Source: Nitrososphaerota archaeon (GTDB lineage Archaea; Thermoproteota; Nitrososphaeria; Nitrososphaerales; Nitrosopumilaceae). Taken from it: 64,000 nt of DNA. The DNA is taken from assembly GCA_021325595.1 (NCBI GenBank), contig JAJPGX010000034.1, positions 1 to 64,000 on the forward strand. The letters are read 5' to 3'. The position numbers and the translations under genes were made by a program. Numbering within the stretch: position 1 is the first letter of the stretch; each line of letters starts with the position of its first letter. Shown in pieces: positions 1 to 64,000 of this stretch. Below the pieces are notes generated by a model. That model had not been told where the DNA came from, made no database searches, and worked only from the letters and a program-made list of their open reading frames with translations.

Positions 1-9
1 TGACAGGCT

Positions 10-106
10 GCCAGGTTAGCCAAGCGGTACGGCGACCGCCTCGAGATCAAATCACAAGGTAGCGGTTGTGCGCAAGCACTCAGGGGTTCGAATCCCTTAC
101 CTGGCG
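10..106 (+). tRNA. tRNA-Ser(CGA) with intron
   Basis: A class II tRNA can be folded here. The acceptor GCCAGGT pairs with ACCTGGC (99-105), with G as discriminator at 106, and there is a long variable arm (TGTGCG/CGCAAGCAC region) and a T-loop TTCGAAT. The anticodon stem ACCGC pairs with GCGGT only if about 15 bases (ATCAAATCACAAGGT) after the anticodon loop position 37 are removed as an intron, leaving the loop CTCGAGA with anticodon CGA (Ser). CCA is not encoded. An integrase gene follows 69 bases downstream, so the 3' half of this tRNA is the likely attachment site of the neighbouring element. Confidence 0.85.
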
Positions 107-174
107 CTTATACCTATTATGAATACCCGCTATGAACAAATTTTACATCTTAAATTGAATGGGTTGATCTTTGA

Positions 175-1422
175 ATGATGGATCAACTTGACATCCATAA
201 TTCAAAGAAAAGGATCGAGTATGTCAAGACAGCTCTTCATCGAAAGTTTTCTGCCGAGAACGCAAATATTGCATGCGAGTTTCTTGACAGATTAAGGATT
301 GAGAACAGGTCACTTGGCAGGATTGCAAACTATGCAGAGTGTACAAGACGGATCCTAAGTATCAAGGATGACAAAAAGATATCGGAATGGACAAGAAAGG
401 ATATCGAATCGATATACAAGGCAATAGCAGAGGCAAATTATCAGAACTCGGTCAAAAAAGATATTATTACTGCACTAAAGAGGTTGTATCATTTTGCGAT
501 ACATAACGAGCTTGCAGACAAGGCAAAGGGAAAAGATTATGATCCTAATGTTGCATGGATTAACCCAAGCTGCTTCAAGGACCGATATGAAAAGATCCAA
601 GCAAAAGATCTGCTCACTGATCTTGAACTTGAAAGGCTGTTCAATGCGGTAAAAGAGGCAAGCCAAGGAAAATATGTCAAGCGAAACATTGCACTTGTTT
701 TCACGCTTTTTGAAGGATCGTACAGACCAGGAGAGTTATTTAATATCAGAATAGGAAGTTTGCAGTTTGAAGACGATTTTGTCCGGGTTGATACAACAGG
801 CAAGACGGGTCCAAAGAGACTTACACTTGTTACAAGTTTTGTGCCAATCAGAGAATGGCTTGCAGAACATCCGCACAGTGACGACCCTGATGCCTTTCTA
901 TGGTATCACAACAACAAGGAGGGAGTGATGAGGTATCCGATGCTCGCCTATCTTATCAAAAAATCAGCTCAGATGGCTGGAATCAAGAAGCGCATATGGT
1001 TATACCTCTTCCGCCACACATCACTTACGATGTATTCAAAGAAGCTTGGAAACTTGGTCAAGCTATACGGAAATTGGTCAAAAAGCTCCAACATGTTATC
1101 GCGGTACGAACATCTTGCATCATCTGACCAAGAAGACGCCATACTAAAGTTACACGGCCTCAAAAAACAGGATGATTCTGAATCGATACTGTTATCAAAG
1201 ATCTGCCCGTCCTGTAAGGAACGTAATTCTGTTGAAAAGAGTCATTGCGTAAAGTGCGGCACTATACTATCGAAAAAACTTGCACAGCAAAGGGAGGCAA
1301 GAAGGCAAGATGAAAAAAACATAATTGAAAACTATGCTAAAGATGTAGCTAATCTAAAGAAAGATTACAATGAACTAAAAGAAATGCTTGTAAAGGTCTT
1401 GAAAGAAAAATCAAGTTCGTAA
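175..1422 (+). CDS. tyrosine recombinase/integrase with C-terminal zinc ribbon
   Basis: A site-specific recombinase that probably integrates and excises the element at the adjacent tRNA-Ser. Residues 1-150 look like a core-binding domain and residues 155-320 like the catalytic domain. Visible active-site residues are R184 (in SYRPGEL), R280 in FRHTS with H281, and the nucleophile Y311 (SRYEH). The first His of the usual HxxR box is Tyr here. Residues 344-361 hold CPSC and CVKC, a zinc ribbon, followed by a charged helical tail; integrases of this build are common in Thaumarchaeota. Two ATG codons in a row open the frame, so 178 is an equally good start. The gene converges on a small gene at 1411-1530. 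Confidence 0.92.
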   Translation: MMDQLDIHNSKKRIEYVKTALHRKFSAENANIACEFLDRLRIENRSLGRIANYAECTRRILSIKDDKKISEWTRKDIESIYKAIAEANYQNSVKKDIITALKRLYHFAIHNELADKAKGKDYDPNVAWINPSCFKDRYEKIQAKDLLTDLELERLFNAVKEASQGKYVKRNIALVFTLFEGSYRPGELFNIRIGSLQFEDDFVRVDTTGKTGPKRLTLVTSFVPIREWLAEHPHSDDPDAFLWYHNNKEGVMRYPMLAYLIKKSAQMAGIKKRIWLYLFRHTSLTMYSKKLGNLVKLYGNWSKSSNMLSRYEHLASSDQEDAILKLHGLKKQDDSESILLSKICPSCKERNSVEKSHCVKCGTILSKKLAQQREARRQDEKNIIENYAKDVANLKKDYNELKEMLVKVLKEKSSS

Positions 1423-1530
1423 TTCTGTCTTTGCTAGTGTATCTAGTCTTTTGATACGATTTTCCACGGATTCCATTTTCTTCTTAATTTTTTTTAATAG
1501 CTCTTTTGGTACTGCTATTGTTTCATTCAT
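1411..1530 (-). CDS. small charged protein, 39 aa
   Basis: A short gene opposite the integrase, overlapping its 3' end by 12 bases. The product begins MNETIAVPKELLKKIKKKM and is a basic, mostly helical peptide; the opening (IAVPKELLKKI) resembles the strand plus first helix of ribbon-helix-helix proteins, but it is too short to assign. An AT-rich, TATA-like stretch sits directly upstream (1535-1558), compatible with a leaderless transcript. Possibly a regulator or excision factor for the integrase; that is inference from position only. Confidence 0.55.
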   Translation of the reverse strand: MNETIAVPKELLKKIKKKMESVENRIKRLDTLAKTELRT

Positions 1531-1565
1531 GTATATTTATGCTAGATATTATTTTTAAGGTCAAA

Positions 1566-4154
1566 TCATTTCATAATCTTCTTCCTCAGTTTTGCCTTTC
1601 CATTCTTTATTGATACATAATATCCACGGTTTTCAAGAAGTTTTTTTGCAAAAGCGCCATACTTTGGATGCGGGACAAGATCTCGCAGTCCCTGGTCACT
1701 GAGCAAATTAAAGTCAAACCCCTCCTGTAAGACGGTTTTCTCCATGACGTTTTTGTCGTTTCCCGGTACCTTCAATTCAGTATTTTGTGGAGTTTCAGTA
1801 TTGTCATGTGCTACATTTGCCGCAGACCTTTGCGGAGATTCACCAAGTTTTCTACCTTCTTCTGTTGGAATGAAATACTCTTTTCTATCGGTCTCAGTGA
1901 TCTTCTTTCCTGATGCAAGATCCAGCTCTGTCTTCTTTGTCTCAGCATAGCCGCGCTCGGCCACTTCTTTTTGTTCAAGCTTCCATAGTATTCCCATAAC
2001 ATCATATGATGAAAAGCGTGTTTTTTCTGCAATCCACGGTACCGTTCCTCCGTCTTTGAGAGCGTTGTATACTTCAAGTTCCTCTCCTGTGAGATTAGTA
2101 ACAGAGTTGTTCTGTACGTTGGAGAGATGCTCTACTGATTCCGGTGGAACAAGTATTATATGGTAGAACTGTGGGGCAATTCCGTTTTTGTTCATTGTAT
2201 CTATTATGTACTGTTTGTGTTTTTGGGAAAATACCACGAACCATATGTCGTAGTTTAGCTCAAAGTTTTTTCTAAAATTTTCAACCAGCTGGGATTCGTG
2301 TTTTGTTGGGTCTGTCTCTACCTCTACTGCAATTATCTTTTCAGACCAGTACAACGGATCGTATGATGTTATCTTGTCTACATCTTGGATTGGTTGCGGC
2401 TCAAAGATCAAAAGGTCTGGCCTTTGTGCACCTCTGTCTCCAAGATCTGGAATGCAGAACTTGAAGGCCTTTTGCTGCATTCTCATTATCATAAATATGG
2501 TACCAAGGTGTAGAGGAGAGCCTGCGCGTCTTCCCATTGCAGCCTGCGAGAAAAAGCTATTGTATGCAAGACTTGATAATACATAACGCGTGTCAAGTTT
2601 TCCATCACCATCAAATATTGTAACATTTTTGCGTTCAACCAGTCGCAGTTGGTTTACCAAAATGTCGTCAAGCTTTTCAAATACATCTCGCTTGTCTACT
2701 TGAAACATTTTAGAGACAAAATCATAGATCTCGTCTTTTGTCATGTCCCTATTTTCGTTGTACAACAAAAGCAGGATTGTAGCCTCAAGCGGTGTTACCT
2801 GCGGTACATCATTTTGTGTCTTTGTTGGCATGATGTATTTTTGAAGCGATGTGGACTCGCCATACTTTTCTATGCTGTATCTTGCAAGTTCCATCCAGTC
2901 TCTTTTTCTGTCAACTATTGGAGATACCCTGAGAAGGCCAGACAACGGTGTCTGCCCCTGCGAGTAAAATGCAAATCTCCCATGGGTCATAGATGTCAGA
3001 GTCTCTATAGATACAGGCATCACAGTCTTGAACATGTTTGCTGTCTCCATGTCAACCTTGAAGCAGACAATCGTTCTTACAAGTGCGGATATCTCCTTTG
3101 CAAATTCTCTTGGAAATGTGTTGATTGTCTGTGATGTGATGGTAACCTTGACGTTTGCCTTTCTCATGGTATTCAGCAATTCACGCAGAGCAAATGGTGC
3201 AAAGAGATGAGCCTCATCAATATACATGAAAAAAGGCTTTGGGATAACGTCTGTCCTGCTAAATCTTTTTCTTGCCTCTACATAGACCATGTTGATTAGA
3301 ATAGTTCCTACAAACGATATCACATCATCAGAGCCCCCACTTGATAGATCAATTATCACCCATTTTCCTGACTGGATCACATCAGCAAAATCAATTGTAG
3401 ACTTGGTTGTATCCAGCATTGCTGCAACCTGTGGAGTTGAGAGGATCTTGTCGAGCTTGTTGTATGCCGAGCGTCCGGCATCCCTCTGGTACTGTTGCGG
3501 AAAAAGTACACTCCAAAAGTGTCTAACATCTCGGTTTGCTACCTTGGTAAGATATATCGAGCGCATCCTGTCATCTGTTATTATCTTGACAAGATCTCGG
3601 AGGGTGGAACCTTCTATCTCAACCAGTGCGTTTGCGCCATTTCTAAGTAGGGCTTCAAGCTGCGGACCCCAAGAGTCGCGATAAATGTTTCGAAGTGCAT
3701 TTACAAGATTCATGACAACAACATATCTGTCGTCTCCGGTCTTGACCTCAAGTGGGTTTATCTTTACAGTCTTGGCCCAGAGTCTTACGGCATCAAGGCT
3801 GATGTAGATTACGCGGTCCTTTTTGGAATCAGGAATCATCCGCAGCACATCCTGGGCAAGTGAGCCGTGTGGGTCAAGCACAAGAAAACCTTCTTCTCGG
3901 TTTATGTTCTGGTTTATCATGATGGTATCAACAGTACTTTTTCCAGAGCCCACTTCGCCAAAGATTCCAGTGTGTATCTGTTCTTCTCTTGGCATGCCCA
4001 CGGCCTTGCCGTTGTCATCAAACCCAAGTACTGTAATGGTTGATCTTCCTGAGTTCATGTTTTGAAAGAATATGTATCTTAAAAAGAAAAGCTGGTTGGA
4101 AGTGACGAGTCCGAGGGAACTAGGGTACCATCCTTGTACTATTTCCGTGCCCAC
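1566..4154 (-). CDS. HerA/VirD4-like ATPase with C-terminal PD-(D/E)XK-like nuclease domain
   Basis: A probable DNA-pumping coupling ATPase of the conjugation system. Walker A GEVGSGKS lies at residues 66-73, Walker B YIDEAH at 311-316 and a TSQ sensor-like motif at 340-342, as in the HerA/VirB4/TraG group. After the ATPase core, residues 450-510 look like a winged helix. Residues 540-650 carry RPDLLIF (578-584) and IAVEVE (608-613), the D...ExE/K arrangement of PD-(D/E)XK nucleases. A second winged-helix-like region (680-745) and a low-complexity tail follow. At 862 aa it is longer than plain HerA. A later ATG at 4058 is possible. It is the last gene of the chaperone operon, 21 bases after the AAA gene. 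No classical relaxase was found in the window, so the nuclease domain may substitute; this is inference. Confidence 0.8.
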   Translation of the reverse strand: MGTEIVQGWYPSSLGLVTSNQLFFLRYIFFQNMNSGRSTITVLGFDDNGKAVGMPREEQIHTGIFGEVGSGKSTVDTIMINQNINREEGFLVLDPHGSLAQDVLRMIPDSKKDRVIYISLDAVRLWAKTVKINPLEVKTGDDRYVVVMNLVNALRNIYRDSWGPQLEALLRNGANALVEIEGSTLRDLVKIITDDRMRSIYLTKVANRDVRHFWSVLFPQQYQRDAGRSAYNKLDKILSTPQVAAMLDTTKSTIDFADVIQSGKWVIIDLSSGGSDDVISFVGTILINMVYVEARKRFSRTDVIPKPFFMYIDEAHLFAPFALRELLNTMRKANVKVTITSQTINTFPREFAKEISALVRTIVCFKVDMETANMFKTVMPVSIETLTSMTHGRFAFYSQGQTPLSGLLRVSPIVDRKRDWMELARYSIEKYGESTSLQKYIMPTKTQNDVPQVTPLEATILLLLYNENRDMTKDEIYDFVSKMFQVDKRDVFEKLDDILVNQLRLVERKNVTIFDGDGKLDTRYVLSSLAYNSFFSQAAMGRRAGSPLHLGTIFMIMRMQQKAFKFCIPDLGDRGAQRPDLLIFEPQPIQDVDKITSYDPLYWSEKIIAVEVETDPTKHESQLVENFRKNFELNYDIWFVVFSQKHKQYIIDTMNKNGIAPQFYHIILVPPESVEHLSNVQNNSVTNLTGEELEVYNALKDGGTVPWIAEKTRFSSYDVMGILWKLEQKEVAERGYAETKKTELDLASGKKITETDRKEYFIPTEEGRKLGESPQRSAANVAHDNTETPQNTELKVPGNDKNVMEKTVLQEGFDFNLLSDQGLRDLVPHPKYGAFAKKLLENRGYYVSIKNGKAKLRKKIMK

Positions 4155-4175
4155 TTTTGTAAAAATTCATCTATG

Positions 4176-5252
4176 TTATTTGTAAAGACCTGAATTATCC
4201 TTTTCAGGATCTACAAGATTTTTCTTCGAATGACCTACTCTATTAATTTCAGTTTCAATAAGATTTTGATCTATCGATGTTTTATCTAGATTAGCAGCAT
4301 ATCTTGCTGCGGATTCCACAACGTCTTCAATAATATCCGCAGCAGTAAATCCTTCAGTAAGATTTGCAAGATGGTCAAAATCTATGCCTTTATCATGAGG
4401 ACGGTTTGCGAGTCCTACTTTGAAAAGAGATTTACGAGCCTCAGAATCAGGTTTGGGGACATAAATTTTTTTGTCAAATCTACCAGGTCTTAAAATAGCA
4501 GGGTCTATCCTATCGATATAATTTGTAGCTCCAACAACCAAAATATGATTATCCGCAGCGTCATTAAGCTGCATAAGAAATTCATCAATTTCCTCTTCTT
4601 TATGGGAAGAAGATTCATGCAGATGTGCTCTATCAGGAACCAATCCGCTAATTTCATCAAAAAAAACAACTGCTGGTGAATTTTGTTTAGCGATGGAAAA
4701 CGCCTTTCCGATGTTGCTCACGGATCCATGAATATAAGGTGTTGCCAAATCTGAATGTTTTACTTCAAAAAAATTGTAGCCTAATTCTTCGGCCAGCTTT
4801 CTAACGATGAAGGTTTTACCGCATCCAGGTGGTCCATATAGTATTATTCCATTAGGTATTGATACTTTGAATTTTTTAAATTTCTCTGGATTTTTTAAAG
4901 GGTTTATGACGTCAGTCGTTAGTAAATTTTTTAATTCATTCATTCCAGCTACGCATTCAAAACCTTTCCTTAAGGTAAGATCTTCTTTTATGGCAAAAAC
5001 CTGGCTCTTGGAAAAAGTATCAGAAATTACTCCAATGTAGGATTCTGTCTCATTTTTTATTCTGAGAATATCATATTTTTCGCTTCTATCAACAATATCA
5101 TTTGGATTCAAATTTATGAATAGGAACAGATATTTTCCATTAGATAACTCGTAGATTTCGGTAAAGAATACTCTTTCAATTCGATTCTTTACAAATAGGT
5201 TTTTTCTAACCTCAAATCCATTGTAAAGAACGGGTTTTGATGAATTTGTCAT
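4176..5252 (-). CDS. AAA ATPase, CDC48/FtsH-type single module
   Basis: An ATP-driven unfoldase or remodelling factor. Near the middle of the protein are Walker A GPPGCGKT, Walker B VVFFDEI, a sensor (GATNYIDRID) and the arginine-finger motif RPGRFD, typical of the classic AAA family. The N-terminal 110 residues are beta-rich and unrecognised and could bind substrate. I place the start at 5252 (MTNSS), 10 bases after the stop of the preceding J-like gene; an earlier ATG at 5294 would overlap that gene by 32 bases. Position between a J-like/Hsp70 pair and the HerA-like ATPase suggests it acts with those chaperones. There is one AAA module only, and no protease domain. Confidence 0.85.
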   Translation of the reverse strand: MTNSSKPVLYNGFEVRKNLFVKNRIERVFFTEIYELSNGKYLFLFINLNPNDIVDRSEKYDILRIKNETESYIGVISDTFSKSQVFAIKEDLTLRKGFECVAGMNELKNLLTTDVINPLKNPEKFKKFKVSIPNGIILYGPPGCGKTFIVRKLAEELGYNFFEVKHSDLATPYIHGSVSNIGKAFSIAKQNSPAVVFFDEISGLVPDRAHLHESSSHKEEEIDEFLMQLNDAADNHILVVGATNYIDRIDPAILRPGRFDKKIYVPKPDSEARKSLFKVGLANRPHDKGIDFDHLANLTEGFTAADIIEDVVESAARYAANLDKTSIDQNLIETEINRVGHSKKNLVDPEKDNSGLYK

Positions 5253-5262
5253 TTTTGTATTA

Positions 5263-7017
5263 TTATCCTTGTTGGTTACGTAACAAATATTCATTGTAAC
5301 ATTCTTTTATTAGCTCAGGTAAAACTGCTGCATTCCATTCTTCTAAGGAGATAGTTGCAAAATGTTTGGAAATGTTATTTTTTAATTTATATAAAATTAC
5401 ATTCCCTTGATATAATTGAGGATTGAAAATTTTTTCGTCACTCCAAAGAACAGAATCAATTCCTTTGAGAAGTCTTGATTTATGAAACCCTCTTTTGTCA
5501 ATTTTAATATCCTGAATTTGGACTGTTTGATCTTGTTCGAAAATCGATTTTACAAGTTTAGCAGTAATTATAGGTTCAATGTATTGCTTTGCAACGTTTA
5601 CTAATTCCAACCATAAATTTTGCTGATTCGAAAAGGTGAGATTTAATTTATCATTAACAGAAACGATTGTAAAATGGAATTTTTCTGTATTTCCATGATA
5701 TGAAATTTTAACTATGTCTTTATAGTAAATTGTCTTCCCCTTGTATTCGATAAAATTGTTTTTAACAATCAAGTCCTTCTTCCCCAACAATTTTGGTATT
5801 GGCAATACCAAGGTTGTATTCTTATCATCTTCAACAATTTGTTGGATTTTATTCAAATCAGATTCATACTTCTCTTTTGCACCTTGAGTTCCTGCAATTC
5901 TCACGGCTAATTTTATTAATTCAACCGACTTTTCGGACATGTATGTTATATTATGTAATATCACTGAGGCGTCCCTTATTGCTTCTGCAGCGTGATCCCT
6001 TACTACTTTAGACTGACTATCTTCGTATAACCCCATCTCATTTAGCTGATTTAACTGAGATTCCAATTTTGTTATTACTTTCTGCATGCGATTAAATTTC
6101 TTTTTACTACCCTCGACAGTTTCTTCAAGGCTATCAACCCTTTTCTTCCAATCTCTCCCTATGTTTTTCCGACAAATTATGCAAAGCACACTTCCATCGT
6201 CATAATCATAATACTTTTCTGCTGTAGTATCTCCACAATTATCACATTTGTAATCTGTCTTGGTTACTTTTTCCTCATTATTTTCTTGATTAATTCTATT
6301 CAATTCCTCGATTATATCATAGATTGATTGGTGAATAGGTTTAAGTAAATTCTTTTCAATTTTCTCTCCAAGTACTCCAAATAAATTTTGAAAATCTTTA
6401 ACATAAATTGGATCTTCATATATTTGGTAAAGATCCGCGTAAATATCTGAAATATACTTGGTTACATTCTTTCTAAAATCATTTATTATTTCTGCATTTA
6501 ATGCTAGATCATTAATCATGCTGTAATTATTTTCAAAGCTTACCCAGAATTTATCAGAATTGACAATTTCATGCCAGTTTGAAAGGGATTCTTTTAGAAA
6601 TAATGAATTTTGTTGATTTAAAAGAGTTAAGCAATAAAGTATTGCAAGATTTTTTTTATAGAACAGACTTGTAGTATTGTTAGTTTCCGACGCATTCTGC
6701 CAAGTTTGAATAGCCTTTATGTAATCTTTTTCTCGTAAAAATTTTAGTGCGTCCTCATCTATAGCATCCGCTATTTGAAACCAGAAGAAATATTCAGTCA
6801 CATTATTTTTGATATTCTGAAGTTTTTTTAATGCTTCATTTACAGATTCTTCAGATCTTAATTTTTTATCTAAATTCAGATCTAAATCATATTCAGGATA
6901 ATCATCAATTTTTAATCGATTTATAATTTCTTTATACCGCTTCAATATGTCCTTTTGATTTGCTCCATTATCTAATCCCAAAATTCGATATGCGTTATTC
7001 ACTATCAAGTTAGACAT
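5263..7017 (-). CDS. J-domain-like protein with zinc ribbon and PH-like C-terminus
   Basis: A 584 aa cochaperone candidate for the Hsp70 encoded 4 bases upstream. Residues 1-70 follow the J-domain pattern (AYRILGLDNGANQKDILKRYKEI) but lack the HPD tripeptide; DDYPEYD stands near its place. Residues 80-250 are helical and TPR-like. Around 254-285 two CxxC pairs (CDNC and CIIC) form a zinc ribbon, followed by a coiled coil. The last 180 residues hold two stretches with PH-like strand patterns (for example KNNFIEYKGKTIYYKDI). Loss of HPD normally abolishes stimulation of Hsp70 ATPase, so it may recruit rather than activate. Function beyond this is inferred from the operon. Confidence 0.75.
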   Translation of the reverse strand: MSNLIVNNAYRILGLDNGANQKDILKRYKEIINRLKIDDYPEYDLDLNLDKKLRSEESVNEALKKLQNIKNNVTEYFFWFQIADAIDEDALKFLREKDYIKAIQTWQNASETNNTTSLFYKKNLAILYCLTLLNQQNSLFLKESLSNWHEIVNSDKFWVSFENNYSMINDLALNAEIINDFRKNVTKYISDIYADLYQIYEDPIYVKDFQNLFGVLGEKIEKNLLKPIHQSIYDIIEELNRINQENNEEKVTKTDYKCDNCGDTTAEKYYDYDDGSVLCIICRKNIGRDWKKRVDSLEETVEGSKKKFNRMQKVITKLESQLNQLNEMGLYEDSQSKVVRDHAAEAIRDASVILHNITYMSEKSVELIKLAVRIAGTQGAKEKYESDLNKIQQIVEDDKNTTLVLPIPKLLGKKDLIVKNNFIEYKGKTIYYKDIVKISYHGNTEKFHFTIVSVNDKLNLTFSNQQNLWLELVNVAKQYIEPIITAKLVKSIFEQDQTVQIQDIKIDKRGFHKSRLLKGIDSVLWSDEKIFNPQLYQGNVILYKLKNNISKHFATISLEEWNAAVLPELIKECYNEYLLRNQQG

Positions 7018-7021
7018 ATTC

Positions 7022-9517
7022 TCATCTAGTTATGCCTGAGAGCTTAATTTTCTTTTGATCTTCTTCAGATAAAAGCAGGCCCAATTGACTAGTACATCTT
7101 TTCAACTCTTCAACATCACCTGCTTCCAAAGCCATCAGTCCTTTTGCTTTATAATACTGGGCTTCTTTTTCATTGGTAAAGTTTCCGTTATTTACGATGT
7201 TTTTAAAATACTCAACCCAAGCGTTTGGATTTGAGTATATAGCTTTATTTCTTAATTCGGAGAGTTGTTCATTGATTCGAATCATCATTATTTTGTTTTC
7301 TGCTTTGATTGCTTTTTCACTTTCAGATCTTATATTTTTGAGTTGTGTAGTAAGATTCCCTTTTTCTTTTTCATCTGCAAATTCGTTGATTATCTGTTGA
7401 AGATCATCTACTCTCAAGTTATATTCTTTGATCAATTGAGGCATTAGCTTTTCCTCCTCAATTTCATCCAATAAAATTTTCAGATCCTTTAACTGTTTGT
7501 TGGCTTTCCGCTTTTCATCCTCATCAGAACTTGCATTATTTATTCCATTAAGGACTGATTGAATAATGTCTGCAATTTTTTTACGTTCTTCATCAGAGCA
7601 ATTTTCTGATATTGTTTGGGCCCTTTGTCTTTGCAATTCTAATTCCGATGCCATTTGTTTTAGATCTACTACTTCATCTTTTTCTGTAAAGCGTGCATTT
7701 ACGGTCATATCAAGCAATGGCACGTAGGCGTTTACAGCAAGTTCCCTTGATTCATTCATCTCCACAGTCAATTCGACAGGAGTTCCTTCAGGTAGGTCGT
7801 GTGGTAATTCTTTTCCTAGTATTCCCAACTGACACAAGTAGGTATTCCTGTCTGGAATGGTGGATTCTCCTTCCACTATATCAATATCCAGAGATGCATC
7901 TTCTCCTTTTTTGAGCTTTCTTGAAGTTTTGTAAACATCTAATGTTTTTTTCAGGGGAAGAATAGAACCTTTACCAAAAATAGTGTCACAGGTATTCATC
8001 ATTTGGTTAGATGAGTAATCCCTTGAAGCAATAACCACACCTATTGAGTGTGGTATTGGTACTCCTGAAACGGAAAGTCCATGAGTAATTGAAAACGAGT
8101 CAGAAGATATTTTTACAGGATTCCCATTTTGGTCATAAACATAAATCCAGAATAAGTTTTGTTTATTTGGTTCTATATTCAGAGTATAATAGAATTTTCC
8201 TTTGTTGATTTTGGTTTTAGGTCCTGAAAAGGTGCCACTTTCTGATTGAATTTGAATATAGTATTGTTGTGATTCGTCAAGACCTTCAATAATTCCACTT
8301 ACGGATTCTTCTGTATCGGCTGTTAATGTTACATGGTTTAATGTGATGTTTTTTACTTCTTTTGTCGTTTTTATTTCATTTGACAAATATTCTTTTGGAA
8401 TTTTTTGACTCATTCCAAATATGCAAGCTCCACGAGCTACAACTGTTAATGGATCTACCGAAGAATCAACTTGTATCTTCAGGTCGTTGGCAAGTCTTTC
8501 TTTCAGATAAGGCATTTGGGTAGGCCCGCCAACAAGAATTATTCGTTTTATTGATGAACTATTAATCCTTGTTTCTTTTAATGTGTCCTTTGTTAGCTCA
8601 ATAGTACGATCGATTATTGGTTTGATTATTTTTTCAAGATCTAGCCTTGAGATGTCAACAGATAATGAAATTTCTTCTCCAGAGTCATCCTTACCTATAT
8701 TTTCAATTTCAACCGTTGTTTTTTCATATTGCGATAATTCTATTTTTGCTGACTCGGCACTATATTTCAGCCTTGGAAAGACATTGTGATATTTTTCGTT
8801 CTTTCTTGTAAAATTTGTTAGGTTATGCTTCTCTAGAATTTTAGGAATGATTATAGTGTCTACGATGTCCCAATCTACGTTTTTTCCACCTAAGAAATTA
8901 TCACCGTTATGACCCAATACGGATAGTATTCCATCTTTGCACGATATGAGGGCGATATCAAAAGTACCCCCTCCAAAATCGTATATTAACCAATTTTCAT
9001 TTTCAACATTTTGAAAACCGTATGAAACTGCAGCGGCAATGGGTTCTTGTAATAAAACGACATACTTGAATCCCGCTAATTTTCCTGCCCTCTTGGTTGC
9101 CTCTGATTGCAAAACTGAGAATGCGGCAGGCACTGTTATTACTGCCGCAACGGTGTCAAAATCAGGATATTTCTTTAGAACATCTTCTTTTATATTCTTG
9201 AGTATTTCCGCCGAAATTTCTTCAGGAGTCATTTTTACTTGTGGCCTCTCAAAGAATACTGTTTCAGGCGTACCCATTTGCCTTTTTATTTCTGCTTTGA
9301 AATTTTTATCTTCATCTCTAGATCCATACTTGAACAAATAGTCATACGCTTTTTGCCCAATTATTTTATTGCAGGCTTTATCAAAACCAAAAACGGAAGG
9401 AGTGTATTCAACTCCACCAGGTTTTTTTATGATTTCTATATTTCCTTTAATGTTCACAGCAATAGAAGAATTGGTTGTCCCCAAATCAATACCAATCGTG
9501 ATAATCTTATCAGACAT
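7022..9517 (-). CDS. Hsp70 (DnaK-like) with inserted Ig-like domain
   Basis: An ATP-dependent chaperone of the Hsp70 superfamily. The nucleotide-binding domain (about residues 1-390) shows IGIDLGTTNSS, a phosphate-2 loop DFGGGTFD and the adenosine motif LVGGPTQMPYL. A beta-rich stretch of roughly 95 residues resembling an Ig/fibronectin fold then precedes the substrate-binding beta domain (about 490-620), and a long helical C-terminus follows; this order differs from housekeeping DnaK. The start at 9517 (ATG of MSDKII) overlaps the upstream stop by 8 bases (ATGTCTGA); an ATG at 9541 would overlap more. It is followed 4 bases later by the J-like gene. It is not the usual grpE-dnaK-dnaJ set, because GrpE is absent and the J protein is degenerate. 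Confidence 0.9.
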   Translation of the reverse strand: MSDKIITIGIDLGTTNSSIAVNIKGNIEIIKKPGGVEYTPSVFGFDKACNKIIGQKAYDYLFKYGSRDEDKNFKAEIKRQMGTPETVFFERPQVKMTPEEISAEILKNIKEDVLKKYPDFDTVAAVITVPAAFSVLQSEATKRAGKLAGFKYVVLLQEPIAAAVSYGFQNVENENWLIYDFGGGTFDIALISCKDGILSVLGHNGDNFLGGKNVDWDIVDTIIIPKILEKHNLTNFTRKNEKYHNVFPRLKYSAESAKIELSQYEKTTVEIENIGKDDSGEEISLSVDISRLDLEKIIKPIIDRTIELTKDTLKETRINSSSIKRIILVGGPTQMPYLKERLANDLKIQVDSSVDPLTVVARGACIFGMSQKIPKEYLSNEIKTTKEVKNITLNHVTLTADTEESVSGIIEGLDESQQYYIQIQSESGTFSGPKTKINKGKFYYTLNIEPNKQNLFWIYVYDQNGNPVKISSDSFSITHGLSVSGVPIPHSIGVVIASRDYSSNQMMNTCDTIFGKGSILPLKKTLDVYKTSRKLKKGEDASLDIDIVEGESTIPDRNTYLCQLGILGKELPHDLPEGTPVELTVEMNESRELAVNAYVPLLDMTVNARFTEKDEVVDLKQMASELELQRQRAQTISENCSDEERKKIADIIQSVLNGINNASSDEDEKRKANKQLKDLKILLDEIEEEKLMPQLIKEYNLRVDDLQQIINEFADEKEKGNLTTQLKNIRSESEKAIKAENKIMMIRINEQLSELRNKAIYSNPNAWVEYFKNIVNNGNFTNEKEAQYYKAKGLMALEAGDVEELKRCTSQLGLLLSEEDQKKIKLSGITR

Positions 9518-10076
9518 TTTGTCCCTCTGAGGATCTCTCACTAACCTTTTCTAAAACAATTACTTTACCCTTGTGAACAACGTGACTTTTACACATAATT
9601 GTTGGTTCTATTGTTTGCTTGATAATAGATTTTGATATTTCAAAATCTTTCTCTACTGCGATTATATCCAGGTTTCTACCCTCATTGAATATTTGATTAG
9701 TATGATCAATTATTTCAATATCATTCTTATTCAGATATCTTTTTAATTTTTGAATGGAGTTTTCAAAAAGAGCTTTTTGATTCTCAGGAATGAGAGGCAT
9801 AACTTTGTTTAGTCTTTGCTCCATTCTCCATATTTCAACAGCAAGTTCGACAAGATCATTTGTTTGAACAGGTACATTTAGAAATTTTGGTTCTAGAACT
9901 GACATTGTGTCTTTGTGAGTCTCTGTGATTTTTTCTTCTGGCATACGTGGTTGAATTCTTCCCGATTTCTCCACCATTTTCTCTGGAAGATATTTACCAA
10001 TCAACAACAATATTCTGCATGACAGACAAAAATTGTAATTATCTGGTCCTACGAATCCGCATTGATTACAATGCAT
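9510..10076 (-). CDS. zinc-ribbon protein, first gene of chaperone operon
   Basis: A protein of 188 aa opening with MHCNQCGFVGPDNYNFCLSC, a CxxC...CxxC zinc ribbon. The rest is mostly helical, with no recognised family. I chose the start at 10076 because the ribbon begins at once and a TATA-like TTTAATAATA lies about 25 bases upstream, as in leaderless archaeal genes; the frame could extend to 10151. Its 3' end overlaps the Hsp70 start by 8 bases, so the two are translationally coupled. It may be an adaptor or regulator of the Hsp70 system; there is no sequence evidence that it is a GrpE-type exchange factor. Confidence 0.7.
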   Translation of the reverse strand: MHCNQCGFVGPDNYNFCLSCRILLLIGKYLPEKMVEKSGRIQPRMPEEKITETHKDTMSVLEPKFLNVPVQTNDLVELAVEIWRMEQRLNKVMPLIPENQKALFENSIQKLKRYLNKNDIEIIDHTNQIFNEGRNLDIIAVEKDFEISKSIIKQTIEPTIMCKSHVVHKGKVIVLEKVSERSSEGQNV

Positions 10077-10262
10077 GTGAGATCTTTTCCCTAGTATTAT
10101 TAAATAGTCTTTATGGTCCTTCCAAGTTGTAGGGAGATAATCATAGTACAAATTCTTAACAATGGAAATTGTTTATCTGATTCACTAAATTGTTGTATTG
10201 GTTGACAGTTTCAACCTACTATCCAGTGTAAAAAACGATAGCTTTTTATTTTAATATATCAT

Positions 10263-10290
10263 GTTATATCATATAACAAGGTGATATAAC
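10263..10290. promoter_or_regulatory. inverted repeat, probable operator of the RHH gene
   Basis: GTTATATCA (10263-10271) and TGATATAAC (10282-10290) are a perfect 9 bp inverted repeat lying between a T-rich TATA-like element (about 10228-10240) and the start of a ribbon-helix-helix-like gene. The right arm also contains the ribosome binding site AAGGTGAT, so a bound repressor or an RNA hairpin could block translation as well as transcription. Confidence 0.55.
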
Positions 10291-10457
10291 TGGTAAAAAT
10301 ACAATTAGACCTTTCCGAAGAAGAAGATGCAATAATTCAAGTCTACAAAAGTGTCAACAAACTAAAAACCAAACAAGAAGCAATCAAGGCCATGATAAAT
10401 CATTTTCAGGTAGAAATTAAACCAAAGAATGTTCAGAACAAGGAGTACTTCAAGTGA
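10290..10457 (+). CDS. small ribbon-helix-helix-like protein, CTG start
   Basis: A 55 aa protein beginning (M)VKIQLDLSEEEDAI and ending KPKNVQNKEYFK. The opening strand followed by helices resembles small RHH regulators, and similar short proteins are, as I recall, widespread in Thaumarchaeota. No ATG, GTG or TTG start fits: a stop codon lies just before a CTG, which itself sits 4 bases after a strong Shine-Dalgarno AAGGTGAT, so CTG is the most likely start. Its stop overlaps the next gene start (GTGA), so the two form an operon. Probable autoregulator through the inverted repeat at 10263-10290. Confidence 0.7.
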   Translation: MVKIQLDLSEEEDAIIQVYKSVNKLKTKQEAIKAMINHFQVEIKPKNVQNKEYFK

Positions 10458-11722
10458 CAATTATGCGGAGACATGGACACAATCGAGAATTTAGAGGGCC
10501 GAGATGGACCGCCAACGAGATAGGTAATTTGATTTCGCTTTTTCAAAATGGTCATGCCATTGGTGATATTGCTAGACAATTGCACAGAAATATTGATGCC
10601 GTTGATTACAAGCTGATTGAATGCGGACTCCTTGGCTTTCCGAACGATCTTTCCGGCAGACGCACTGGTCAACTATGGGATGAGCGAGAGATACAACAGC
10701 TCGTTAAGGAGTTTAAATCTGGAAAAACCATAATAGAGATGGCCGTTGGTCATGAGCGACCCAAAAATGCTATTTTAATAAAAATCATCCGTAATGGACT
10801 TATTGACATAACAGACAGGGACATTCTTCAAAAATACTCCGATAATAATATTAAATCGCCAATTAATAGTCAAAATGTGCCAGGTTCATCTGGAGGTTGG
10901 AAAGAATTTCCTACTCAAAAAGAGACCATTACGTTCTGGGAAACGATATTCAAAGCAGGAAATGCAAAATATTGGAAAGACCATCTTCAAAATGAATTAA
11001 ATAAGCGTTGGGAGATTTTTGACAAAAATTTGAGCGGATTAACATCTGAATGGGAAGGATTTAAGAAAACCCATATGGAAATTGCAGAAGTTGGCAACAA
11101 CGTAGAAACATACAAGCGAGAATGGGACGAGTCTCTTACAAGTTTAGGTAATCTCTTAAACAAGAACACAAATCATGAAAAAATAATGTGGGAAGAAACT
11201 CAAAAGACAAGAGGAATTAGAGATATGAAGATAACACAGAAGTTCAAAGAATCAGATGTTGATGAAATGAGATTCAACAATATGATGGACTACATAGAGA
11301 AATATCCGGAACTTCAAGCACAAAGAACTATTGAAAAACTTGTCGAGAATGTAAAAGACAAGCGTAATGATATCATAGAAGCTGAGAAACAGTATCGTGA
11401 AAAAATAAAAAATGTTAACGTCTTCTTAAATACAGTAAAAAGCAAACTAGAAAAAGTTGATCATCAACTTATTGCATTTGAAAGCTTTAGAAAAGACGCT
11501 GAAAAGAAAATAGAAGAAGTACAACAGAGATGGCTAACAAGAATACAAAAAATCTTCATGACTGATCAGCAAAAGGAAAATCTGAGACTGTTTATTTTTG
11601 AATTTGATAGAAAAATCGAAGAAGGTAGAAATCAATTAAGTCTAATGAATGAAGATTTCGAGAAATACAAAAAGAAAGAGATCGACATAATAAGAGTAGC
11701 ACGATTCTCTGATATAGAATAA
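10454..11722 (+). CDS. SANT/HTH-repeat and coiled-coil protein
   Basis: A 422 aa protein of unknown function. Residues 10-60 and 70-115 are two related segments (PRWTANEIGNLISLFQNG and QLWDEREIQQLVKEFKSG) with spacing typical of SANT/Myb-like or helix-turn-helix units that could bind DNA. Residues 180-420 are long charged helices, predicted coiled coil. GTG start overlapping the previous stop by 4 bases. It is the only plus-strand unit between two minus-strand chaperone blocks. It could be a structural DNA-binding protein of the element; this is inference. Confidence 0.7.
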   Translation: MTIMRRHGHNREFRGPRWTANEIGNLISLFQNGHAIGDIARQLHRNIDAVDYKLIECGLLGFPNDLSGRRTGQLWDEREIQQLVKEFKSGKTIIEMAVGHERPKNAILIKIIRNGLIDITDRDILQKYSDNNIKSPINSQNVPGSSGGWKEFPTQKETITFWETIFKAGNAKYWKDHLQNELNKRWEIFDKNLSGLTSEWEGFKKTHMEIAEVGNNVETYKREWDESLTSLGNLLNKNTNHEKIMWEETQKTRGIRDMKITQKFKESDVDEMRFNNMMDYIEKYPELQAQRTIEKLVENVKDKRNDIIEAEKQYREKIKNVNVFLNTVKSKLEKVDHQLIAFESFRKDAEKKIEEVQQRWLTRIQKIFMTDQQKENLRLFIFEFDRKIEEGRNQLSLMNEDFEKYKKKEIDIIRVARFSDIE

Positions 11723-11826
11723 ATTTTCGAAAAATGGTCTAACGAAGAGCGAAGCGGATTTAAAAAACTACAACTATATAATTAAAGTAAAAATTACGGA
11801 CAAATCCTTGGTCTTGTGAACTCGCT

Positions 11827-13869
11827 TTATTCAGTACACTTGATCTTTATGCTTCTATCCGAGATCCTCATCTGATTATTGCAAAAACTCATTTTACCAC
11901 TCAAAAACAAAACATCCATGTTTCTCAACGCATCATACAATCCAGCTTTGTTTGCAAGTACATGCTCGGCAGGTCGTATCTGGTCGTGACCCCAGTCAGG
12001 ATGTATTGCATGCAATAATTCATGAATTAGGACCACAGTCAGCATTCCCCTATTTTCTTTAGAATCTTCCTTCAGAGCATTGTGAATGCCAATCGGATAC
12101 TTTGGATGCATACCCAATCCAATATGTGCAAAAGCATATTGCGTGTCTTGTTGTATAAATAATTCAAATTCAACCTTTGATAGAAATGTTCTGCAATCGT
12201 ATCCTGTATGAAATGCATTGATTATGGCCTTTGCATCATTTAGACAAATACACATCCACCTATACCTGTTTGACTCTGGAGTCTGTTCTCTTATTGGGAT
12301 CTCATAAGGGGACAAGACATCATAGGTCTTCTTTACGTATTCTTCTTCGAATCTAGTGGTCTCTTTTTCAAAGTACTCTAGTTGTGGCTTGGGAATTACC
12401 GTGCCGCCAATCTTTTCGATAACTATGTGTTCTCTGTTTCCCGTACTCTTTTCTACTGCAGAGACTGTTAGGATTCCGTCTGCATCTATCTTGTAAGTTA
12501 CTTCAATCTCTAAATCCTCTCTTTGTGGAACATAAAGCCAAAAGCTTCCCAGGTTCTCATTTCCGTGGAATCCTAAAAGATTTTCAAAGTCGCCCTGCCA
12601 TACACTAATCTCAATCTTTGGACTCATCACATATTTTTTGTAAAATGTACTTGTAAATTCGGTTGGATAGGTAGTATTTTTTGGTATCATGAGTTTGATT
12701 CCAAGCTCCCCGCTTTTCATAACGGCCTTTTCTCCAAGATCAAGTGGTGTCACGTTAAGAAGTGCAAGACCCTGGTACAAGACTGGTAGATTTTCATCGC
12801 TTGCAAGCACTGCTCCTTCAATTGCAGCACCACTTGCTACTGAAAATTCTGGATCTACTCCTTCCTCTGGCTCTTTTAATATTTTTGAGATCATCTTACG
12901 TATTGCAGGAATTCTGGTTGGGCCACCAACTAGAACCACTTTTTTGATATCATCAGATGATATCTTTAGATCATTTAATACATTGTATATGCACTGTTCA
13001 CATCTTTTGAGAATTGGCTCTTCGATAATTCTTTCAAGGTCTTGACGTGTAACTGTTAACTTTAATGATATCTGAGAGTCCTGAGAAAAAAAGGTCTCAC
13101 TTATTGATATTTGATCTTTTTCTGTCAATTCAATCTTGATTTTTTCTGCAAATCGATTCAATTGAAATTTTATTGTATCATCAATTGCTGTTGAACCATT
13201 TTGTTTTTTACATTCTAATATCAAATACTTGGTAAGTTCTGAATCAATGTCTATTCCGCCTAGGTGTGTATCTCCGCCAGTGCCAATGACTTCAAAGAAA
13301 CTTCCATCTATTTCTAATACCGAAACATCTAACGTTCCTGCTCCCATATCAAAGACAAGTACCTTGGTAGGCTCTTTCATCTTCCCAAGGCCATATGAGA
13401 CTGCGGCTGCAACTGGCTCTGTCATTACTCGGATAACTTCAAGACCTGCTATCTCGCCTGCTGTCTTTGTTGCCTGTCTCTGATTGTCATTAAAGTATGC
13501 AGGAACTGTTATGACTGCTTTAGTAATTTTTTCTCGAAGAAAATATTCTGCATCTAGTTTTATTTTGGTTAAAATTAGTGCCTCGATAAATTCTGGCAGA
13601 TAGTGTTTTCCAAATACCTCAAATGTCTCTCTTGATCCTATCTTTCTTTTGACATTAAATATGGTTCCCTTTGGATTGTAGGTTGACTGGTCTACTGCGG
13701 TATTTCCCACTAGTATCTCGCCAGACTCTAGAAAAGAAACAACAGAGGGAAATGGTTTGTTTGTAGTGCTTTTGACCTCAAAGGGAGGAATTATCCTAAT
13801 CTTTCCATCTGACAAGACCGCTGCTGCTGAATAGCTTGTTCCTAAATCAATGCCAAGAACCTTGGTCAT
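11827..13869 (-). CDS. Hsp70 fused to a HExxH metallopeptidase-like domain
   Basis: A 680 aa fusion. The first 500 residues are a full Hsp70: GIDLGTSYSAAAV at the start, phosphate-2 loop VFDMGAGTLDVSV, LVGGPTRIPAIR, then the beta substrate-binding domain ending near IVIEKIGG. The helical lid expected next is missing. Residues 530-680 instead form another domain with HELLH at 616-620 followed by H623, H628 and E636-like acidic residues, the pattern of zincin metallopeptidases. The combination suggests a chaperone that delivers substrates to its own protease or a zinc-dependent domain recruited by Hsp70. It ends before a plus-strand gene and follows the membrane J-like gene by 36 bases. The Hsp70 part is certain; the protease activity is inference from the motif. 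Confidence 0.88.
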   Translation of the reverse strand: MTKVLGIDLGTSYSAAAVLSDGKIRIIPPFEVKSTTNKPFPSVVSFLESGEILVGNTAVDQSTYNPKGTIFNVKRKIGSRETFEVFGKHYLPEFIEALILTKIKLDAEYFLREKITKAVITVPAYFNDNQRQATKTAGEIAGLEVIRVMTEPVAAAVSYGLGKMKEPTKVLVFDMGAGTLDVSVLEIDGSFFEVIGTGGDTHLGGIDIDSELTKYLILECKKQNGSTAIDDTIKFQLNRFAEKIKIELTEKDQISISETFFSQDSQISLKLTVTRQDLERIIEEPILKRCEQCIYNVLNDLKISSDDIKKVVLVGGPTRIPAIRKMISKILKEPEEGVDPEFSVASGAAIEGAVLASDENLPVLYQGLALLNVTPLDLGEKAVMKSGELGIKLMIPKNTTYPTEFTSTFYKKYVMSPKIEISVWQGDFENLLGFHGNENLGSFWLYVPQREDLEIEVTYKIDADGILTVSAVEKSTGNREHIVIEKIGGTVIPKPQLEYFEKETTRFEEEYVKKTYDVLSPYEIPIREQTPESNRYRWMCICLNDAKAIINAFHTGYDCRTFLSKVEFELFIQQDTQYAFAHIGLGMHPKYPIGIHNALKEDSKENRGMLTVVLIHELLHAIHPDWGHDQIRPAEHVLANKAGLYDALRNMDVLFLSGKMSFCNNQMRISDRSIKIKCTE

Positions 13870-13905
13870 AGTTTCTGAACTTGATGCAAATTTTTAACTC
13901 TTAAG

Positions 13906-14979
13906 TTAATTTCCAAATCCTTTTTCCTTGGAAATCATATCTCGTGCTTTTAAAAAGTCTTTAATTACTGCCTCTTTTTTCTGTCTCGCCTCTATTGACA
14001 TGTTGATACTTCCAGATAGATTGTTTTTTATCATCAACTCCCTGAATTTTCTCTTTAATTCCTCTGAGGTTACGTTTCTCTGTACACCTAGAATGACGTA
14101 TGGATCAAATCCGTATTGTTTCGGTGGTTCTTGAACTCTTTTCTTTTCTTCCTTTTCTTTACGTTCTTCTTCTTTTTTCTTGAAATCTTCGTATACTCTC
14201 TTTTCTCTATCTTTTTCAGCCTCTCGCTCTTGCTGCTTTTTTTCTAATTCTGCCGATGACTCATCAGAGTAATTTGGCTTTTTCTCATACCTTTCATTTT
14301 CTCTTGCTTTTTCTCGCCCTCGCTGCTTCTCCTTTTCTCGTTGTCTTTCCCTTTCTAGTTTCTTTGCCTTTTCTATCTCTTCTTTCTCGTTTCGCTTTAT
14401 TTGTTCTAATTTTTCGTAGGAATATGATTTTCTTTTTCTACGAGTCAATGCAAAATAAGTAATTATCCCAATTGCGATTGCTCCAACAATACCAACAATA
14501 GGAATTAGATCTCCTGAAAACGAGCTAAGAATCTGCGGAATTTGTTGAATTGTATTGCGAGTACTAGCAATAATATTTTGGGGTGTTTGAGCAGTATGGT
14601 TTTGAAAAATAAAAAATCCAATTACGCCAAGAGCTATCACGCCCAGAATTATTCCAATTTTCTTTCTACCTTTACTCCTCTTGTTGTGACTTCCAGCGCC
14701 TCCAGCTCCTGAATATCCTCTGTAGGGGCGTGCTTTTAGCAAAAATATTATTCCGGAAATTCCTGCAATCCAAGGAGAGTAATATACCAGTTGAACCTTG
14801 ATGCATTGACTTGTAAGATTAAAGGCATCCCCCCATCCTCCGTTACACATTTGAACAATTGTCTCTAAAGATGATCCAAAAAATCCTGTACTGATGTTTT
14901 TAATATCTTCAATATAGAAATACATCACGACCGATATTATCATGAGAATTATTCCAATAATAAATCTGAAAGTTTTCAA
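13906..14979 (-). CDS. membrane protein with degenerate C-terminal J domain
   Basis: A 357 aa protein. Hydrophobic segments near residues 5-24, 70-86, 105-122 and 160-178 suggest four membrane spans. Residues 185-290 are a highly charged Lys/Glu/Arg-rich coiled coil, and the last 65 residues (DPYVILGVQRNVTSEELKRK onward) match a J domain but have IKNNLSG where HPD should be. It lies 36 bases upstream of the Hsp70-metallopeptidase gene in the same direction, so it probably tethers that chaperone to the membrane. It is the second HPD-less J-like protein in the window. Confidence 0.7.
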   Translation of the reverse strand: MKTFRFIIGIILMIISVVMYFYIEDIKNISTGFFGSSLETIVQMCNGGWGDAFNLTSQCIKVQLVYYSPWIAGISGIIFLLKARPYRGYSGAGGAGSHNKRSKGRKKIGIILGVIALGVIGFFIFQNHTAQTPQNIIASTRNTIQQIPQILSSFSGDLIPIVGIVGAIAIGIITYFALTRRKRKSYSYEKLEQIKRNEKEEIEKAKKLERERQREKEKQRGREKARENERYEKKPNYSDESSAELEKKQQEREAEKDREKRVYEDFKKKEEERKEKEEKKRVQEPPKQYGFDPYVILGVQRNVTSEELKRKFRELMIKNNLSGSINMSIEARQKKEAVIKDFLKARDMISKEKGFGN

Positions 14980-15162
14980 TAATTTTCTAAACTTTTCATA
15001 AACTTAAGGTTTAAGCACCATCAAAGTTATTTTCAAGCATATGATTAAGTGTGAGACCTGTAGGACCCAGCTACTATTTTGGAACAATGAAACTATCATT
15101 ATATCAAATTGCACTTAAATACAAATTTTGCATATCGATTACTGTTTGATTGTGGAATAAGG

Positions 15163-15180
15163 CTAGGAATTTTTTCCTAG
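15163..15180. terminator. hairpin at the 3' end of the large secreted-protein gene
   Basis: CTAGGAA (15163-15169), a TTTT loop and TTCCTAG (15174-15180) form a short hairpin that includes the TAG stop of the gene on the minus strand. On the plus strand it is followed by a T-rich run, so it would work best as a terminator in that direction. The 175 bases further right of it (15000-15160) hold no gene I can support. Confidence 0.35.
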
Positions 15181-17972
15181 TCTTTTTTCTTTTTTGACAA
15201 CTTTGGTATAAACCGAATTATTTTATCTTCCAATTCTTTCACATGCCAGGTAATGGTATCACGTCTTTTTAGAATAAAAAATACCGTAATTGGTCCAGCA
15301 ATTGCAAGCATCAAGTATGTAGAATCTTGCCTGTAAACCACAGTTGCAAAGAGATTGTCTTTTGCAACAAAGCTTACATCGTTTGTCTTAACATCAAATG
15401 GAAGATTATTTCCTTCCCAGTGGTCAAAGACTTGGCGTACTAAAAATGAGAATTGCCATTTGTCTGGTGCATGAAGTGTTACTGTTGTTCCATATGGATA
15501 GAGACCTCCCCCATCTGCATCGGTTGCATTAACCTGTAGCATACGATAATAGTTTGCCTGGATCTTGGAATCATCTGATAGAAACAGATCTATCTTTCCA
15601 CTTGTAAATTTCTGACCTGAGATATCCACGTTATTGAGAACATAGTTTTCTCCTGTATTGTTAAACTGCTGCGGCACATCGATATGTGCCAGCCCTGCAT
15701 TTGTGGTATAATCAAAAGGAATAGTGGTAGCAAGAGTTTGATTGTTAATTGTTATGACAGGGATGATGTTAAGCACAGTACCATCGTTTCCTGTTGCTGC
15801 AAACGTAACATCAATTATCTTCTTTGCAATAAAGTAAAGCGTATCAGTTATGGGCCTAAAACCATCCTTGTTTGCAAATAGGGTTACATCAAAACTTCCT
15901 TCTCTGTCAGGTGATATGGAATATTTGCCAGAACCTACCTGTGTTACTTGAAATGGCGACTGGAAGTTGTAACTTGCATTCTCAACATCTGATGTGATAT
16001 CAAACAGATTTGGTTTTCCTACTTTGACAACGGTATTGTTTGCATCGATGGTAACATGCATTTGATTGTAAAATGATTCGATTGGCTCAGTTACTGCCCC
16101 ATTTGAGGAGAGCATTGCTATGGTTACATTGCCTTCTCTGTTTATTGTCATGTACTTGCCTGAAGGGTCTAATGTTATACCTTCAGCCGTGGAGAGCTCC
16201 TCAGGCGTATCCAGTTGTAATGGTACTCCAAGAGAATTGGTCTTGTATATCACAAATGGAAATTTCTCACCCACATGAACCTTAGTTGGGAGGTCAAACT
16301 CTACATTTGTTGCAATATTCTCAGGTACGACAAAGATACCTGTAGGAGGTAGACCGGTGATGGATGTAGAGATCTCAGCCTTCTGGTCTACAGTTCCTGA
16401 AAGTATCAAATTGGTTGATGCAAACTGGAGCTTGTCTGGAATATCCTGAATCAGAGTCTTAACTGCAACATCAGGTGGTTCTGCAAAGACAGTTGATGGA
16501 TCCATCATTGCACCCGAACTGTCTGAGATGTACATTATGCCAAGGTCTTGGGTTATTCCAGATCTTACTGGAAGAGGAGTTATTCCAATGTGATACGAGT
16601 CATAGTATCTTGGCATTATACCAATCTGCGCTGATCCAGGTATCTTGCCAGGCCCCGATGCAGTGATTGTATAATTGCCCATTCCACCTGCACTAACCTC
16701 AAACTGTACTGAACTAGCAAGACCTTCTTCTTGATTTGTTCCCGGGATACGTTCTGAAACCATCTCTATCTCCTTGTTATATTTCAGATCCGAGCTATCT
16801 GATGATATTCCAACTATGGAACCGTCTGCTGGCAACGGAATCAGAATATTATTTCCTGAATCATTTACCTGTCTGTATAGGCTCACTATACCATAACTTG
16901 AGTCGTCAAATGTTGGAGGATAAACCCAGATCTTGATTAAATTAGCATTGCATGCGAAGGAATTGCAGAGACCTGTCAGGTTTCCTGGAGTAAGATCTTG
17001 GTTTTGTCCTCCACCCACAGCAAGTGTTGCAGAAGCAGAACCAAAACCATCAACGCTAACTGAGATTGTAGAGTTACCGCCATTTATGGTATGTAAGATT
17101 CCAGTTGCGATACCATTGTTCAGTGTAGTAGAATACAAAATGTCATTGAAATGCTCGATATCATAATTGCTGCCAAATCTTGCTACATTAGTATCACTTG
17201 ATGTTAATACAGCATGTATCCCATATGGAGGCTTGAATGGTTTTCCTTCCTTTTCTAACCAGACATACCAATATGCGATAGAATTTGGAACAACTAGATC
17301 TGGCGCTACTGCAAATCTTACTTGAACATCGTCATTAATCTTGGTTACAGTTGCTGTTGCAATACCGAGACCTTCTGCCGAGACTGAGATCTGACCCGTT
17401 CCCTTTGTCACAAGAGGCAGCTGTGTATAGTACTGGCCTTTTGGTATTGTTACTGTCTCTGGCGCTTGAATCATTGAAGATGTTGTCACATAGATCTCTG
17501 TATCCTGGTTTACTGGAGTAGGCTGCCCGAATTCGTCTTGTGCAAAGACGTATGCCAACATGCTCTGGGCTTTTGTGGTGTTATCTGGGAGTACAATCTC
17601 AAGCGAGGCCGGTTGAGTATTGGATTGGTATATTGTGGTATCTGCATCAACTAGCTTTCCGCGAAATGCTGCAAAGACTGTTGCGTTGCCTTCTTTTAGA
17701 GGCGTTATCTGAAATATACCGTGATTTGAAAAATGTGGTATGATAATGGAATCAGGTACCTGGAGTGTAGATTTGTCACTTGATGACAAAAAGAAAAGAT
17801 TGTCAATATTTTCTGCGCGGTCAAGTACCACAAGACCTTCATAATCTTGTCCTGCAATCATCTTTTTTGGAATCCATATCGAATAACCTGCAGTCTCTTG
17901 CGACTGACCAGAGACTGGTACCATGGAAAGAGGTAGAAGAAATGTTACAAGTAAAAGCGATGTCTTTTTCAA
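15177..17972 (-). CDS. giant secreted, C-terminally anchored beta-rich protein
   Basis: A 931 aa surface protein. It has an N-terminal Sec signal (MKKTSLLLVTFLLPLSMVPVSGQS), a long extracellular part made of repeated beta-strand units like Ig/big-type domains (for example segments ending in TATVTKINDD and SATLAVGG), and a single membrane helix near residues 888-905 followed by a basic cytoplasmic tail ending in KKKKD. There are no catalytic motifs. It probably acts as an adhesin or pilus-associated surface protein of the element's contact apparatus; that is inferred from its place next to other secreted proteins and prepilins, not from homology. Confidence 0.75.
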   Translation of the reverse strand: MKKTSLLLVTFLLPLSMVPVSGQSQETAGYSIWIPKKMIAGQDYEGLVVLDRAENIDNLFFLSSSDKSTLQVPDSIIIPHFSNHGIFQITPLKEGNATVFAAFRGKLVDADTTIYQSNTQPASLEIVLPDNTTKAQSMLAYVFAQDEFGQPTPVNQDTEIYVTTSSMIQAPETVTIPKGQYYTQLPLVTKGTGQISVSAEGLGIATATVTKINDDVQVRFAVAPDLVVPNSIAYWYVWLEKEGKPFKPPYGIHAVLTSSDTNVARFGSNYDIEHFNDILYSTTLNNGIATGILHTINGGNSTISVSVDGFGSASATLAVGGGQNQDLTPGNLTGLCNSFACNANLIKIWVYPPTFDDSSYGIVSLYRQVNDSGNNILIPLPADGSIVGISSDSSDLKYNKEIEMVSERIPGTNQEEGLASSVQFEVSAGGMGNYTITASGPGKIPGSAQIGIMPRYYDSYHIGITPLPVRSGITQDLGIMYISDSSGAMMDPSTVFAEPPDVAVKTLIQDIPDKLQFASTNLILSGTVDQKAEISTSITGLPPTGIFVVPENIATNVEFDLPTKVHVGEKFPFVIYKTNSLGVPLQLDTPEELSTAEGITLDPSGKYMTINREGNVTIAMLSSNGAVTEPIESFYNQMHVTIDANNTVVKVGKPNLFDITSDVENASYNFQSPFQVTQVGSGKYSISPDREGSFDVTLFANKDGFRPITDTLYFIAKKIIDVTFAATGNDGTVLNIIPVITINNQTLATTIPFDYTTNAGLAHIDVPQQFNNTGENYVLNNVDISGQKFTSGKIDLFLSDDSKIQANYYRMLQVNATDADGGGLYPYGTTVTLHAPDKWQFSFLVRQVFDHWEGNNLPFDVKTNDVSFVAKDNLFATVVYRQDSTYLMLAIAGPITVFFILKRRDTITWHVKELEDKIIRFIPKLSKKKKD

Positions 17973-18021
17973 CGATTCACAAAACTGTAATTAATTTAAA
18001 GCGGGATTTTGAATTACTGTA

Positions 18022-20334
18022 TCATCCTGTCAGAATGTAACCCTCGTCAAGGCTTACTGTAGCCGATGCCTCACTGAGATTAGCTGTAGGATTGTAACCA
18101 TAAGTATAACAGCCTTCTTTTCCTGTGTTGATGTTTATTCCCATCCAGCCATCGCAATAGCTGCTGTACGCCGTAGTTATGAGACCACTCTGGGCATTCT
18201 CGTCTGTGTATACCTCAAACTCTACCAAGTCCCCTGTGTGAGCCTGTACTGTTACAGTTCCAGATATCGGAAGATCAGATACGTTGTATGTATCAACAGA
18301 GTATGGAAATGGGTTTGTTTGTGTAAAACTATACTGTCCGTACTGGGTAAAGCTTGGGCTTATTGTATAGCTTTGAATCGTCTGCGATGAATATCCTATA
18401 GGCGGCTGCGAAGTGTAAAGCGTCTTGGTACCAACAAGGTTCCCGTTAACATATGTCTTGAGATAGACTGCCAGGGTTGAGGAACCAGAATAGTAGTTGG
18501 CATTTGCAGATACCGTAAGAGAGATTATTCCATTTAGTGTACCATCATGTGTTGCAATCACTGTTGCTTCGCCGCCTACACCAGCATTAGCGGAGACTGC
18601 TTTTGTAAGACTGTAGTGAGAGTCGGATGCACTGTCTCCTGAAAGTACCGTGACCCCTGGATCTCCTATAACATCAGCTATTGCAATCTTCATCGGTGTA
18701 CCGTTGGCAGAAAATCCCACGTTCTTCATGGATGGAAGTGTAGGTATCAACAGTGCAGTGCCAGATTCATACTGTCCTGCCAGGTATGGTACCTGTATGG
18801 TATCACTTATTGATACATTGCTGATTGTCATCTTTATTGGGACTGGCACCCGGATGAACGCAAACGGAACATGAATCTGTGATGGGCCGTCATAGTTAAA
18901 CGAGTTTTTGTTTATTGTATCAAGCACAAGAGACGTGATGGTCCCGCGATACCACAACGAGTTTGGATATAGAACCAACAGACCGCCAGGCAGCTGGTCC
19001 CCAGTCTGAAATCCTATCTGGGATACATCAAATATCACAGGACTGCCATCAGATGGTGTAAGCCCAGCTGCTCCCACCATGCCATTCTTTACTATCTCAT
19101 ATGGAGTGTTTGGAGGAAGACCATTTATCTTGAGATAGGAGAATGTATTTGGATCGTACTGTTGTGCAGATGCTGCAAGAACACCTGCGTTTGGTTGAGT
19201 GGATATCAGATACAGTTGTCTGTTATCGTTTGGAAATGTGTAGGTCTGCTCAAAGTTGCTGCCAAAGTTGAGTAGCTGCGAGTAAGGTGTCTTATCATAT
19301 ATCACAAAGATTGCATTGGAGGGCGCTGATACCCCATTGTAATTTGTATTAGAATAACTAATTCCTGTCACATGAAATCCGTTGCTTGTCTGGTAACCAC
19401 CGATTGAGGCTGGAGTGTCACTAGTGGAAGAGCATGTAGACCATCCACGGTATCCACAGCGATAGGAACTTGTTACTTGAAGATATCCAACAAGTCCCTT
19501 TGCATCAGATACTGTAAAATCAAGCGGCACTGACGCACTCATTGATGTTGGATATGATCCAGACTGGTATTGCCAGCAGGTCCAGTAGTAGTACCATGGA
19601 TACTGTGGGTAGGGGTGGACATAACCGCAAGTCCAGCTGTAACTTGGATAGTAATTAGAGTATGTGAACGACGCCGGAGCATTTGCAAGCTGCCAGCCAT
19701 TAGTACCATCATATGACAGCTTTGTAAGATCAACGGACGGATCCGAGAGAACATACTGCAGGCTATCGCCACTTGGTATTGTACCACGAAGTATTACCTG
19801 TCGTCCCGCAAGACTATTCATCTTCATGACAATTGTTCCAGATGGATTGGGAGAGATCTGTACATCATTTGAGCTAACTGTGGGAGAGACACTACCACTT
19901 AGTAGCTTGGTATCAGTAAATGACAGTATGTTTGGCGGCCCTGGTTCCTGTACTAGCTGGCCGTTGGAATAATCATATGTACTGTAAAATTCTGGCATCG
20001 ATAACGAAACAGAGCTGTCGTTGTTCTGTATCAATGCAGCAAAGTCTGTTCCTGATGGAATGGAAACATACGGTTGAATTGGCGTGGTGGTACCAATGTA
20101 TCCTGAACCGTAAACAAGTGTTCCCTGTGGCTGTACTGTCTGGATTCTTGCCGCAGTTCCAAGTCCTGCTCCTAAGATACTACCGTTGTTTGTACCGTTA
20201 GAGGGCGATGTCTTTTGTACTGTAAAGACATTGCCAAGGTCTGTTACAATTTGAATTTGTGTTGCAAATGCGTCATTGGATATCGTACTTGCCATAAGAG
20301 CTAGAAAAAGTAACGCTAATTTTTTCATAGACAC
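18022..20334 (-). CDS. large secreted protein with aromatic-rich segment
   Basis: A 770 aa protein with a Sec signal peptide (KKLALLFLALMAS...DAFA). It is rich in Ser, Thr, Tyr, Gly and Pro with a beta-strand pattern. Around residues 230-265 it has a striking Tyr/Trp/Pro-rich stretch, and pairs of Cys (for example in CGYRGWSTCSS) could form disulfides. No C-terminal membrane helix is evident. It lies 49 bases upstream of the 931 aa gene in the same direction, so they probably share a transcript. A start two codons later (20328) is also possible. Function unknown; likely a surface or released protein. Confidence 0.7.
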   Translation of the reverse strand: MSMKKLALLFLALMASTISNDAFATQIQIVTDLGNVFTVQKTSPSNGTNNGSILGAGLGTAARIQTVQPQGTLVYGSGYIGTTTPIQPYVSIPSGTDFAALIQNNDSSVSLSMPEFYSTYDYSNGQLVQEPGPPNILSFTDTKLLSGSVSPTVSSNDVQISPNPSGTIVMKMNSLAGRQVILRGTIPSGDSLQYVLSDPSVDLTKLSYDGTNGWQLANAPASFTYSNYYPSYSWTCGYVHPYPQYPWYYYWTCWQYQSGSYPTSMSASVPLDFTVSDAKGLVGYLQVTSSYRCGYRGWSTCSSTSDTPASIGGYQTSNGFHVTGISYSNTNYNGVSAPSNAIFVIYDKTPYSQLLNFGSNFEQTYTFPNDNRQLYLISTQPNAGVLAASAQQYDPNTFSYLKINGLPPNTPYEIVKNGMVGAAGLTPSDGSPVIFDVSQIGFQTGDQLPGGLLVLYPNSLWYRGTITSLVLDTINKNSFNYDGPSQIHVPFAFIRVPVPIKMTISNVSISDTIQVPYLAGQYESGTALLIPTLPSMKNVGFSANGTPMKIAIADVIGDPGVTVLSGDSASDSHYSLTKAVSANAGVGGEATVIATHDGTLNGIISLTVSANANYYSGSSTLAVYLKTYVNGNLVGTKTLYTSQPPIGYSSQTIQSYTISPSFTQYGQYSFTQTNPFPYSVDTYNVSDLPISGTVTVQAHTGDLVEFEVYTDENAQSGLITTAYSSYCDGWMGININTGKEGCYTYGYNPTANLSEASATVSLDEGYILTG

Positions 20335-20367
20335 AAAGAAAGAGATTTTTTTAAGGAGTTTGGAAGG

Positions 20368-20706
20368 TCAGTTAAGATATTTCGAGGGAATAATTCCCGT
20401 AAGATTGAAGGTACTATTGCTGAAGGGTTTGATCTGAGCATCGTAAGGGATTCTCATGATGAGATTTCCCTTATCATCTAAAATTCGGATGTATTTTATA
20501 TTGATTGGATTGTTTTGCGGATTCTTGATATCAAGTGTGTTACCTGTGTAGGAAGCTACAGCAGTTTCTTTTTCCTTGTTGTTGCGTATGGTATCAATCG
20601 TATTTGCCTTTTGCATATAGGATACGTTTTGACTCTCTACATAAAGTATCATTGCAACTCCAACGATAACAATTATTGTTACTGCAATTGCAAGTGGAAG
20701 GGACAT
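20368..20706 (-). CDS. small N-terminally anchored pilin-like protein
   Basis: A 112 aa protein with one N-terminal membrane helix (LPLAIAVTIIVIVGVAMILY) and an outside domain of beta strands (IKYIRILDDKGNLIMRIP). The size and layout match minor pilins or archaellin-like accessory proteins, but the basic K/R-G/A cleavage site of class III signal peptides is not present. It lies 33 bases upstream of the 770 aa secreted-protein gene. The intergenic stretch 20707-20775 separates it from a divergent plus-strand gene and must hold both promoters. Confidence 0.65.
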   Translation of the reverse strand: MSLPLAIAVTIIVIVGVAMILYVESQNVSYMQKANTIDTIRNNKEKETAVASYTGNTLDIKNPQNNPINIKYIRILDDKGNLIMRIPYDAQIKPFSNSTFNLTGIIPSKYLN

Positions 20707-20775
20707 GATTCCAAATCATGGTACATCATTTAAGGGATTGACAATCTCTTTTATTGTATTCAAATTCATGATTAC

Positions 20776-21069
20776 ATGATAGGCTTATCAAAAGGACAAG
20801 AGATTTTTGACAAGCTCAAAGTTTGGAGCAAGATGGGTTCCGGAGTACTGTATTTACTCAATACCGGCATCTCCTTGGAAATTTCAGGAAAGGGTCTTGC
20901 CCTTGAGCTAAACTATGATGAGATCATACTTGTAAAAGAAATAAAAAAAGAAACGCTTTTGATCTCATGGAAGGAGAACGCGGAAACATACGATATCAGA
21001 TTTAATGTCAAAAATGCAAGTGAGGTTGCTCAGAAGATAAGATATCAAATTGGAAAGTCAGTGGGTTGA
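20776..21069 (+). CDS. PH-like domain protein, 97 aa
   Basis: A single small domain: MIGLSKGQEIFDKLKVWSKM, then GSGVLYLLNTGISLEISGKG and alternating strands ending in a helix. This is the strand/helix order of PH-like (GRAM/bPH) domains. It is clearly related to the first 95 residues of the protein at 38644-39447 (both share GxGxLYLLNxGI and a D/N-H/E-L strand). Such domains bind proteins or membranes. Its 3' end overlaps the convergent gene at 21058 by 12 bases. Confidence 0.65.
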   Translation: MIGLSKGQEIFDKLKVWSKMGSGVLYLLNTGISLEISGKGLALELNYDEIILVKEIKKETLLISWKENAETYDIRFNVKNASEVAQKIRYQIGKSVG

Positions 21070-22098
21070 ATTTGTAAAATTGCCACCTAGTGACTTTAAT
21101 TCCTTTAGGATCTGCGCTTCACTTGTAACATTAAATGGCTGGGTATAGTTCTGATTAAATGGTATAGTATTGTTTTGTAAAGTTTGAGTTAGATTGCCCG
21201 GTGGAAAAATGATACCAGTCTGATTTATTGGTGGCAAAGTCTTGACAGGTTGTGTCTGGTTGACATAGTTTGGATTCTGTTGTGTCATATAGTTAGGAGC
21301 CTGAGCATACAAAAGAGGATTGGAACATAACGCCATGATACCAATACCTTGAGAGATTCCATTATTGGCCTGTGCGTTGTTTGTCTCTAGTTTGAGCTGG
21401 TAAAGTATTGGCGGGTCAGAATTGTACACCTTGGAATCATAAATTGTCTGCTCAATTGGGAACGGAAATCCATCCTTGATGTATATGGTATTGTCTTTTA
21501 CTACATCAAATCCAATCTCGTAAACTCCAGTCGAGTTGGAAGCTGTATCAATTGAGGTAAATCTTGTAACAGTCAGTTGCGGAACGGGTGACACGTAATC
21601 ATCTACAAAACCCCACGAGCTGCCAATCTCCAGGGTTTGTGGTTTGAACGTATTTGCATATTTTTGGAGATAGAGTAGCGTATGTGAGAGCGATGTAGCA
21701 TAATTCATGCTGGAGCCGTCTGTAGTTATGGTACCAAAGTCTTCTGTGATACGCAGTATGGCAGGCCACTGGTTTGTTGAACCATCAGGTGTAAAGGTAC
21801 CCTGTACTATCCAGCTCCAGCCTGTATCATCCTGAAGTAATGATACAAAGTCAAGCTTTGCCTGATAGCATGTAGTAGCACCGTTTAATGTTGGCTTGAT
21901 GGTACGATCACAAATGTGATATGTGAAGCTCTCTCCTGGAGAGATTCCTTTTCCAATGTACCATGATGGATATTCTTTTTGTTTTTCAATGACCATACTT
22001 TCAAAACTATTGTCAAAGCCTAATGCATATGCAACTGTACAAAGTGATAGTACAGAGATTATTGCAATGACAATAACAAATCGTAACACATGTAACAT
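21058..22098 (-). CDS. secreted protein with signal peptide
   Basis: A 346 aa protein with an N-terminal signal (LRFVIVIAIISVLSLCTVAYA), a domain of about 250 residues with two conserved-looking Cys (CDRTIKP and TCYQAK) and a Gln/Asn/Pro-rich tail. The opening after the signal, with WYIGKGISPGESFTYHICD, resembles archaeal surface proteins, but I cannot name a family. It is divergent from the VirB4-N-like gene at 22159, sharing a 60 base promoter region. Confidence 0.65.
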   Translation of the reverse strand: MLHVLRFVIVIAIISVLSLCTVAYALGFDNSFESMVIEKQKEYPSWYIGKGISPGESFTYHICDRTIKPTLNGATTCYQAKLDFVSLLQDDTGWSWIVQGTFTPDGSTNQWPAILRITEDFGTITTDGSSMNYATSLSHTLLYLQKYANTFKPQTLEIGSSWGFVDDYVSPVPQLTVTRFTSIDTASNSTGVYEIGFDVVKDNTIYIKDGFPFPIEQTIYDSKVYNSDPPILYQLKLETNNAQANNGISQGIGIMALCSNPLLYAQAPNYMTQQNPNYVNQTQPVKTLPPINQTGIIFPPGNLTQTLQNNTIPFNQNYTQPFNVTSEAQILKELKSLGGNFTNSTH

Positions 22099-22158
22099 GA
22101 TATCGATTCTTTAAAAAGAGAAAATTTTGCTTTAAATTTTAGACTTTAATCAAATGAC

Positions 22159-23274
22159 ATGATAAAACAAGAGGAAGAGTTTTCTTGGCTTGAACTCAAG
22201 CCCCAACAAAAGTTCAAAGACGATGAGGAAAACAATATACTCAAAATTATACAGCATGCCTCAGAGTTTGCATTTTTTGTATTTCGTAACAAATCTGAAA
22301 TGAAAATAATTGTCAGAACTAGAAAAAATGATCAGGATCTCTTCAAGACTATTGCAGGTGTCAGCGCTGAACTAGTTGAAAGACCACATTTTGGCAACAT
22401 GGTTACAAAGTATCTAAAGATGAAGAATAACCGCTCCTTTGTTCCACTTGTAGATCTTAAGAACATAACAAAAAGCAATCTCTATTCAAAATTATGGGCA
22501 GAACAGCGTGATTCCATGATGGCCTGTTTTGTTTGTGATCAGACCAAAAAGATCTCGTTTGAGATTGATAGAAAGATCAATGCGCTTGAGAGACGAGCCG
22601 CTACAAAAGGGGTTACTCTTTCAGGCAAGAACAAGTCAGAGCTTGCGGTTGCAAAACAAAAACGAGAAGGCCATAGTTACTACAGCTGTACTCTGGTATT
22701 TGGAGTACAGACTAGTACCCCTGCATTATCAGAAATACAGGCTGAAAAACGCAGAATGATAGAGGAAGAGAGAAATCTATTTGAATCAAGGGCAAAAAAC
22801 CTCAAATCGCTTGACAGGAAGGAGTTTAGAAAGGAATACGATATTCTAAGAGAATCATACAAAAAGGCAATCAAAAAGATTGAAGATGATTTTATATCAG
22901 ATCTCAAAACTGTAAGAGAAGATATCAAGGAAACAACCAGTATACTTGATAAGATAATCAGCAATGTTTTGCTCAACAGCTTTGCACATCGAATTGCTAC
23001 ACGCAAGGTCAGATTTTCATTTGGAAAGAAGAGTTTCAGGCAAAGACTTGCTGAGATGTTTGGCATGACCGCTATTGATCCATATGCCTTTGTTCCAAAG
23101 AAACCGCATTCAAAAAACATGATACTAACGGAGATTGAGCTTGCATTCTTTACATCATTGCCACAGGAACATGATGTGCAAACAATCAACTTTGGCATTG
23201 GTCCCACCCCAACCTTTGTACATGGTCAGACAGAAGAGATAGGCGATACTGATCTTACCCCAGACTTTGGTTGA
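22159..23274 (+). CDS. VirB4/TraG-like N-terminal-half protein without ATPase core
   Basis: A 371 aa soluble protein. Features that recall the N-terminal regions of VirB4/TraG/HerA-type conjugation ATPases are the KSEMKIIVRTRKND opening, a central long coiled coil (about 190-265) and a closing segment with ELAFFTSLPQEHDVQ and NFGIGPTPTFVHGQ, which in such proteins sits just before the Walker A domain. No Walker A or B is present. It could be the separated partner of the 862 aa ATPase at 1566-4154, whose own N-terminus is short. The split-protein reading is inference. Confidence 0.55.
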   Translation: MIKQEEEFSWLELKPQQKFKDDEENNILKIIQHASEFAFFVFRNKSEMKIIVRTRKNDQDLFKTIAGVSAELVERPHFGNMVTKYLKMKNNRSFVPLVDLKNITKSNLYSKLWAEQRDSMMACFVCDQTKKISFEIDRKINALERRAATKGVTLSGKNKSELAVAKQKREGHSYYSCTLVFGVQTSTPALSEIQAEKRRMIEEERNLFESRAKNLKSLDRKEFRKEYDILRESYKKAIKKIEDDFISDLKTVREDIKETTSILDKIISNVLLNSFAHRIATRKVRFSFGKKSFRQRLAEMFGMTAIDPYAFVPKKPHSKNMILTEIELAFFTSLPQEHDVQTINFGIGPTPTFVHGQTEEIGDTDLTPDFG

Positions 23275-23376
23275 ACTCGTGTGAATAGATAATTAATTGA
23301 GGTGTGTTTGGTTTCACGTCTAGTGTTCTACTCCTTTGATCGAATCTGTTAAATTCAAACAAGAAAAAGTGTTTTC

Positions 23377-23493
23377 ATGTCATACAAATGCAAGGAATGC
23401 AACCTAGAGTTTTTCTCAACAGAAGGCTTGGAGGTTCATTTTACCAGAGCACACAAGAAAAATGATCCAAATGTCTTGGATTCCTTTGCTTAG
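23377..23493 (+). CDS. C2H2 zinc-finger mini-protein
   Basis: A 38 aa protein, MSYKCKECNLEFFSTEGLEV and onward, ending in DPNVLDSFA. It has the exact C2H2 spacing C-x2-C-x12-H-x4-H (residues 5, 8, 21 and 26). Single-finger proteins of this size are known in archaea and their viruses and plasmids and may bind DNA. ATG start, about 100 bases after the preceding gene, converging with the gene ending at 23508. Confidence 0.75.
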   Translation: MSYKCKECNLEFFSTEGLEVHFTRAHKKNDPNVLDSFA

Positions 23494-23507
23494 ATGTCTT
23501 GACTAGT

Positions 23508-25682
23508 TCAATTATCACCGAAACCTAACGCTGCTGCAAAACCTTTCCAGTATCTTTTGATAAATCCGTATCCAATGACTGCTACTATCAGTATCAAGAC
23601 AGCTGTAATGATGGTATCATAGTGATAAGTTGGCGCAGATATGGAATCATTAGGTTCAAATGTCTTGGATGCCTTGCCGCCCCAGGCGTTGAATGCCTCA
23701 ACTGTAGCATTTGCATTTCTGTCAGACAAAAGCAGAGTACATCCTCTTGTACAGGTCACGTTCTGGACCTTGCCGTCAATGAGAATCTGTGAGTATGGCC
23801 CAAAGTTATTGTCAGGATAGATGTTTACCAACCCCTGATATCTGGTACCGTTGAGGATGTTGTCCTGGTCCATATTTATGACATACCTCCAGTTGGTATC
23901 AAACTGGAAACCGCGCTCAAGAAATGATAATTGTTTTGTTCCTGCGGTAATGGTGACGTTGTAGGGCGACGGCTGCTCATAGACAAGATTTAGAGGCAAA
24001 TCAAGCGGGTTTTGTGCAAATACCTTGTATACATTAGGTATTACCATGGAGGTAAGATTTGCTTGCATGTTTATCACACCAGATGCCGCAGCTACGTCTT
24101 GCTTTCCATACATGTCATCAAGTACAATTCCAGCAAATATCTTGTCCCTGTCATGGACTACTTTTTCTCGTATGAAATCCTGCTCGTATGTAGCATTCTC
24201 TGTAAAGTCTGGAATCATCATCAAGTGTAGTGGAATGTGATTTATGGAGCCATCCGAATGCAATGCTATCACAATGACATCGGTGCTGAATCTAGTGTGA
24301 GGATATCCAAAATAATATTTTGTCAGGTTGTATGTGTTAAATCCAGCAAAGTTTGAAGACTGTAATGTATTGATTATTGTTGAATTGTCATATCTTGTCT
24401 TCAGGATGGTATACAGTATTGGATGATTAAAGATTATTTTACCGTATCCTGCTTGCACAAACATCGCAGAATTTTTCCCAGATTGCAAGGCATTGTCATG
24501 ATAGCTGAAATTTTCATCAACGATATCAGCAGGATAAGATCCAGACCAGGTCATGGACTGGTTTAGCGGTATGGGTGTAAGTATCTTGTAAGCAAAACTT
24601 GTATACACAAAACTGTTTATCTTGCTTCTACGATCTGGATGAATTACAGAAGAACCATCATCTTGACCTCCACCAACTGAACCATAATAGTGAAGTGCAA
24701 CGGCCGGTCTCTTGCCAAACCCCCACCAGCTGCTGTCCTTTAACACAGCGTACGGATAATTCTTGTAAACAGGTTCGTACTGTACCACCAACGCAGTTAT
24801 AGAATTATCGCCTTCACCTATCTTGCGACCTAGATTGTAAACTGTAGTATGATAATAGAAAATGTGTCTATGAATGTCAGCTAGCGTTGTGGAATTGTAT
24901 GCAGTATGGCCTTCTTCATACTCGAAATTATAACTCCATGGTTCTATTGCAGGTTTTGAAAATGTGTATGGACAGTTTCTTTGATGACATTCATAGCTGC
25001 CAATTAATGGTATATCTGATCTTGAATCTGTATGAGTATCAATTGTTCCAAATCTCTCATTTTTCCATTTGTAATGAGGATCAAAGACGATATTGATTCC
25101 ATCCCAGACATAGTATGTGCCATCACCATTTCTCATTTTGTAGTCATCATGGTCTGTAAAATTTTCGAATTTTAGCGCGATAGTTACCTGTGGTTTGATT
25201 ATGGGTGGCGAGTACGAATCTCCGCCCGATGTATACCCCTTGTAGCATTTGTCTATCCCACATACTAGTCCGAATGCCACAACAACTTGTGAGAGACGAG
25301 CACTGCTGGTGGTGGTGCCAATCTCTGCATGGCCATACTCGTAGTAATGACCGTTGCCTTGATCATCGTAAGATACAGGCCCCTGCTGTATGTTACCAAT
25401 TGTCAAGCCAGAAGCCTGTATGGGTTTTGGATAGATGGACCAGCAATTCTGGGTCCACGATACCAGAATACCAAAATCAAAAGCGTCGCCAGGATAATAC
25501 GTACCATCTGGATTTTGTCTTGTAAACGTCTGCCCCTTTATTGTGATCTGTGAAGCGTGTGGAAAGATGTGGACATAGACATGGCATGACGGATCTACAT
25601 ACCCATTTGCATTTGGTATTGATGGTATCAAAGAAGCAATAACTAAAATCATAATTGATATTGCAGTCTTGGTTTTTTGCAC
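23508..25682 (-). CDS. large membrane-anchored surface protein
   Basis: A 724 aa protein with a Sec signal (MQKTKTAISIMILVIASLIPS...NANG) and a C-terminal membrane helix (TIITAVLILIVAVIGYGFI) with a short basic tail. The exterior is rich in Tyr, His, Asn and Gly and has several Cys pairs (CHQRNC, CTRGC, CGIDKC) likely forming disulfides. No enzyme motif was recognised. A pilin-like gene lies just upstream (25716), suggesting both belong to the cell-contact apparatus. Function inferred from context only. Confidence 0.72.
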   Translation of the reverse strand: MQKTKTAISIMILVIASLIPSIPNANGYVDPSCHVYVHIFPHASQITIKGQTFTRQNPDGTYYPGDAFDFGILVSWTQNCWSIYPKPIQASGLTIGNIQQGPVSYDDQGNGHYYEYGHAEIGTTTSSARLSQVVVAFGLVCGIDKCYKGYTSGGDSYSPPIIKPQVTIALKFENFTDHDDYKMRNGDGTYYVWDGINIVFDPHYKWKNERFGTIDTHTDSRSDIPLIGSYECHQRNCPYTFSKPAIEPWSYNFEYEEGHTAYNSTTLADIHRHIFYYHTTVYNLGRKIGEGDNSITALVVQYEPVYKNYPYAVLKDSSWWGFGKRPAVALHYYGSVGGGQDDGSSVIHPDRRSKINSFVYTSFAYKILTPIPLNQSMTWSGSYPADIVDENFSYHDNALQSGKNSAMFVQAGYGKIIFNHPILYTILKTRYDNSTIINTLQSSNFAGFNTYNLTKYYFGYPHTRFSTDVIVIALHSDGSINHIPLHLMMIPDFTENATYEQDFIREKVVHDRDKIFAGIVLDDMYGKQDVAAASGVINMQANLTSMVIPNVYKVFAQNPLDLPLNLVYEQPSPYNVTITAGTKQLSFLERGFQFDTNWRYVINMDQDNILNGTRYQGLVNIYPDNNFGPYSQILIDGKVQNVTCTRGCTLLLSDRNANATVEAFNAWGGKASKTFEPNDSISAPTYHYDTIITAVLILIVAVIGYGFIKRYWKGFAAALGFGDN

Positions 25683-25715
25683 TGCTCAAAAGATTTGAAA
25701 TGTTAAAAAACACGG

Positions 25716-26135
25716 TCAGTAGAGTGAAAATTCAAAAATTGAACCGTTTGATGTGACAAGCTGCATCTTGGAGCCTGATCTGTCCGTATCAATTACTATC
25801 GGTTCCCTTACAGGCAGAGATTGTGTTGTGGTACCATTGATGTATGATATTGTATATGATGTCTTTATCCCATCCACCATTATGCTATCTATCTGCAGAT
25901 TTGTCATTCCATAGTTTACTACTTCTGCCTCTGACCCTGCAGAGGTGTTCCTTCCCGCGATAAATGATACACTCTCTGACATTCTGTTCTGGGAGGAGGT
26001 CAGCATCTGTGAAGCGCTCTGCTGCTGCTTGCCAAACTGGTTTGTAGATGCAGCGATGACTAGTCCTGCAATTGCAAGTGTAATTGCAAACATCAATGCC
26101 GCTGAATATATTTCAGATATGGCTTTTCGTTTCAT
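25716..26135 (-). CDS. archaeal type IV prepilin
   Basis: A 139 aa prepilin. The N-terminus MKRKAISEIYSAALMFAITL is a class III signal peptide: a basic stretch, the K-A cleavage site before ISEIY, then a hydrophobic helix. The remaining 100 residues are beta-rich. It would be processed by the prepilin peptidase at 36032 and assembled by the FlaI/VirB11-like ATPase and TadC-like platform. It is transcribed toward the 724 aa surface protein gene, 33 bases away. Confidence 0.8.
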   Translation of the reverse strand: MKRKAISEIYSAALMFAITLAIAGLVIAASTNQFGKQQQSASQMLTSSQNRMSESVSFIAGRNTSAGSEAEVVNYGMTNLQIDSIMVDGIKTSYTISYINGTTTQSLPVREPIVIDTDRSGSKMQLVTSNGSIFEFSLY

Positions 26136-26266
26136 TGTAAAATCAAGTACTGGGAGAATTAAAGCACTTGATTAAACCTACAATTTATGAAAATCCTACA
26201 CTTGTGCAAGAATACCACTAAATACATATAAGAATTCAGTGGTCTTTTTGGACAAAACTCTCTTCC

Positions 26267-26995
26267 TTAACGCGCAAGCTCGGTTATGACGCGTGATACT
26301 TCATCTGACCCTATGCCTATTGCATTGGAGACTGCATCGTATTCATCTTGTGTAAACTTTGATACGACGGCAGATATTGAAGGAACATCCAGTATTTTCT
26401 GAACCTTTTCTTTTAGTTCCGGAAGCTCGATATCCGAATACCACAAAAGGGCGTATATGTCTGAGATGTCCTTTATGCGCTTGTCATCCTTGTTTCTGGA
26501 AGGTACAGATTTTAGCTTTGTAGCAATCAGGATTTCAGGCGTGGGTAGCCTGAATTTGCCTCCAAATTCACTCAGAGAAATGAATTTTTGCCCTACAAAA
26601 ACATGAGAAAGAAGGGGCTCATCAAGAAGCGGAAATCCTACAATCTTTTGTGCAGCTTTGTGTATATTGTCTACCATTGGATCCACATACAGCTGGAACA
26701 TTTCATATGAAGGCTTTTTTCTCGATTCTGCTTCGCTGAGTTCCTTCTTTGTATTTATGTCGTAATGTTTTACAAATCTTGAACCCAATCCATTAAATCC
26801 TCGAGATTTTAGAATTTTCACCGACTGAGCAAATGCAGATTTTTCTAGATCCGTTGAAGACCAATTTGGATCTATGTGAAATCCAAGATCTATATCTCGT
26901 GAACCAAGATAATTTCTTCCGTTGGTTTTGTTAAATTTTGTATTTACTGTAAGGTAGACTGCCCATCCGCCAAGAAGGCATACTGGTTCTTTCAT
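26267..26995 (-). CDS. AbiEii-like nucleotidyltransferase toxin
   Basis: A 242 aa nucleotidyltransferase-fold protein. CLLGGWAVYL and GSRDIDLGF are the GG...DxD motifs of the AbiEii/DUF1814 group, whose members act as toxins of type IV toxin-antitoxin pairs. It follows a winged-helix gene, as toxin follows antitoxin. The reading frame runs on upstream of this ATG through HLTAVFSQ, which looks like part of the domain. A CTG at 27055, 9 bases after a strong GGAGG, may be the true start and would overlap the antitoxin gene by 17 bases. Confidence 0.75.
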   Translation of the reverse strand: MKEPVCLLGGWAVYLTVNTKFNKTNGRNYLGSRDIDLGFHIDPNWSSTDLEKSAFAQSVKILKSRGFNGLGSRFVKHYDINTKKELSEAESRKKPSYEMFQLYVDPMVDNIHKAAQKIVGFPLLDEPLLSHVFVGQKFISLSEFGGKFRLPTPEILIATKLKSVPSRNKDDKRIKDISDIYALLWYSDIELPELKEKVQKILDVPSISAVVSKFTQDEYDAVSNAIGIGSDEVSRVITELAR

Positions 26996-27038
26996 TTGTG
27001 AAAATACTGCTGTCAGATGCCCCTGCGATATTTCAGTT

Positions 27039-27647
27039 TCATAATCTTCGTACAGAGTTCTTCTCCTCCTTTTCCAACAACATTTCTGCGGCTTCCACAG
27101 CTACCAGTCCCTCCACCAAGAGATCAACTATCAGTTGTGGCACAGATACTAAAGTCAATCCCTTTTTAACAAAAGAATTGTAGAAGACATGATTGTCTGT
27201 CATAAGAATTCTCACATTTCCTTTTCCAACCAGTCCTTTTTCTGAAAGGATGTTATGCCATTCCTTCAGATCCTTTGAATCTATGTAAAAGTCCACCCTT
27301 GATGGAAACAAATAACTTTGAACCAAATTTTCTGCAGAGTATGTAGTAAGTGCGTACTTCATGTTGGTTTTACGAAGGATATCAAGTGGTTCTCTTATCA
27401 TGTACTCTCTGGTCTTTGGTGTTATCTTCCAATCACGCCAAAGCAAAAAGAGCTCTTTGTATTTTCTTACTTTAGTGCCTTCAATCAATCCCTTTTTTTC
27501 AAGGCCTTTCAGGGTATCATGAACCCAAGAAAATGCGCTGTCTGTCAGTTTTGCCAGTTTGTACTGTGTGAGATCCCCATTTGGGTGATTTAGTAGTACC
27601 CTTAGCACTCTTTCCCTGATGTAACCCCTTTTTTCCTTGATTTCCAT
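27039..27647 (-). CDS. AbiEi-like winged-helix antitoxin
   Basis: A 202 aa protein with an N-terminal winged helix (RVLRVLLNHPNGDLTQYKLAK to about residue 65) and a C-terminal domain of the kind seen in AbiEi-type antitoxins, which repress their own promoter. The start at 27647 is preceded by TTATATAAAG about 24 bases upstream, suggesting a leaderless transcript, and by three related palindromic sites. Its 3' end meets the nucleotidyltransferase gene. The pair sits inside the pilus/conjugation gene block, probably stabilising it. Confidence 0.72.
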   Translation of the reverse strand: MEIKEKRGYIRERVLRVLLNHPNGDLTQYKLAKLTDSAFSWVHDTLKGLEKKGLIEGTKVRKYKELFLLWRDWKITPKTREYMIREPLDILRKTNMKYALTTYSAENLVQSYLFPSRVDFYIDSKDLKEWHNILSEKGLVGKGNVRILMTDNHVFYNSFVKKGLTLVSVPQLIVDLLVEGLVAVEAAEMLLEKEEKNSVRRL

Positions 27648-27648
27648 G

Positions 27649-27732
27649 CCTATCGGTTTCCTTTATATAATTTGGTATTTACCGATATATCGGTAACTAT
27701 CTAAGTATTTAAGGCTAACCGATAGGTTAGCC
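27649..27732. promoter_or_regulatory. triple operator at the AbiE-like promoter
   Basis: Three copies of an ACCGATA-type motif lie upstream of the antitoxin gene: CCTATCGGTT (27649-27658), the perfect palindrome TTACCGATATATCGGTAA (27679-27696) and the perfect inverted repeat GGCTAACCGATAGGTTAGCC (27713-27732). The TATA-like box (27662-27672) lies between the first two, so a bound repressor would block the promoter. Autoregulation by the winged-helix antitoxin is the natural reading. Confidence 0.65.
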
Positions 27733-27767
27733 ACGTCACACAGTGATTGACAATCTCTTGCCATTTC

Positions 27768-28193
27768 TCAATTGCCTGTAACCTGAAGGCTTGTAACAAA
27801 AGTAGAACCATCATTTGCTACAGCATTTACCCTGACTGTGTAGATGCCACCATATGTGGAAGCTGCATTTAGTATTCCTTTTTGTTCCATGATGGTTCCA
27901 GGATTTACTGTGGTTTCATTTTGAGGCAGATTGTATGTCATGCCATTTATGATAACTGCAACGTTTGTTTTTACAAATTGTTTACTTCCGGTATTCTGTA
28001 ATGTAACATCATACCACGTCAGTGTACCTGATTGTATACTTGTAAGTGATGCACTGTTGATAGAATACTGTACATTTGATGAAAGAATGTTGTTAGAGTT
28101 TACCATGAAATTGTATACAAGTACGCCAAGTCCTCCAGCTACAAGTACTAACAAAGAAACTGCATATGCAGAATGAATTGCGCGTCTGTTCAT
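27768..28193 (-). CDS. type IV prepilin-like protein
   Basis: A 141 aa protein. MNRRAIHSAYAVSLLVLVAG is a class III-type signal with an R-A junction before a hydrophobic helix; the remainder is beta-rich with a pattern like archaeal pilin or FlaF/G accessory domains (LTWYDVTLQNTGSKQFVKTN). It is a probable minor pilin of the conjugative pilus. It lies downstream of the VirB4-like gene in the same direction. Confidence 0.75.
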   Translation of the reverse strand: MNRRAIHSAYAVSLLVLVAGGLGVLVYNFMVNSNNILSSNVQYSINSASLTSIQSGTLTWYDVTLQNTGSKQFVKTNVAVIINGMTYNLPQNETTVNPGTIMEQKGILNAASTYGGIYTVRVNAVANDGSTFVTSLQVTGN

Positions 28194-28215
28194 GATGATA
28201 AAACTAGTTGGTGTT

Positions 28216-28485
28216 TTAAAGACTAGGATGTTTTTCCCTTTTTGGTTGTTTTAAAAATACTGGATCATTGCGAACTAGTTTGTTTGTCTTGTCGTAAATA
28301 CAAATGTAATAAAGTATTTGTCCATGGGATTCTGATCTCTGTTTGAGTCGTACAACATGGTTTTGTGTTTCGAACTTTTGTCCTATATCAAGAGCAATGA
28401 TCTTTTTTGCAAGTTCATACTCTGAAATTCCTAGAAGATAAGATATCTCGCAGAAATACTTGTAATACTTGTTCTTAAGCTGCAT
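28216..28485 (-). CDS. small conserved-looking protein after VirB4-like gene
   Basis: An 89 aa protein starting MQLKNKYYKYFCEISYLLG. The start at 28485 overlaps the VirB4-like stop by 11 bases, so translation is probably coupled; a frame opening at 28518 overlaps further and is less likely. Helix-rich N-terminus (SEYELAKKIIALDIG) and a beta C-terminus. No family recognised; by position a small accessory factor of the VirB4-like ATPase. Confidence 0.6.
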   Translation of the reverse strand: MQLKNKYYKYFCEISYLLGISEYELAKKIIALDIGQKFETQNHVVRLKQRSESHGQILYYICIYDKTNKLVRNDPVFLKQPKREKHPSL

Positions 28486-30283
28486 TGTAATTCTGTGGAG
28501 ATGTACCAAACATCTCAAGCTCTTCCTTTGATGGAGTGATGTATGCCCGTAGTCTATAGTCCCGAGTCAGAATCAGAGCTTCACCTGGATTAAATGATAG
28601 TACCATGTCTTTTTCTTGGGGCGAGAGCTGCAATGACCTGACAAGCTCGTCTGATGCAATCTCATTGTTTCTTAAAATAATCTTGGTCTCGGAATTGTCA
28701 AAGAACGCGCGTCCTGCCTCTGTCTTTGTTACGTCTTCGACCCTCTGGGAGATGAACATGAAGATAACATTCTTTTTTCTCCCCATACGTGCAAGCAGGT
28801 CAACAAACTTGGCAGCGCTTGCAAACCTGAATATGAGGTGGCCCTCGTCGATTAGCAGTATCTTTGGAGTATCTACAGGCGCAGAACCTATCTTCTTCCA
28901 GAGTTTGGCAAGTGCCAAAAAGCTGACCTTTGCCACATAGTCCTCGGCATATGTCCCCTTGAGAGATATGATTGTCTGGTCAGATACCCTAGGCTCGCCT
29001 CGAAACAGCGTTGCCATGGGTCCTGTTACTAGGTTCACAAGGTATTTCTTTTCCTCGTCGGAGAGTTTGTCATAAAACTCGTCAAGGTTCCTGACACCAT
29101 CACATTTTGCAAGAAAAGAGTTTACAACAAGTGGCGGAGCTTGGGCAATCTCGCAGAGTACGTTTACAGCATCGCTTGGCTTGTCAAACATCTTGAAGGG
29201 ATCAAATCCAAGCTCCTCCCCTCCTGTGATCCTTATGGGTTCAATTTTTAGATATTTTGCAATCTTTTCGTACTCTCCCTCCGGGTCTACGATAAAAGTA
29301 AGTGCTGTTGGATATTTTTCCATTAGTCTCTTTAAAATCAGCTTTGCAGTAACTGACTTGCCAGCACCAGAGCTTGCAAGAATCAAGATGTTATAATTTG
29401 CACGCATTGAATAATTGTATATGATTGGAGCTCCAGTGTTGTAGTTGATACCGATTGTAATTCCATTTGGTACCTCCAGCATGTCTGAGCTTACAAATGG
29501 ATAAAAAACATCGCATGAGCCAAGCTCGACGTACAGCTTTTTGCCCCAACCTTCTAACATCTTGGCTTGATTTGCTGGCGTATTGTCAAAATGTGAAAGC
29601 GATATGCGGGTGATCTTTACAAATTTTTTTGCTGCATTCTTTAACGATTTGATGTTATTTGCATAAATTATCGCGTTGGCAGTGACCATGAATAGTTTAG
29701 TGTTGTTCTTTTCTAATTCTGATACTGTCTGAAGGCCAATCTGGATTTGATTGACTATTTTTGAATTGGTGCTCTGCGTAGACCTCATCAGGTGAATCTT
29801 TTTTCGCAGTTTGGATACTGCTCTATCCTGTTCTATTGGAGTAAATTCCAAAATAATTTGATCACATGCAGAAAGAAGAGAATAGACCCAAGCAGGAGAG
29901 AGTGAAGACGATGGAGAGTAAAGTGTATAGCATTTGGCCAGTCTATCATCTTGTAAAAGTACGTGTTTCCAGTATTCTTTTTTTACCTCAAACTTGGGTG
30001 GGCTTGGTACAAAAAAATAATCAAATCCCTGGCTCTCAAGGATGCCATCAAGTGGTTCTGTGCTTGACATGAACGTTCGTAGAATCTGAAGATGCCTTAC
30101 TTCGTTTCCCATATCTACACTCAGTGGCTCCTTTGTTATCGTAATCCGCAAAGGTTCCTGAATTGATGATAACAAGTAATAGAAATGGGATAAAACAATT
30201 GCCTGCTTTTGCGCAGGCAGAGTGAAAAAGTTGGTGGGCTTGACCTCATAGGTGTAGATTGTCTTTGCCTTTATTTTTTTCAC
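28475..30283 (-). CDS. VirB4-like conjugation ATPase
   Basis: A 602 aa ATPase of the VirB4/HerA family that powers substrate transfer and pilus biogenesis in type IV secretion. The N-terminal 270 residues form the typical VirB4 N-domain. Walker A ASSGAGKS is at about 303-310 and Walker B LLIDEGH follows, with FISQ as sensor. It is adjacent to the FlaI/VirB11-like gene cluster. Upstream lies a 307 base gene-free region with a long hairpin. Confidence 0.87.
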   Translation of the reverse strand: MKKIKAKTIYTYEVKPTNFFTLPAQKQAIVLSHFYYLLSSIQEPLRITITKEPLSVDMGNEVRHLQILRTFMSSTEPLDGILESQGFDYFFVPSPPKFEVKKEYWKHVLLQDDRLAKCYTLYSPSSSLSPAWVYSLLSACDQIILEFTPIEQDRAVSKLRKKIHLMRSTQSTNSKIVNQIQIGLQTVSELEKNNTKLFMVTANAIIYANNIKSLKNAAKKFVKITRISLSHFDNTPANQAKMLEGWGKKLYVELGSCDVFYPFVSSDMLEVPNGITIGINYNTGAPIIYNYSMRANYNILILASSGAGKSVTAKLILKRLMEKYPTALTFIVDPEGEYEKIAKYLKIEPIRITGGEELGFDPFKMFDKPSDAVNVLCEIAQAPPLVVNSFLAKCDGVRNLDEFYDKLSDEEKKYLVNLVTGPMATLFRGEPRVSDQTIISLKGTYAEDYVAKVSFLALAKLWKKIGSAPVDTPKILLIDEGHLIFRFASAAKFVDLLARMGRKKNVIFMFISQRVEDVTKTEAGRAFFDNSETKIILRNNEIASDELVRSLQLSPQEKDMVLSFNPGEALILTRDYRLRAYITPSKEELEMFGTSPQNYNAA

Positions 30284-30590
30284 ATGTTTTAGAGAATCTT
30301 TACTTTTAAGGAACAGAACATCAATGATGAATAATGAAGGCTGTGTTAAACAAAAATTGTAGTCATGCCTGAAATTCTGCTAAAATGTTAAATACGATAA
30401 ATCGATCTACCGATCAAAGTCAGGGGGTCGCAAGGCGTCAACTCCCCAAGACAAGACGCGATGCCATCAGTTCCATGACCCCTTGACTGATTATTGAATC
30501 ATAAAATCAACTTGCATTTAACAATTTAGATTCTTGTTTACATAATCGTGGATCAAATCTTTTTGGTCGATGTAATTAATCTCAAGAATT
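30284..30590. other. gene-free region between VirB4-like and VirB11-like genes
   Basis: There is no credible gene in these 307 bases. They hold the promoter of the VirB4-like gene, AT-rich flanks and, in the middle, a GC-rich stem-loop (30418-30488) described separately. Confidence 0.6.
30418..30488. repeat. long GC-rich stem-loop
   Basis: AGTCAGGGGGTC (30418-30429) pairs with GACCCCTTGACT (30477-30488) over 12 positions with one G-T wobble or mismatch. Inside, GGCGTC (30434-30439) pairs with GACGC (30455-30459). It lies in an otherwise AT-rich gap. It could be a terminator of the VirB11-like operon, a structured RNA, or a DNA-processing site. It shares the motif CTTGGGG-GTTGA (minus strand) with the hairpin at 36720. 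Confidence 0.6.
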
Positions 30591-32063
30591 TTAGTCAACA
30601 AACGAATAATATTTTTTTAATATTTCAAAAACTTGCGGTATGTCATAGGCTTTTTTCTCAAGACACTGATCTAAAAGTTGGATTCTCTTTTGCATGTCAC
30701 TGACAAGTTCTACTCCAAGCAGTTCTGCAACGTGATTCAGCCTCTTGCTTTTCTTGATCAGTTCTTCTACATCATCTAATCCAAAGCTGTCTGTTCTTCT
30801 GTCATAACTGAAAAGATCCGTACCTGCGATGCCATCTTCGGTCGGATTTATCTCAGTCAGAGATCTTATCCTACGTATTGCCTTGCCGTCAGAACCCTTG
30901 AGTCTTGTGGAATGAGCTGCAAACCAAAGCAGCATCTGTTGCGACGGTTTTATGTTAATTGGTTCTGCAGCAAGTCTTGTCAGTGCAGATTTTATGTCAG
31001 AGCCATGTATTGAGCTTAAACCTCCATGGCCGGTAGCAGCACTCTGAAACATCTCGTTTGCTTCTTCGCCCCTTACCTCACCTACTATTACAAAGTCCGG
31101 CCTCATCCTAAGTGATGCCTTGATTAGTTCCATGATGCCAATATCGTTATCAGATCTGATGAGCGGGCTCGTCCTGGTCTTCAGTGAGACAACGCGTTTG
31201 TGAGGTATTTGTAGTTCTGGTGTCTCTTCTATGGTAAGTATTCGCCATCGCGGGTTTGCCATGGTCATAAGCGAGTTAATCAGGGTTGTCTTGCCAGAGC
31301 CTGTCTCGCCTACGATGAGGCCAAAAGCCTTGGCGTCAATTAACACCCAGATGTAGGCAGCCATGATCTTGCTAATAGTTCCAAACTGCAAGAGATGCGT
31401 AATCGTATAGGGTTTTGATGGAAACTTGCGTATTGTTACCGTAGGGCCGTTAAGCGAGACCTCGTTGCTAAAAGTGACAGTTATTCTATGCTTTGCCTTT
31501 GTGGTACCGTCCATAATCGGCTTTGATATGTTGACAGATTTTCCAGTCTTTTGCATAAGCCTTGACACGTACGAGTTCATCTCGTCAGATTTTCCTATGA
31601 CGATATTGGTATCAAGTATGTGTGCTTCTGAGTGCCTGCGATGAATTACTCCAACATTTCTATCAAATCTTTCAGCAAGAACTTCTTCGACATCATCATC
31701 ATGTATCAGAACATCAAAGATGCCGTAGCCAATGACTTCCCGTATGATATAATACCTTAGTCGGTCAAAAAATTTGGAGACCTTTTCTACCTGTCCTGTA
31801 TCTTGCGCCTCTTTCCAAATGTGAGTTTCAAGATGATGGATCTTCTCTTCGTCTGTTTCCAGTTTGTCAATAAACGGAAGTGAGTTCATCAAGTGTTCAG
31901 TAATGGTACCATAGAACTCATACTCTTCCTGTGAAAGTGGTGGTTCTTTTATCAGATACTGACCTGTGGAGGTGATGTAGACCTTGGCCTCTCCTATATC
32001 ATAATGGTCAATGACTTGGACCTGGCCAATATCTGCATCAAGAGCGGTGAACTTGAAGACCAC
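30591..32063 (-). CDS. FlaI/VirB11-like secretion ATPase
   Basis: A 490 aa ATPase of the GspE/PilT/FlaI/VirB11 superfamily that drives pilus assembly. Walker A GETGSGKTT is at 252-260; the Asp box region (TIEETPELQI), Walker B-type segment (PDFVIVGEVRGEEA) and His box (GHGGLSSIHG) are all present. The N-terminal 200 residues match the FlaI-type N-domain. It works with the TadC-like protein at 34115. It leads the minus-strand run downstream of the VirB3/VirB2-like genes. Confidence 0.9.
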   Translation of the reverse strand: MVFKFTALDADIGQVQVIDHYDIGEAKVYITSTGQYLIKEPPLSQEEYEFYGTITEHLMNSLPFIDKLETDEEKIHHLETHIWKEAQDTGQVEKVSKFFDRLRYYIIREVIGYGIFDVLIHDDDVEEVLAERFDRNVGVIHRRHSEAHILDTNIVIGKSDEMNSYVSRLMQKTGKSVNISKPIMDGTTKAKHRITVTFSNEVSLNGPTVTIRKFPSKPYTITHLLQFGTISKIMAAYIWVLIDAKAFGLIVGETGSGKTTLINSLMTMANPRWRILTIEETPELQIPHKRVVSLKTRTSPLIRSDNDIGIMELIKASLRMRPDFVIVGEVRGEEANEMFQSAATGHGGLSSIHGSDIKSALTRLAAEPINIKPSQQMLLWFAAHSTRLKGSDGKAIRRIRSLTEINPTEDGIAGTDLFSYDRRTDSFGLDDVEELIKKSKRLNHVAELLGVELVSDMQKRIQLLDQCLEKKAYDIPQVFEILKKYYSFVD

Positions 32064-32114
32064 TAGTTTAGAGAATGAATTCTATTAAAAGAGATGCCAA
32101 GCTGGGTTCTGGGA

Positions 32115-32170
32115 ATGGGGGGATGCCAAGATAACTGTAAAATTTTACAGTTATCTTGACGCCCCCCCAT
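32115..32170. repeat. 56 base near-perfect hairpin
   Basis: A perfect 30 base palindrome occupies 32128-32157 (arms AAGATAACTGTAAAA and its complement). It is flanked by ATGGGGGG (32115-32122) and CCCCCCAT (32163-32170), which also pair, with a short internal loop between. It lies in the 113 base gap between the VirB11-like start and the next upstream gene. Candidate transcription terminator, attenuator, or DNA-processing (origin-of-transfer-like) site. Confidence 0.7.
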
Positions 32171-32176
32171 AGTTAG

Positions 32177-32563
32177 TCATCTCATTCTTGATGACGTGTC
32201 AGTGTCATGCGATGACTCTATCATCTTACTAGTAAGAAATCGCTTGTTAGATTGCCATGCCATAATATGTGCAAGGCCAAAAACTGATGAAATGATACTC
32301 ATGAATACCATATCGAATTGAAACTTGAGAATGTAGCTTGATGAAATAATCAATCCAATCTCAGCCAATGCCTGCAAGGCGATTGATCTTCTTGTACCAA
32401 ATCTTCTGACAAGGAACCTAAACAGAAAGTTTGTCTCGTATTTTATAAAATCATTACATGATATGGTAATTTTCACATCTAGGATAAAGGAGAATGCCCA
32501 AAATGAGAAAAATGAGAGTTGGATCCACCATGGCAGTTGCAGGCCAGTTAGCACAAGCACCAT
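32177..32563 (-). CDS. small multi-span membrane protein
   Basis: A 128 aa protein with three to four hydrophobic segments (near 10-28, 65-85 and 88-105). Located directly downstream of the VirB2-like gene within the secretion cluster. No family recognised; by position a membrane component of the transfer channel. Confidence 0.6.
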   Translation of the reverse strand: MVLVLTGLQLPWWIQLSFFSFWAFSFILDVKITISCNDFIKYETNFLFRFLVRRFGTRRSIALQALAEIGLIISSSYILKFQFDMVFMSIISSVFGLAHIMAWQSNKRFLTSKMIESSHDTDTSSRMR

Positions 32564-32586
32564 TGGAGAAAGAGATAGTGGTGTCC

Positions 32587-32883
32587 CTAGCTTTTTTTTA
32601 GTTCCAGCTTGATTGCGCCTGATACAATTACTCCAAGTGCAACTACTGTTCCTATGAATTGACCTGCTCCAACTACCCTGTGCAATAGATCTGATGGAAT
32701 AAGTTGTGCTGTGCTGGTAGAGTTACCAGTGTTTATCTGACCGGATAGTATATCGCAGTTGCAGATGAAATTGGCTGCAGTTGGTGCAACCAGTACCAAG
32801 AGCAAGCCTGCAACACCGGCTACAATCATTTTGGTGTATTTGCTTCCAAGGCTTACTTCTTCTCCAGACAAGTGGTCGAACAT
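32587..32883 (-). CDS. VirB2-like two-helix membrane protein (candidate pilin)
   Basis: A 98 aa protein with two membrane helices (MIVAGVAGLLLVLVAPTAAN and FIGTVVALGVIVSGAI) joined by a polar loop of about 30 residues with CNC. The topology and size match VirB2/TrbC/CedA1-type conjugative pilins, which lack a class III signal. It lies 22 bases after the PrgI-like gene and 23 before the next membrane-protein gene. The assignment rests on topology and context, not on a motif. Confidence 0.55.
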   Translation of the reverse strand: MFDHLSGEEVSLGSKYTKMIVAGVAGLLLVLVAPTAANFICNCDILSGQINTGNSTSTAQLIPSDLLHRVVGAGQFIGTVVALGVIVSGAIKLELKKS

Positions 32884-32905
32884 GTCACATAAAATAATAA
32901 ATTAT

Positions 32906-33571
32906 TTAAGCGAAATTTTCCTGCGGAGTTCTTACGTCGATTACCTCAGAGAATACAGGCTCTTTCTGTTCGTCAACATATACTGTGATCTTCTTTTGTC
33001 CTGATACCTTTGGTACGATTATTGTTTCAAGTTCGCCGTTGATGTCAGTTGTCAGAGAGTCCGTGTAGAGATCGTCCAGATAAACTTTGGACTTTTTGTT
33101 TGCAAGTGCTTGACCTGTTGTCCCGACTAGTTTGATCTTGAACCTAAACGGTTTTGAAAGGTCTGATGATATGATGGTCCTTATCTTATTTTCCAGAGTC
33201 TCTGTAATGAATGGGTCTGAGAGGCCAAGTTTTTTGCTTGATGTTACAAGCCGCTTGCTCTTTGGTTTTTTTATTTTAGGTTCTGTTTTTTGTATGCTGC
33301 GTCTGCCAACAAGAAATAGAATGACTGATGCAATCATCTCTTCTGAAGAGCCCACCTTTGGTTTTACAAATGTAAGAAATGCCCCAAAACAGATTGGAAT
33401 TGCAGAGACCAGACCATGTGTGCCTGAAAATAGAGCATAGGATATCATTCCTGATATACCAAGAATGAAAAATTGTTTCATCGATATCCTGCCAAATACC
33501 GGAAAAGAAAGAACAGGCTCGTTTAACGCACTGACGTCTTCAAACCACAGCATCTCGGTCTTTCTTAACAT
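32906..33571 (-). CDS. PrgI/VirB3-like membrane protein with Ig-like tail
   Basis: A 221 aa protein. Residues 20-95 have the PrgI-family pattern: a short beta segment ending VFGRISMKQFFILGISGMIS, then two membrane helices. PrgI is the VirB3 equivalent in many type IV secretion systems. The last 90 residues form a beta domain (VGTTGQALANKKSKVYLDD, with DING) like an Ig/carboxypeptidase-regulatory fold, not part of standard PrgI. Next to VirB2-like and VirB11-like genes. Confidence 0.65.
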   Translation of the reverse strand: MLRKTEMLWFEDVSALNEPVLSFPVFGRISMKQFFILGISGMISYALFSGTHGLVSAIPICFGAFLTFVKPKVGSSEEMIASVILFLVGRRSIQKTEPKIKKPKSKRLVTSSKKLGLSDPFITETLENKIRTIISSDLSKPFRFKIKLVGTTGQALANKKSKVYLDDLYTDSLTTDINGELETIIVPKVSGQKKITVYVDEQKEPVFSEVIDVRTPQENFA

Positions 33572-33608
33572 TGTACCTCAACAAAAAATAAGATAAAAGG
33601 AACTTTTT

Positions 33609-34043
33609 CTATGGAGCGAACAGAGTTCCTATCTTTGATGTAATGGAGCCATCATCTGCAGTAGCTTTGACTATAACAGGTATCTGCGTACCTGAGGCCG
33701 GATTTGCCGGATTTGGCACCACTATACCTGAGTAACTTGCTGTCTGTCCGGGCTTGATAGATGGTGGACTGAGGTTGTAAGGCACAGAAGCTGCGATTTG
33801 AACAGTCACATTGTTTAGTACCTTGCTGCCATCGTTTTTGACGTCTACTGAGGCATAGTACGTCCCGTCAAATGTCTTTGTAAATTCGCTGTGCGCAATT
33901 TCAAGTGATGCGCTTTGGGTCAGAGAGTGTACTCCGCCGTTGACAGCAAATGCCACGACTGCAACAATTGCTATTACGACTCCTATAATCAACGCTATCT
34001 CCATTGACTGCGACATGGCCTTCCTTGATCGAGGTTGGTACAT
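33609..34043 (-). CDS. archaeal type IV prepilin
   Basis: A 144 aa prepilin starting MYQPRSRKAMSQSMEIALIIG. The SRKA-M junction followed by a long hydrophobic helix is a canonical archaeal class III signal. The body is one beta domain with an NxG-rich pattern like FlaF/FlaG-type accessory pilins. A frame opening at 34106 would add 21 unlikely residues before the signal. It is divergent from the TadC-like gene at 34115. Confidence 0.8.
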   Translation of the reverse strand: MYQPRSRKAMSQSMEIALIIGVVIAIVAVVAFAVNGGVHSLTQSASLEIAHSEFTKTFDGTYYASVDVKNDGSKVLNNVTVQIAASVPYNLSPPSIKPGQTASYSGIVVPNPANPASGTQIPVIVKATADDGSITSKIGTLFAP

Positions 34044-34114
34044 CACACCAAAACGCTGATTTGTTTTTAAGGTCACAGTCAAGTTGCCTTTTTTAGTATC
34101 GTACATTTTACCAC

Positions 34115-35992
34115 GTGAACTTCAATGGCATCATTTTTGGTTTGATAGTATCATTTTGGATCTCGCTTGCTCTAAATAATTTTGCAGTCTTTACAATTTC
34201 TTCCGTCTCTTTGGTACTAGTACTGGCACTTCAAAAGCCTGCAAAATTTGATTTTAGAAAAATGCTTGACAGGGTCAGAAAGATACGCCTGCAAAAGCTG
34301 GCAGCACTTGATGTAAAAAGACCAACTCTGAAGATATTTCCCATATCAGACGGGCTGCCAGTGGTGTTATCAAAACCAATACTTGATACTAGAATATTTC
34401 AGAGACTGCAAACAATTCTTGAAGGTACCATTGAAGGAAAAATAAGGATGGCAGGAAGGCCAGCCAATCCTCTTAACATGGTAAAAAAGAGCATCTCCCT
34501 TTCCTTGCTATTTGTATTTATTACATTACCAATTGCAATCATACTTGGAATATTTGTAAATCCTATCTTTTTTGCCCTGGCAACAGGTCCGATTGGAATT
34601 TCTTTCTATCCTGGTATCGCACTGAAGCTTGCCAAATCAAAAAGAGAGACAGAGATCAATCACGAGCTTGCATACTTTGTTAGATACGCTGGAATAATGC
34701 AGAGTGTAGAAAAGTCACTCTACGATTCACTAATTGGTGTAATAGGATACAGCCTCTTTGATGTCATCGAGACTGACGGCAAGATGGTGTATCGAAATGT
34801 CACCATGTTTGCAATGGACATATTTGAGGCGCTAAACGAGATTGCCTTGAATCACCCAAACCGTGCATTTCGGTCGTTTCTCCTCAGTTACGTCGCAACG
34901 GCACAGACAGGAGGAGATCTTACAAATTTGGTTGAGGGTGAGGCTGACTCTTTTTTTGAGTCTCTAAAATCAAGCATCAAAAGATACGTAGAGACTTCAT
35001 CAACTTTTGGCGAGATTTTACTTATCATACTGCTCATCATGCCGACATTTCTGATAGCTACATCATTTCTGCTTCCTGGCAGCTCCGTGATCTTGCTGGT
35101 ACTGATAGGAGTGGTAGGAATTCCAATGATAAGCCTTGGTCTTGTAATAATGATAGACACATCGCAGCCGCGCAATCAAAACAAGGTTACAGTGAGCAGG
35201 CTGGCTTTTCTTGTTGGAATAATTATCGGAATCATTGGTATCATATCACAGCAGCACCCATGGTTTATCATAACATCAGGTGTGTTAGGCTTTGCACTGA
35301 CTAATTCATTTTATACCATACCACAGTTCACGCAAATAAAAAATTTGGAAAATGCCATGCCAGAGTTTCTCAGGGATGTCACAGAGTACAGAAAGATTGG
35401 ATATGATATGACAATATCGTTGTTTCAACTTTTTGGAAAGCGAAGATACAATGATACCTTTGACAAGTTATTTGGTACAATATTTTCCAAGTTAAAGTCA
35501 GGGCAGACTCTGTCTTCTATAACACTTGGAGAAAACCGTTCCTGGATGACAAGATTGATAATTTTCATTTTAGGAAAACTTGCAGATACTGGAGGCGGGA
35601 CTACATTGACACTAGAACATCTAACAAGATTTGTATCAGATGTCATCATCACAAAAAGAGAGACGGTATCTGCTCTTAGAATGCAGATGTTTCTTGTATA
35701 CATTGGTCCTGTTCTGATGGTCTGGGTTGCCAAGGTTTCAACATCGCTTCTAACCAAGATGGGCTCGAACCTAGCATTTTTTACAACTTCGGGAATAGGA
35801 AACACATTTTCCATAACGCCTGACTTTACAGACGCTATAAACATTGTAATGGCCATCTCATCTATTGCGATGGGATTTGTCTTCACCAAAATCAGCATGT
35901 TCACGCTAAAGGATACAAGAAATGTCGCAATTACATCAGCAATAGTACTTGCTGCAATTTTCCTCTATCCGTATCTTCCTTCAATTTTTTAG
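34115..35992 (+). CDS. TadC/FlaJ-like pilus assembly membrane platform
   Basis: A 625 aa polytopic membrane protein with two T2SF/TadC-type domains: the first around 190-300 (NHELAYFVRYAGIMQSVEKS, SFLLSYVATAQTGGDL) and the second around 415-520 (FLRDVTEYRKIGYDM, ILGKLADTGGG). They are separated and flanked by clusters of membrane helices. It is the inner-membrane platform of archaeal type IV pili and partner of the FlaI-like ATPase at 30591. A prepilin peptidase gene follows 39 bases downstream. Confidence 0.88.
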   Translation: MNFNGIIFGLIVSFWISLALNNFAVFTISSVSLVLVLALQKPAKFDFRKMLDRVRKIRLQKLAALDVKRPTLKIFPISDGLPVVLSKPILDTRIFQRLQTILEGTIEGKIRMAGRPANPLNMVKKSISLSLLFVFITLPIAIILGIFVNPIFFALATGPIGISFYPGIALKLAKSKRETEINHELAYFVRYAGIMQSVEKSLYDSLIGVIGYSLFDVIETDGKMVYRNVTMFAMDIFEALNEIALNHPNRAFRSFLLSYVATAQTGGDLTNLVEGEADSFFESLKSSIKRYVETSSTFGEILLIILLIMPTFLIATSFLLPGSSVILLVLIGVVGIPMISLGLVIMIDTSQPRNQNKVTVSRLAFLVGIIIGIIGIISQQHPWFIITSGVLGFALTNSFYTIPQFTQIKNLENAMPEFLRDVTEYRKIGYDMTISLFQLFGKRRYNDTFDKLFGTIFSKLKSGQTLSSITLGENRSWMTRLIIFILGKLADTGGGTTLTLEHLTRFVSDVIITKRETVSALRMQMFLVYIGPVLMVWVAKVSTSLLTKMGSNLAFFTTSGIGNTFSITPDFTDAINIVMAISSIAMGFVFTKISMFTLKDTRNVAITSAIVLAAIFLYPYLPSIF

Positions 35993-36031
35993 AGCGATTT
36001 CAGGTTTTAAAACGGTACAATATTTGCATAC

Positions 36032-36655
36032 GTGTATGATATAGAATCGCTAAGGCAGATAGTTGCTCTTTCCATGCTATCAGTCGCATCATATTTTGAC
36101 ATAAAGAAACGCGAGGTCAATGATATCGTTTGGATAATCTTTGGCGGAACAGGCTCCATGTTGTATCTTTTTGAGCCAATTGGTTTCATTACCGTTTTGT
36201 ATCTTGGAATTGGTATTGTAATTGGTATTGTGTGGATTCTTACCAGGGCGTTTGGTCAGGCCGATGGGCTTGCTCTGATTGCACTTGCCATAACATTACC
36301 TGCCCATGAAAAATTACCTGTTGGCTTAATTGTGTCAATAGCTACGCCATTTCTTGCAGCACTTTACAGTCTGTGCTCGAACATGTCATACAACACATCT
36401 GACCTGTTACACGGAAGACTGTTTTTGGGAGTTTGCGAAAAATTACACAGAAAGGCATTTGCATTTCTTGTACTACACAGAAAAAGAATACATGAAAGGT
36501 TTGTGTTTCCAGCACAGAACGCAGACAAATTCGTATTTCATTTCAGACCAAAAATAGATCTAGAGTTTTCAAATGATTTTCATGGATATGTAACATCAGC
36601 ACTACCACTGATTCCATTCATGCTAGTTTCAGTGATCCTGATACTTTTACTCTGA
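36032..36655 (+). CDS. prepilin peptidase, A24 family (PibD/TadV-like)
   Basis: A 207 aa membrane aspartic protease that removes class III signals from prepilins. The two catalytic Asp are visible: D23 in SYFDIKKREVND and D78 in the FGQAD version of the GxGD motif. Membrane helices fill the N-terminal 120 residues; a soluble stretch and one C-terminal helix follow. GTG start 39 bases after the TadC-like gene. It would process the prepilins at 25716, 27768 and 33609. Confidence 0.88.
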   Translation: MYDIESLRQIVALSMLSVASYFDIKKREVNDIVWIIFGGTGSMLYLFEPIGFITVLYLGIGIVIGIVWILTRAFGQADGLALIALAITLPAHEKLPVGLIVSIATPFLAALYSLCSNMSYNTSDLLHGRLFLGVCEKLHRKAFAFLVLHRKRIHERFVFPAQNADKFVFHFRPKIDLEFSNDFHGYVTSALPLIPFMLVSVILILLL

Positions 36656-36719
36656 TTCTTAAGACTCCTTAAAAACAAAATGATTCTAAGAATTGGCGCC
36701 AGATCATCAACCCCCCAAG

Positions 36720-36759
36720 AGAGTGCAGTCCAGCGAGAAATTCTCCTGGATTGCACTCT
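36720..36759. repeat. long stem-loop upstream of the VirB6-like gene
   Basis: AGAGTGCAGTCCAG (36720-36733) pairs with CTGGATTGCACTCT (36746-36759) over 14 positions with one G-T pair. The loop itself can pair as GAGA/TCTC. It lies in the 177 base gap after the prepilin peptidase gene. The bases just before it (TCAACCCCCCAAGA) resemble a piece of the 30418-30488 hairpin. Likely a structured leader or terminator. Confidence 0.6.
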
Positions 36760-36832
36760 ACCTAAAGGATCTTTGGACGCATAGAATCTATGTTTTTTAT
36801 TTTCTTTTAAAAGCACATCAGCATTTGATGTT

Positions 36833-38629
36833 GTGTTAAAAGATTCTGAAACATCAAGTCCGTGCAAAGAAGGATCAAAGAGAAAATGTAGCATAATTAA
36901 ATCAAGAAAGGGGTTTGGTCTTGACTCTCTCATCATGATAATTTCTGCAATTGTCATCATTGCCATCTTGATAGGCATCAGCAAGGTCTTCATGACTACG
37001 CTAGAAAATTCCTATGTCTCACTTACCACTACCATGCCAAAGTTCGATCCTACAGGCAACTATGATACCGCTCAGAATTCTACATCAATACAGAACGCGT
37101 CAACATCGCTTCTCTCGGTATACGACATGCTGCGGTCTGGTACCATTTGGGCAATAGGCGCGATACTTGTGATTGCTGGAATCTTGTTCATGTTGGAACA
37201 AATAGAAATTGTCCCGGCATCAACTGCGTTTGGAATCATCTCAAAAGGCAGTCTTTATTTTCTAATCCTGTTTGGGTTCCCACCACTCTGGGACCTTTAT
37301 GCCACTGGAATCGAGTATGGTTCTAGAACCATAATGGACCCTGCAGGTACAGGCCAGACACCACAATCTGTAATCAAGGTGTTTGATACCATAAACGGAA
37401 TGGGAATCTCGCAGGGGCAAGTACCGCAGGTTGACAATTCTGTTTTGAATAATCTAATCCAGCTCTTCAACGGTGCAAACATAGTATCAACTTTTTCAGA
37501 CCAGGGCAAGGCCTTCATTCTTGGGTTGATTGGTGGTCTGATAGCACTTGTCGCATCATTTCTGACATACATGTTTTCAGCAATAAGGCAGGTCCTGACA
37601 GCTGTACTAGTCGCAGGCCTCCCAGTAATTTTGATCTTATCTCTTGTCCCATGGTTTCAGGGAATTACAAGAAGGCTCTTTGATACCTTGTTTGGTCTTT
37701 CAATTGTTCCAATATTTTCTAGTCTTGTGATGGTAACAGGTGCTGCATATCTTGGTTCCATTACAACCCATCCGGTAGAAGAACAGTGGTTTGCCTCGGT
37801 TGCAGTCCTGACACTTGCAACATTTGTTCCAACTATCCTGGTTCCACTTCTTGGCTCACTTTTTAGCTCCATGACAGGTATAGTATCATCTGGCGTAGGC
37901 TTTGGCGGAATGATGACGGTGATGGCAGCAAGAACAGGTCAAGGAGTAGGAAGCGGCGCCTATGGTGCAATAGCAGCAGTACAACAACAAGGAATGGAGC
38001 ATGGCATACCATACTCAGGCCTTGATATGGTAAAGGCAGGGATAGGCGGCGGCCTTGCCGGAGGCTTTGGTGGGCTGGTGCAGGGCGCCTCCCATGCAGG
38101 CTCGCAGGCCCTCAGGCAAGTGGGTGCAAAAGAGGTTGCATATGACGTGCGGGACATGGGCACTCAGGTTGCAAAAAGGTTCCAAGATGCAGCACAGCAA
38201 CATGGTATCTCAGTAATACAGCCAGCAGTAGATCACACCTTGACAGAAAACTCGGCAGTGGTTATGACCAAGCTTGCAACAATTCCAGTTCCACAGGAGC
38301 AAAGAGAGATACACATGCAAAACGGTACCACTTTGCTTAATCTAGCACATGGTTCAATCGAGACTGGCAACTATTCCCAGATACTAGACCACTCTTACTT
38401 CAAATCCGTTCCTGTTAAAGACAAGGAGAGCTTTGCAAAAGCAGTCTCTGCAACAATTGTAAATCACGGGCTTGAGCCTCAAAAGCTTGCAAACATTTCT
38501 TACAATTTGGAGAAGATGGGCGGCCTAACAGCTGACAACATGAAAGACTTTATTCGAAACTATAAAACGCACGACACATCACATAATGCAGACAAATCTC
38601 AAACATTAGACAAGTACACGGGCATTTAA
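36833..38629 (+). CDS. VirB6-like polytopic membrane protein
   Basis: A 598 aa protein with about six membrane helices between residues 30 and 370. The last 220 residues are Gly/Ala/Gln-rich, then soluble and helical. This layout matches VirB6/TrbL-type channel subunits of type IV secretion. The extreme N-terminus has SRKGFGLDSLIMIISAIVII, which looks like a class III prepilin signal and would be unusual for VirB6. The start is a GTG at 36833. It follows the prepilin peptidase gene and hairpin. Confidence 0.65.
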   Translation: MLKDSETSSPCKEGSKRKCSIIKSRKGFGLDSLIMIISAIVIIAILIGISKVFMTTLENSYVSLTTTMPKFDPTGNYDTAQNSTSIQNASTSLLSVYDMLRSGTIWAIGAILVIAGILFMLEQIEIVPASTAFGIISKGSLYFLILFGFPPLWDLYATGIEYGSRTIMDPAGTGQTPQSVIKVFDTINGMGISQGQVPQVDNSVLNNLIQLFNGANIVSTFSDQGKAFILGLIGGLIALVASFLTYMFSAIRQVLTAVLVAGLPVILILSLVPWFQGITRRLFDTLFGLSIVPIFSSLVMVTGAAYLGSITTHPVEEQWFASVAVLTLATFVPTILVPLLGSLFSSMTGIVSSGVGFGGMMTVMAARTGQGVGSGAYGAIAAVQQQGMEHGIPYSGLDMVKAGIGGGLAGGFGGLVQGASHAGSQALRQVGAKEVAYDVRDMGTQVAKRFQDAAQQHGISVIQPAVDHTLTENSAVVMTKLATIPVPQEQREIHMQNGTTLLNLAHGSIETGNYSQILDHSYFKSVPVKDKESFAKAVSATIVNHGLEPQKLANISYNLEKMGGLTADNMKDFIRNYKTHDTSHNADKSQTLDKYTGI

Positions 38630-38643
38630 AATCTCTAATTTTT

Positions 38644-39447
38644 CTAGGATGTTTTTGAAATTTGAGATTGAGTTTCTTGCCTACTCTTGACACTTTCTAA
38701 TTTTTCTCTTGCAACAGTAGCAACAAATTGATACAAACTATATCCATCTTTTTTGAATTTTGGTTCGAGTGGTAGGCAGATCTGTACGTCCATCTCAAGT
38801 GTTCGAACAGAAAAATTATCAAAGTCTCGAAACACATCAATTATCATTTCTGCTTCTTTGTCTGTCATGGTATCATATCTCCACTTCAAGAATCCAGGCA
38901 AATCTACAAAGTCCTTGTAAGTGAGATTCTCGTGGTCCACCAACAACAAATATGGATCGGTACCTGGAGTTCCAATCTTTGCATTCTTGATAAACTCGTT
39001 AAGATATGCAACTCTTTCTGGTTTTAGGAATCTCTCGATGTCTTTTTGATTTTTCTGGAACCAGAGTGCCTCTGAACGTGAGTGTGCATCCTGGTCAAAC
39101 TTGTCATCGTTTTTTTCGGTATTTTTTGCAATTGGTACAGAATCTGCCGAAGTGCTTGCATACTCTTGATTTGCCTGAGATATGTCGTACTCGACTTGGT
39201 TTGCAGGATTTACCTTGAACTCTACTGACCTGCGGCCCTCTGGAGAACGAATTACTACAAGCAGCTTGTCTTTCTTTACTGCCTCAAAGCTAGCAAGATG
39301 GTCGAAATTGCACTCAAACTTGACACCCTCTCCCTTTTTTTCAAACAATATTCCATTGTTTAGCAGATACAGAATTCCTTTGCCTACTTTGTGCATCTCG
39401 GAATCGTAGAACTTGATTATCTTGACGCCTGCGGGAAGGGATATCAT
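38644..39447 (-). CDS. PH-like domain protein with helical C-terminal domain
   Basis: A 267 aa protein. Residues 1-95 are a PH-like domain (GKGILYLLNNGILFEKKGEG) closely related to the 97 aa protein at 20776. Residues 125-260 form a second, helical domain (SRSEALWFQKNQKDIERFLK onward) with a charged pattern and no recognised motif. Convergent with the VirB6-like gene, 14 bases apart. Possibly a membrane- or pilus-associated scaffold; inferred. Confidence 0.65.
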   Translation of the reverse strand: MISLPAGVKIIKFYDSEMHKVGKGILYLLNNGILFEKKGEGVKFECNFDHLASFEAVKKDKLLVVIRSPEGRRSVEFKVNPANQVEYDISQANQEYASTSADSVPIAKNTEKNDDKFDQDAHSRSEALWFQKNQKDIERFLKPERVAYLNEFIKNAKIGTPGTDPYLLLVDHENLTYKDFVDLPGFLKWRYDTMTDKEAEMIIDVFRDFDNFSVRTLEMDVQICLPLEPKFKKDGYSLYQFVATVAREKLESVKSRQETQSQISKTS

Positions 39448-39588
39448 GGGATCATAATACTCCTTGGAACCAGATATGCCTTTAGGGCCTTGAGCGTTAC
39501 TTTATCACTCATGGTATTATATAGCAGGTTGTAATATTTAAAAATATTTATAGATATGTAAGTATAAATTGATACAGGACTGATAGAT

Positions 39589-39726
39589 GTGGTAAAAAAG
39601 TACTTTCTGACTGTAACAGACGAGATGGCAACAAGGCTGGAAAAGGAGATGAAAAAACGCATGGTAGAGACTGTTCCTGAGACTGTAAGGGCAATACTTT
39701 CAGAGTACTTCATGGATAAAAGATAA
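39589..39726 (+). CDS. small ribbon-helix-helix protein
   Basis: A 45 aa protein (GTG start) reading MVKKYFLTVTDEMATRLEKE and ending in SEYFMDKR: one strand and two helices, a minimal RHH DNA-binding fold. It is divergent from the PH-like gene at 38644, with an AT-rich TATA-like region (39527-39560) between. Probably a regulator of the element. Confidence 0.65.
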   Translation: MVKKYFLTVTDEMATRLEKEMKKRMVETVPETVRAILSEYFMDKR

Positions 39727-40092
39727 TGATATTGTAAATAAAGAGTCGATCAAAGAACATTACCAGTATCTTTTTTTGTTAGTTTATGCATATGTAATGC
39801 AAGAGAAGAGAGTAGACCGCATTTGATGGGCTAAGACCCGTCATGGTGGAAATTTATTCTCCTGAAATTATGTCAAACTGTGAAACGTATTACCAATGTA
39901 AAAGATGAAAACTAACAAGACGTTATACAAATGAAGGATAAACAAATAATCAAAAATAAGCTCAACAAAAATGAAACATAAAAAAGTATTAGACAGTCTA
40001 AAAAAATTTTAAAAAGAAAAAAGAAAGGCAGGAATAAAAGATGTGGGGAGCAAAGGACTTGAGGACTTTGACGAATTTTTGATGTAATTCAT
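39727..40092. other. gene-free AT-rich region
   Basis: There are 366 bases with no credible gene. A short hairpin GATGGG-CTAAGA-CCCGTC lies at 39825-39842, and the right part is A-rich with several very short open frames. It could hold promoters, a structured RNA or an origin; nothing firmer can be said. Confidence 0.5.
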
Positions 40093-40284
40093 TCAATCAA
40101 ATTTTATTACAATGATCTTTTTTGTCAAGATGATATCCACTCTTTCTCCTCCTTTGAGATTTAGCTGTTCTGCAATGTGTGTAGGTATTGTGATGCGGTA
40201 TCGAAAGTAGGTTGTGCCTTTGTAGGTTCTTGACCTCTGCTTTTGTACAATCATCCCGTTACTTGTGCTCACTTTTTGCCTCAT
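40093..40284 (-). CDS. AbrB/SpoVT-like DNA-binding protein
   Basis: A 63 aa protein; residues 22-63 (YFRYRITIPTHIAEQLNLKG then VDIILTKKIIVIKF) are a swapped-hairpin AbrB-type fold, typical of antitoxins and small regulators. Its start overlaps the upstream zinc-ribbon stop (ATGA), so it is the last gene of that operon. Confidence 0.8.
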   Translation of the reverse strand: MRQKVSTSNGMIVQKQRSRTYKGTTYFRYRITIPTHIAEQLNLKGGERVDIILTKKIIVIKFD

Positions 40285-40466
40285 GGGTGAAAGCCCTGCA
40301 GTACCTTCAAGGTGATCATTAGATTGCTTTCAGAAAGATGTACATGCAACTTTGTGTCAGTATCAACACAGGTTTCACAAAAGAATGTTGTTGGTTCTCT
40401 GCATGTGACACAACGCATTGCAGGGATCCGCTCTGATCCGCAGGACCTGCATGAATCTACTCTCAA
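40281..40466 (-). CDS. small double zinc-ribbon protein
   Basis: A 61 aa protein with CRSC, CVTC and CETC pairs in its first 35 residues, enough for one or two zinc-binding knuckles, then a short strand/helix. Overlaps both neighbours by 4 bases (40281-40284 and 40463-40466), so it is translationally coupled. Function unknown; perhaps nucleic-acid or protein adaptor. Confidence 0.7.
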   Translation of the reverse strand: MRVDSCRSCGSERIPAMRCVTCREPTTFFCETCVDTDTKLHVHLSESNLMITLKVLQGFHP

Positions 40467-40900
40467 CTTAACAGGCTTGCCTGTCTTGCCGCAGACTCTT
40501 CTAATACGATATAGTCGTCGTACTTGAAGTTCTTGCCTGACTTTTTGCCCTTGCCTGCTATGAGAATCTTCTTTCCTGTAAGAGGTGCAAGGTTTGGTAT
40601 GGCAGTGCGCAGCACAGATTTTGCAAGTGTGAGTGTGCGCTCCTCGTTTTCGTACTGCTTCTCGTACGTCTTTGTCTTTTCTCGACCCATCTCTTCGTAG
40701 GTCTCCTCTACTGTTTCCTTTCCCTGGAGGATCCTGACATCCACTACATCAACATCTGACTTCATGTTGACTGTCTTTGTGATGTGCCGAATCTCTCCAA
40801 GACACTGTATCACGCCAACAAAGTCAAGGCCAGGATTCCAGAATTTTAATGCAGGTCGCGGCTCGAACTGCATTATCTTTTGCATGTCAAAATTGTACAT
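40463..40900 (-). CDS. unknown beta-rich protein, possible OB-fold
   Basis: A 145 aa protein with LDFVGVIQCLGEIRHITKTV, a central charged Glu/Lys insertion and a C-terminal LTGKKILIAGKGKKSGKNF followed by a strand. The order of strands recalls an OB-fold, which would suit single-stranded DNA binding on a conjugative element, but this is a guess. Internal ATG codons at 40885 and 40873 are alternative starts. It begins the three-gene unit with the two small genes downstream. Confidence 0.6.
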   Translation of the reverse strand: MYNFDMQKIMQFEPRPALKFWNPGLDFVGVIQCLGEIRHITKTVNMKSDVDVVDVRILQGKETVEETYEEMGREKTKTYEKQYENEERTLTLAKSVLRTAIPNLAPLTGKKILIAGKGKKSGKNFKYDDYIVLEESAARQASLLS

Positions 40901-40940
40901 GCAGGAAAAGATTTCATTTGTTTTTAAGGTCCGATTTTTT

Positions 40941-41759
40941 TTACATCGTTTCTGTTGATGCCAAGACCTTTGGCATTTCGTTTTCGTGGGTTTCCAAGAT
41001 CAAGGTAATTACCTTTTGGACCTTGGAGAGCACCCTCATGCATAGCTTGCCTACAGCTTCTGGAGTTTTTTCTTTGGCATATGACGCAATGTAATTCCAG
41101 GAGAAAGTTGTTGCATCATATCCGTAGAGCTTGGCAAGAACACATGCCGAGAGTTGTGCTACGGTCTCCTGCTCTGGGTCTTGCACCGGCTTGAGGTTCT
41201 CAAATGTCGAGTGAGCCTTGTGTGCAAGCTCGTGGAAGAAAGTGTCTGGATTTTCCTGGCTTAACTTGATGACATTTGTCACCAGATTGTAGGACCCACC
41301 TTCTCCAAGTACGGTTGGTCCGTATTCCTCCTTGACTCCAAACTTTTCTGCTACATCAAGCAGCGGTGGGATCTGTCTTGGCTGGTACTCTTCAATTGGT
41401 TTTCCTTCTGTGTCTTCGTATCGGAAGACAGGAATTCCAACAAATCCTACAGGAAATTCCACGTCTTCTTCCTTTCCTGTCTCTTTATTCTCGACCTTCT
41501 TGTGGCGAATCATCGGAGCCAGGATGTAAAGCGCTTTTGCACCCTTCTTGACGTACCTTCCTGCCTCTTGCCATTGCCTGTATCCTCGGGCATCTGCAGT
41601 GCCATGTATCAACATGACAAGTTTGTTGCCTAACGACCAGCGCCTTGAAGGTCCCACGTTTTTGATGAAGACCTGCTTGCACATCTCAGGCAGTTCCTTG
41701 CTTGAGAAGAGTTGTACTATCTTTTCAAGCTCTGCAAGTGCTTTGTTGGTGCTTGCCAT
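40941..41759 (-). CDS. ArdC-like antirestriction protein
   Basis: A 272 aa protein with the two parts of ArdC: an N-terminal ssDNA-binding domain (about 1-120, with YRQWQEAGRYVKKGAKALYI) and a zincin-like domain with HELAH at 176-180 and a downstream Glu in PEQETVAQLSACV as third ligand. ArdC proteins of conjugative plasmids shield incoming DNA from host restriction. It stands 2 bases from the gene upstream, in the same operon, fitting a mobile element. The HExxH resembles that of the Hsp70 fusion only in the motif. Confidence 0.85.
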   Translation of the reverse strand: MASTNKALAELEKIVQLFSSKELPEMCKQVFIKNVGPSRRWSLGNKLVMLIHGTADARGYRQWQEAGRYVKKGAKALYILAPMIRHKKVENKETGKEEDVEFPVGFVGIPVFRYEDTEGKPIEEYQPRQIPPLLDVAEKFGVKEEYGPTVLGEGGSYNLVTNVIKLSQENPDTFFHELAHKAHSTFENLKPVQDPEQETVAQLSACVLAKLYGYDATTFSWNYIASYAKEKTPEAVGKLCMRVLSKVQKVITLILETHENEMPKVLASTETM

Positions 41760-41760
41760 C

Positions 41761-42102
41761 TCAGTTTGTCACCTCTGAGATAATCACTTGCGCCATTTCG
41801 TCGCAGTAGATTCCTGTCTTCTCTTTGACTTTGTCATTTATGACAAATGGTTCTCTTGTCACGACTCTGCAGTTCCAGAACTCGATGTTGTAGAGGTCCC
41901 ACCCTTCGTCGTATTGTATCACGACGGTATTGATCTTCTGGACTCCTCCTAGTTTCAAGGTCAGAGAGTCTTTTCCTTGTACCAGTCTCCTGACTCCCAA
42001 CATTGCAAAAATAGTTGGGCACGTAGCTTTGAGTTGCTCGTATATTGTTTTGCTGATATTTTCTCCCTCAGTTGGGATTTGGTTTTGAGTTTCGTTTTCC
42101 AT
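41761..42102 (-). CDS. unknown protein upstream of ArdC-like gene
   Basis: A 113 aa protein: polar N-terminus, then a helix and a beta domain (NTVVIQYDEGWDLYNIEFWN). Strong Shine-Dalgarno AAGGAGGT lies 8 bases before the ATG. Its stop lies 1 base from the ArdC-like start, so the two are co-translated. No family recognised. Confidence 0.7.
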   Translation of the reverse strand: MENETQNQIPTEGENISKTIYEQLKATCPTIFAMLGVRRLVQGKDSLTLKLGGVQKINTVVIQYDEGWDLYNIEFWNCRVVTREPFVINDKVKEKTGIYCDEMAQVIISEVTN

Positions 42103-42143
42103 TTTACACTACCTCCTTTAGTTGTGTCCGGGCTTGGAAATTG

Positions 42144-42314
42144 TCAATACTTGCCAGTAGCGATGTCATCCACTTGTTTGCAAAAAAATTCGTGGTGGGT
42201 CTGTGTACCCAGCATCCTGTGTTTTTTCACAGGGAAAATTATTATTCTGAATGAAAAGTTATTGTTTGCCCCTTCTCTCACACCAGCCGGCCGAGTCCGC
42301 ATGGCATATGCCAT
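42144..42314 (-). CDS. possible small protein, 56 aa
   Basis: An open frame that starts MAYAMRTRPAGVREGANNNF and ends VDDIATGKY. It fills a gap between two genes of the same operon, but has no clear ribosome binding site and no recognised fold. May be non-coding. Confidence 0.3.
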   Translation of the reverse strand: MAYAMRTRPAGVREGANNNFSFRIIIFPVKKHRMLGTQTHHEFFCKQVDDIATGKY

Positions 42315-42394
42315 GTAACGCTGGTTTGGAGAATCTTGGCTCGGTCAAAAAATTCTATTTTTGTTTTATGTATTCAGTTTTGCAGAGACTGCAT

Positions 42395-42514
42395 CTAGGG
42401 CTCGATCTCACAACTGTTGCAGTACTCTCCGTGTGGACCCTGCTGGAAGGTTTCTTTTGTTGCGTCAATTATTCTTCCGCAGCTGTCACACTTGATCTTC
42501 CATTCCAGAATCAA
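42395..42514 (-). CDS. zinc-ribbon mini-protein
   Basis: A 39 aa protein starting at a TTG that overlaps the upstream stop (TTGA), reading ILEWKIKCDSCGRIID and closing with EYCNSCEIEP. CxxC...CxxC spacing (residues 9, 12, 33 and 36) is a zinc ribbon. Too short to be listed by length cut-offs but supported by the overlap and the cysteines. Confidence 0.6.
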   Translation of the reverse strand: MILEWKIKCDSCGRIIDATKETFQQGPHGEYCNSCEIEP

Positions 42515-42783
42515 GAGTTGTCGACCTCGTATCCGTCAAGCTTGACAACTTCGTAGAGTCCGGTTCGGTTGACAAATCGGAGACCTTTTGAGTACATTCT
42601 GTCTTGGTCCCCGTCTACTTGCGTGTAGATCTGGCCGCCAGTCTTCTGCGCGTATTGTCGCACCTCTTCTATGCTTGCTTCTTTTTCCAGGCCAAACTGC
42701 CTTGCCTTTGCCTTGCCGGTATAGAACATGTCGTCGAATTCGTCAAGAGTCAGTTCGTCCGGATATGGTTTTGGTGATGGCAT
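42511..42783 (-). CDS. unknown small acidic protein
   Basis: A 90 aa protein (MPSPKPYPDELTLDEFDDMF) with a helical N-terminus and a beta C-terminus (YEVVKLDGYEV). It begins 2 bases after the stop of the preceding gene and overlaps the next by 4 bases, so it is part of the operon from 43085. No family recognised. Confidence 0.65.
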   Translation of the reverse strand: MPSPKPYPDELTLDEFDDMFYTGKAKARQFGLEKEASIEEVRQYAQKTGGQIYTQVDGDQDRMYSKGLRFVNRTGLYEVVKLDGYEVDNS

Positions 42784-42785
42784 CT

Positions 42786-43085
42786 CTAGTCTCTTGCCTC
42801 CTCACATATCCACAGATCGGTCTGATCTGGATTGTTTGCCTGCCAGATCTCGTTGAATCTGTGGGATTCTGTGTGAAAGTTTGCCTCTTCCAGTCCGGCA
42901 TATGCTACTTCGGCTACCTGCCTTCCAGACCACTTGAAATGCTGGGCAATAATAATTCCCAGAATCTCGCTTTCTGATGCCTTTTGGGCATGCTCTGGAA
43001 CAAAAGCAATGCTTCGCTTCAATTCTATTGCTTTTCTGACCAATTCCTTGATGGTCTCGTCTATTGTTTTCTCTTTGGATTGCAT
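42786..43085 (-). CDS. unknown protein, first gene of the ArdC operon
   Basis: A 99 aa protein starting MQSKEKTIDETIKELVRKA. I chose the start at 43085 because AAGGAGGT lies 8 bases upstream; the frame opening at 43133 has no such signal. It has a helical N-terminal half and an aromatic-rich C-terminus (DQTDLWICEEA). No recognised family. Confidence 0.65.
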   Translation of the reverse strand: MQSKEKTIDETIKELVRKAIELKRSIAFVPEHAQKASESEILGIIIAQHFKWSGRQVAEVAYAGLEEANFHTESHRFNEIWQANNPDQTDLWICEEARD

Positions 43086-43475
43086 ATCGTCTACCTCCTT
43101 TGTAGAAATTAGGGCTTGGTACTGGTAGTCCATGATATTATCTGGTTAGTAGTGATGTCATACATCTTGTTTTAAAAATATGATGTTGTGGAAATCCACG
43201 TTGTTCTATTTTTTTGTAATAGAAAATTTTTCTGCGAGCAGATATTTTTGGTAGTTGGTGTTTACCCGAAAGATGGGCAATCCAGCATTACAGAATTCTG
43301 TAATAATCACACATGTCAAATCAGTGTAGAGTTGTATTGTTTGTTGGATGTGGATTAAAAAAATGAAAGAGATTCTAAAATTGGTGGCGATGTTGCCAAA
43401 TGACATATGCGGAGATTTTGTTTGTAAGCTGGTGTTGCTTGTGCATAAAATGTATTTTATTTATAAGGAGTTACG
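43086..43475. other. gene-free region downstream of the par genes
   Basis: There are 390 bases without a gene I trust. They contain the promoter of the ArdC operon near 43086-43150 and one copy of an 18 bp perfect palindrome (43287-43304). This is a fitting place for the partition site of the ParM/ParR-like pair. Confidence 0.5.
43286..43305. promoter_or_regulatory. palindrome copy 1, possible par site
   Basis: ATTACAGAATTCTGTAAT at 43287-43304 is a perfect palindrome and is repeated at 43549-43566 in the putative ParR gene. I saw no other copy. Two identical 18 bp sites 262 bases apart next to a ParM-like gene suggest a binding site for ParR- or ParB-like protein. Confidence 0.6.
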
Positions 43476-43760
43476 TCAGGCCATCTTGTTCATGTCCAAG
43501 ATGGACATCTTTGTACTCTTTGCATCAGTGTGTTTTTTCTTTTCAGACATTACAGAATTCTGTAATGGTTCACCCCGGTCAAAAAGTTCAGCAAACACAC
43601 CAAGGTTCAGTTGTAGTTCAGAATTTTTTTCTACAATGAGTTTGAGATCAGAGCCAAATCTTTGAATCTTCTTGTTGATTCTACTTTTGAGTACAATCTT
43701 GTATGATTTAGAAACAGAATTTGGGTCATGAATGAATCTACGTTCAGATTTGGTCAACAT
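43476..43760 (-). CDS. putative ParR-like partner of the ParM-like actin
   Basis: A 94 aa basic protein (MLTKSERRFIHDPNSVSKSY) whose start overlaps the ParM-like stop by 7 bases. Small basic DNA-binding proteins encoded right after an actin-like gene are typically ParR adaptors, which bind the centromere. There is no motif to prove it. A copy of the palindrome lies within its own coding sequence near the end. Confidence 0.55.
   Translation of the reverse strand: MLTKSERRFIHDPNSVSKSYKIVLKSRINKKIQRFGSDLKLIVEKNSELQLNLGVFAELFDRGEPLQNSVMSEKKKHTDAKSTKMSILDMNKMA
43548..43567. promoter_or_regulatory. palindrome copy 2, inside the ParR-like gene
   Basis: CATTACAGAATTCTGTAATG is a perfect 20 bp palindrome sharing its inner 18 bases with copy 1. 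Its placement inside a coding sequence argues for selection on DNA binding rather than on protein alone. Confidence 0.6.
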
Positions 43761-44593
43761 TCCTGGGATGCAAGTTTGAACAGACCTAATGCATTGGACA
43801 TTACAGGATCTTGTGGGACTAGGACTTTTTGTGAAAGTTTTGATTCAATGATATCTTTCATACCTGGAATCATTATGCCGCCGCCAGATACAACAGTAGG
43901 TAAATGTTCCAAGTCCTGACGCATCCAGTTAAGATCATCAAGTAATGCATCTGCTAGCATCGCAATGAGCGGTTTTACTTCAGGTTTTGCAAAGACGTTA
44001 CTATCAAGGTATGCCATTTTACCAAATCCAAGTTCAGTGCTTATCTCATTTACCGCGTGATGAATCGATATGCCCCTAATAGGTACATAATTCTTGAATG
44101 CTGCAACTTCAGTCGTACCGTGGCCTATACTTACAACAATCGCTTCAGACAGATTCACGTCAACCAAGGTACCAAGTACTTGTGCCACAACATCACATCT
44201 TTTGGGTTTGAATAGTCTTGTAACCATTTTCTGGATATTTTCTGCATAGCGTTTTGCATCATAGGGCAACCCTATTACAATACATGCCTTTGAAAGTTCG
44301 GCTTGTTGCCCCATGGCGTCATTGGTTTCTGAAACTAAATCTACTGCTTTTCTGACCAATTTTTCAAAACCCTTATCATGTATTGGTTTTCCAAGCATGA
44401 CAGGTCTGATCACTCGGGTGTTTGGATATCCAGCTAGCGTTACTGTCTCATCTCCTACGGCTTCAACAATTCCTTTCTTGCCTTCCCAAATCGCTAGCTT
44501 TCTGTATGCATACAGTGAGGGAAATTTGATTTTCTTTGTATCGGAGACACATTTGACAAAGCCAGTTCCGATATCAAGACCAATTGCTGTCAT
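43754..44593 (-). CDS. ParM-like actin-fold protein
   Basis: A 279 aa ATPase of the actin/ParM/archaeal Ta0583-like family that would form filaments to separate element copies. AIGLDIGTGFVKCV is the phosphate-1 loop, SIGHGTTEVAAF the phosphate-2 loop and VVSGGGIMIPGM the adenosine motif. It lies between a winged-helix gene and the ParR-like gene in one operon with TFIIB and a ParB-like protein. A function in DNA segregation is supported by this context. Confidence 0.85.
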   Translation of the reverse strand: MTAIGLDIGTGFVKCVSDTKKIKFPSLYAYRKLAIWEGKKGIVEAVGDETVTLAGYPNTRVIRPVMLGKPIHDKGFEKLVRKAVDLVSETNDAMGQQAELSKACIVIGLPYDAKRYAENIQKMVTRLFKPKRCDVVAQVLGTLVDVNLSEAIVVSIGHGTTEVAAFKNYVPIRGISIHHAVNEISTELGFGKMAYLDSNVFAKPEVKPLIAMLADALLDDLNWMRQDLEHLPTVVSGGGIMIPGMKDIIESKLSQKVLVPQDPVMSNALGLFKLASQEC

Positions 44594-44650
44594 GGTACAA
44601 AATATTTGCAGATAATTTAAGGACTGAAAAATATTATTGGAGCCAGCTAA

Positions 44651-45268
44651 TCATGCCTGTGCAGTCAGCTCAAAACCGTCAAGTATCTTGGAAAATACAT
44701 CAAGTTCCTTTTCCTGAAGCTCGTCAAGCCATGACTCAAGTCTCTTGAATTGTTCGCCGTATGATATCATTAGATCATCACATGTCTTTGGATGGATTCG
44801 TAGAGTCTTCTTGACGTATTTTGCCGCAAAGCCCTTGGATATCAGGGATGAAAAAACCAATTCAATGTAGCGTTTAGAATAATATTCCTTGAAGATGCCT
44901 TCAAAGGTAGACCACATGTAAAAGCCAATCTTTCCAGAACTTGCATATCTCTGTTGCACGCAACAGGCACATGCAAGGGCACACAGCTCCACAAAAGAGA
45001 CCTCTAGTTTGTGTGAGATTACAAACCATATTCCAAGGTCTGTCAATGAATACGTCCAGTCCTGCGTATTTTGTGCTACAAGGTGCCTTTTTTTGAGTTT
45101 CTGCAGAGTCCTCTTCACGTTCTTTTTTGTATCATTACATAGTTCTGCCACAGTCTTTTTGTTTTCAGGATAGAGTATACCAAGAAGCTGTGATGCGAGC
45201 GAGCCTGATTCAATCCTTTTGTTGCCATGATTGTATATCCATAGCTTCTTTCTAAGCGCGCGAATCAT
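44651..45268 (-). CDS. winged-helix protein of the par operon
   Basis: A 205 aa protein with an N-terminal winged helix (about 20-75: GILYPENKKTVAELCNDTKK followed by VKRTLQKLKKRHLV) and a helical C-terminus containing a Cys-rich stretch (CALACACC). Its start overlaps the ParB-like stop by 4 bases. Possibly a regulator or a centromere-binding partner. Confidence 0.7.
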   Translation of the reverse strand: MIRALRKKLWIYNHGNKRIESGSLASQLLGILYPENKKTVAELCNDTKKNVKRTLQKLKKRHLVAQNTQDWTYSLTDLGIWFVISHKLEVSFVELCALACACCVQQRYASSGKIGFYMWSTFEGIFKEYYSKRYIELVFSSLISKGFAAKYVKKTLRIHPKTCDDLMISYGEQFKRLESWLDELQEKELDVFSKILDGFELTAQA

Positions 45269-46296
45269 TTTGGCGATATGACAACAAGACGTAGTGATGT
45301 ATCGTCTTTGATGCTTTTTCCAAACTTTTCAAGATCCCGCTTTGATTTTATCTTGAGAAACCGTAGTGAGTCCTCTGCTTTTACCTGCAGAAACTCAATC
45401 ATTCCAGGAGGTATCGCATAGACTGGCTTGCTTTGATCCTCTTCTTCAAGCTTGATGCATGTGTTCTTAGCATCATCTACGACACTAGAGACTGCATGTG
45501 TCTTTGTATTCAAGAGAAGTTTGTTGCCGCACTTGCATTGTACTATACTGTTATGTGACGAGCCGTGTACAAGATCTTCTGCTTCCTTTTTGTCTAGCTT
45601 TGGCCATTTTTCTTTCTCAGACTCTTTTGGTTGAAATACGATTACTTCTTTTTCGCTTTGTTTTGGCGAAATTGACACCAGAATGATTTCAAGTTCTGGC
45701 GGAGCTGGAAAGACAAACTTGCGGTCCTTGACATTTTTCATGGAATCTGTAATGACAGTTGTTGCAGTGAGTTGCCCTTTCTCAGATTCAAACTCGGCAA
45801 TTCTTTCAATTACATGGAGTGGAAGCTCAACGTTTGTGTATCTCTTGCAGGCATCTGCAAGGAATTCTTCCCAATGATTGCGTACTTTTGGATATAGTCT
45901 CTTTGTTGCAAGCTCAAGGTATCTTTTAGAAATTGATTGTACTGCATGGTGTCTTTGAAGGAACTGCACCGCATCTAGCATCTTGAGCGGGTTGATGGAG
46001 CCATGTGCATTAAGTTCCATATGTAATCTTACAACATCAGCAATCTCCTTTACTGGAATAAAGTATGCCCTAGCAGACTCATGCCCAGCAGACTCGAGGG
46101 CCTTTACACGCAGGTGGCCGTTTACTATATACTGTGAATCTCCAAGTACTGCAACTGCGATAGGCGCTATCTGCTCTGGATGAGTCTTTGCAATGGCTAC
46201 GAGATCCCGGAAGAGCTTCTCGGTATAGAAGGTGACCTTTACAGGGCACGGTTTTACCTTTGAGAGCTCGACTCGTTTTTCCTCAAACTCGTACAT
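45265..46296 (-). CDS. ParB-like protein
   Basis: A 343 aa protein. Residues 10-110 match a ParB/Srx-type N-domain, with HPEQIAPIAVAVLGDSQYIV and NGHLRVKALESAG as the characteristic GxxR-like motif. The middle is charged and a later segment has a single CKC. I set the start at 46296: it follows AGAGGAG by 9 bases and overlaps the TFIIB stop by 14 bases, whereas 46362 would overlap by 80. Probably binds the element's DNA for partition or regulation. Confidence 0.75.
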   Translation of the reverse strand: MYEFEEKRVELSKVKPCPVKVTFYTEKLFRDLVAIAKTHPEQIAPIAVAVLGDSQYIVNGHLRVKALESAGHESARAYFIPVKEIADVVRLHMELNAHGSINPLKMLDAVQFLQRHHAVQSISKRYLELATKRLYPKVRNHWEEFLADACKRYTNVELPLHVIERIAEFESEKGQLTATTVITDSMKNVKDRKFVFPAPPELEIILVSISPKQSEKEVIVFQPKESEKEKWPKLDKKEAEDLVHGSSHNSIVQCKCGNKLLLNTKTHAVSSVVDDAKNTCIKLEEEDQSKPVYAIPPGMIEFLQVKAEDSLRFLKIKSKRDLEKFGKSIKDDTSLRLVVISPK

Positions 46297-47137
46297 GTAA
46301 CTTTGCTCCTCTAATTGCCAGATCCAAGGCTCTTTTTGCCCTGACATCTTCACGTTTATCATCTATATTTTGGAGATTTGCAACTGCCTGGCGTTCTATT
46401 GTATCATAGAGACGTCCGCTGCCTATCGTACCTTGCAATCTTGATAGTAACAATCTCATGTAATAGCTTGCCTTGTGATACCTGCATTCGATTCCAAGTT
46501 CTTGCGCCGCGATCTCGTTTAGTGAGTATGCTTTCAATATTGTAAAGTTACGCTTTATTCCAAAGTTCATCCTGATTGCTTCTAGTATTTGTTCATCAGA
46601 TTTTGGTAGTCCGTATTTTCTACATACAAGATGTACTGCAAAGGTTGCAATGTGTGCCTTGGTGCAACCCTTTGGTCTGTTTCTTTTTAGCATACCGATA
46701 CTCTCTTCTCCTTCCAGGCCCTTTTGTACAAGAGATGAGATTTTACCTAGTTTTTCAGCATACGTTTTTCTCTCCTCCTGTTTTTGCTTTGAGAGTTTTT
46801 GGTAGATAATATTTACATCCTGTGCAGCGTAAATTGGTAGCTCAAGCTTTACACATACATTTGAAATTTGCGAGACATCAGACTTGTTTTCATGGATGTG
46901 TCTTGCACAGTCAAGGTTTACTCTTTTTGTTCCAATCTCTGTTACCTGATACAGATTTAGCTTGGAACTAGATACGGTTTCTTGCAATTGGTATTGTGTT
47001 CCAAGAACTATTCCACAACCAGTACAGACTAGCTCATGATCAGCTGCATGCAATTTGTTGCAGCCACAACCTGGACATGATGCGGGGTTTTGTCTCTCTG
47101 TGAATTCTAAAAGGTCTTGCTTTTTGTAATCAATCAT
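46283..47137 (-). CDS. TFIIB-family transcription factor
   Basis: A 284 aa archaeal initiation factor homologue. Zinc ribbon C21-x2-C24...C38-x2-C41 (CPGCGC and CTGCG), then two cyclin-like helical repeats (about 100-185 and 190-275). A very strong ribosome site AAGGAGG precedes the ATG by 8 bases, and the preceding RHH gene overlaps by ATGA. As a non-core copy in a maintenance operon it may direct element promoters. Confidence 0.85.
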   Translation of the reverse strand: MIDYKKQDLLEFTERQNPASCPGCGCNKLHAADHELVCTGCGIVLGTQYQLQETVSSSKLNLYQVTEIGTKRVNLDCARHIHENKSDVSQISNVCVKLELPIYAAQDVNIIYQKLSKQKQEERKTYAEKLGKISSLVQKGLEGEESIGMLKRNRPKGCTKAHIATFAVHLVCRKYGLPKSDEQILEAIRMNFGIKRNFTILKAYSLNEIAAQELGIECRYHKASYYMRLLLSRLQGTIGSGRLYDTIERQAVANLQNIDDKREDVRAKRALDLAIRGAKLHVRV

Positions 47138-47310
47138 TTCACATCCTCCTTTTCTTCTTTCTTTAGATTCTCAATCATATATCGCACTGAATAAGATACA
47201 AGCTGTGACATGTTTGGAAATAATTTGTCTTTACCGCAAAATCTTGCTGCCGTTTCTTTGAGTGTTCTTGGAATTTTGACAGAACTCCATATCTCATCAG
47301 AATTTTGCAT
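47134..47310 (-). CDS. small RHH-like regulator preceding TFIIB gene
   Basis: A 58 aa protein: MQNSDEIWSSVKIPRTLKET then two helices. The strand/helix/helix order is ribbon-helix-helix-like. The stop overlaps the TFIIB start (ATGA). Divergent from the gene at 47398 across an operator-rich gap, and a likely repressor of both. Confidence 0.75.
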   Translation of the reverse strand: MQNSDEIWSSVKIPRTLKETAARFCGKDKLFPNMSQLVSYSVRYMIENLKKEEKEDVK

Positions 47311-47320
47311 GTACTACATT

Positions 47321-47361
47321 TAGCACAATGCTATTTAATTTTTGTGCTAGATATAGCACAA
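47321..47361. promoter_or_regulatory. three TAGCACAA operator half-sites
   Basis: TAGCACAA (47321-47328), its complement TTGTGCTA (47342-47349) and TAGCACAA again (47354-47361) lie in the divergent promoter region between two RHH-like genes. They are typical operator repeats for RHH regulators. Confidence 0.6.
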
Positions 47362-47378
47362 GACATAATAATTTGACA

Positions 47379-47396
47379 TGTATCATATATGATACA
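47379..47396. promoter_or_regulatory. perfect palindrome just before a regulator gene
   Basis: TGTATCATATATGATACA is a perfect 18 bp palindrome ending 1 base before the ATG I choose for the gene at 47398. It overlaps an in-frame upstream ATG (47389). Probable operator for the second regulator. Confidence 0.65.
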
Positions 47397-47397
47397 C

Positions 47398-47763
47398 ATG
47401 ACAGAATGGGATACGCTCCGGGTTCCACATGATCTAATGGATGAATTGGAAAAATTCTTGGAATCCTCCGTTGCAAAAAAGACAGGCTTTACCAGCAAAA
47501 CCCAAGCAACTACTACTGCAATGAGGGAGTTTCTCCAGAAATATTCCAAGAGATTTGAGCATGTCAATACCTATGAAGACAAGGTAAGAATTTTGGACAA
47601 TAACATTGGCAAGCGTGGCGATATTGTTACTGTTCAGTTTAAAGGAAAAATAGCTTTTTGTGATTATTGTGAATCGAACAATTGCATACATGTGAAATAC
47701 TGTTGGGAGATTCCGCAGGTTGCTGAAGTTTTAAAGAAACGTGGCCTTAAACTTCTAGATTAG
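47398..47763 (+). CDS. RHH-like regulator with C-terminal cysteines
   Basis: A 121 aa protein starting MTEWDTLRVPHDLMDELEK, a strand and helix typical of RHH/CopG-like proteins, followed by a helix with TKTQATTTAMREFL. The C-terminal half is beta-rich with CDYC and later Cys (CIHVKYC) that may bind metal. It is divergent from the TFIIB operon. ATG at 47398 preferred over 47389 because the palindrome covers the latter. Confidence 0.7.
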   Translation: MTEWDTLRVPHDLMDELEKFLESSVAKKTGFTSKTQATTTAMREFLQKYSKRFEHVNTYEDKVRILDNNIGKRGDIVTVQFKGKIAFCDYCESNNCIHVKYCWEIPQVAEVLKKRGLKLLD

Positions 47764-47857
47764 AAACAGCTTCTAGTAGCGCACTGCTAGTGGACTCGAT
47801 GGGACTGGGATCACCATGGTCTTGTTTAGTCCATACACAATAAAACTCGAAACAGAA

Positions 47858-48319
47858 TTACTTAAAAAACGATTTTACTTTTGATAAAAAAGACTTGTTT
47901 TCAGACCATTCTGAAATTTCAATATCAAAACCTTCTTCCGCATGTGAATTAACAAATTTTTTACTTGCAAGAACTTCACATATCATATAATCTGATTTCT
48001 CCTTGATAAGCCCCAAACCGTCAATTTCCTGATTTTTTTCATCGGTAAAATGTTCCGGTAAAACATCAAACATCACATTTAACAAATTATCAAGATCTTT
48101 TTGCCAATTCCCATCTTCTTCGGTTTTATCATTAAGGTAAAAACAGACATCGAGAAACAATTTTTTACTCAAGGTCTTTTCTCTTAATTCGTGAATGTTT
48201 GGAATTTTGTCCAGTATCACTTCTTTTAGTTGTTTTTTACTTTTTACATAATCGCCCGCTGGAGTTACTGGAGTAAAATTTCTAATTTCAATTTTTTTTA
48301 ATAAAATAACACCTTTCAA
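47858..48319 (-). CDS. RusA-like Holliday-junction resolvase candidate
   Basis: A 153 aa protein. The stretch KDLDNLLNVMFDVLPEHF, followed by GLGLIKEKSDYMICEV and a K in ASKKFV, resembles the RusA motif order (D-x-DN-x-LK...D...K). A substrate-binding N-terminus (FTPVTPAGDYVKSKK) is compatible. RusA enzymes resolve branched DNA and are common on mobile elements. The match is by eye only. Confidence 0.45.
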   Translation of the reverse strand: MKGVILLKKIEIRNFTPVTPAGDYVKSKKQLKEVILDKIPNIHELREKTLSKKLFLDVCFYLNDKTEEDGNWQKDLDNLLNVMFDVLPEHFTDEKNQEIDGLGLIKEKSDYMICEVLASKKFVNSHAEEGFDIEISEWSENKSFLSKVKSFFK

Positions 48320-48376
48320 ACAAGATCAATCCTTGGCACTCTTTCTGGTTTTTGAAGATTTGCATGAATTTAGTTT

Positions 48377-48775
48377 ATGTCTAAGGAAACATCCCCCATT
48401 ATTCGGGCTGTTTTCTTGATAGTCATAGAATTATCAAAGCCAAATCAAAGTAATAGGTATGAGACATATAAGACCAGTTACTATCATGATGTGATTTCAG
48501 TTCCACATAAGAGAAAAAGGCTAATAGCAACAGACGCAAGTATAATCATGCATCAAAAAATAGAACCAGTCATAAAAAAGATTCATGCTATGCCAAAATC
48601 CAGTCTACAAGATACGTTCAAGGTAGTGTATCTTAGTGCGTCTGGACATGAGAAAAGAAGAATAAAGGGAATCTTGATACCAGACAAAAACACAAAGTGG
48701 ATAATATATTGCAAGAAATGCAAGGAATTTCACTACGAAAAGACACGCAAGTCCCACAGAGCTATTCTTAGGTAA
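48377..48775 (+). CDS. unknown basic protein
   Basis: A 132 aa Lys/Arg-rich protein. The end carries CKKCKEFHYEKTRKSH, a possible single zinc knuckle. No family recognised. Confidence 0.5.
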   Translation: MSKETSPIIRAVFLIVIELSKPNQSNRYETYKTSYYHDVISVPHKRKRLIATDASIIMHQKIEPVIKKIHAMPKSSLQDTFKVVYLSASGHEKRRIKGILIPDKNTKWIIYCKKCKEFHYEKTRKSHRAILR

Positions 48776-48834
48776 GATAATACAATCTCATATCTTTGTT
48801 GCAGCTACATCTATGTAACTAGAGTTTTAGTTGG

Positions 48835-48993
48835 CTATTGCAAATCTTGGACAGATTCACCGTCCCGAACGTACCCAAAAGGAATGGTGAACTCGATGTT
48901 TCCCGAGATCTCTTGTACTCGTTCCTTCTCTTTCTTTTCTTCCTTGTCAGTCCACCACTTTGCTACTAGAAAGCCAATAAACCACTCTATCAT
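48835..48993 (-). CDS. small membrane-associated protein
   Basis: A 52 aa protein from MIEWFIGFLVAKWW, a short hydrophobic helix followed by a charged KEEKKEKERV stretch. The start at 48993 is used because the frame upstream is less plausible. Function unknown. Confidence 0.4.
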   Translation of the reverse strand: MIEWFIGFLVAKWWTDKEEKKEKERVQEISGNIEFTIPFGYVRDGESVQDLQ

Positions 48994-49212
48994 GATGGTA
49001 TTGCACGAATCTAGAATAAAACCAATGCTAAACAAAGTTCTTCAAAGAGCAAATCATACTATAATTAGCGACTTATTTTAGAGTAAAACCAATTTTAAAA
49101 TAAACAACATACTATTGGATTTTGGCCGCGATGAAGAATCAGAGTTATATCTGAAATAATGATGTGAAGGCATTTGTCTGAGCTGCCATGTAACTTTGAA
49201 AAATTATAGAGA

Positions 49213-49806
49213 CTAGTTTTCAGTAAATTCTCTTATTCCGTTTTTATCTGCAACAAGAACGTCGATTCCCTCTCCACTTGCTGCATCTCGCATTATTGCT
49301 GACTTGATAGATTTTACAGCTAATGATATCGCTTCTTTTTCCTTTAATTCTTTTTTGTATTCTTGATCTAAAACCCCAAGTGCCATCTCAGCGCCAGTTC
49401 CTACTGCTGCATAATCGTCTGGCAATACGGAGCCCAAAGGATCAAGTGTGTAAACTGCCGGATTGCCATCAACACCACCTACTATAACCTGAGTTAACAG
49501 AGGATAGAACCTGCGTTCATACATTAGAGAAGACATCATCTTGGCTACAGAATTTGGTGGGATCTCTCTTTTGAGCTCTAATTTTCTAATCTTTGTCAAG
49601 GCACGCATCTGCATTGCAAGAACCTGCATGTCTGCCACCATTCCTGCGCAACAGGCGCCCACAAAATCTGTAATCTGGAATGTCTTTTTTGTATTCTTGC
49701 TTACTATGAAATTTCCATACGAAACTCTTCTCTCGCTTGCCATTACTACACCGCCATCGTATACTATTCCGACTGCAGTAGCTCCGGGCATGTACATAAA
49801 TGCCAT
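49213..49806 (-). CDS. psmB: proteasome beta-1-like subunit
   Basis: A 197 aa proteasome beta fold (ASERRVSYG, VGGVDGNPAVYTLDPLGS, AAVGTGAEMALGVL). The residue at the position of the catalytic Thr is Ala (GATAVGI where active subunits have TTTVG), as in the beta-1 subunits of crenarchaea and thaumarchaea, which are thought to be non-catalytic. Length is typical. ATG at 49797 or 49791 are later options. Not in an operon with the chaperone genes. A core-type gene, so it may mark host sequence. Confidence 0.88.
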   Translation of the reverse strand: MAFMYMPGATAVGIVYDGGVVMASERRVSYGNFIVSKNTKKTFQITDFVGACCAGMVADMQVLAMQMRALTKIRKLELKREIPPNSVAKMMSSLMYERRFYPLLTQVIVGGVDGNPAVYTLDPLGSVLPDDYAAVGTGAEMALGVLDQEYKKELKEKEAISLAVKSIKSAIMRDAASGEGIDVLVADKNGIREFTEN

Positions 49807-49916
49807 AAATCAACTGCCTGATGAGTACAATAAAGACATTTCTACGGCTACAAAATTCAGCATAATCTTTGACACCAAATGAACTAAATAGTAATCTCTG
49901 GATTCAGATAATTCAG

Positions 49917-50150
49917 ATGCGAAAACCGCCAACTGGTAGTAAAGACTCTCTGACAACAGAGGATATGTTTGAAATTTTGAAAACAAAAGTAACGTGGACC
50001 AACAATGAGATCTTTACAATATTGGTTCCAAAGTATCTTGCCTATGACAAAGCTGGACTTAAACACAAAATACGACATATTCTGGACTATCTTGCCAAAC
50101 AAGGCAAGGTAGTGAGGATAGACAAGGGTACATATCTGATAAAAATTTAA
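49917..50150 (+). CDS. small winged-helix-like protein, copy A
   Basis: A 77 aa protein starting MRKPPTGSKDSLTTEDMFEI. Helices followed by HKIRHILDYLAKQGKVVRID and a beta wing (GTYLIKI) suggest a winged helix. It is a tandem duplicate of the next gene, including about 35 bases of upstream sequence. The start at 49917 is set by this alignment. Confidence 0.7.
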   Translation: MRKPPTGSKDSLTTEDMFEILKTKVTWTNNEIFTILVPKYLAYDKAGLKHKIRHILDYLAKQGKVVRIDKGTYLIKI

Positions 50151-50196
50151 CAAATCAAATAAACTAAATAACAATCTCCGGATTCAAATTTTGAAG

Positions 50197-50430
50197 ATGC
50201 GAAAACCTCCAACTGGTAGTAAAGAAGCTCTAACTGCAAAAGCCCTCTTGGACATTATGAAAATAAATGAAGTATGGACTAGTAAGGAGATTTTTTCGGT
50301 TTTGGTTCCAAAGTATCCTGCCTACGACAGAGATGGACTCAATCACAAAATGCGACAAGTGCTATCTTATCTTGCTAAACAAGGCAAGATCGAGAGAGTT
50401 GACAAGGGTACGTACCAAACAAAAATTTAA
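50197..50430 (+). CDS. small winged-helix-like protein, copy B
   Basis: A 77 aa protein starting MRKPPTGSKEALTAKALLDI, about 65 percent identical by eye to copy A, and ending GTYQTKI. The leader bases before each ATG (ACTAAATA...AATCTC) are duplicated as well. Located just before the restriction genes, as control (C) proteins often are. Confidence 0.7.
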   Translation: MRKPPTGSKEALTAKALLDIMKINEVWTSKEIFSVLVPKYPAYDRDGLNHKMRQVLSYLAKQGKIERVDKGTYQTKI

Positions 50431-50472
50431 CAAATCAAAAATCCTTTAATACATTATAGAGATGAAAATTAG

Positions 50473-50691
50473 GTGTTGACTACCTTCATGCAACTTGTTC
50501 GAAATGAATTTGAAGAAGGCGAACCAGTGACCTTAAATCAACTTTATGAGATTCTATCAAAGAATCCAGAGGTCAAAATTAGACCAGATGTTTTAGGCCA
50601 TAGGATCAGAAGTGCAATTTATGCATTACACAAGAGTAACAAGATCATGCGTGTTAGTGATTCTACATACAAAAAGGTCAATAATAAATAA
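50473..50691 (+). CDS. small winged-helix-like protein, diverged third copy
   Basis: A 72 aa protein (GTG start, MLTTFMQLVRNEFEEGEPVT) with the same helix and wing order as copies A and B (DVLGHRIRSAIYALHKSNKI then VSDSTYKKV). Ends 22 bases before the methyltransferase gene, so it is the immediate upstream member of that operon. Confidence 0.65.
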   Translation: MLTTFMQLVRNEFEEGEPVTLNQLYEILSKNPEVKIRPDVLGHRIRSAIYALHKSNKIMRVSDSTYKKVNNK

Positions 50692-50713
50692 ATGCAAAAA
50701 TATCTGAGATAGC

Positions 50714-51526
50714 ATGGCCGTACAACTTCAACTGAAGGAGAACACGGCAAAATCGATCTTACGTTATCCTGGTGGAAAATTTAGAGCAGTGGACATCATT
50801 TTTAGTTTAATTCCAGAGACTACAACTAGAATGTGTTCTCCCTTTCTTGGTGGTGGTTCTGTAGAAATTACTTGTGCAAGAAATAAGATCAGAGTATACG
50901 GATATGATATTTTTACTCCACTGGTAGAATTTTGGCAGTGTGTATTATCAGACCCAATTAGATTAGCCAATACTGTAGAAGAGTATTATCCACTTTCAAG
51001 AGAGAGGTTTTATGATCTACAAAAGACCCAGCGTAACCACAAATCCAAGTATGTAAGGGCTGCAATTTTCTACGTTCTAAACAGATCATCATTCTCAGGA
51101 AGTACCTTATCTGGCGGGATGTCTCCTGGGCACCATAGGTTTAACAAGCCTGCGATTCAGAGGCTTAGAGAGTTTAAAGTTGAAAATCTTAGTGTAAAGA
51201 GATTAGATTTTACCAAATCAATATCAAAGCACAGAAACGATTTGCTCTATCTTGATCCTCCCTATATGATTGATCAGACATTATATGGTGTGAAAGGAGA
51301 CGCACACCGACATTTTGATCATGAGAGATTAGCAAAAATTCTCAGAACCCGGGAAAAATGGATATTGTCATACAATGACTCACCAGAGATACATGAATTG
51401 TACAAAGGTTACGTAATACTATATCCTGATTGGAAGTATGGAATGTCTAACATCAAAAAATCAAGAGAAGTGCTGATTCTAAGTCATGATGTTGCAGAAT
51501 ACAACAAATCACGTGGAAAATTGTAG
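50714..51526 (+). CDS. D12-class N6-adenine DNA methyltransferase
   Basis: A 270 aa methyltransferase of the Dam/DpnIIA/FokI (D12, alpha) class. RYPGGK (17-22) and FLGGGS (44-49) bind SAM; DPPY (181-184) is the catalytic motif IV. It protects self DNA for the endonuclease that starts 3 bases after its stop. Recognition site cannot be read from sequence. Confidence 0.9.
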   Translation: MAVQLQLKENTAKSILRYPGGKFRAVDIIFSLIPETTTRMCSPFLGGGSVEITCARNKIRVYGYDIFTPLVEFWQCVLSDPIRLANTVEEYYPLSRERFYDLQKTQRNHKSKYVRAAIFYVLNRSSFSGSTLSGGMSPGHHRFNKPAIQRLREFKVENLSVKRLDFTKSISKHRNDLLYLDPPYMIDQTLYGVKGDAHRHFDHERLAKILRTREKWILSYNDSPEIHELYKGYVILYPDWKYGMSNIKKSREVLILSHDVAEYNKSRGKL

Positions 51527-51528
51527 TT

Positions 51529-52485
51529 ATGCCATCGCAATTAGAGTCTGGCAAAGCGTTCGAGTATGCCCTTGCAAATGCATTATATAATAAAATCAAA
51601 GATAGGCAAAAGGCTGAGCTTACAAAAAATGATTCGTATGAAATAGCTAGACGATCTTACAACTCGTTTGACGAAAAAGAAAGAAGTGATTACGACTTGG
51701 CTGCTCAAGCAGGTGTTCGCCACATACTAACAATAGAACCACGATTATCAAATCCAGTGTCATCAGATGACAAGATTTCAATCATGATACAATCTGACAT
51801 GGCTGGCATAGGTGGAGATGTAAGAGACATCATTGTTGTCAGATCTGCTCAAAACTGGGAGATTGGATTTTCAGCCAAGTCAAAACATTTTGCCGTTAAA
51901 CATTCTAGACTTTCAGATAACATTGATTTTGGAAAATCATGGTTGGACATAAATTGTTCAAGAGAATATTTTTCTGAAGTTACAAAGATCTTTGGTGAGC
52001 TCAGATATCTAATGGAACATGCAAGGATGAAAGGTCAAGTCTTGAAATGGAGTACTTTACCACAAAAACATGAGAGATTTTACAAACCAATTCTGGAATC
52101 CTTCACTAAAGAATTAAAGAGATTAAATGAAGAAAATTCATCAGTTCCTTCACGACTATTAGACTATTTGATAGGCAGAAATGACTTCTATAAAGTGATT
52201 AAAACAGTTGGACATACTACCATACAAGGATTCAATCTTCACGATACTTTGAATCATGATTCTAATAGTCGTAAGGTAGGAGATGTACCCAGACTGAAGC
52301 TCCCAACAAGAATCATGGATGTAGAGTCCCAGAGATTGAATAAAGTGATTATAACCTTTGATGGAGGATGGTCCCTCTCGTTTAGGATACATAATGCGAG
52401 TACGGCAGTAGAGCCCTCTCTAAAATTTGACATTCAATTGGCTGGAATCCCGCCTAGCCTATATACTCATAGAGAAAAATGGTAG
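51529..52485 (+). CDS. HaeIII-family type II restriction endonuclease
   Basis: A 318 aa nuclease. GKAFEYALANALYNK, GGDVRDIIVV (95-104) and AKSKHFAVKHSRLSDNIDFG (116-135) match the HaeIII-type endonuclease pattern (D...x-K with a KHSRLS block). HaeIII itself cuts GGCC and is paired with a C5 methyltransferase; here the neighbour is an adenine methyltransferase, so the site is probably different. Likely coupled translation with the methyltransferase. Confidence 0.8.
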   Translation: MPSQLESGKAFEYALANALYNKIKDRQKAELTKNDSYEIARRSYNSFDEKERSDYDLAAQAGVRHILTIEPRLSNPVSSDDKISIMIQSDMAGIGGDVRDIIVVRSAQNWEIGFSAKSKHFAVKHSRLSDNIDFGKSWLDINCSREYFSEVTKIFGELRYLMEHARMKGQVLKWSTLPQKHERFYKPILESFTKELKRLNEENSSVPSRLLDYLIGRNDFYKVIKTVGHTTIQGFNLHDTLNHDSNSRKVGDVPRLKLPTRIMDVESQRLNKVIITFDGGWSLSFRIHNASTAVEPSLKFDIQLAGIPPSLYTHREKW

Positions 52486-52568
52486 CATGGATAATCCAAT
52501 GGAATATTTTGTGCCCATGTATTGGTAAACTCGATCATGTTTAAATCATTAAAATCAATTCAAAATTT

Positions 52569-53768
52569 ATGAAATTTAGTACAGTAAGAGCAGAACGACT
52601 AAGGTCGTATTTGGTTGAAGAGAATTTAATCAAGACCACAGATGGTCAGAACAAAACATTTCCAATAGTATGGCAGTCGGACCGCTCCAAGGACTTTCCT
52701 GTATATCGTGTACCTATTGAGATCTTAAGTTTCAATTTTGATAACGGTAGAACTGCTTCTGAAAAATTCTCTCGCGAAAGAAAAGAAGGTAGAGTATTAG
52801 ATGAAGATAATCCCAAAGATCAAGACATAGTTGCAGATATTCTACTTCACTCCGTTTGGTTCGATAAAAAAGACACGGAACAACTGATTCGAAGTCTCAA
52901 AATAGAACAAAGAGACCCTGCAATTGTCACCTTTGATGGAGTAGTTATTGATGGAAACAGACGCATGGCATGTCTTGTGGAAATTTTCAAACAAACGGGA
53001 GATCCTATTTATAAAAAAATTAATGTATGTGTATTACCCAAAGCAGAGAAGAAAGAACTGATTTTCTTTGAGAATCAACTGCAATTGAAAAATGATTACA
53101 AGGTTGACTATGGTCCTGTCAATGACCGATTAAGGATACGAACAATGAAAGAAGATCTGGGTTTTACTACACAAGAGATAATTCGTTCGGTAGAAGGAAG
53201 ATTTGATGAAGCTGACATTGATAGAATGATTGAAGAGATGAAGTTAATAGACGAATATCTTGAATCAATTGGAAGACCAAAAGATTATGCCTCCCTTGGA
53301 GATGAATTTAATGGCGTTGAGAGTTTTAAGGGATTGCTGGATTCCCTCAAAGTGCCTACAGGTACAACAAGCAAAGCTCAGGAAAAAGTGGATAAGGAGA
53401 TTAGAAAACGAATAGGCTTTCAACTTATTCATCACCCCAAAACGACTTATCGAGATTTAAGAAAATTTAGAGATGTATTAAAGAATCCAGCGGCATGTAA
53501 GGAATTGATGAAAAACTCACCTACGTATAACAATACTGGAACAGGAAGCATGTTTGAACCTCAAAGAGTCCAACAAGAATTGAACAATCTTGAACTTGCA
53601 TTTGGCTTTGTAGAAAGTCAAAAATCCGATCCTATTAATTTGCTTCAAATTGCCAAACAAAAACTCGAACTTGTACAAATAGATAGAATTCCAAAGGGAG
53701 ATTCCATATTTACCAAGCTCGTCTCTGATATAGAAAGTAGACTTTCTGACATCAGGAAAAAGATGTAG
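52569..53768 (+). CDS. ParB/DUF262-like nuclease-fold defence protein
   Basis: A 399 aa protein. The N-terminal part (about 30-150) holds VVIDGNRRMACL (around 126-137), the ParB/Srx-type or DndB-like signature, preceded by strands; the rest is helical. It is transcribed with a SNF2 helicase gene that starts 8 bases after its stop. Probably an effector or DNA-sensing part of a defence system; no named family fits with certainty. Confidence 0.7.
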   Translation: MKFSTVRAERLRSYLVEENLIKTTDGQNKTFPIVWQSDRSKDFPVYRVPIEILSFNFDNGRTASEKFSRERKEGRVLDEDNPKDQDIVADILLHSVWFDKKDTEQLIRSLKIEQRDPAIVTFDGVVIDGNRRMACLVEIFKQTGDPIYKKINVCVLPKAEKKELIFFENQLQLKNDYKVDYGPVNDRLRIRTMKEDLGFTTQEIIRSVEGRFDEADIDRMIEEMKLIDEYLESIGRPKDYASLGDEFNGVESFKGLLDSLKVPTGTTSKAQEKVDKEIRKRIGFQLIHHPKTTYRDLRKFRDVLKNPAACKELMKNSPTYNNTGTGSMFEPQRVQQELNNLELAFGFVESQKSDPINLLQIAKQKLELVQIDRIPKGDSIFTKLVSDIESRLSDIRKKM

Positions 53769-53775
53769 ATAGTCT

Positions 53776-55656
53776 TTGTCTAGCATTAGAATAGAAAACA
53801 ACAAACTCATTTTGCAAGCTGACACAGAAGTATTAAGAACTATAGAAAACAAAAATTTTTTCTGTAATGAACTAGGTGCTACATTTGAAAATAATTCATA
53901 CCTATTTAATGATACATCAATACAGAATATTGAAGCGATAGAATCATTTTGTAAATATCTCGGCGTTCAAGTAAAACTTGATTCCAAGGCATCACAGATT
54001 AAGCAAATAGAAGAAGGGGAACGCCAGAATTTTAAAAATATTATTCTTGAAGCTACAGAGATTAAGAATCAGACACCAGGATCGATCCAAGTTCCTTACA
54101 TGAACGTAGAAAAACAACTAATGCAATACCAAATCATACCTGTTAAACACGCCTCCAAACTGGGATTTGCTGCTAACTTCTCTGTACCTGGAAGCGGGAA
54201 AACTTGGATGGCGTATGCTACGTACTTTATTCAAAAATCAAGGGGAGAAGTCGATAGACTTCTCATTATAGGTCCCAATAGCTCCTTCAAACCATGGGAG
54301 ACTGAATACTATGAAATGACTGGAAAATATCCTTCTCCAAGTATTAGGATTAGTGGTTCCATCAAGGAACGCAGAACACTTTTCAATTCTTTGGGAGAAT
54401 GGGAGATTTTCTTGGTTAATTATCACATGGTTTGGAGAGAAGAAGAAGCAATAGCAGAATTATTGCAAAAGCACAAGTTCATGATTGTGGTTGACGAGTC
54501 ACACCATATCAAAAATCCAAATGGGAGGGCAACCAGAGCAGTTTTGAATTTATCAAGATATGCAAAAAAGAGAATGGTCTTGTCTGGTACTCCAGTACCA
54601 AATAATTTTGAAGATATATGGTCACAAATCACTTTTCTCTATCCCAACATGGAAATTTTAGGAACGTATCCCGATTTTCAATACAATTTACAGAGACACA
54701 ATCCACATGAATATGTTAGAGAATCCATCTCTCCACTATACACTCGCATATCAAAAAGCATGCTAGATCTTCCAGAGCCAGAGGTGTTCAGAATGGATGT
54801 GCCAATGAGCGATATACAGAAAAGAATTTACGATGCAATTAGAGGTCATATCCGAGAAAGTGACAAGATCCAGAGAGAGGATGAGTTAGCAGTACTCGAA
54901 TGGAGAAAGTTTGCAATGATATATTTGCTAGAATCATCCACGGATCCTTCTCTTCTTACTAAGAGTAGCCAGTATCGTGAGAAGACAATAATGCACGAGG
55001 GACTTCCTATCCAGAATCTAATAGATGAATATAGTAAATATGAAATCCCAAACAAGCTAAAGGCAGTACAAAAACTTGCAGAATCAATCATGGCAAAAGA
55101 AGATCCCGTTACTAGAAATCCATCCAAGGTGATCATCTGGTGTAGCTTTGTGGCATCGATTGATAAAGTTGCAAATATGTTAGAAAAGTACAATCCAATT
55201 TGCATACATGGAGCAATACCAAAAGACGAGGAAGAAGATCCTGAAGATAATCGAGAAGATAGAATAGAGACTTTCAAAAATGATCCTCAGTGTAATGTGC
55301 TGATAGCAAACCCTGCCTCCTTGGCAGAATCTGTCTCATTGCACAAGTGGTGTCATGATGCAATATATCTAGACCGCACATTCAACGGTGGTCACTATAT
55401 GCAAAGTTTAGAACGAATTCATAGGATAGGAATGGACCCACATGTTACAACAAGATACCACATATTGTTATCCGGAGACTCGATTGATCAGCGTATCAAT
55501 GACAGACTTGAGATAAAAAAACAGAGAATGTTGGATATTCTCAATGAATCTGATATTGATGAGATAAACTATGATCTAGACTTTAATGAATTTAACAGAG
55601 AAAATGAGATTAATGATGACTTTGCAAGCATTCAGGACCATCTGAATAAACCCTAA
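53776..55656 (+). CDS. SNF2-family helicase/translocase
   Basis: A 626 aa SF2 helicase. Walker A VPGSGKT (about 137-143), DESHH (240-244) as the DExH box, SGTPVPN motif III-like region and a C-terminal RecA domain ending with ERIHRIGMDPHV (motif VI). The last 80 residues are acidic. TTG start 8 bases downstream of the ParB-like gene. SNF2 proteins are the motors of several anti-phage systems (for example DISARM). Confidence 0.88.
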   Translation: MSSIRIENNKLILQADTEVLRTIENKNFFCNELGATFENNSYLFNDTSIQNIEAIESFCKYLGVQVKLDSKASQIKQIEEGERQNFKNIILEATEIKNQTPGSIQVPYMNVEKQLMQYQIIPVKHASKLGFAANFSVPGSGKTWMAYATYFIQKSRGEVDRLLIIGPNSSFKPWETEYYEMTGKYPSPSIRISGSIKERRTLFNSLGEWEIFLVNYHMVWREEEAIAELLQKHKFMIVVDESHHIKNPNGRATRAVLNLSRYAKKRMVLSGTPVPNNFEDIWSQITFLYPNMEILGTYPDFQYNLQRHNPHEYVRESISPLYTRISKSMLDLPEPEVFRMDVPMSDIQKRIYDAIRGHIRESDKIQREDELAVLEWRKFAMIYLLESSTDPSLLTKSSQYREKTIMHEGLPIQNLIDEYSKYEIPNKLKAVQKLAESIMAKEDPVTRNPSKVIIWCSFVASIDKVANMLEKYNPICIHGAIPKDEEEDPEDNREDRIETFKNDPQCNVLIANPASLAESVSLHKWCHDAIYLDRTFNGGHYMQSLERIHRIGMDPHVTTRYHILLSGDSIDQRINDRLEIKKQRMLDILNESDIDEINYDLDFNEFNRENEINDDFASIQDHLNKP

Positions 55657-55658
55657 CT

Positions 55659-56639
55659 ATGGCAAATAGGTTATACGAATTTAATCGAGTTGTAGTAGCT
55701 ATAGATGACTTGTCACAAGGTGATGAAAATGGCATTAGTCAAGCAACGATATTAGATTCTCTCAACAAGATTTCATTACGAGCAAGATCTACGAATGCAT
55801 TGAATCTCATAGAGGACTCGATAAAATTAGGATTGATAAAAAGAGAAGGCAATAGGATTTATCTAACTAATAACGGAAGGAGGCTTTACAGTCTTCAGCA
55901 CATTCAAGATGGGACTATAATTATCGACGTAACCTATGAACAAAAGGAATTTCTATTTGGATTGATTCTCAACTCGGTACAATTTGAAAAGGATTTACAC
56001 CAAATATTTTCCGACTTTAGACCGCATTACGTAAAGAAGGTTTGGTTTTATGATTCAAAAGCAATAAACAGCAACTGGAATCAAGATCTTGCAAATTATC
56101 TCTTTGAGATTGGAGTCTTTCACATAACTGACGATGGAATTGAGGTAACAAAAAATCACAGGATCCTTGCTTCACGAATACGAAATGACATATCAAAGAC
56201 AGAAGAAGATTTGTATAAACTCCTTGAAATGCAGAGGGAAGTGGGAGCAACTGCAGAAGAGTTGACCCTATCTTATGAAAGAACAAGACTGGAAAAACTT
56301 GGAAGAGTAGATCTTGCACTTTCAGTGCAACAGATTAGTAAAATTGATGTGTTTGCAGGTTACGATGTCGAGTCATTTGATGGAACAGAATCAGGGCTTG
56401 TTCCAGATAGAATGATAGAGGTGAAAGGCACCAGTACAGAAAAGCCTACCTTCTATTGGACTGAAAATGAGAAAAATGTCGCAAAGAGATTAGGTTCAAG
56501 GTATTGGCTATATGTGTGGATAAACGTCTCATCAGAGGGTTCTGGTAAACTCTATAAGATAATTCAAAATCCGTACGAAGAATTCTTTGTAAGAGGCGGT
56601 GTAAATCCAGAGCCAGTCCTCTACAAGATTGGTCTTTGA
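55659..56639 (+). CDS. DUF3883-type protein with PD-(D/E)XK-like core
   Basis: A 326 aa protein. The first 170 residues are helical with a winged-helix-like section. Residues 225-310 resemble DUF3883: VDVESFDGTESGLV... then DRMIEVKGT (about 250-258) and a conserved YWLYVWINV segment. DUF3883 domains occur in restriction and defence operons and share the nuclease fold. Starts 3 bases after the helicase stop. Confidence 0.72.
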   Translation: MANRLYEFNRVVVAIDDLSQGDENGISQATILDSLNKISLRARSTNALNLIEDSIKLGLIKREGNRIYLTNNGRRLYSLQHIQDGTIIIDVTYEQKEFLFGLILNSVQFEKDLHQIFSDFRPHYVKKVWFYDSKAINSNWNQDLANYLFEIGVFHITDDGIEVTKNHRILASRIRNDISKTEEDLYKLLEMQREVGATAEELTLSYERTRLEKLGRVDLALSVQQISKIDVFAGYDVESFDGTESGLVPDRMIEVKGTSTEKPTFYWTENEKNVAKRLGSRYWLYVWINVSSEGSGKLYKIIQNPYEEFFVRGGVNPEPVLYKIGL

Positions 56640-56666
56640 GTTAAGAAAATAAAGGATACCACTTTT

Positions 56667-57356
56667 ATGATATTATTGAGATTCTCAGATTCTACTAGAA
56701 GTGCTTTTCAGGGATTCTTTCAAAAATATGTTAATTACAAAAAAACCAGTGTGGTAAATGAATTTAGAGATAATCCTGAGATTGAGGTTGGATCCCATGA
56801 AATAGGCAAATTAGAATCAATTGTAAGAGATACGATTAAACAATTCAACATTGACCTTATCGAAAAATTTAGAAAATTTCCACTGGAACTTGATGGTGAA
56901 AAATTAGGTGACTTTGAGCCTGATTTTTTTCTGCCAAATCATGTGTACAGGAGAAGAGACAACAGAATAACGATCAAAAAACCTGTTCTAATTGAAGTTC
57001 ATGAAAGTTTTACAAGCAATGACGTTCGCAAACATGTAGCTTTTATTAGAAAATACGGCGGGCAGTATTATCTAATATTGTTAGCCAAAGAAGAAGATAG
57101 AAAGAGATTAGAGGAGTTAAATCAAGCAGATAGAATCTATGACGAGCTTTATCCTATTGAAGATATAGATTATCTAATCGACGAGTTAAGACAATATAAG
57201 CTCAGAAATGATAATGGAAGAAACGAGCAAGAAAACGAATCACAGAATATTCTTCCTCCTAGAATAATGCAGTGCACAGGATGTGGGAAGGAATTTTCTT
57301 CCGGACAGTATAACAGGATGTATTGTGAAGAATGCATGAAAATATTTGAAAATTAG
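56667..57356 (+). CDS. PD-(D/E)XK-like protein with C-terminal zinc ribbon
   Basis: A 229 aa protein. FEPDFFLP (about 83-90) and VLIEVHES (108-115) place Asp and Glu in a PD-(D/E)XK order, though the Lys is replaced by His. The C-terminal 30 residues have CTGCGKEF and CEECMK, a zinc ribbon. Last gene of the co-directional block, 27 bases after its neighbour, giving a likely nuclease or DNA-binding subunit of the SNF2 system. Confidence 0.65.
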   Translation: MILLRFSDSTRSAFQGFFQKYVNYKKTSVVNEFRDNPEIEVGSHEIGKLESIVRDTIKQFNIDLIEKFRKFPLELDGEKLGDFEPDFFLPNHVYRRRDNRITIKKPVLIEVHESFTSNDVRKHVAFIRKYGGQYYLILLAKEEDRKRLEELNQADRIYDELYPIEDIDYLIDELRQYKLRNDNGRNEQENESQNILPPRIMQCTGCGKEFSSGQYNRMYCEECMKIFEN

Positions 57357-57375
57357 TTGTCATTAATTTTTCTGT

Positions 57376-59028
57376 TTAGTTTTGTGTTAAGATATTAAAC
57401 ATCTCAGAATGTCGTATGTTGTCAAATGCATCATCGTGTCGTATTTTAGATTTAGATTCTGGCCAGATTGATGTTACTACAATCAGTGCATGGAGAGCTT
57501 CTTCTTCCCTGTTAAGAATTGACAAGATTCTTGCTTTTTGGTACCAAGCATTTTCATCTTTTGGGTTTTTTTCAATTATCTGTTCTTGTCTTGCTAGTTG
57601 ATCATCATAATCTTCCTGAGCCGATTCTTGTTTTATCGTTTTAAACTCAATTCCCCACTTTGCCTTGAGATTATGCAAGAGCTGGTCAAGTTTTTCTTGA
57701 TTAGTAATGTGATTGAGTCCCTCTGTAAACGGCAGACCATCTATCCACGGCAATACATCGTCATCATAAGCCACAATTTTGAGAGTCTCAAGATCAAACC
57801 TGTATGGATATATTACCTTCCCTTGGTTCACCTCATCAGGCCAGAATTGGTCATACGCTTCATATTTTTTGATGACCCTACCAACGCCAAAAAATCCTCT
57901 TTTTGTAAATGGGTTTGGTTCATCCTGAGTTACATAATAAAAAACAATATCTCCTCTCCTTAACGATCGGTATTCATTAATTGCAGGTGAGTTGTAAGCC
58001 ACCCCCCATCTTATTGGAAGATTATTTATGGTTTGTTTCCAATTTGACCATGGTCCGAGGGCGGTATGGAATTCAGGGCTTTCATTATATGACAGAGTGG
58101 TTTTGGTCAAAGAGTCTTCAGATAGTTTATGAGTTTTGTTGTATTCCAACAGCCTTCTTTTCAGAATTTCAAGAATTTCCGTTCTTGCATCGTATGATAA
58201 TGTAACATTTAGCAGAACATACGTTGAATCATCTAATGCCTCTTTTATGAAACCTCGGTCCTTAAGAACTTGATATACAGGAACATATAGATATTTTTGA
58301 ATTATCGCTGGATTAGAACTATCTTCATAATTTTGTCTTGCCAACTTTTTTGCAATGTCTCTTTTTGTTCCACTACCATTTTCAACAAGGTATTCTAGTA
58401 AAACAAGTTGATAATTTGCTTGCAAAACAATTTCTGATTCTAAGAATCTCTGTAATTCACTAAATGTTTTTTCGCCTTCAGTAAAAAGATTATCGCTAGT
58501 AGATCCAGTTCTACAATTTTTACACCATGACTGTAAGCCATATGGATTTGTTGATGATATACGTGCAGTAGTAGTACCAAAAATTTCTTTTGCTTCTGAA
58601 AGTCTATATGTTGATTTCTGACATTGTGGGCATTGATGATAGACTACTACATCTTGATTTCTTTCATCATATTCTCTTGTTTGGGTTTCATCTTCATCAG
58701 AGATTGGCTCCTCGGTTTCTTTTTCATTTTCTTTCTTTCCAAAATCAAACCATTTTGTTTTTGAAACGACACTCTCTTTGTATTTTTCCTTGTATGCTTT
58801 ATTTCTTGGAAGGGTTCTTACCCTGTATCCACAGCACTTGCAATATAGTGATTCGCCTGATGGTTCATTTTTTCCGGGACCCAACCCCTCTTCTGTAAGG
58901 TAAATCCCGCACACCTGGCATCTTGATTGACCTGACTCATATCTGCCTCCAGAAGCAGGCTTTTGTGCTCTATATTGTACGCAGATCCCTTTGCAGGGAC
59001 CGGGCTTTTTAGAACCAAACCATTTCAT
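57376..59028 (-). CDS. zinc-ribbon, winged-helix, EVE-like and TPR protein
   Basis: A 550 aa multi-domain protein. The first 170 residues have five CxxC-type pairs (CQVC, CKCC, CPQC, CKNC and others). Residues 185-280 look like a winged helix. Residues 305-450 include NLPIRWGVAYNSPAINEYRS and RRGDIVFYYVTQD, matching PUA/EVE-like domains that read modified bases. The C-terminal 75 residues form a TPR repeat. It converges on the zinc/nuclease gene, 19 bases away. Possibly recognises modified DNA. Confidence 0.65.
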   Translation of the reverse strand: MKWFGSKKPGPCKGICVQYRAQKPASGGRYESGQSRCQVCGIYLTEEGLGPGKNEPSGESLYCKCCGYRVRTLPRNKAYKEKYKESVVSKTKWFDFGKKENEKETEEPISDEDETQTREYDERNQDVVVYHQCPQCQKSTYRLSEAKEIFGTTTARISSTNPYGLQSWCKNCRTGSTSDNLFTEGEKTFSELQRFLESEIVLQANYQLVLLEYLVENGSGTKRDIAKKLARQNYEDSSNPAIIQKYLYVPVYQVLKDRGFIKEALDDSTYVLLNVTLSYDARTEILEILKRRLLEYNKTHKLSEDSLTKTTLSYNESPEFHTALGPWSNWKQTINNLPIRWGVAYNSPAINEYRSLRRGDIVFYYVTQDEPNPFTKRGFFGVGRVIKKYEAYDQFWPDEVNQGKVIYPYRFDLETLKIVAYDDDVLPWIDGLPFTEGLNHITNQEKLDQLLHNLKAKWGIEFKTIKQESAQEDYDDQLARQEQIIEKNPKDENAWYQKARILSILNREEEALHALIVVTSIWPESKSKIRHDDAFDNIRHSEMFNILTQN

Positions 59029-59129
59029 TGATATGAGAACCAGATGAGACAGGAATAAGGATTTCCTATTGATTAGAAAGATTGTAAAATAGACGCTTTG
59101 TTTTATAATATGTAATTGAAGAAAAAGAT

Positions 59130-62100
59130 GTGCAAATTACACTTAATTCTGATCAACAAAAGGCAGTAACCCATTCAGGTACTCCTCTGGTAGTAAAAGC
59201 AGGCCCTGGCAGTGGTAAGACCTTTGTCATTATTGAAAGAATAAAACACCTTGTGAAAAAAGGTATAAAATCATCAGAGATCCTCTGCCTTACTTTCACC
59301 GAAAAAGCCGCCGAGGAAATGAAGCAGAGATTGGAGAAAGAAAAAATAATTGATGTTACAATCTGCACTTTTCACTCCTTTGCTAAAATGGTATTAGAAG
59401 AAAATCCACTTGATTCTGGTTTGGGAGCATCAACCGGTGTTCTAAAAAAACCATCTCAACTTGTCTGGGGTTTGAGAAATCTTGACAGCTTTAATTTCCA
59501 AAATGTCGAGGTGACAAATAATCAAGTTTCAATAATAGAAGCAATGCTTGAGGCAATAAGTAATTTTAAAGAGGAGATGATAACGCCCCTGCAATTTCAG
59601 GAATATATAGACAAAAGACTCCAAGAAGAAATTTCTGAGGAGGAGAGGGATTATCTTCTCAAGCATTTAGATCTGAATAAGGTTTACAAGAAATACGAAG
59701 AATATGAAAAGACTAAGGCAGTCATTGATTTTGATGACATGGTTACAAAAACCGTCAAGATGTTTCAAAATAAACCACTTGTATTGACCCAATATCAAAA
59801 AATGTATAGGTACATTCTAGTTGACGAGTTCCAAGACAACAACTACGCTCAATTTCAAATCGTAAAAATGCTGACAAAAGATCGAAATGTAACAGTGGTG
59901 GGCGATGACAACCAATCCATCTTTAAATTTCAGGGAGCATACTTGGGTATCTTTGACGATTTTAGGAACCATTTTAAGAATGCAACGGAGCTTGAGCTAA
60001 ACAGAAACTTTCGCAGTACCAAAAACATAGTCAATGTAGCAAGCAAACTCCTCGATGCCATACCTGGTCGTAAAATGAGATCGCTGTTTTCTGAAGAGGA
60101 AGATGGCGAGAAAGTAAAGGCAGTAGAATGTGCAGATGAGGTTGCCGAAGTTGAATATATCGTCCAAACAATAAGAGATCTTGTAGGAAAACCTATCATA
60201 CGCCGAGATGGTCCCCCAAGTCCATTAACATACCGAGATTTTGCCATTCTCTCACGCAGGAAGGTAGAGGGTGAAAAGTTTGCCACAGCCCTGAAATCAT
60301 ATGGAATTCCTACCACTTTCATCGGTGAATCAAACATCTTCTCAGCCGCAATAGTAATGGAGATGTTGGCTTACTTGAAAATCGCAAACTCTCCAACTAG
60401 TGCAGGAATTGAGCTCTACCGATTAATGAAAAATCATGGAATCTCTGAACAAAATGTTGCCATAATAAACGAGAATGCACGAAAGATGTCACAGCAGTTT
60501 GATGACAGCAATATCGATTTTGTGTTAGAATCGATGAGGTCATGTGATGCACTTCCAGTCACACAAAAAGCTGAGATCAAGGATCTAATTGAACAGATAG
60601 ACCAAATTGTCAAGCTGGAAAGTACCATGACAGTAAGTGATTTGGTATATCACATCATGATGTCAATTTCTGATCTGTACAAAAAAACCATTCAATCTGA
60701 AACTCCACAGAACAAGAGAAATCGAATGTTATTAGAAAAGTTACTTGAAATTTCCAGAGATTATCAAGCCCTTAACCCTGATGGCACATTATCAGATTTT
60801 ATAGATCATCTTTCTGTGCTTGGAAAGTTTGACATTGAATTGGAAGAAGGATTGGAGTTTGAAGATACTGTACATGTAATGACCATGCACAAGAGCAAGG
60901 GCAAAGAGTATCCAGTTGTTTTTGTAACTGATCTTGCAGAAGACAGGTTTCCTTCAAACTATAAAGAAAGAAAATTCCATGTTCCAAAAGATCTACTAAA
61001 AGGAATAAAGCGAGAAATGGACGAGAAGAGCCTTCACATTGAGGAAGAAAGAAGGTTATTTTACGTTTCAATGACAAGAGCAAAAAACCTTCTCCATATC
61101 ACATATGCAAAAAGATACGGACAAATCAAAAATGATAAAAATCCATCCCAATTCCTGCAGGAAATTAATTTTGACAAGAATCCTCTAATTGATTTTTCCA
61201 AGTTCAGTGGCTCAGGAAAGATAGATCTACAACCCGAGGAAATGGTCGAGAGGATTAAACAAGAGATACAAGATGAGGCAGTACGTTCTATTAATCAAAT
61301 GAACCTACAAACTGCAATTTACCGAATAATAGAATTAGCTAGGGTAAAGCACTATCAAAAGTATGGCACCACCAAGGAATTTGATCCAAAAGACGTACTC
61401 AAAGTTGATTTTTCTGACATCAGATTAGACATACCTCTTGATCTAGAGGAGAAGCCCTCAATCAAAAAGGAGGATCTCATTTTGTCTCCTACTAGCATAA
61501 ACACATATGCAGACTGCCCATTAAAGTTCAAGTTTCAAAAGATACTCCGAGTCCCTTCGCCATCCAGCTCAACTCTTGACCTTGGAAGTACCATTCATAA
61601 AGTTGTAGAAAAGCTTGCAGAATTAAGAGAAAAGGGGATCAAACCAACAGAAAAGGAAGCAATGAAAGTGCTATCAGAAAGCATGATGTTTAGATCATTT
61701 GAAAACAAAACTGAACAAAAAAGATCCTCAGATAGAGCAAAAGAGATGATAAAGACATACCTTGAATGGGAAGCCAAGACACTTAACAAAGTGTTAGCAT
61801 TAGAACAGGAATTTCAAACAGAAATAGCTGGAATACAATTTACTGGTAGGATAGATAGGGTAGAAGAAAATCCTCAAGGAGAATTAGAAATTATAGATTT
61901 CAAATCGGGCAGTGTCAAAAAATCAAAGAATACGATAAAGACAGATCCGCAAATGAACATCTATGCTTTAGGAGTGAAGGAGCTGTACGGCAAACTACCA
62001 AAAAGGGCCTCATTATTTTACCTTGAACACAGAACAGTAACCTATGATATCACACAAGACCAGGTGGATGAAGCTCTCAAACCAATAAGAGAAATGCTAA

Positions 62101-62201
62101 AATCAATTCTAGATGGAAAATTCGATCCTACTCCAAGCTACCAAGCCTGTATGTTTTGTGATTATCAGAGTATATGTGATGCAAAAGTAACTGAGGAATA
62201 A
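59130..62201 (+). CDS. UvrD-type helicase fused to RecB/AddB-type nuclease
   Basis: A 1023 aa protein. N-terminal SF1A helicase: AGPGSGKT (24-31), VDEFQD (231-236), a motif V/VI region (FYVSMTRAKNLLHITYAKR). C-terminal nuclease of the AddB/Cas4 type: IIDFKSG near 917-923 with GRIDRVEE before it, and Cys at about 796 plus CMFCDYQSIC near 1007-1016, the four-Cys iron-sulphur pattern. GTG start. A processive end-resecting or defence enzyme, comparable to AddAB in one chain. Confidence 0.88.
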   Translation: MQITLNSDQQKAVTHSGTPLVVKAGPGSGKTFVIIERIKHLVKKGIKSSEILCLTFTEKAAEEMKQRLEKEKIIDVTICTFHSFAKMVLEENPLDSGLGASTGVLKKPSQLVWGLRNLDSFNFQNVEVTNNQVSIIEAMLEAISNFKEEMITPLQFQEYIDKRLQEEISEEERDYLLKHLDLNKVYKKYEEYEKTKAVIDFDDMVTKTVKMFQNKPLVLTQYQKMYRYILVDEFQDNNYAQFQIVKMLTKDRNVTVVGDDNQSIFKFQGAYLGIFDDFRNHFKNATELELNRNFRSTKNIVNVASKLLDAIPGRKMRSLFSEEEDGEKVKAVECADEVAEVEYIVQTIRDLVGKPIIRRDGPPSPLTYRDFAILSRRKVEGEKFATALKSYGIPTTFIGESNIFSAAIVMEMLAYLKIANSPTSAGIELYRLMKNHGISEQNVAIINENARKMSQQFDDSNIDFVLESMRSCDALPVTQKAEIKDLIEQIDQIVKLESTMTVSDLVYHIMMSISDLYKKTIQSETPQNKRNRMLLEKLLEISRDYQALNPDGTLSDFIDHLSVLGKFDIELEEGLEFEDTVHVMTMHKSKGKEYPVVFVTDLAEDRFPSNYKERKFHVPKDLLKGIKREMDEKSLHIEEERRLFYVSMTRAKNLLHITYAKRYGQIKNDKNPSQFLQEINFDKNPLIDFSKFSGSGKIDLQPEEMVERIKQEIQDEAVRSINQMNLQTAIYRIIELARVKHYQKYGTTKEFDPKDVLKVDFSDIRLDIPLDLEEKPSIKKEDLILSPTSINTYADCPLKFKFQKILRVPSPSSSTLDLGSTIHKVVEKLAELREKGIKPTEKEAMKVLSESMMFRSFENKTEQKRSSDRAKEMIKTYLEWEAKTLNKVLALEQEFQTEIAGIQFTGRIDRVEENPQGELEIIDFKSGSVKKSKNTIKTDPQMNIYALGVKELYGKLPKRASLFYLEHRTVTYDITQDQVDEALKPIREMLKSILDGKFDPTPSYQACMFCDYQSICDAKVTEE

Positions 62202-62346
62202 TCAAAACGTACGCTAGTCTGGTAATACGGGTATCTATCTGCATGTATATCGAATTTGTCCTAATTGTGGTCCTGTTGTATATTTAATTTGTAACTGAAG
62301 ATTTTGCACTGTCTTTTTAAATAATTAGACAACAAAAAAGTATAAG

Positions 62347-62841
62347 TTATTCTTTGTTGTTTGTTCCATTAGTAAACCTGTGTAACATTTCCTTCCACAG
62401 TTGAGAGGGCTCTGTTTTTGTCTCTAGCCTAAATTTTATCATATTAACCGCAATTTTTGCAGTGTGTTTAATATCCTCCTCTTTATCTTGAATTAATTTT
62501 TCTAGCACATCTAATACCTTCGAATCGCCTACATATCCCAATGCTTCAATCGCTTCATGACGAGCTGTAGTACTTTTATCATTAACAGCACATTTTACAA
62601 GTGCATTCATTACCAATCTGTCCATATCTGTAAATAAGTGAGGTTTTCTCATTCTAATTTCTACCAATTGTGCTGCAACTTCATGTCTTACAATAGAATT
62701 CTCATGATGCTCGAGTAAATCTATTAGGAAGATTAAATCATCTCGAGAATCTGCCAAATCTGCGAATCTCTCAATTAATTCGAATACAATATGATCATCC
62801 TTAGATGATTGTATTACGTTACGAATATCATGCTTGATCAT
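62347..62841 (-). CDS. HEAT-repeat protein
   Basis: A 164 aa protein of stacked helical repeats (HENSIVRHEVAAQLVE, DKSTTARHEAIEALGY and DKEEDIKHTAKIAVN) with the HEAT/PBS lyase-like pattern. Such proteins are adaptors or scaffolds. No neighbour suggests a partner. Confidence 0.8.
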   Translation of the reverse strand: MIKHDIRNVIQSSKDDHIVFELIERFADLADSRDDLIFLIDLLEHHENSIVRHEVAAQLVEIRMRKPHLFTDMDRLVMNALVKCAVNDKSTTARHEAIEALGYVGDSKVLDVLEKLIQDKEEDIKHTAKIAVNMIKFRLETKTEPSQLWKEMLHRFTNGTNNKE

Positions 62842-63014
62842 TGACAGATCTCCTCTTGAAGAATAATTTCTTCACGATTTTGTGAGTAATATCACCAATA
62901 TTTATTGAATACCCACAAGAAAATGTACAGGTATTATATTAATGCAAAAACCGTTTGATAATTCTAGAAGGGTATATTATATAAAAAGAATCGAAACATC
63001 ATTGAAAGTTCCAT

Positions 63015-63722
63015 ATGAACATCAAAACATTTGTTGTTAATCTAAAACGAAGAACGGATCGTCGAGAAAGAATACGTGCAATAATTCCGCATATTCTAGA
63101 TGTGGAATTTACAAGCGACTTGGGCATGGATGTGGATGGAAGGAATCTTTCTAAGGACATACTAAACAATTTTTCGCTTTTTCCATGGCATATAAATTCA
63201 GATAATTTTTGGTGGAATAGACCGCTAAAGAAAGGAGAGATTGGATGTTCGTTAACTCATTTGCATTGTTGGAATCATATTGTAAAAACAGATATCGATG
63301 TATCATTAATTCTCGAAGATGATGTTATTTTTTCAGAGGGGTTTTGTACCAAACTTGAATTAATTCTAGATAAACTAAAAAATCATTTACCAGAATGGGA
63401 ACTTCTGTATCTAGGACGAGAACCTCTGCAAAAAGATGAATTGCTATTTGAAGACATTGTAAAACCAGGATATAGTTTTGGTACTTTTGCATACATGATT
63501 ACATATAATGGTGCCAAGAAGCTACTCGATACTCATTTTGAACGTAGTTTAATTCCTGCTGATGAGTTTCTATCTGCCATGTGTGTCCACCACCCGCGAC
63601 CAGATGTTAGTAAAAGATTCAAGCCTAATCTTAATGCCTATGCAGTAAAGCCGTCTCTTGTCTCTACACTACAAGGGGCTGAGACAGACAGCGATACCGA
63701 AAATAGTGATTTTATTACATAA
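63015..63722 (+). CDS. GT25-family glycosyltransferase
   Basis: A 235 aa glycosyltransferase of family 25 (LPS/procollagen galactosyltransferase type). FVVNLKRRTDRRERI at the start, GEIGCSLTHLHCWNHI and LILEDDVIF (the DxD-type metal site) and a C-terminal region with LIPADEFL. It probably adds a sugar to a surface protein or glycan. Stands alone, in the plus direction. Confidence 0.85.
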   Translation: MNIKTFVVNLKRRTDRRERIRAIIPHILDVEFTSDLGMDVDGRNLSKDILNNFSLFPWHINSDNFWWNRPLKKGEIGCSLTHLHCWNHIVKTDIDVSLILEDDVIFSEGFCTKLELILDKLKNHLPEWELLYLGREPLQKDELLFEDIVKPGYSFGTFAYMITYNGAKKLLDTHFERSLIPADEFLSAMCVHHPRPDVSKRFKPNLNAYAVKPSLVSTLQGAETDSDTENSDFIT

Positions 63723-63762
63723 GTACAGATATGAAATAATTTATTTTTTCTTGACAAGAATT

Positions 63763-64000
63763 TTATTTTGTGTTATAAGGTAAAAAATCCTTTATCTCAG
63801 GGATCTTCACCACTCCATTGAATACATCGGTACGAAACCAACTCTCAAAATATGGATTTAAGCCAATCTCATCCAGAATAGTCTGGACGTTTTTTGTTGC
63901 AAGATCATGGTCAGAAAATGCGCGTGCAGAACCTAATACACCATATGTATGAATTCCATGAATTAAGATAACGGTAGAACGCGGATTGAGTGGGTTTTGC
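63763..64000 (-). CDS. partial gene, C-terminal end of an unknown protein
   Basis: The last 79 codons of a gene that enters from the right edge; the start lies outside. The visible part reads PLNPRSTVILIHGIHTYGVL and ends in KDFLPYNTK. It looks like an alpha/beta domain (ILIHG strand, SDHDLATKN loop). I do not recognise the family. Confidence 0.6.
   Translation of the reverse strand, partial: QNPLNPRSTVILIHGIHTYGVLGSARAFSDHDLATKNVQTILDEIGLNPYFESWFRTDVFNGVVKIPEIKDFLPYNTK

Follow-up and report, generated by a model that had tools for sequence, protein, structure and literature searches.

A predicted conjugative element of an ammonia-oxidising archaeon encoding an Ups/Bas-type pilus beside a reduced type IV secretion system

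The window analysed here, a stretch of 64,000 nucleotides at the start of contig C18, opens with a tRNA-Ser(CGA) gene (10-107, + strand; ARAGORN with introns, Rfam), which carries a 15-nt intron, is single-copy in relatives and is presumed to be the integration target on the attL side. A tyrosine integrase (175-1422, +; Phage_integrase 1.9e-8) follows 68 nt from the tRNA end, which is the tRNA-adjacent insertion characteristic of thaumarchaeal ICEs, and homologues of both VirB4 and VirD4, likewise used to recognise such ICEs, are present. In relatives, the flank of the single-copy tRNA-Ser, located at C29:6854, adjoins C18:73870, and the ICE begins near window position 107 and ends no later than contig position 73,870, an upper bound for its right border. 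A pattern search of the genome for attR returned only the tRNA copy at contig ends, where the assembly is broken. Judged by gene content, the cluster constitutes the mating region of an ICE integrated at tRNA-Ser in a Candidatus Nitrosotalea-type archaeon, and self-transfer of this ICE is predicted. The integrase, the tRNA-Ser and the VirD4/VirB4 pair thus agree with the original prediction of a thaumarchaeal conjugative-type element.

Further genes of the element encode an ArdC-like antirestriction protein (40941-41759, −; ArdcN 4.3e-7), an actin-like segregation protein (43754-44593, −; MreB_Mbl 2.1e-8) and a possible ParB-like protein (45265-46362, −), which was recognised by eye only, gave no Pfam or NCBIfam match and is kept with the element across the genus. 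As well, an AbiEii-like nucleotidyltransferase (26267-26995, −; AbiEii 7.7e-5) and an AbiEi-like winged-helix partner (27039-27647, −; MarR_2 3.8e-4 and position) lie within the cluster; they were rejected as pilus or secretion genes and appear to be a passenger toxin-antitoxin pair. No relaxase was recognised on the element, a trait that it shares with other conjugative elements of archaea (PMC6563490). TFIIB homologues gave ten matches in the genome and none on C18, whereas all ICEs of PMC6563490 carry one, as a common, not strictly defining, feature. A bacterial-type promoter scan, whose model is unsuited to archaea, stayed near the shuffled level.

The first of two machines encoded here is, by homology, a reduced type IV secretion system (T4SS) with VirD4, VirB4, VirB3/PrgI, a VirB2-like pilin, a VirB6-like channel, a membrane protein termed TM128 and a large surface protein. 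The VirD4/TraD-like coupling ATPase (1566-4154, −) matches TrwB_AAD_bind (1e-5), HerA (2.9e-8) and SXT TraD (7.7e-9), while the VirB4 ATPase (28475-30283, −; TraG P-loop 1e-10) gives full-length matches to conjugative Sulfolobus plasmids (27-28% over 98-99% of the protein for pNOB8 and relatives) and has no relative among the viral contigs searched. The VirB3/PrgI-like protein (32906-33571, −), which bears a C-terminal extension, matches PrgI at 0.003 alone and is placed through its family, 14 of whose 19 members match PrgI (best 3e-6). Similarly, the 98-aa, two-helix VirB2-like pilin (32587-32883, −) had no family match when searched alone, and is assigned through its conserved slot and its family, in which 10 of 21 members match PF18895, T4SS_pilin (best 3.5e-9); its AlphaFold2 model (pLDDT 61) gave no informative Foldseek match. 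The VirB6/TrbL-like channel protein (36833-38629, +; TrbL 0.0023) is the weakest of the gene assignments, and is backed by its family and by a protein encoded on a Thermococcus plasmid, which it matches at 26 bits. A signal resembling that of prepilins was noted on VirB6 and considered as a sign of physical fusion, but was set aside as ambiguous. A shared origin of VirB2 and VirB6, as reported for Ced, was unconvincing in profile comparison, which gave a probability of 17%.

TM128 (32177-32563, −), a conserved membrane protein adjoining VirB2 and VirB3, has invariant residues D29, T33, E43, H99 and N106. Comparison of its model (pLDDT 90) with known structures gave no convincing match; the best, VIA-align at Z 7.0, may reflect merely an arrangement common among helical proteins. 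PDB sequence searches with the VirB2, VirB6, VirB3 and TM128 profiles returned nothing useful. A 724-aa surface protein (23508-25682, −), with a signal peptide and a C-terminal membrane helix, accompanies the T4SS in 25 loci, among them loci without a type IV pilus. The system reaches beyond 25716-38629, to the VirD4-like gene at 1566-4154, the surface protein at 23508-25682 and adhesin-like genes at 15177-22098.

The second machine is, on the same kind of evidence, a type IV pilus of the Ups/Bas type, with an UpsF-like platform, an ATPase, a peptidase, prepilins and adhesins. The three prepilins, one UpsB-like (25716-26135, −; UpsB 6e-8) and two UpsA-like (27768-28193, −; UpsA 2.4e-5; and 33609-34106, −; UpsA 6.5e-7), all have a cleavage-like K/R-A N-terminus ahead of a hydrophobic helix; their scores are significant yet below the model cut-offs. 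The last of them is the first gene of a run into VirB3, which may be co-transcribed. The TadC-like platform (34115-35992, +; T2SSF 2.6e-8) matches NCBIfam UpsF at 1.8e-77, with 261 bits against an equivalog cut-off of 400, and the prepilin peptidase (36032-36655, +; Peptidase_A24 1.2e-5), just under Pfam's cut-off, retains both presumed catalytic Asp residues. The assembly ATPase of the FlaI/BasE type (30591-32063, −; T2SSE 2e-33) matches solved archaeal T2SS/FlaI structures at 1e-67 to 1e-53 and VirB11 at 1e-15; its assignment as VirB11 was rejected, given that structure matches and NCBIfam place it far nearer archaeal pilus ATPases. Moreover, two large secreted adhesin-like proteins (15177-17972 and 18022-20334, both −), the family of the first also adjoining free Ups-like loci, and a small single-helix pilin-like protein (20368-20706, −) accompany the pilus. 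The prepilins, peptidase, platform, ATPase and VirB4-, VirB3-, VirB2- and VirB6-like genes named in the original prediction were thus borne out by family and profile matches, least firmly for VirB6.

Across the 50 VirB4 loci compared from Nitrososphaeria, pilus genes are found repeatedly next to the T4SS, in a varying gene order, and the pilus is of the Ups type rather than the archaellum. The gene set around VirB4 recurs in several families of the class, and the cluster is therefore not a chance arrangement. An intact pilus ATPase lies within about 17 kb of VirB4 in half of the loci (25/50). Among 30 VirB4-positive genomes, 19 of 26 strong UpsF-model matches (165 bits or more) were within 25 kb of VirB4, as against 1 of 28 weaker matches. 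VirB4-linked copies cluster in the ATPase tree, which requires 5 label changes versus 18 with shuffled labels, none of 500 shuffles being as low. VirB4 and pilus-ATPase distances correlate at r 0.77, uncorrected for host phylogeny and inside the range of T4SS gene pairs, and in four genera there are loci in which a prepilin precedes VirB3 by 24-38 nt. These last two results bear out the earlier claim that pilus and VirB-like genes form one module instead of two independent loci, and a co-inherited, interleaved module is supported by the comparisons. Because free Ups-like loci also occur where VirB4 is absent, this type of pilus is not confined to such elements. The VirB2 slot holds a two-helix pilin in almost all loci that have both VirB3 and TM128; where the VirB2 profile misses it, a small two-helix protein occupies the place.

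Elements that have lost the pilus separate the two machines. Two elements of genome G218, from the same genus, are without platform and prepilins, and in their ATPases GEVR has become DDVQ or DCLT, with loss of the Walker-B glutamate, while their VirB4 proteins are 78% and 66% identical to that of the window, their VirB6 proteins are over 70% identical, and VirB3 and VirB2 are also conserved. In G151, of the same genus, the ATPase is gone as well and the T4SS core is kept, and elements of other families keep this core without any pilus genes. Since the ATPase decays or vanishes with the pilus while the T4SS core stays, it would serve the pilus instead of standing in for VirB11, and the pilus itself would be accessory.

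These observations bear directly on the idea of one fused machine, in which the pilus ATPase acts as the VirB11 of the T4SS and the type IV pilus is indispensable to the DNA conduit as one of its components, following the model for PAPI-1. The genes for prepilin, VirB3, VirB2 and the pilus ATPase do stand in one run, no separate VirB11 was found near VirB4, and PAPI-1 offers a precedent (PMC12857230); however, the affinity of the ATPase to archaeal pilus ATPases, its decay in G218 or absence from G151 beside a conserved VirB core, and the retention of that core without pilus genes in other lineages make this reading unlikely. We regard as equally unlikely a pilus carried as cargo, which would serve adhesion to the benefit of host or element and take no part in mating. 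The free Ups-like loci, the dispensability of the pilus within the genus and the accompanying adhesin-like genes would fit such a role, but it is specifically the Ups type, and not other pili, that is recurrently linked to VirB4 across families, a prepilin heads the VirB3 run, and Ups pili studied elsewhere act in DNA exchange (PMC11868833). Finally, the original prediction that an archaeal pilus replaces the mating pilus, which drew on the interleaved genes and could appeal to a window VirB2-like protein without its own family match, is very improbable given a retained VirB2-like pilin of the T4SS_pilin family, a VirB2 slot that is filled nearly throughout, and pilus-less elements that keep the T4SS core.

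The element is probably best read as an archaeal counterpart of IncI plasmids, in which a contact pilus and a DNA conduit are encoded together and remain separable. The Ups/Bas-type pilus with its adhesins would bring donor and recipient together, and the VirD4-like coupling ATPase and VirB4 would drive DNA through the VirB6-like channel, with which VirB3, the VirB2-like pilus, TM128 and the membrane-anchored surface protein (23508) may work. Previous studies showed that the type IV pilus of IncI plasmids aids transfer in liquid (PMC12857230) and that Saccharolobus neither imports nor exports DNA once the ups operon is deleted (PMC11868833).

Mixed pilus and secretion genes had already been listed for thaumarchaeal ICEs by Krupovic et al. 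2019 (PMC6563490), and IncI plasmids and PAPI-1 combine them too (PMC12857230), so that the premise of these parts normally belonging to separate systems overlooked published cases. The element shares with thaumarchaeal ICEs (PMC6563490; Abby et al. 2018, PMC5797428) VirB4 and VirD4, VirB6- and VirB3-like proteins, TadC, pilins with their prepilin peptidase, and FlaI/PilT-type ATPases, as well as integration, similar size (median 64 kb), absence of a recognised relaxase and lack of synteny between lineages; the present comparison adds the VirB2-like slot and TM128 as conserved over more species and types the pilus as Ups/Bas. In contrast to the chromosomal, domesticated locus of the Ced/Ted DNA import system, the cluster is part of an integrase-bearing element. 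Like the window, the Ups and Ced systems of Sulfolobales (PMC11868833, PMC9905601) use an Ups-type platform and pilins for contact and VirB4-, VirB6- and VirB2-like parts for DNA, but they are chromosomal, separate and UV-induced and move chromosomal DNA, whereas here a single mobile element carries both machines, VirD4 and VirB3 included, and the platform scores below the UpsF equivalog cut-off. IncI (R64) and PAPI-1 also carry both gene sets on one conjugative element, although they are bacterial, with unrelated pilus and T4SS subtypes; in IncI it is the T4SS that is essential, with the pilus helping contact in liquid, while PAPI-1 needs its pilus under all conditions and has only VirB4 and VirD4 as clear T4SS parts (PMC12857230). 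The self-transmissible plasmids pNOB8 and pT33-3 share a VirB4 homologous over its length, and near the VirB4 of the T. nautili 33-3 plasmid there are also a small membrane protein and proteins resembling VirB3 and VirB6; unlike in the window, the surroundings of VirB4 on these two plasmids include neither a pilus ATPase nor an UpsF-like platform, and the platform found no match on any plasmid of the searched collection.

Platforms above the UpsF equivalog cut-off numbered five among the Nitrososphaeria genomes searched (G108, G131, G202 and two in G008), all near VirB4 and all in distant relatives. In a sample of 300 genomes from across the phylum, UpsF matches over the cut-off came from one family only, which we take to be Sulfolobaceae. 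That the Ups-plus-Ced pair of Sulfolobales is a split, domesticated descendant of such conjugative elements, in which a T4SS and a contact pilus of the Ups type were already coupled, is a tentative and rather doubtful proposal.

The element belongs to an already published kind, and it is the comparison of pilus-bearing with pilus-less elements, which distinguishes a DNA conduit from a contact pilus, that shows the division of work. An Ups/Bas-related pilus of ammonia-oxidising archaea without assigned function was described by Abby et al. 2020 (PMC7554672), where conjugation terms are absent as whole words; it is probably of the same type, and with many copies found here adjoining VirB4, it is now tied to conjugative elements. 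In archaeal conjugation, mutation has so far shown roles of VirB4 and VirD4 (PMC12857230). The present analysis offers a testable parts list for this process and adds to it TM128 and the surface protein of 724 residues as two conserved partners.

Every component named in the original prediction, which described a hybrid conjugation machine at 25716-38629, was confirmed, with qualifiers on VirB3, the VirB2-like pilin and VirB6. The platform protein (34115..35992) scored 261 bits against the UpsF model, 163 against BasF and 34 against ArlJ, and by profile score UpsF is its best description. All three prepilins match UpsA or UpsB, and the ATPase (30591..32063) is a pilus-type enzyme, while a VirB11 identity was rejected. 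VirB3 and the VirB2-like pilin were recognized mainly via their families, and the assignment of the 36833-38629 (+) product to VirB6 is weak. Two of the prepilin genes are separated by an AbiEii/AbiEi-like pair (26267-27647, minus strand), as is also seen in genome G133, and a 44-nt imperfect palindrome (27649-27726) lies just upstream of this pair. VirB3-like proteins (32906-33571, minus strand, in the window) carry a C-terminal extension at residues about 130-221, with weak macroglobulin MG4-like similarity in eight of 19 members.

The VirB6-like protein starts with ...KSRKG-FGLDSLIMIISAIVIIAIL, which resembles a prepilin signal; its close relatives are variable before this site, where G or A followed by F is kept. 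Both presumed catalytic Asp residues of the prepilin peptidase (36032..36655) are retained in three elements without prepilins and platform (two in G218, one in G151), suggesting that VirB6 might be a substrate of the element's peptidase. However, in pilus-less elements of another family the protein starts MV-FGL, and no peptidase is found nearby.

A search of 300 genomes of the class identified VirB4 in 56, and pilus and T4SS genes occur together in many lineages, with differing gene orders (50 VirB4 loci mapped). Strong UpsF matches are located within 25 kb of VirB4 in 19 of 26 cases, against one of 28 for weaker matches (our own count). In a tree of 53 ATPases, the VirB4-linked ones cluster, with five label changes; shuffling gave 18 on average, and none of 500 shuffles was as low. 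Gene-distance correlations between the two sets (VirB4-ATPase, r = 0.77, n = 25; VirB4-platform, 0.78, n = 17) are about as high as those inside the T4SS (VirB4-VirB3, 0.72; VirB4-VirB6, 0.86), all of them still including host relatedness. In loci from four genera, a prepilin gene on the same strand precedes VirB3 by 24-38 nt, and in the window the run of prepilin, VirB3, VirB2, TM128 and ATPase, with gaps of 37, 22, 23 and 113 nt, is presumably co-transcribed. Linkage, ATPase clustering, gene distances and the prepilin-VirB3 run thus argue against two independent loci, the condition under which the original prediction would have been refuted.

The run contains, between TM128 and the pilus ATPase, a near-perfect 28-nt hairpin (32115-32170) that may serve as a signal for processing or attenuation. 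In G102 (a single contig of 1.455 Mb), parts of the module lie far apart on the chromosome (near 20, 198 and 992 kb) in three groups: the platform and VirB3; VirB4 and a split VirB6; and the ATPase and TM128. The system is possibly dispersed or domesticated. The G132:C1 locus (from 2217000) contains at 19497-29880 ORFs of 1,807 and 1,639 residues on opposite strands matching platform plus ATPase; in this GC-rich genome they could be genuine fusions or just long open frames.

The proposal that an archaeal pilus replaces the mating pilus was not borne out, as the VirB2 slot is filled across loci and the T4SS core is kept in pilus-less elements. The VirB2 profile has members in 23 loci, and the seven examined VirB3/TM128 loci without a match carry an ORF of 97-143 residues with hydrophobic segments in the same slot. 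In other families, elements that have no T4P genes in their surroundings retain VirB4, VirB2, TM128, VirB3, VirB6 and the 724-residue surface protein; no Ups-type platform turned up when the whole genomes of G098, G080 and G119 were searched. Two G218 elements, from the same genus as the window, are without the platform and any prepilin; their ATPases keep Walker A, but the His box is gone and so is the Walker-B motif, where GEVR has become DDVQ or DCLT. In the G151 element the ATPase is absent too. All three elements still have an intact VirB core, and adhesin-like genes go together with the pilus. This natural experiment indicates, from gene content and motifs, that the ATPase is tied to the pilus and that the pilus is an accessory.

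The window covers the opening 64 kb of contig C18 (111,849 nt), one of 50 contigs in a 1.64-Mb source genome that has Candidatus Nitrosotalea MAGs among its nearest named relatives. A tRNA-Ser(CGA) with a 15-nt intron at 10-107, overlooked by the default tRNA scan and mostly single-copy in relatives, ends 68 nt ahead of the integrase start. C18 starts 9 nt ahead of this tRNA. At its end, contig C29 shares exactly 107 nt with C18, stopping at the tRNA's final base; such a break would be expected if the insertion were absent from some cells, but the assembly may have broken there for other reasons. In relatives, sequence of C29:6854 adjoins that of C18:73870, so the chromosome is back by ~73.87 kb, which limits the element part of C18 to ~74 kb at most; the median size of published thaumarchaeal ICEs is 64 kb (PMC6563490). 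The order in the source genome implies an inversion around the insertion, and no attR was found there. Unlike published thaumarchaeal ICEs, which have TFIIB, C18 carries no TFIIB homologue.

Two full genes for proteasome beta, sharing about 89% identity, occur at 49213-49806 (minus strand) and G000:C40:9442-10032; each of the other genomes in the genus that gave a match under the same threshold has one. The C40 gene fits the chromosomal position of relatives, and the window copy is thus probably carried by the element or an island. The region 4176-14979 encodes an IetA-like AAA ATPase, two Hsp70/DnaK-like proteins, one GrpE-like and one J-like protein (by eye) and, on the opposite strand, a LemA-domain protein; the related loci retrieved contained none of the genes tested. 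At 50714-62201 (plus strand), a HaeIII-type restriction enzyme adjoining a Dam-like methylase, a ZorD-resembling SNF2-type helicase and a UvrD-like protein (by eye) form a putative defence cluster inside or next to the element. The record of the T. nautili 33-3 plasmid (L265) was taken as pT33-3 on the basis of strain and size.

The mix of pilus and T4SS genes was already reported for thaumarchaeal ICEs in 2019 (PMC6563490). The following are apparently new compared with published work: the predicted Ups-type identity of the pilus and its specific association with VirB4; a conserved VirB2 slot accompanied by TM128; a putative T4SS partner in the surface protein (23508..25682); and ATPase decay following pilus loss. 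Nitrososphaeria platforms reaching the NCBI UpsF equivalog cut-off (G108, 552; G131, 541; G008, 537 and 512; G202, 423 bits) all lie near VirB4. In a phylum-wide sample the cut-off was exceeded in one family only (446-610 bits), taken as Sulfolobaceae because the control Sulfolobus acidocaldarius also matches, while other platforms of this presumed family scored at most 280 bits. The UpsF-model scores fit the possibility that Ups and the ICE pilus share an origin.

In Sulfolobales, Ups mediates aggregation and Ced carries out transport, and Ups deletion abolishes both import and export (PMC11868833); in IncI plasmids the T4SS is always required, while the T4P aids liquid mating (PMC12857230). 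By analogy with both systems, there is probably a division of labour in the element, with a contact pilus that would bring cells together and a T4SS that would transport the DNA.
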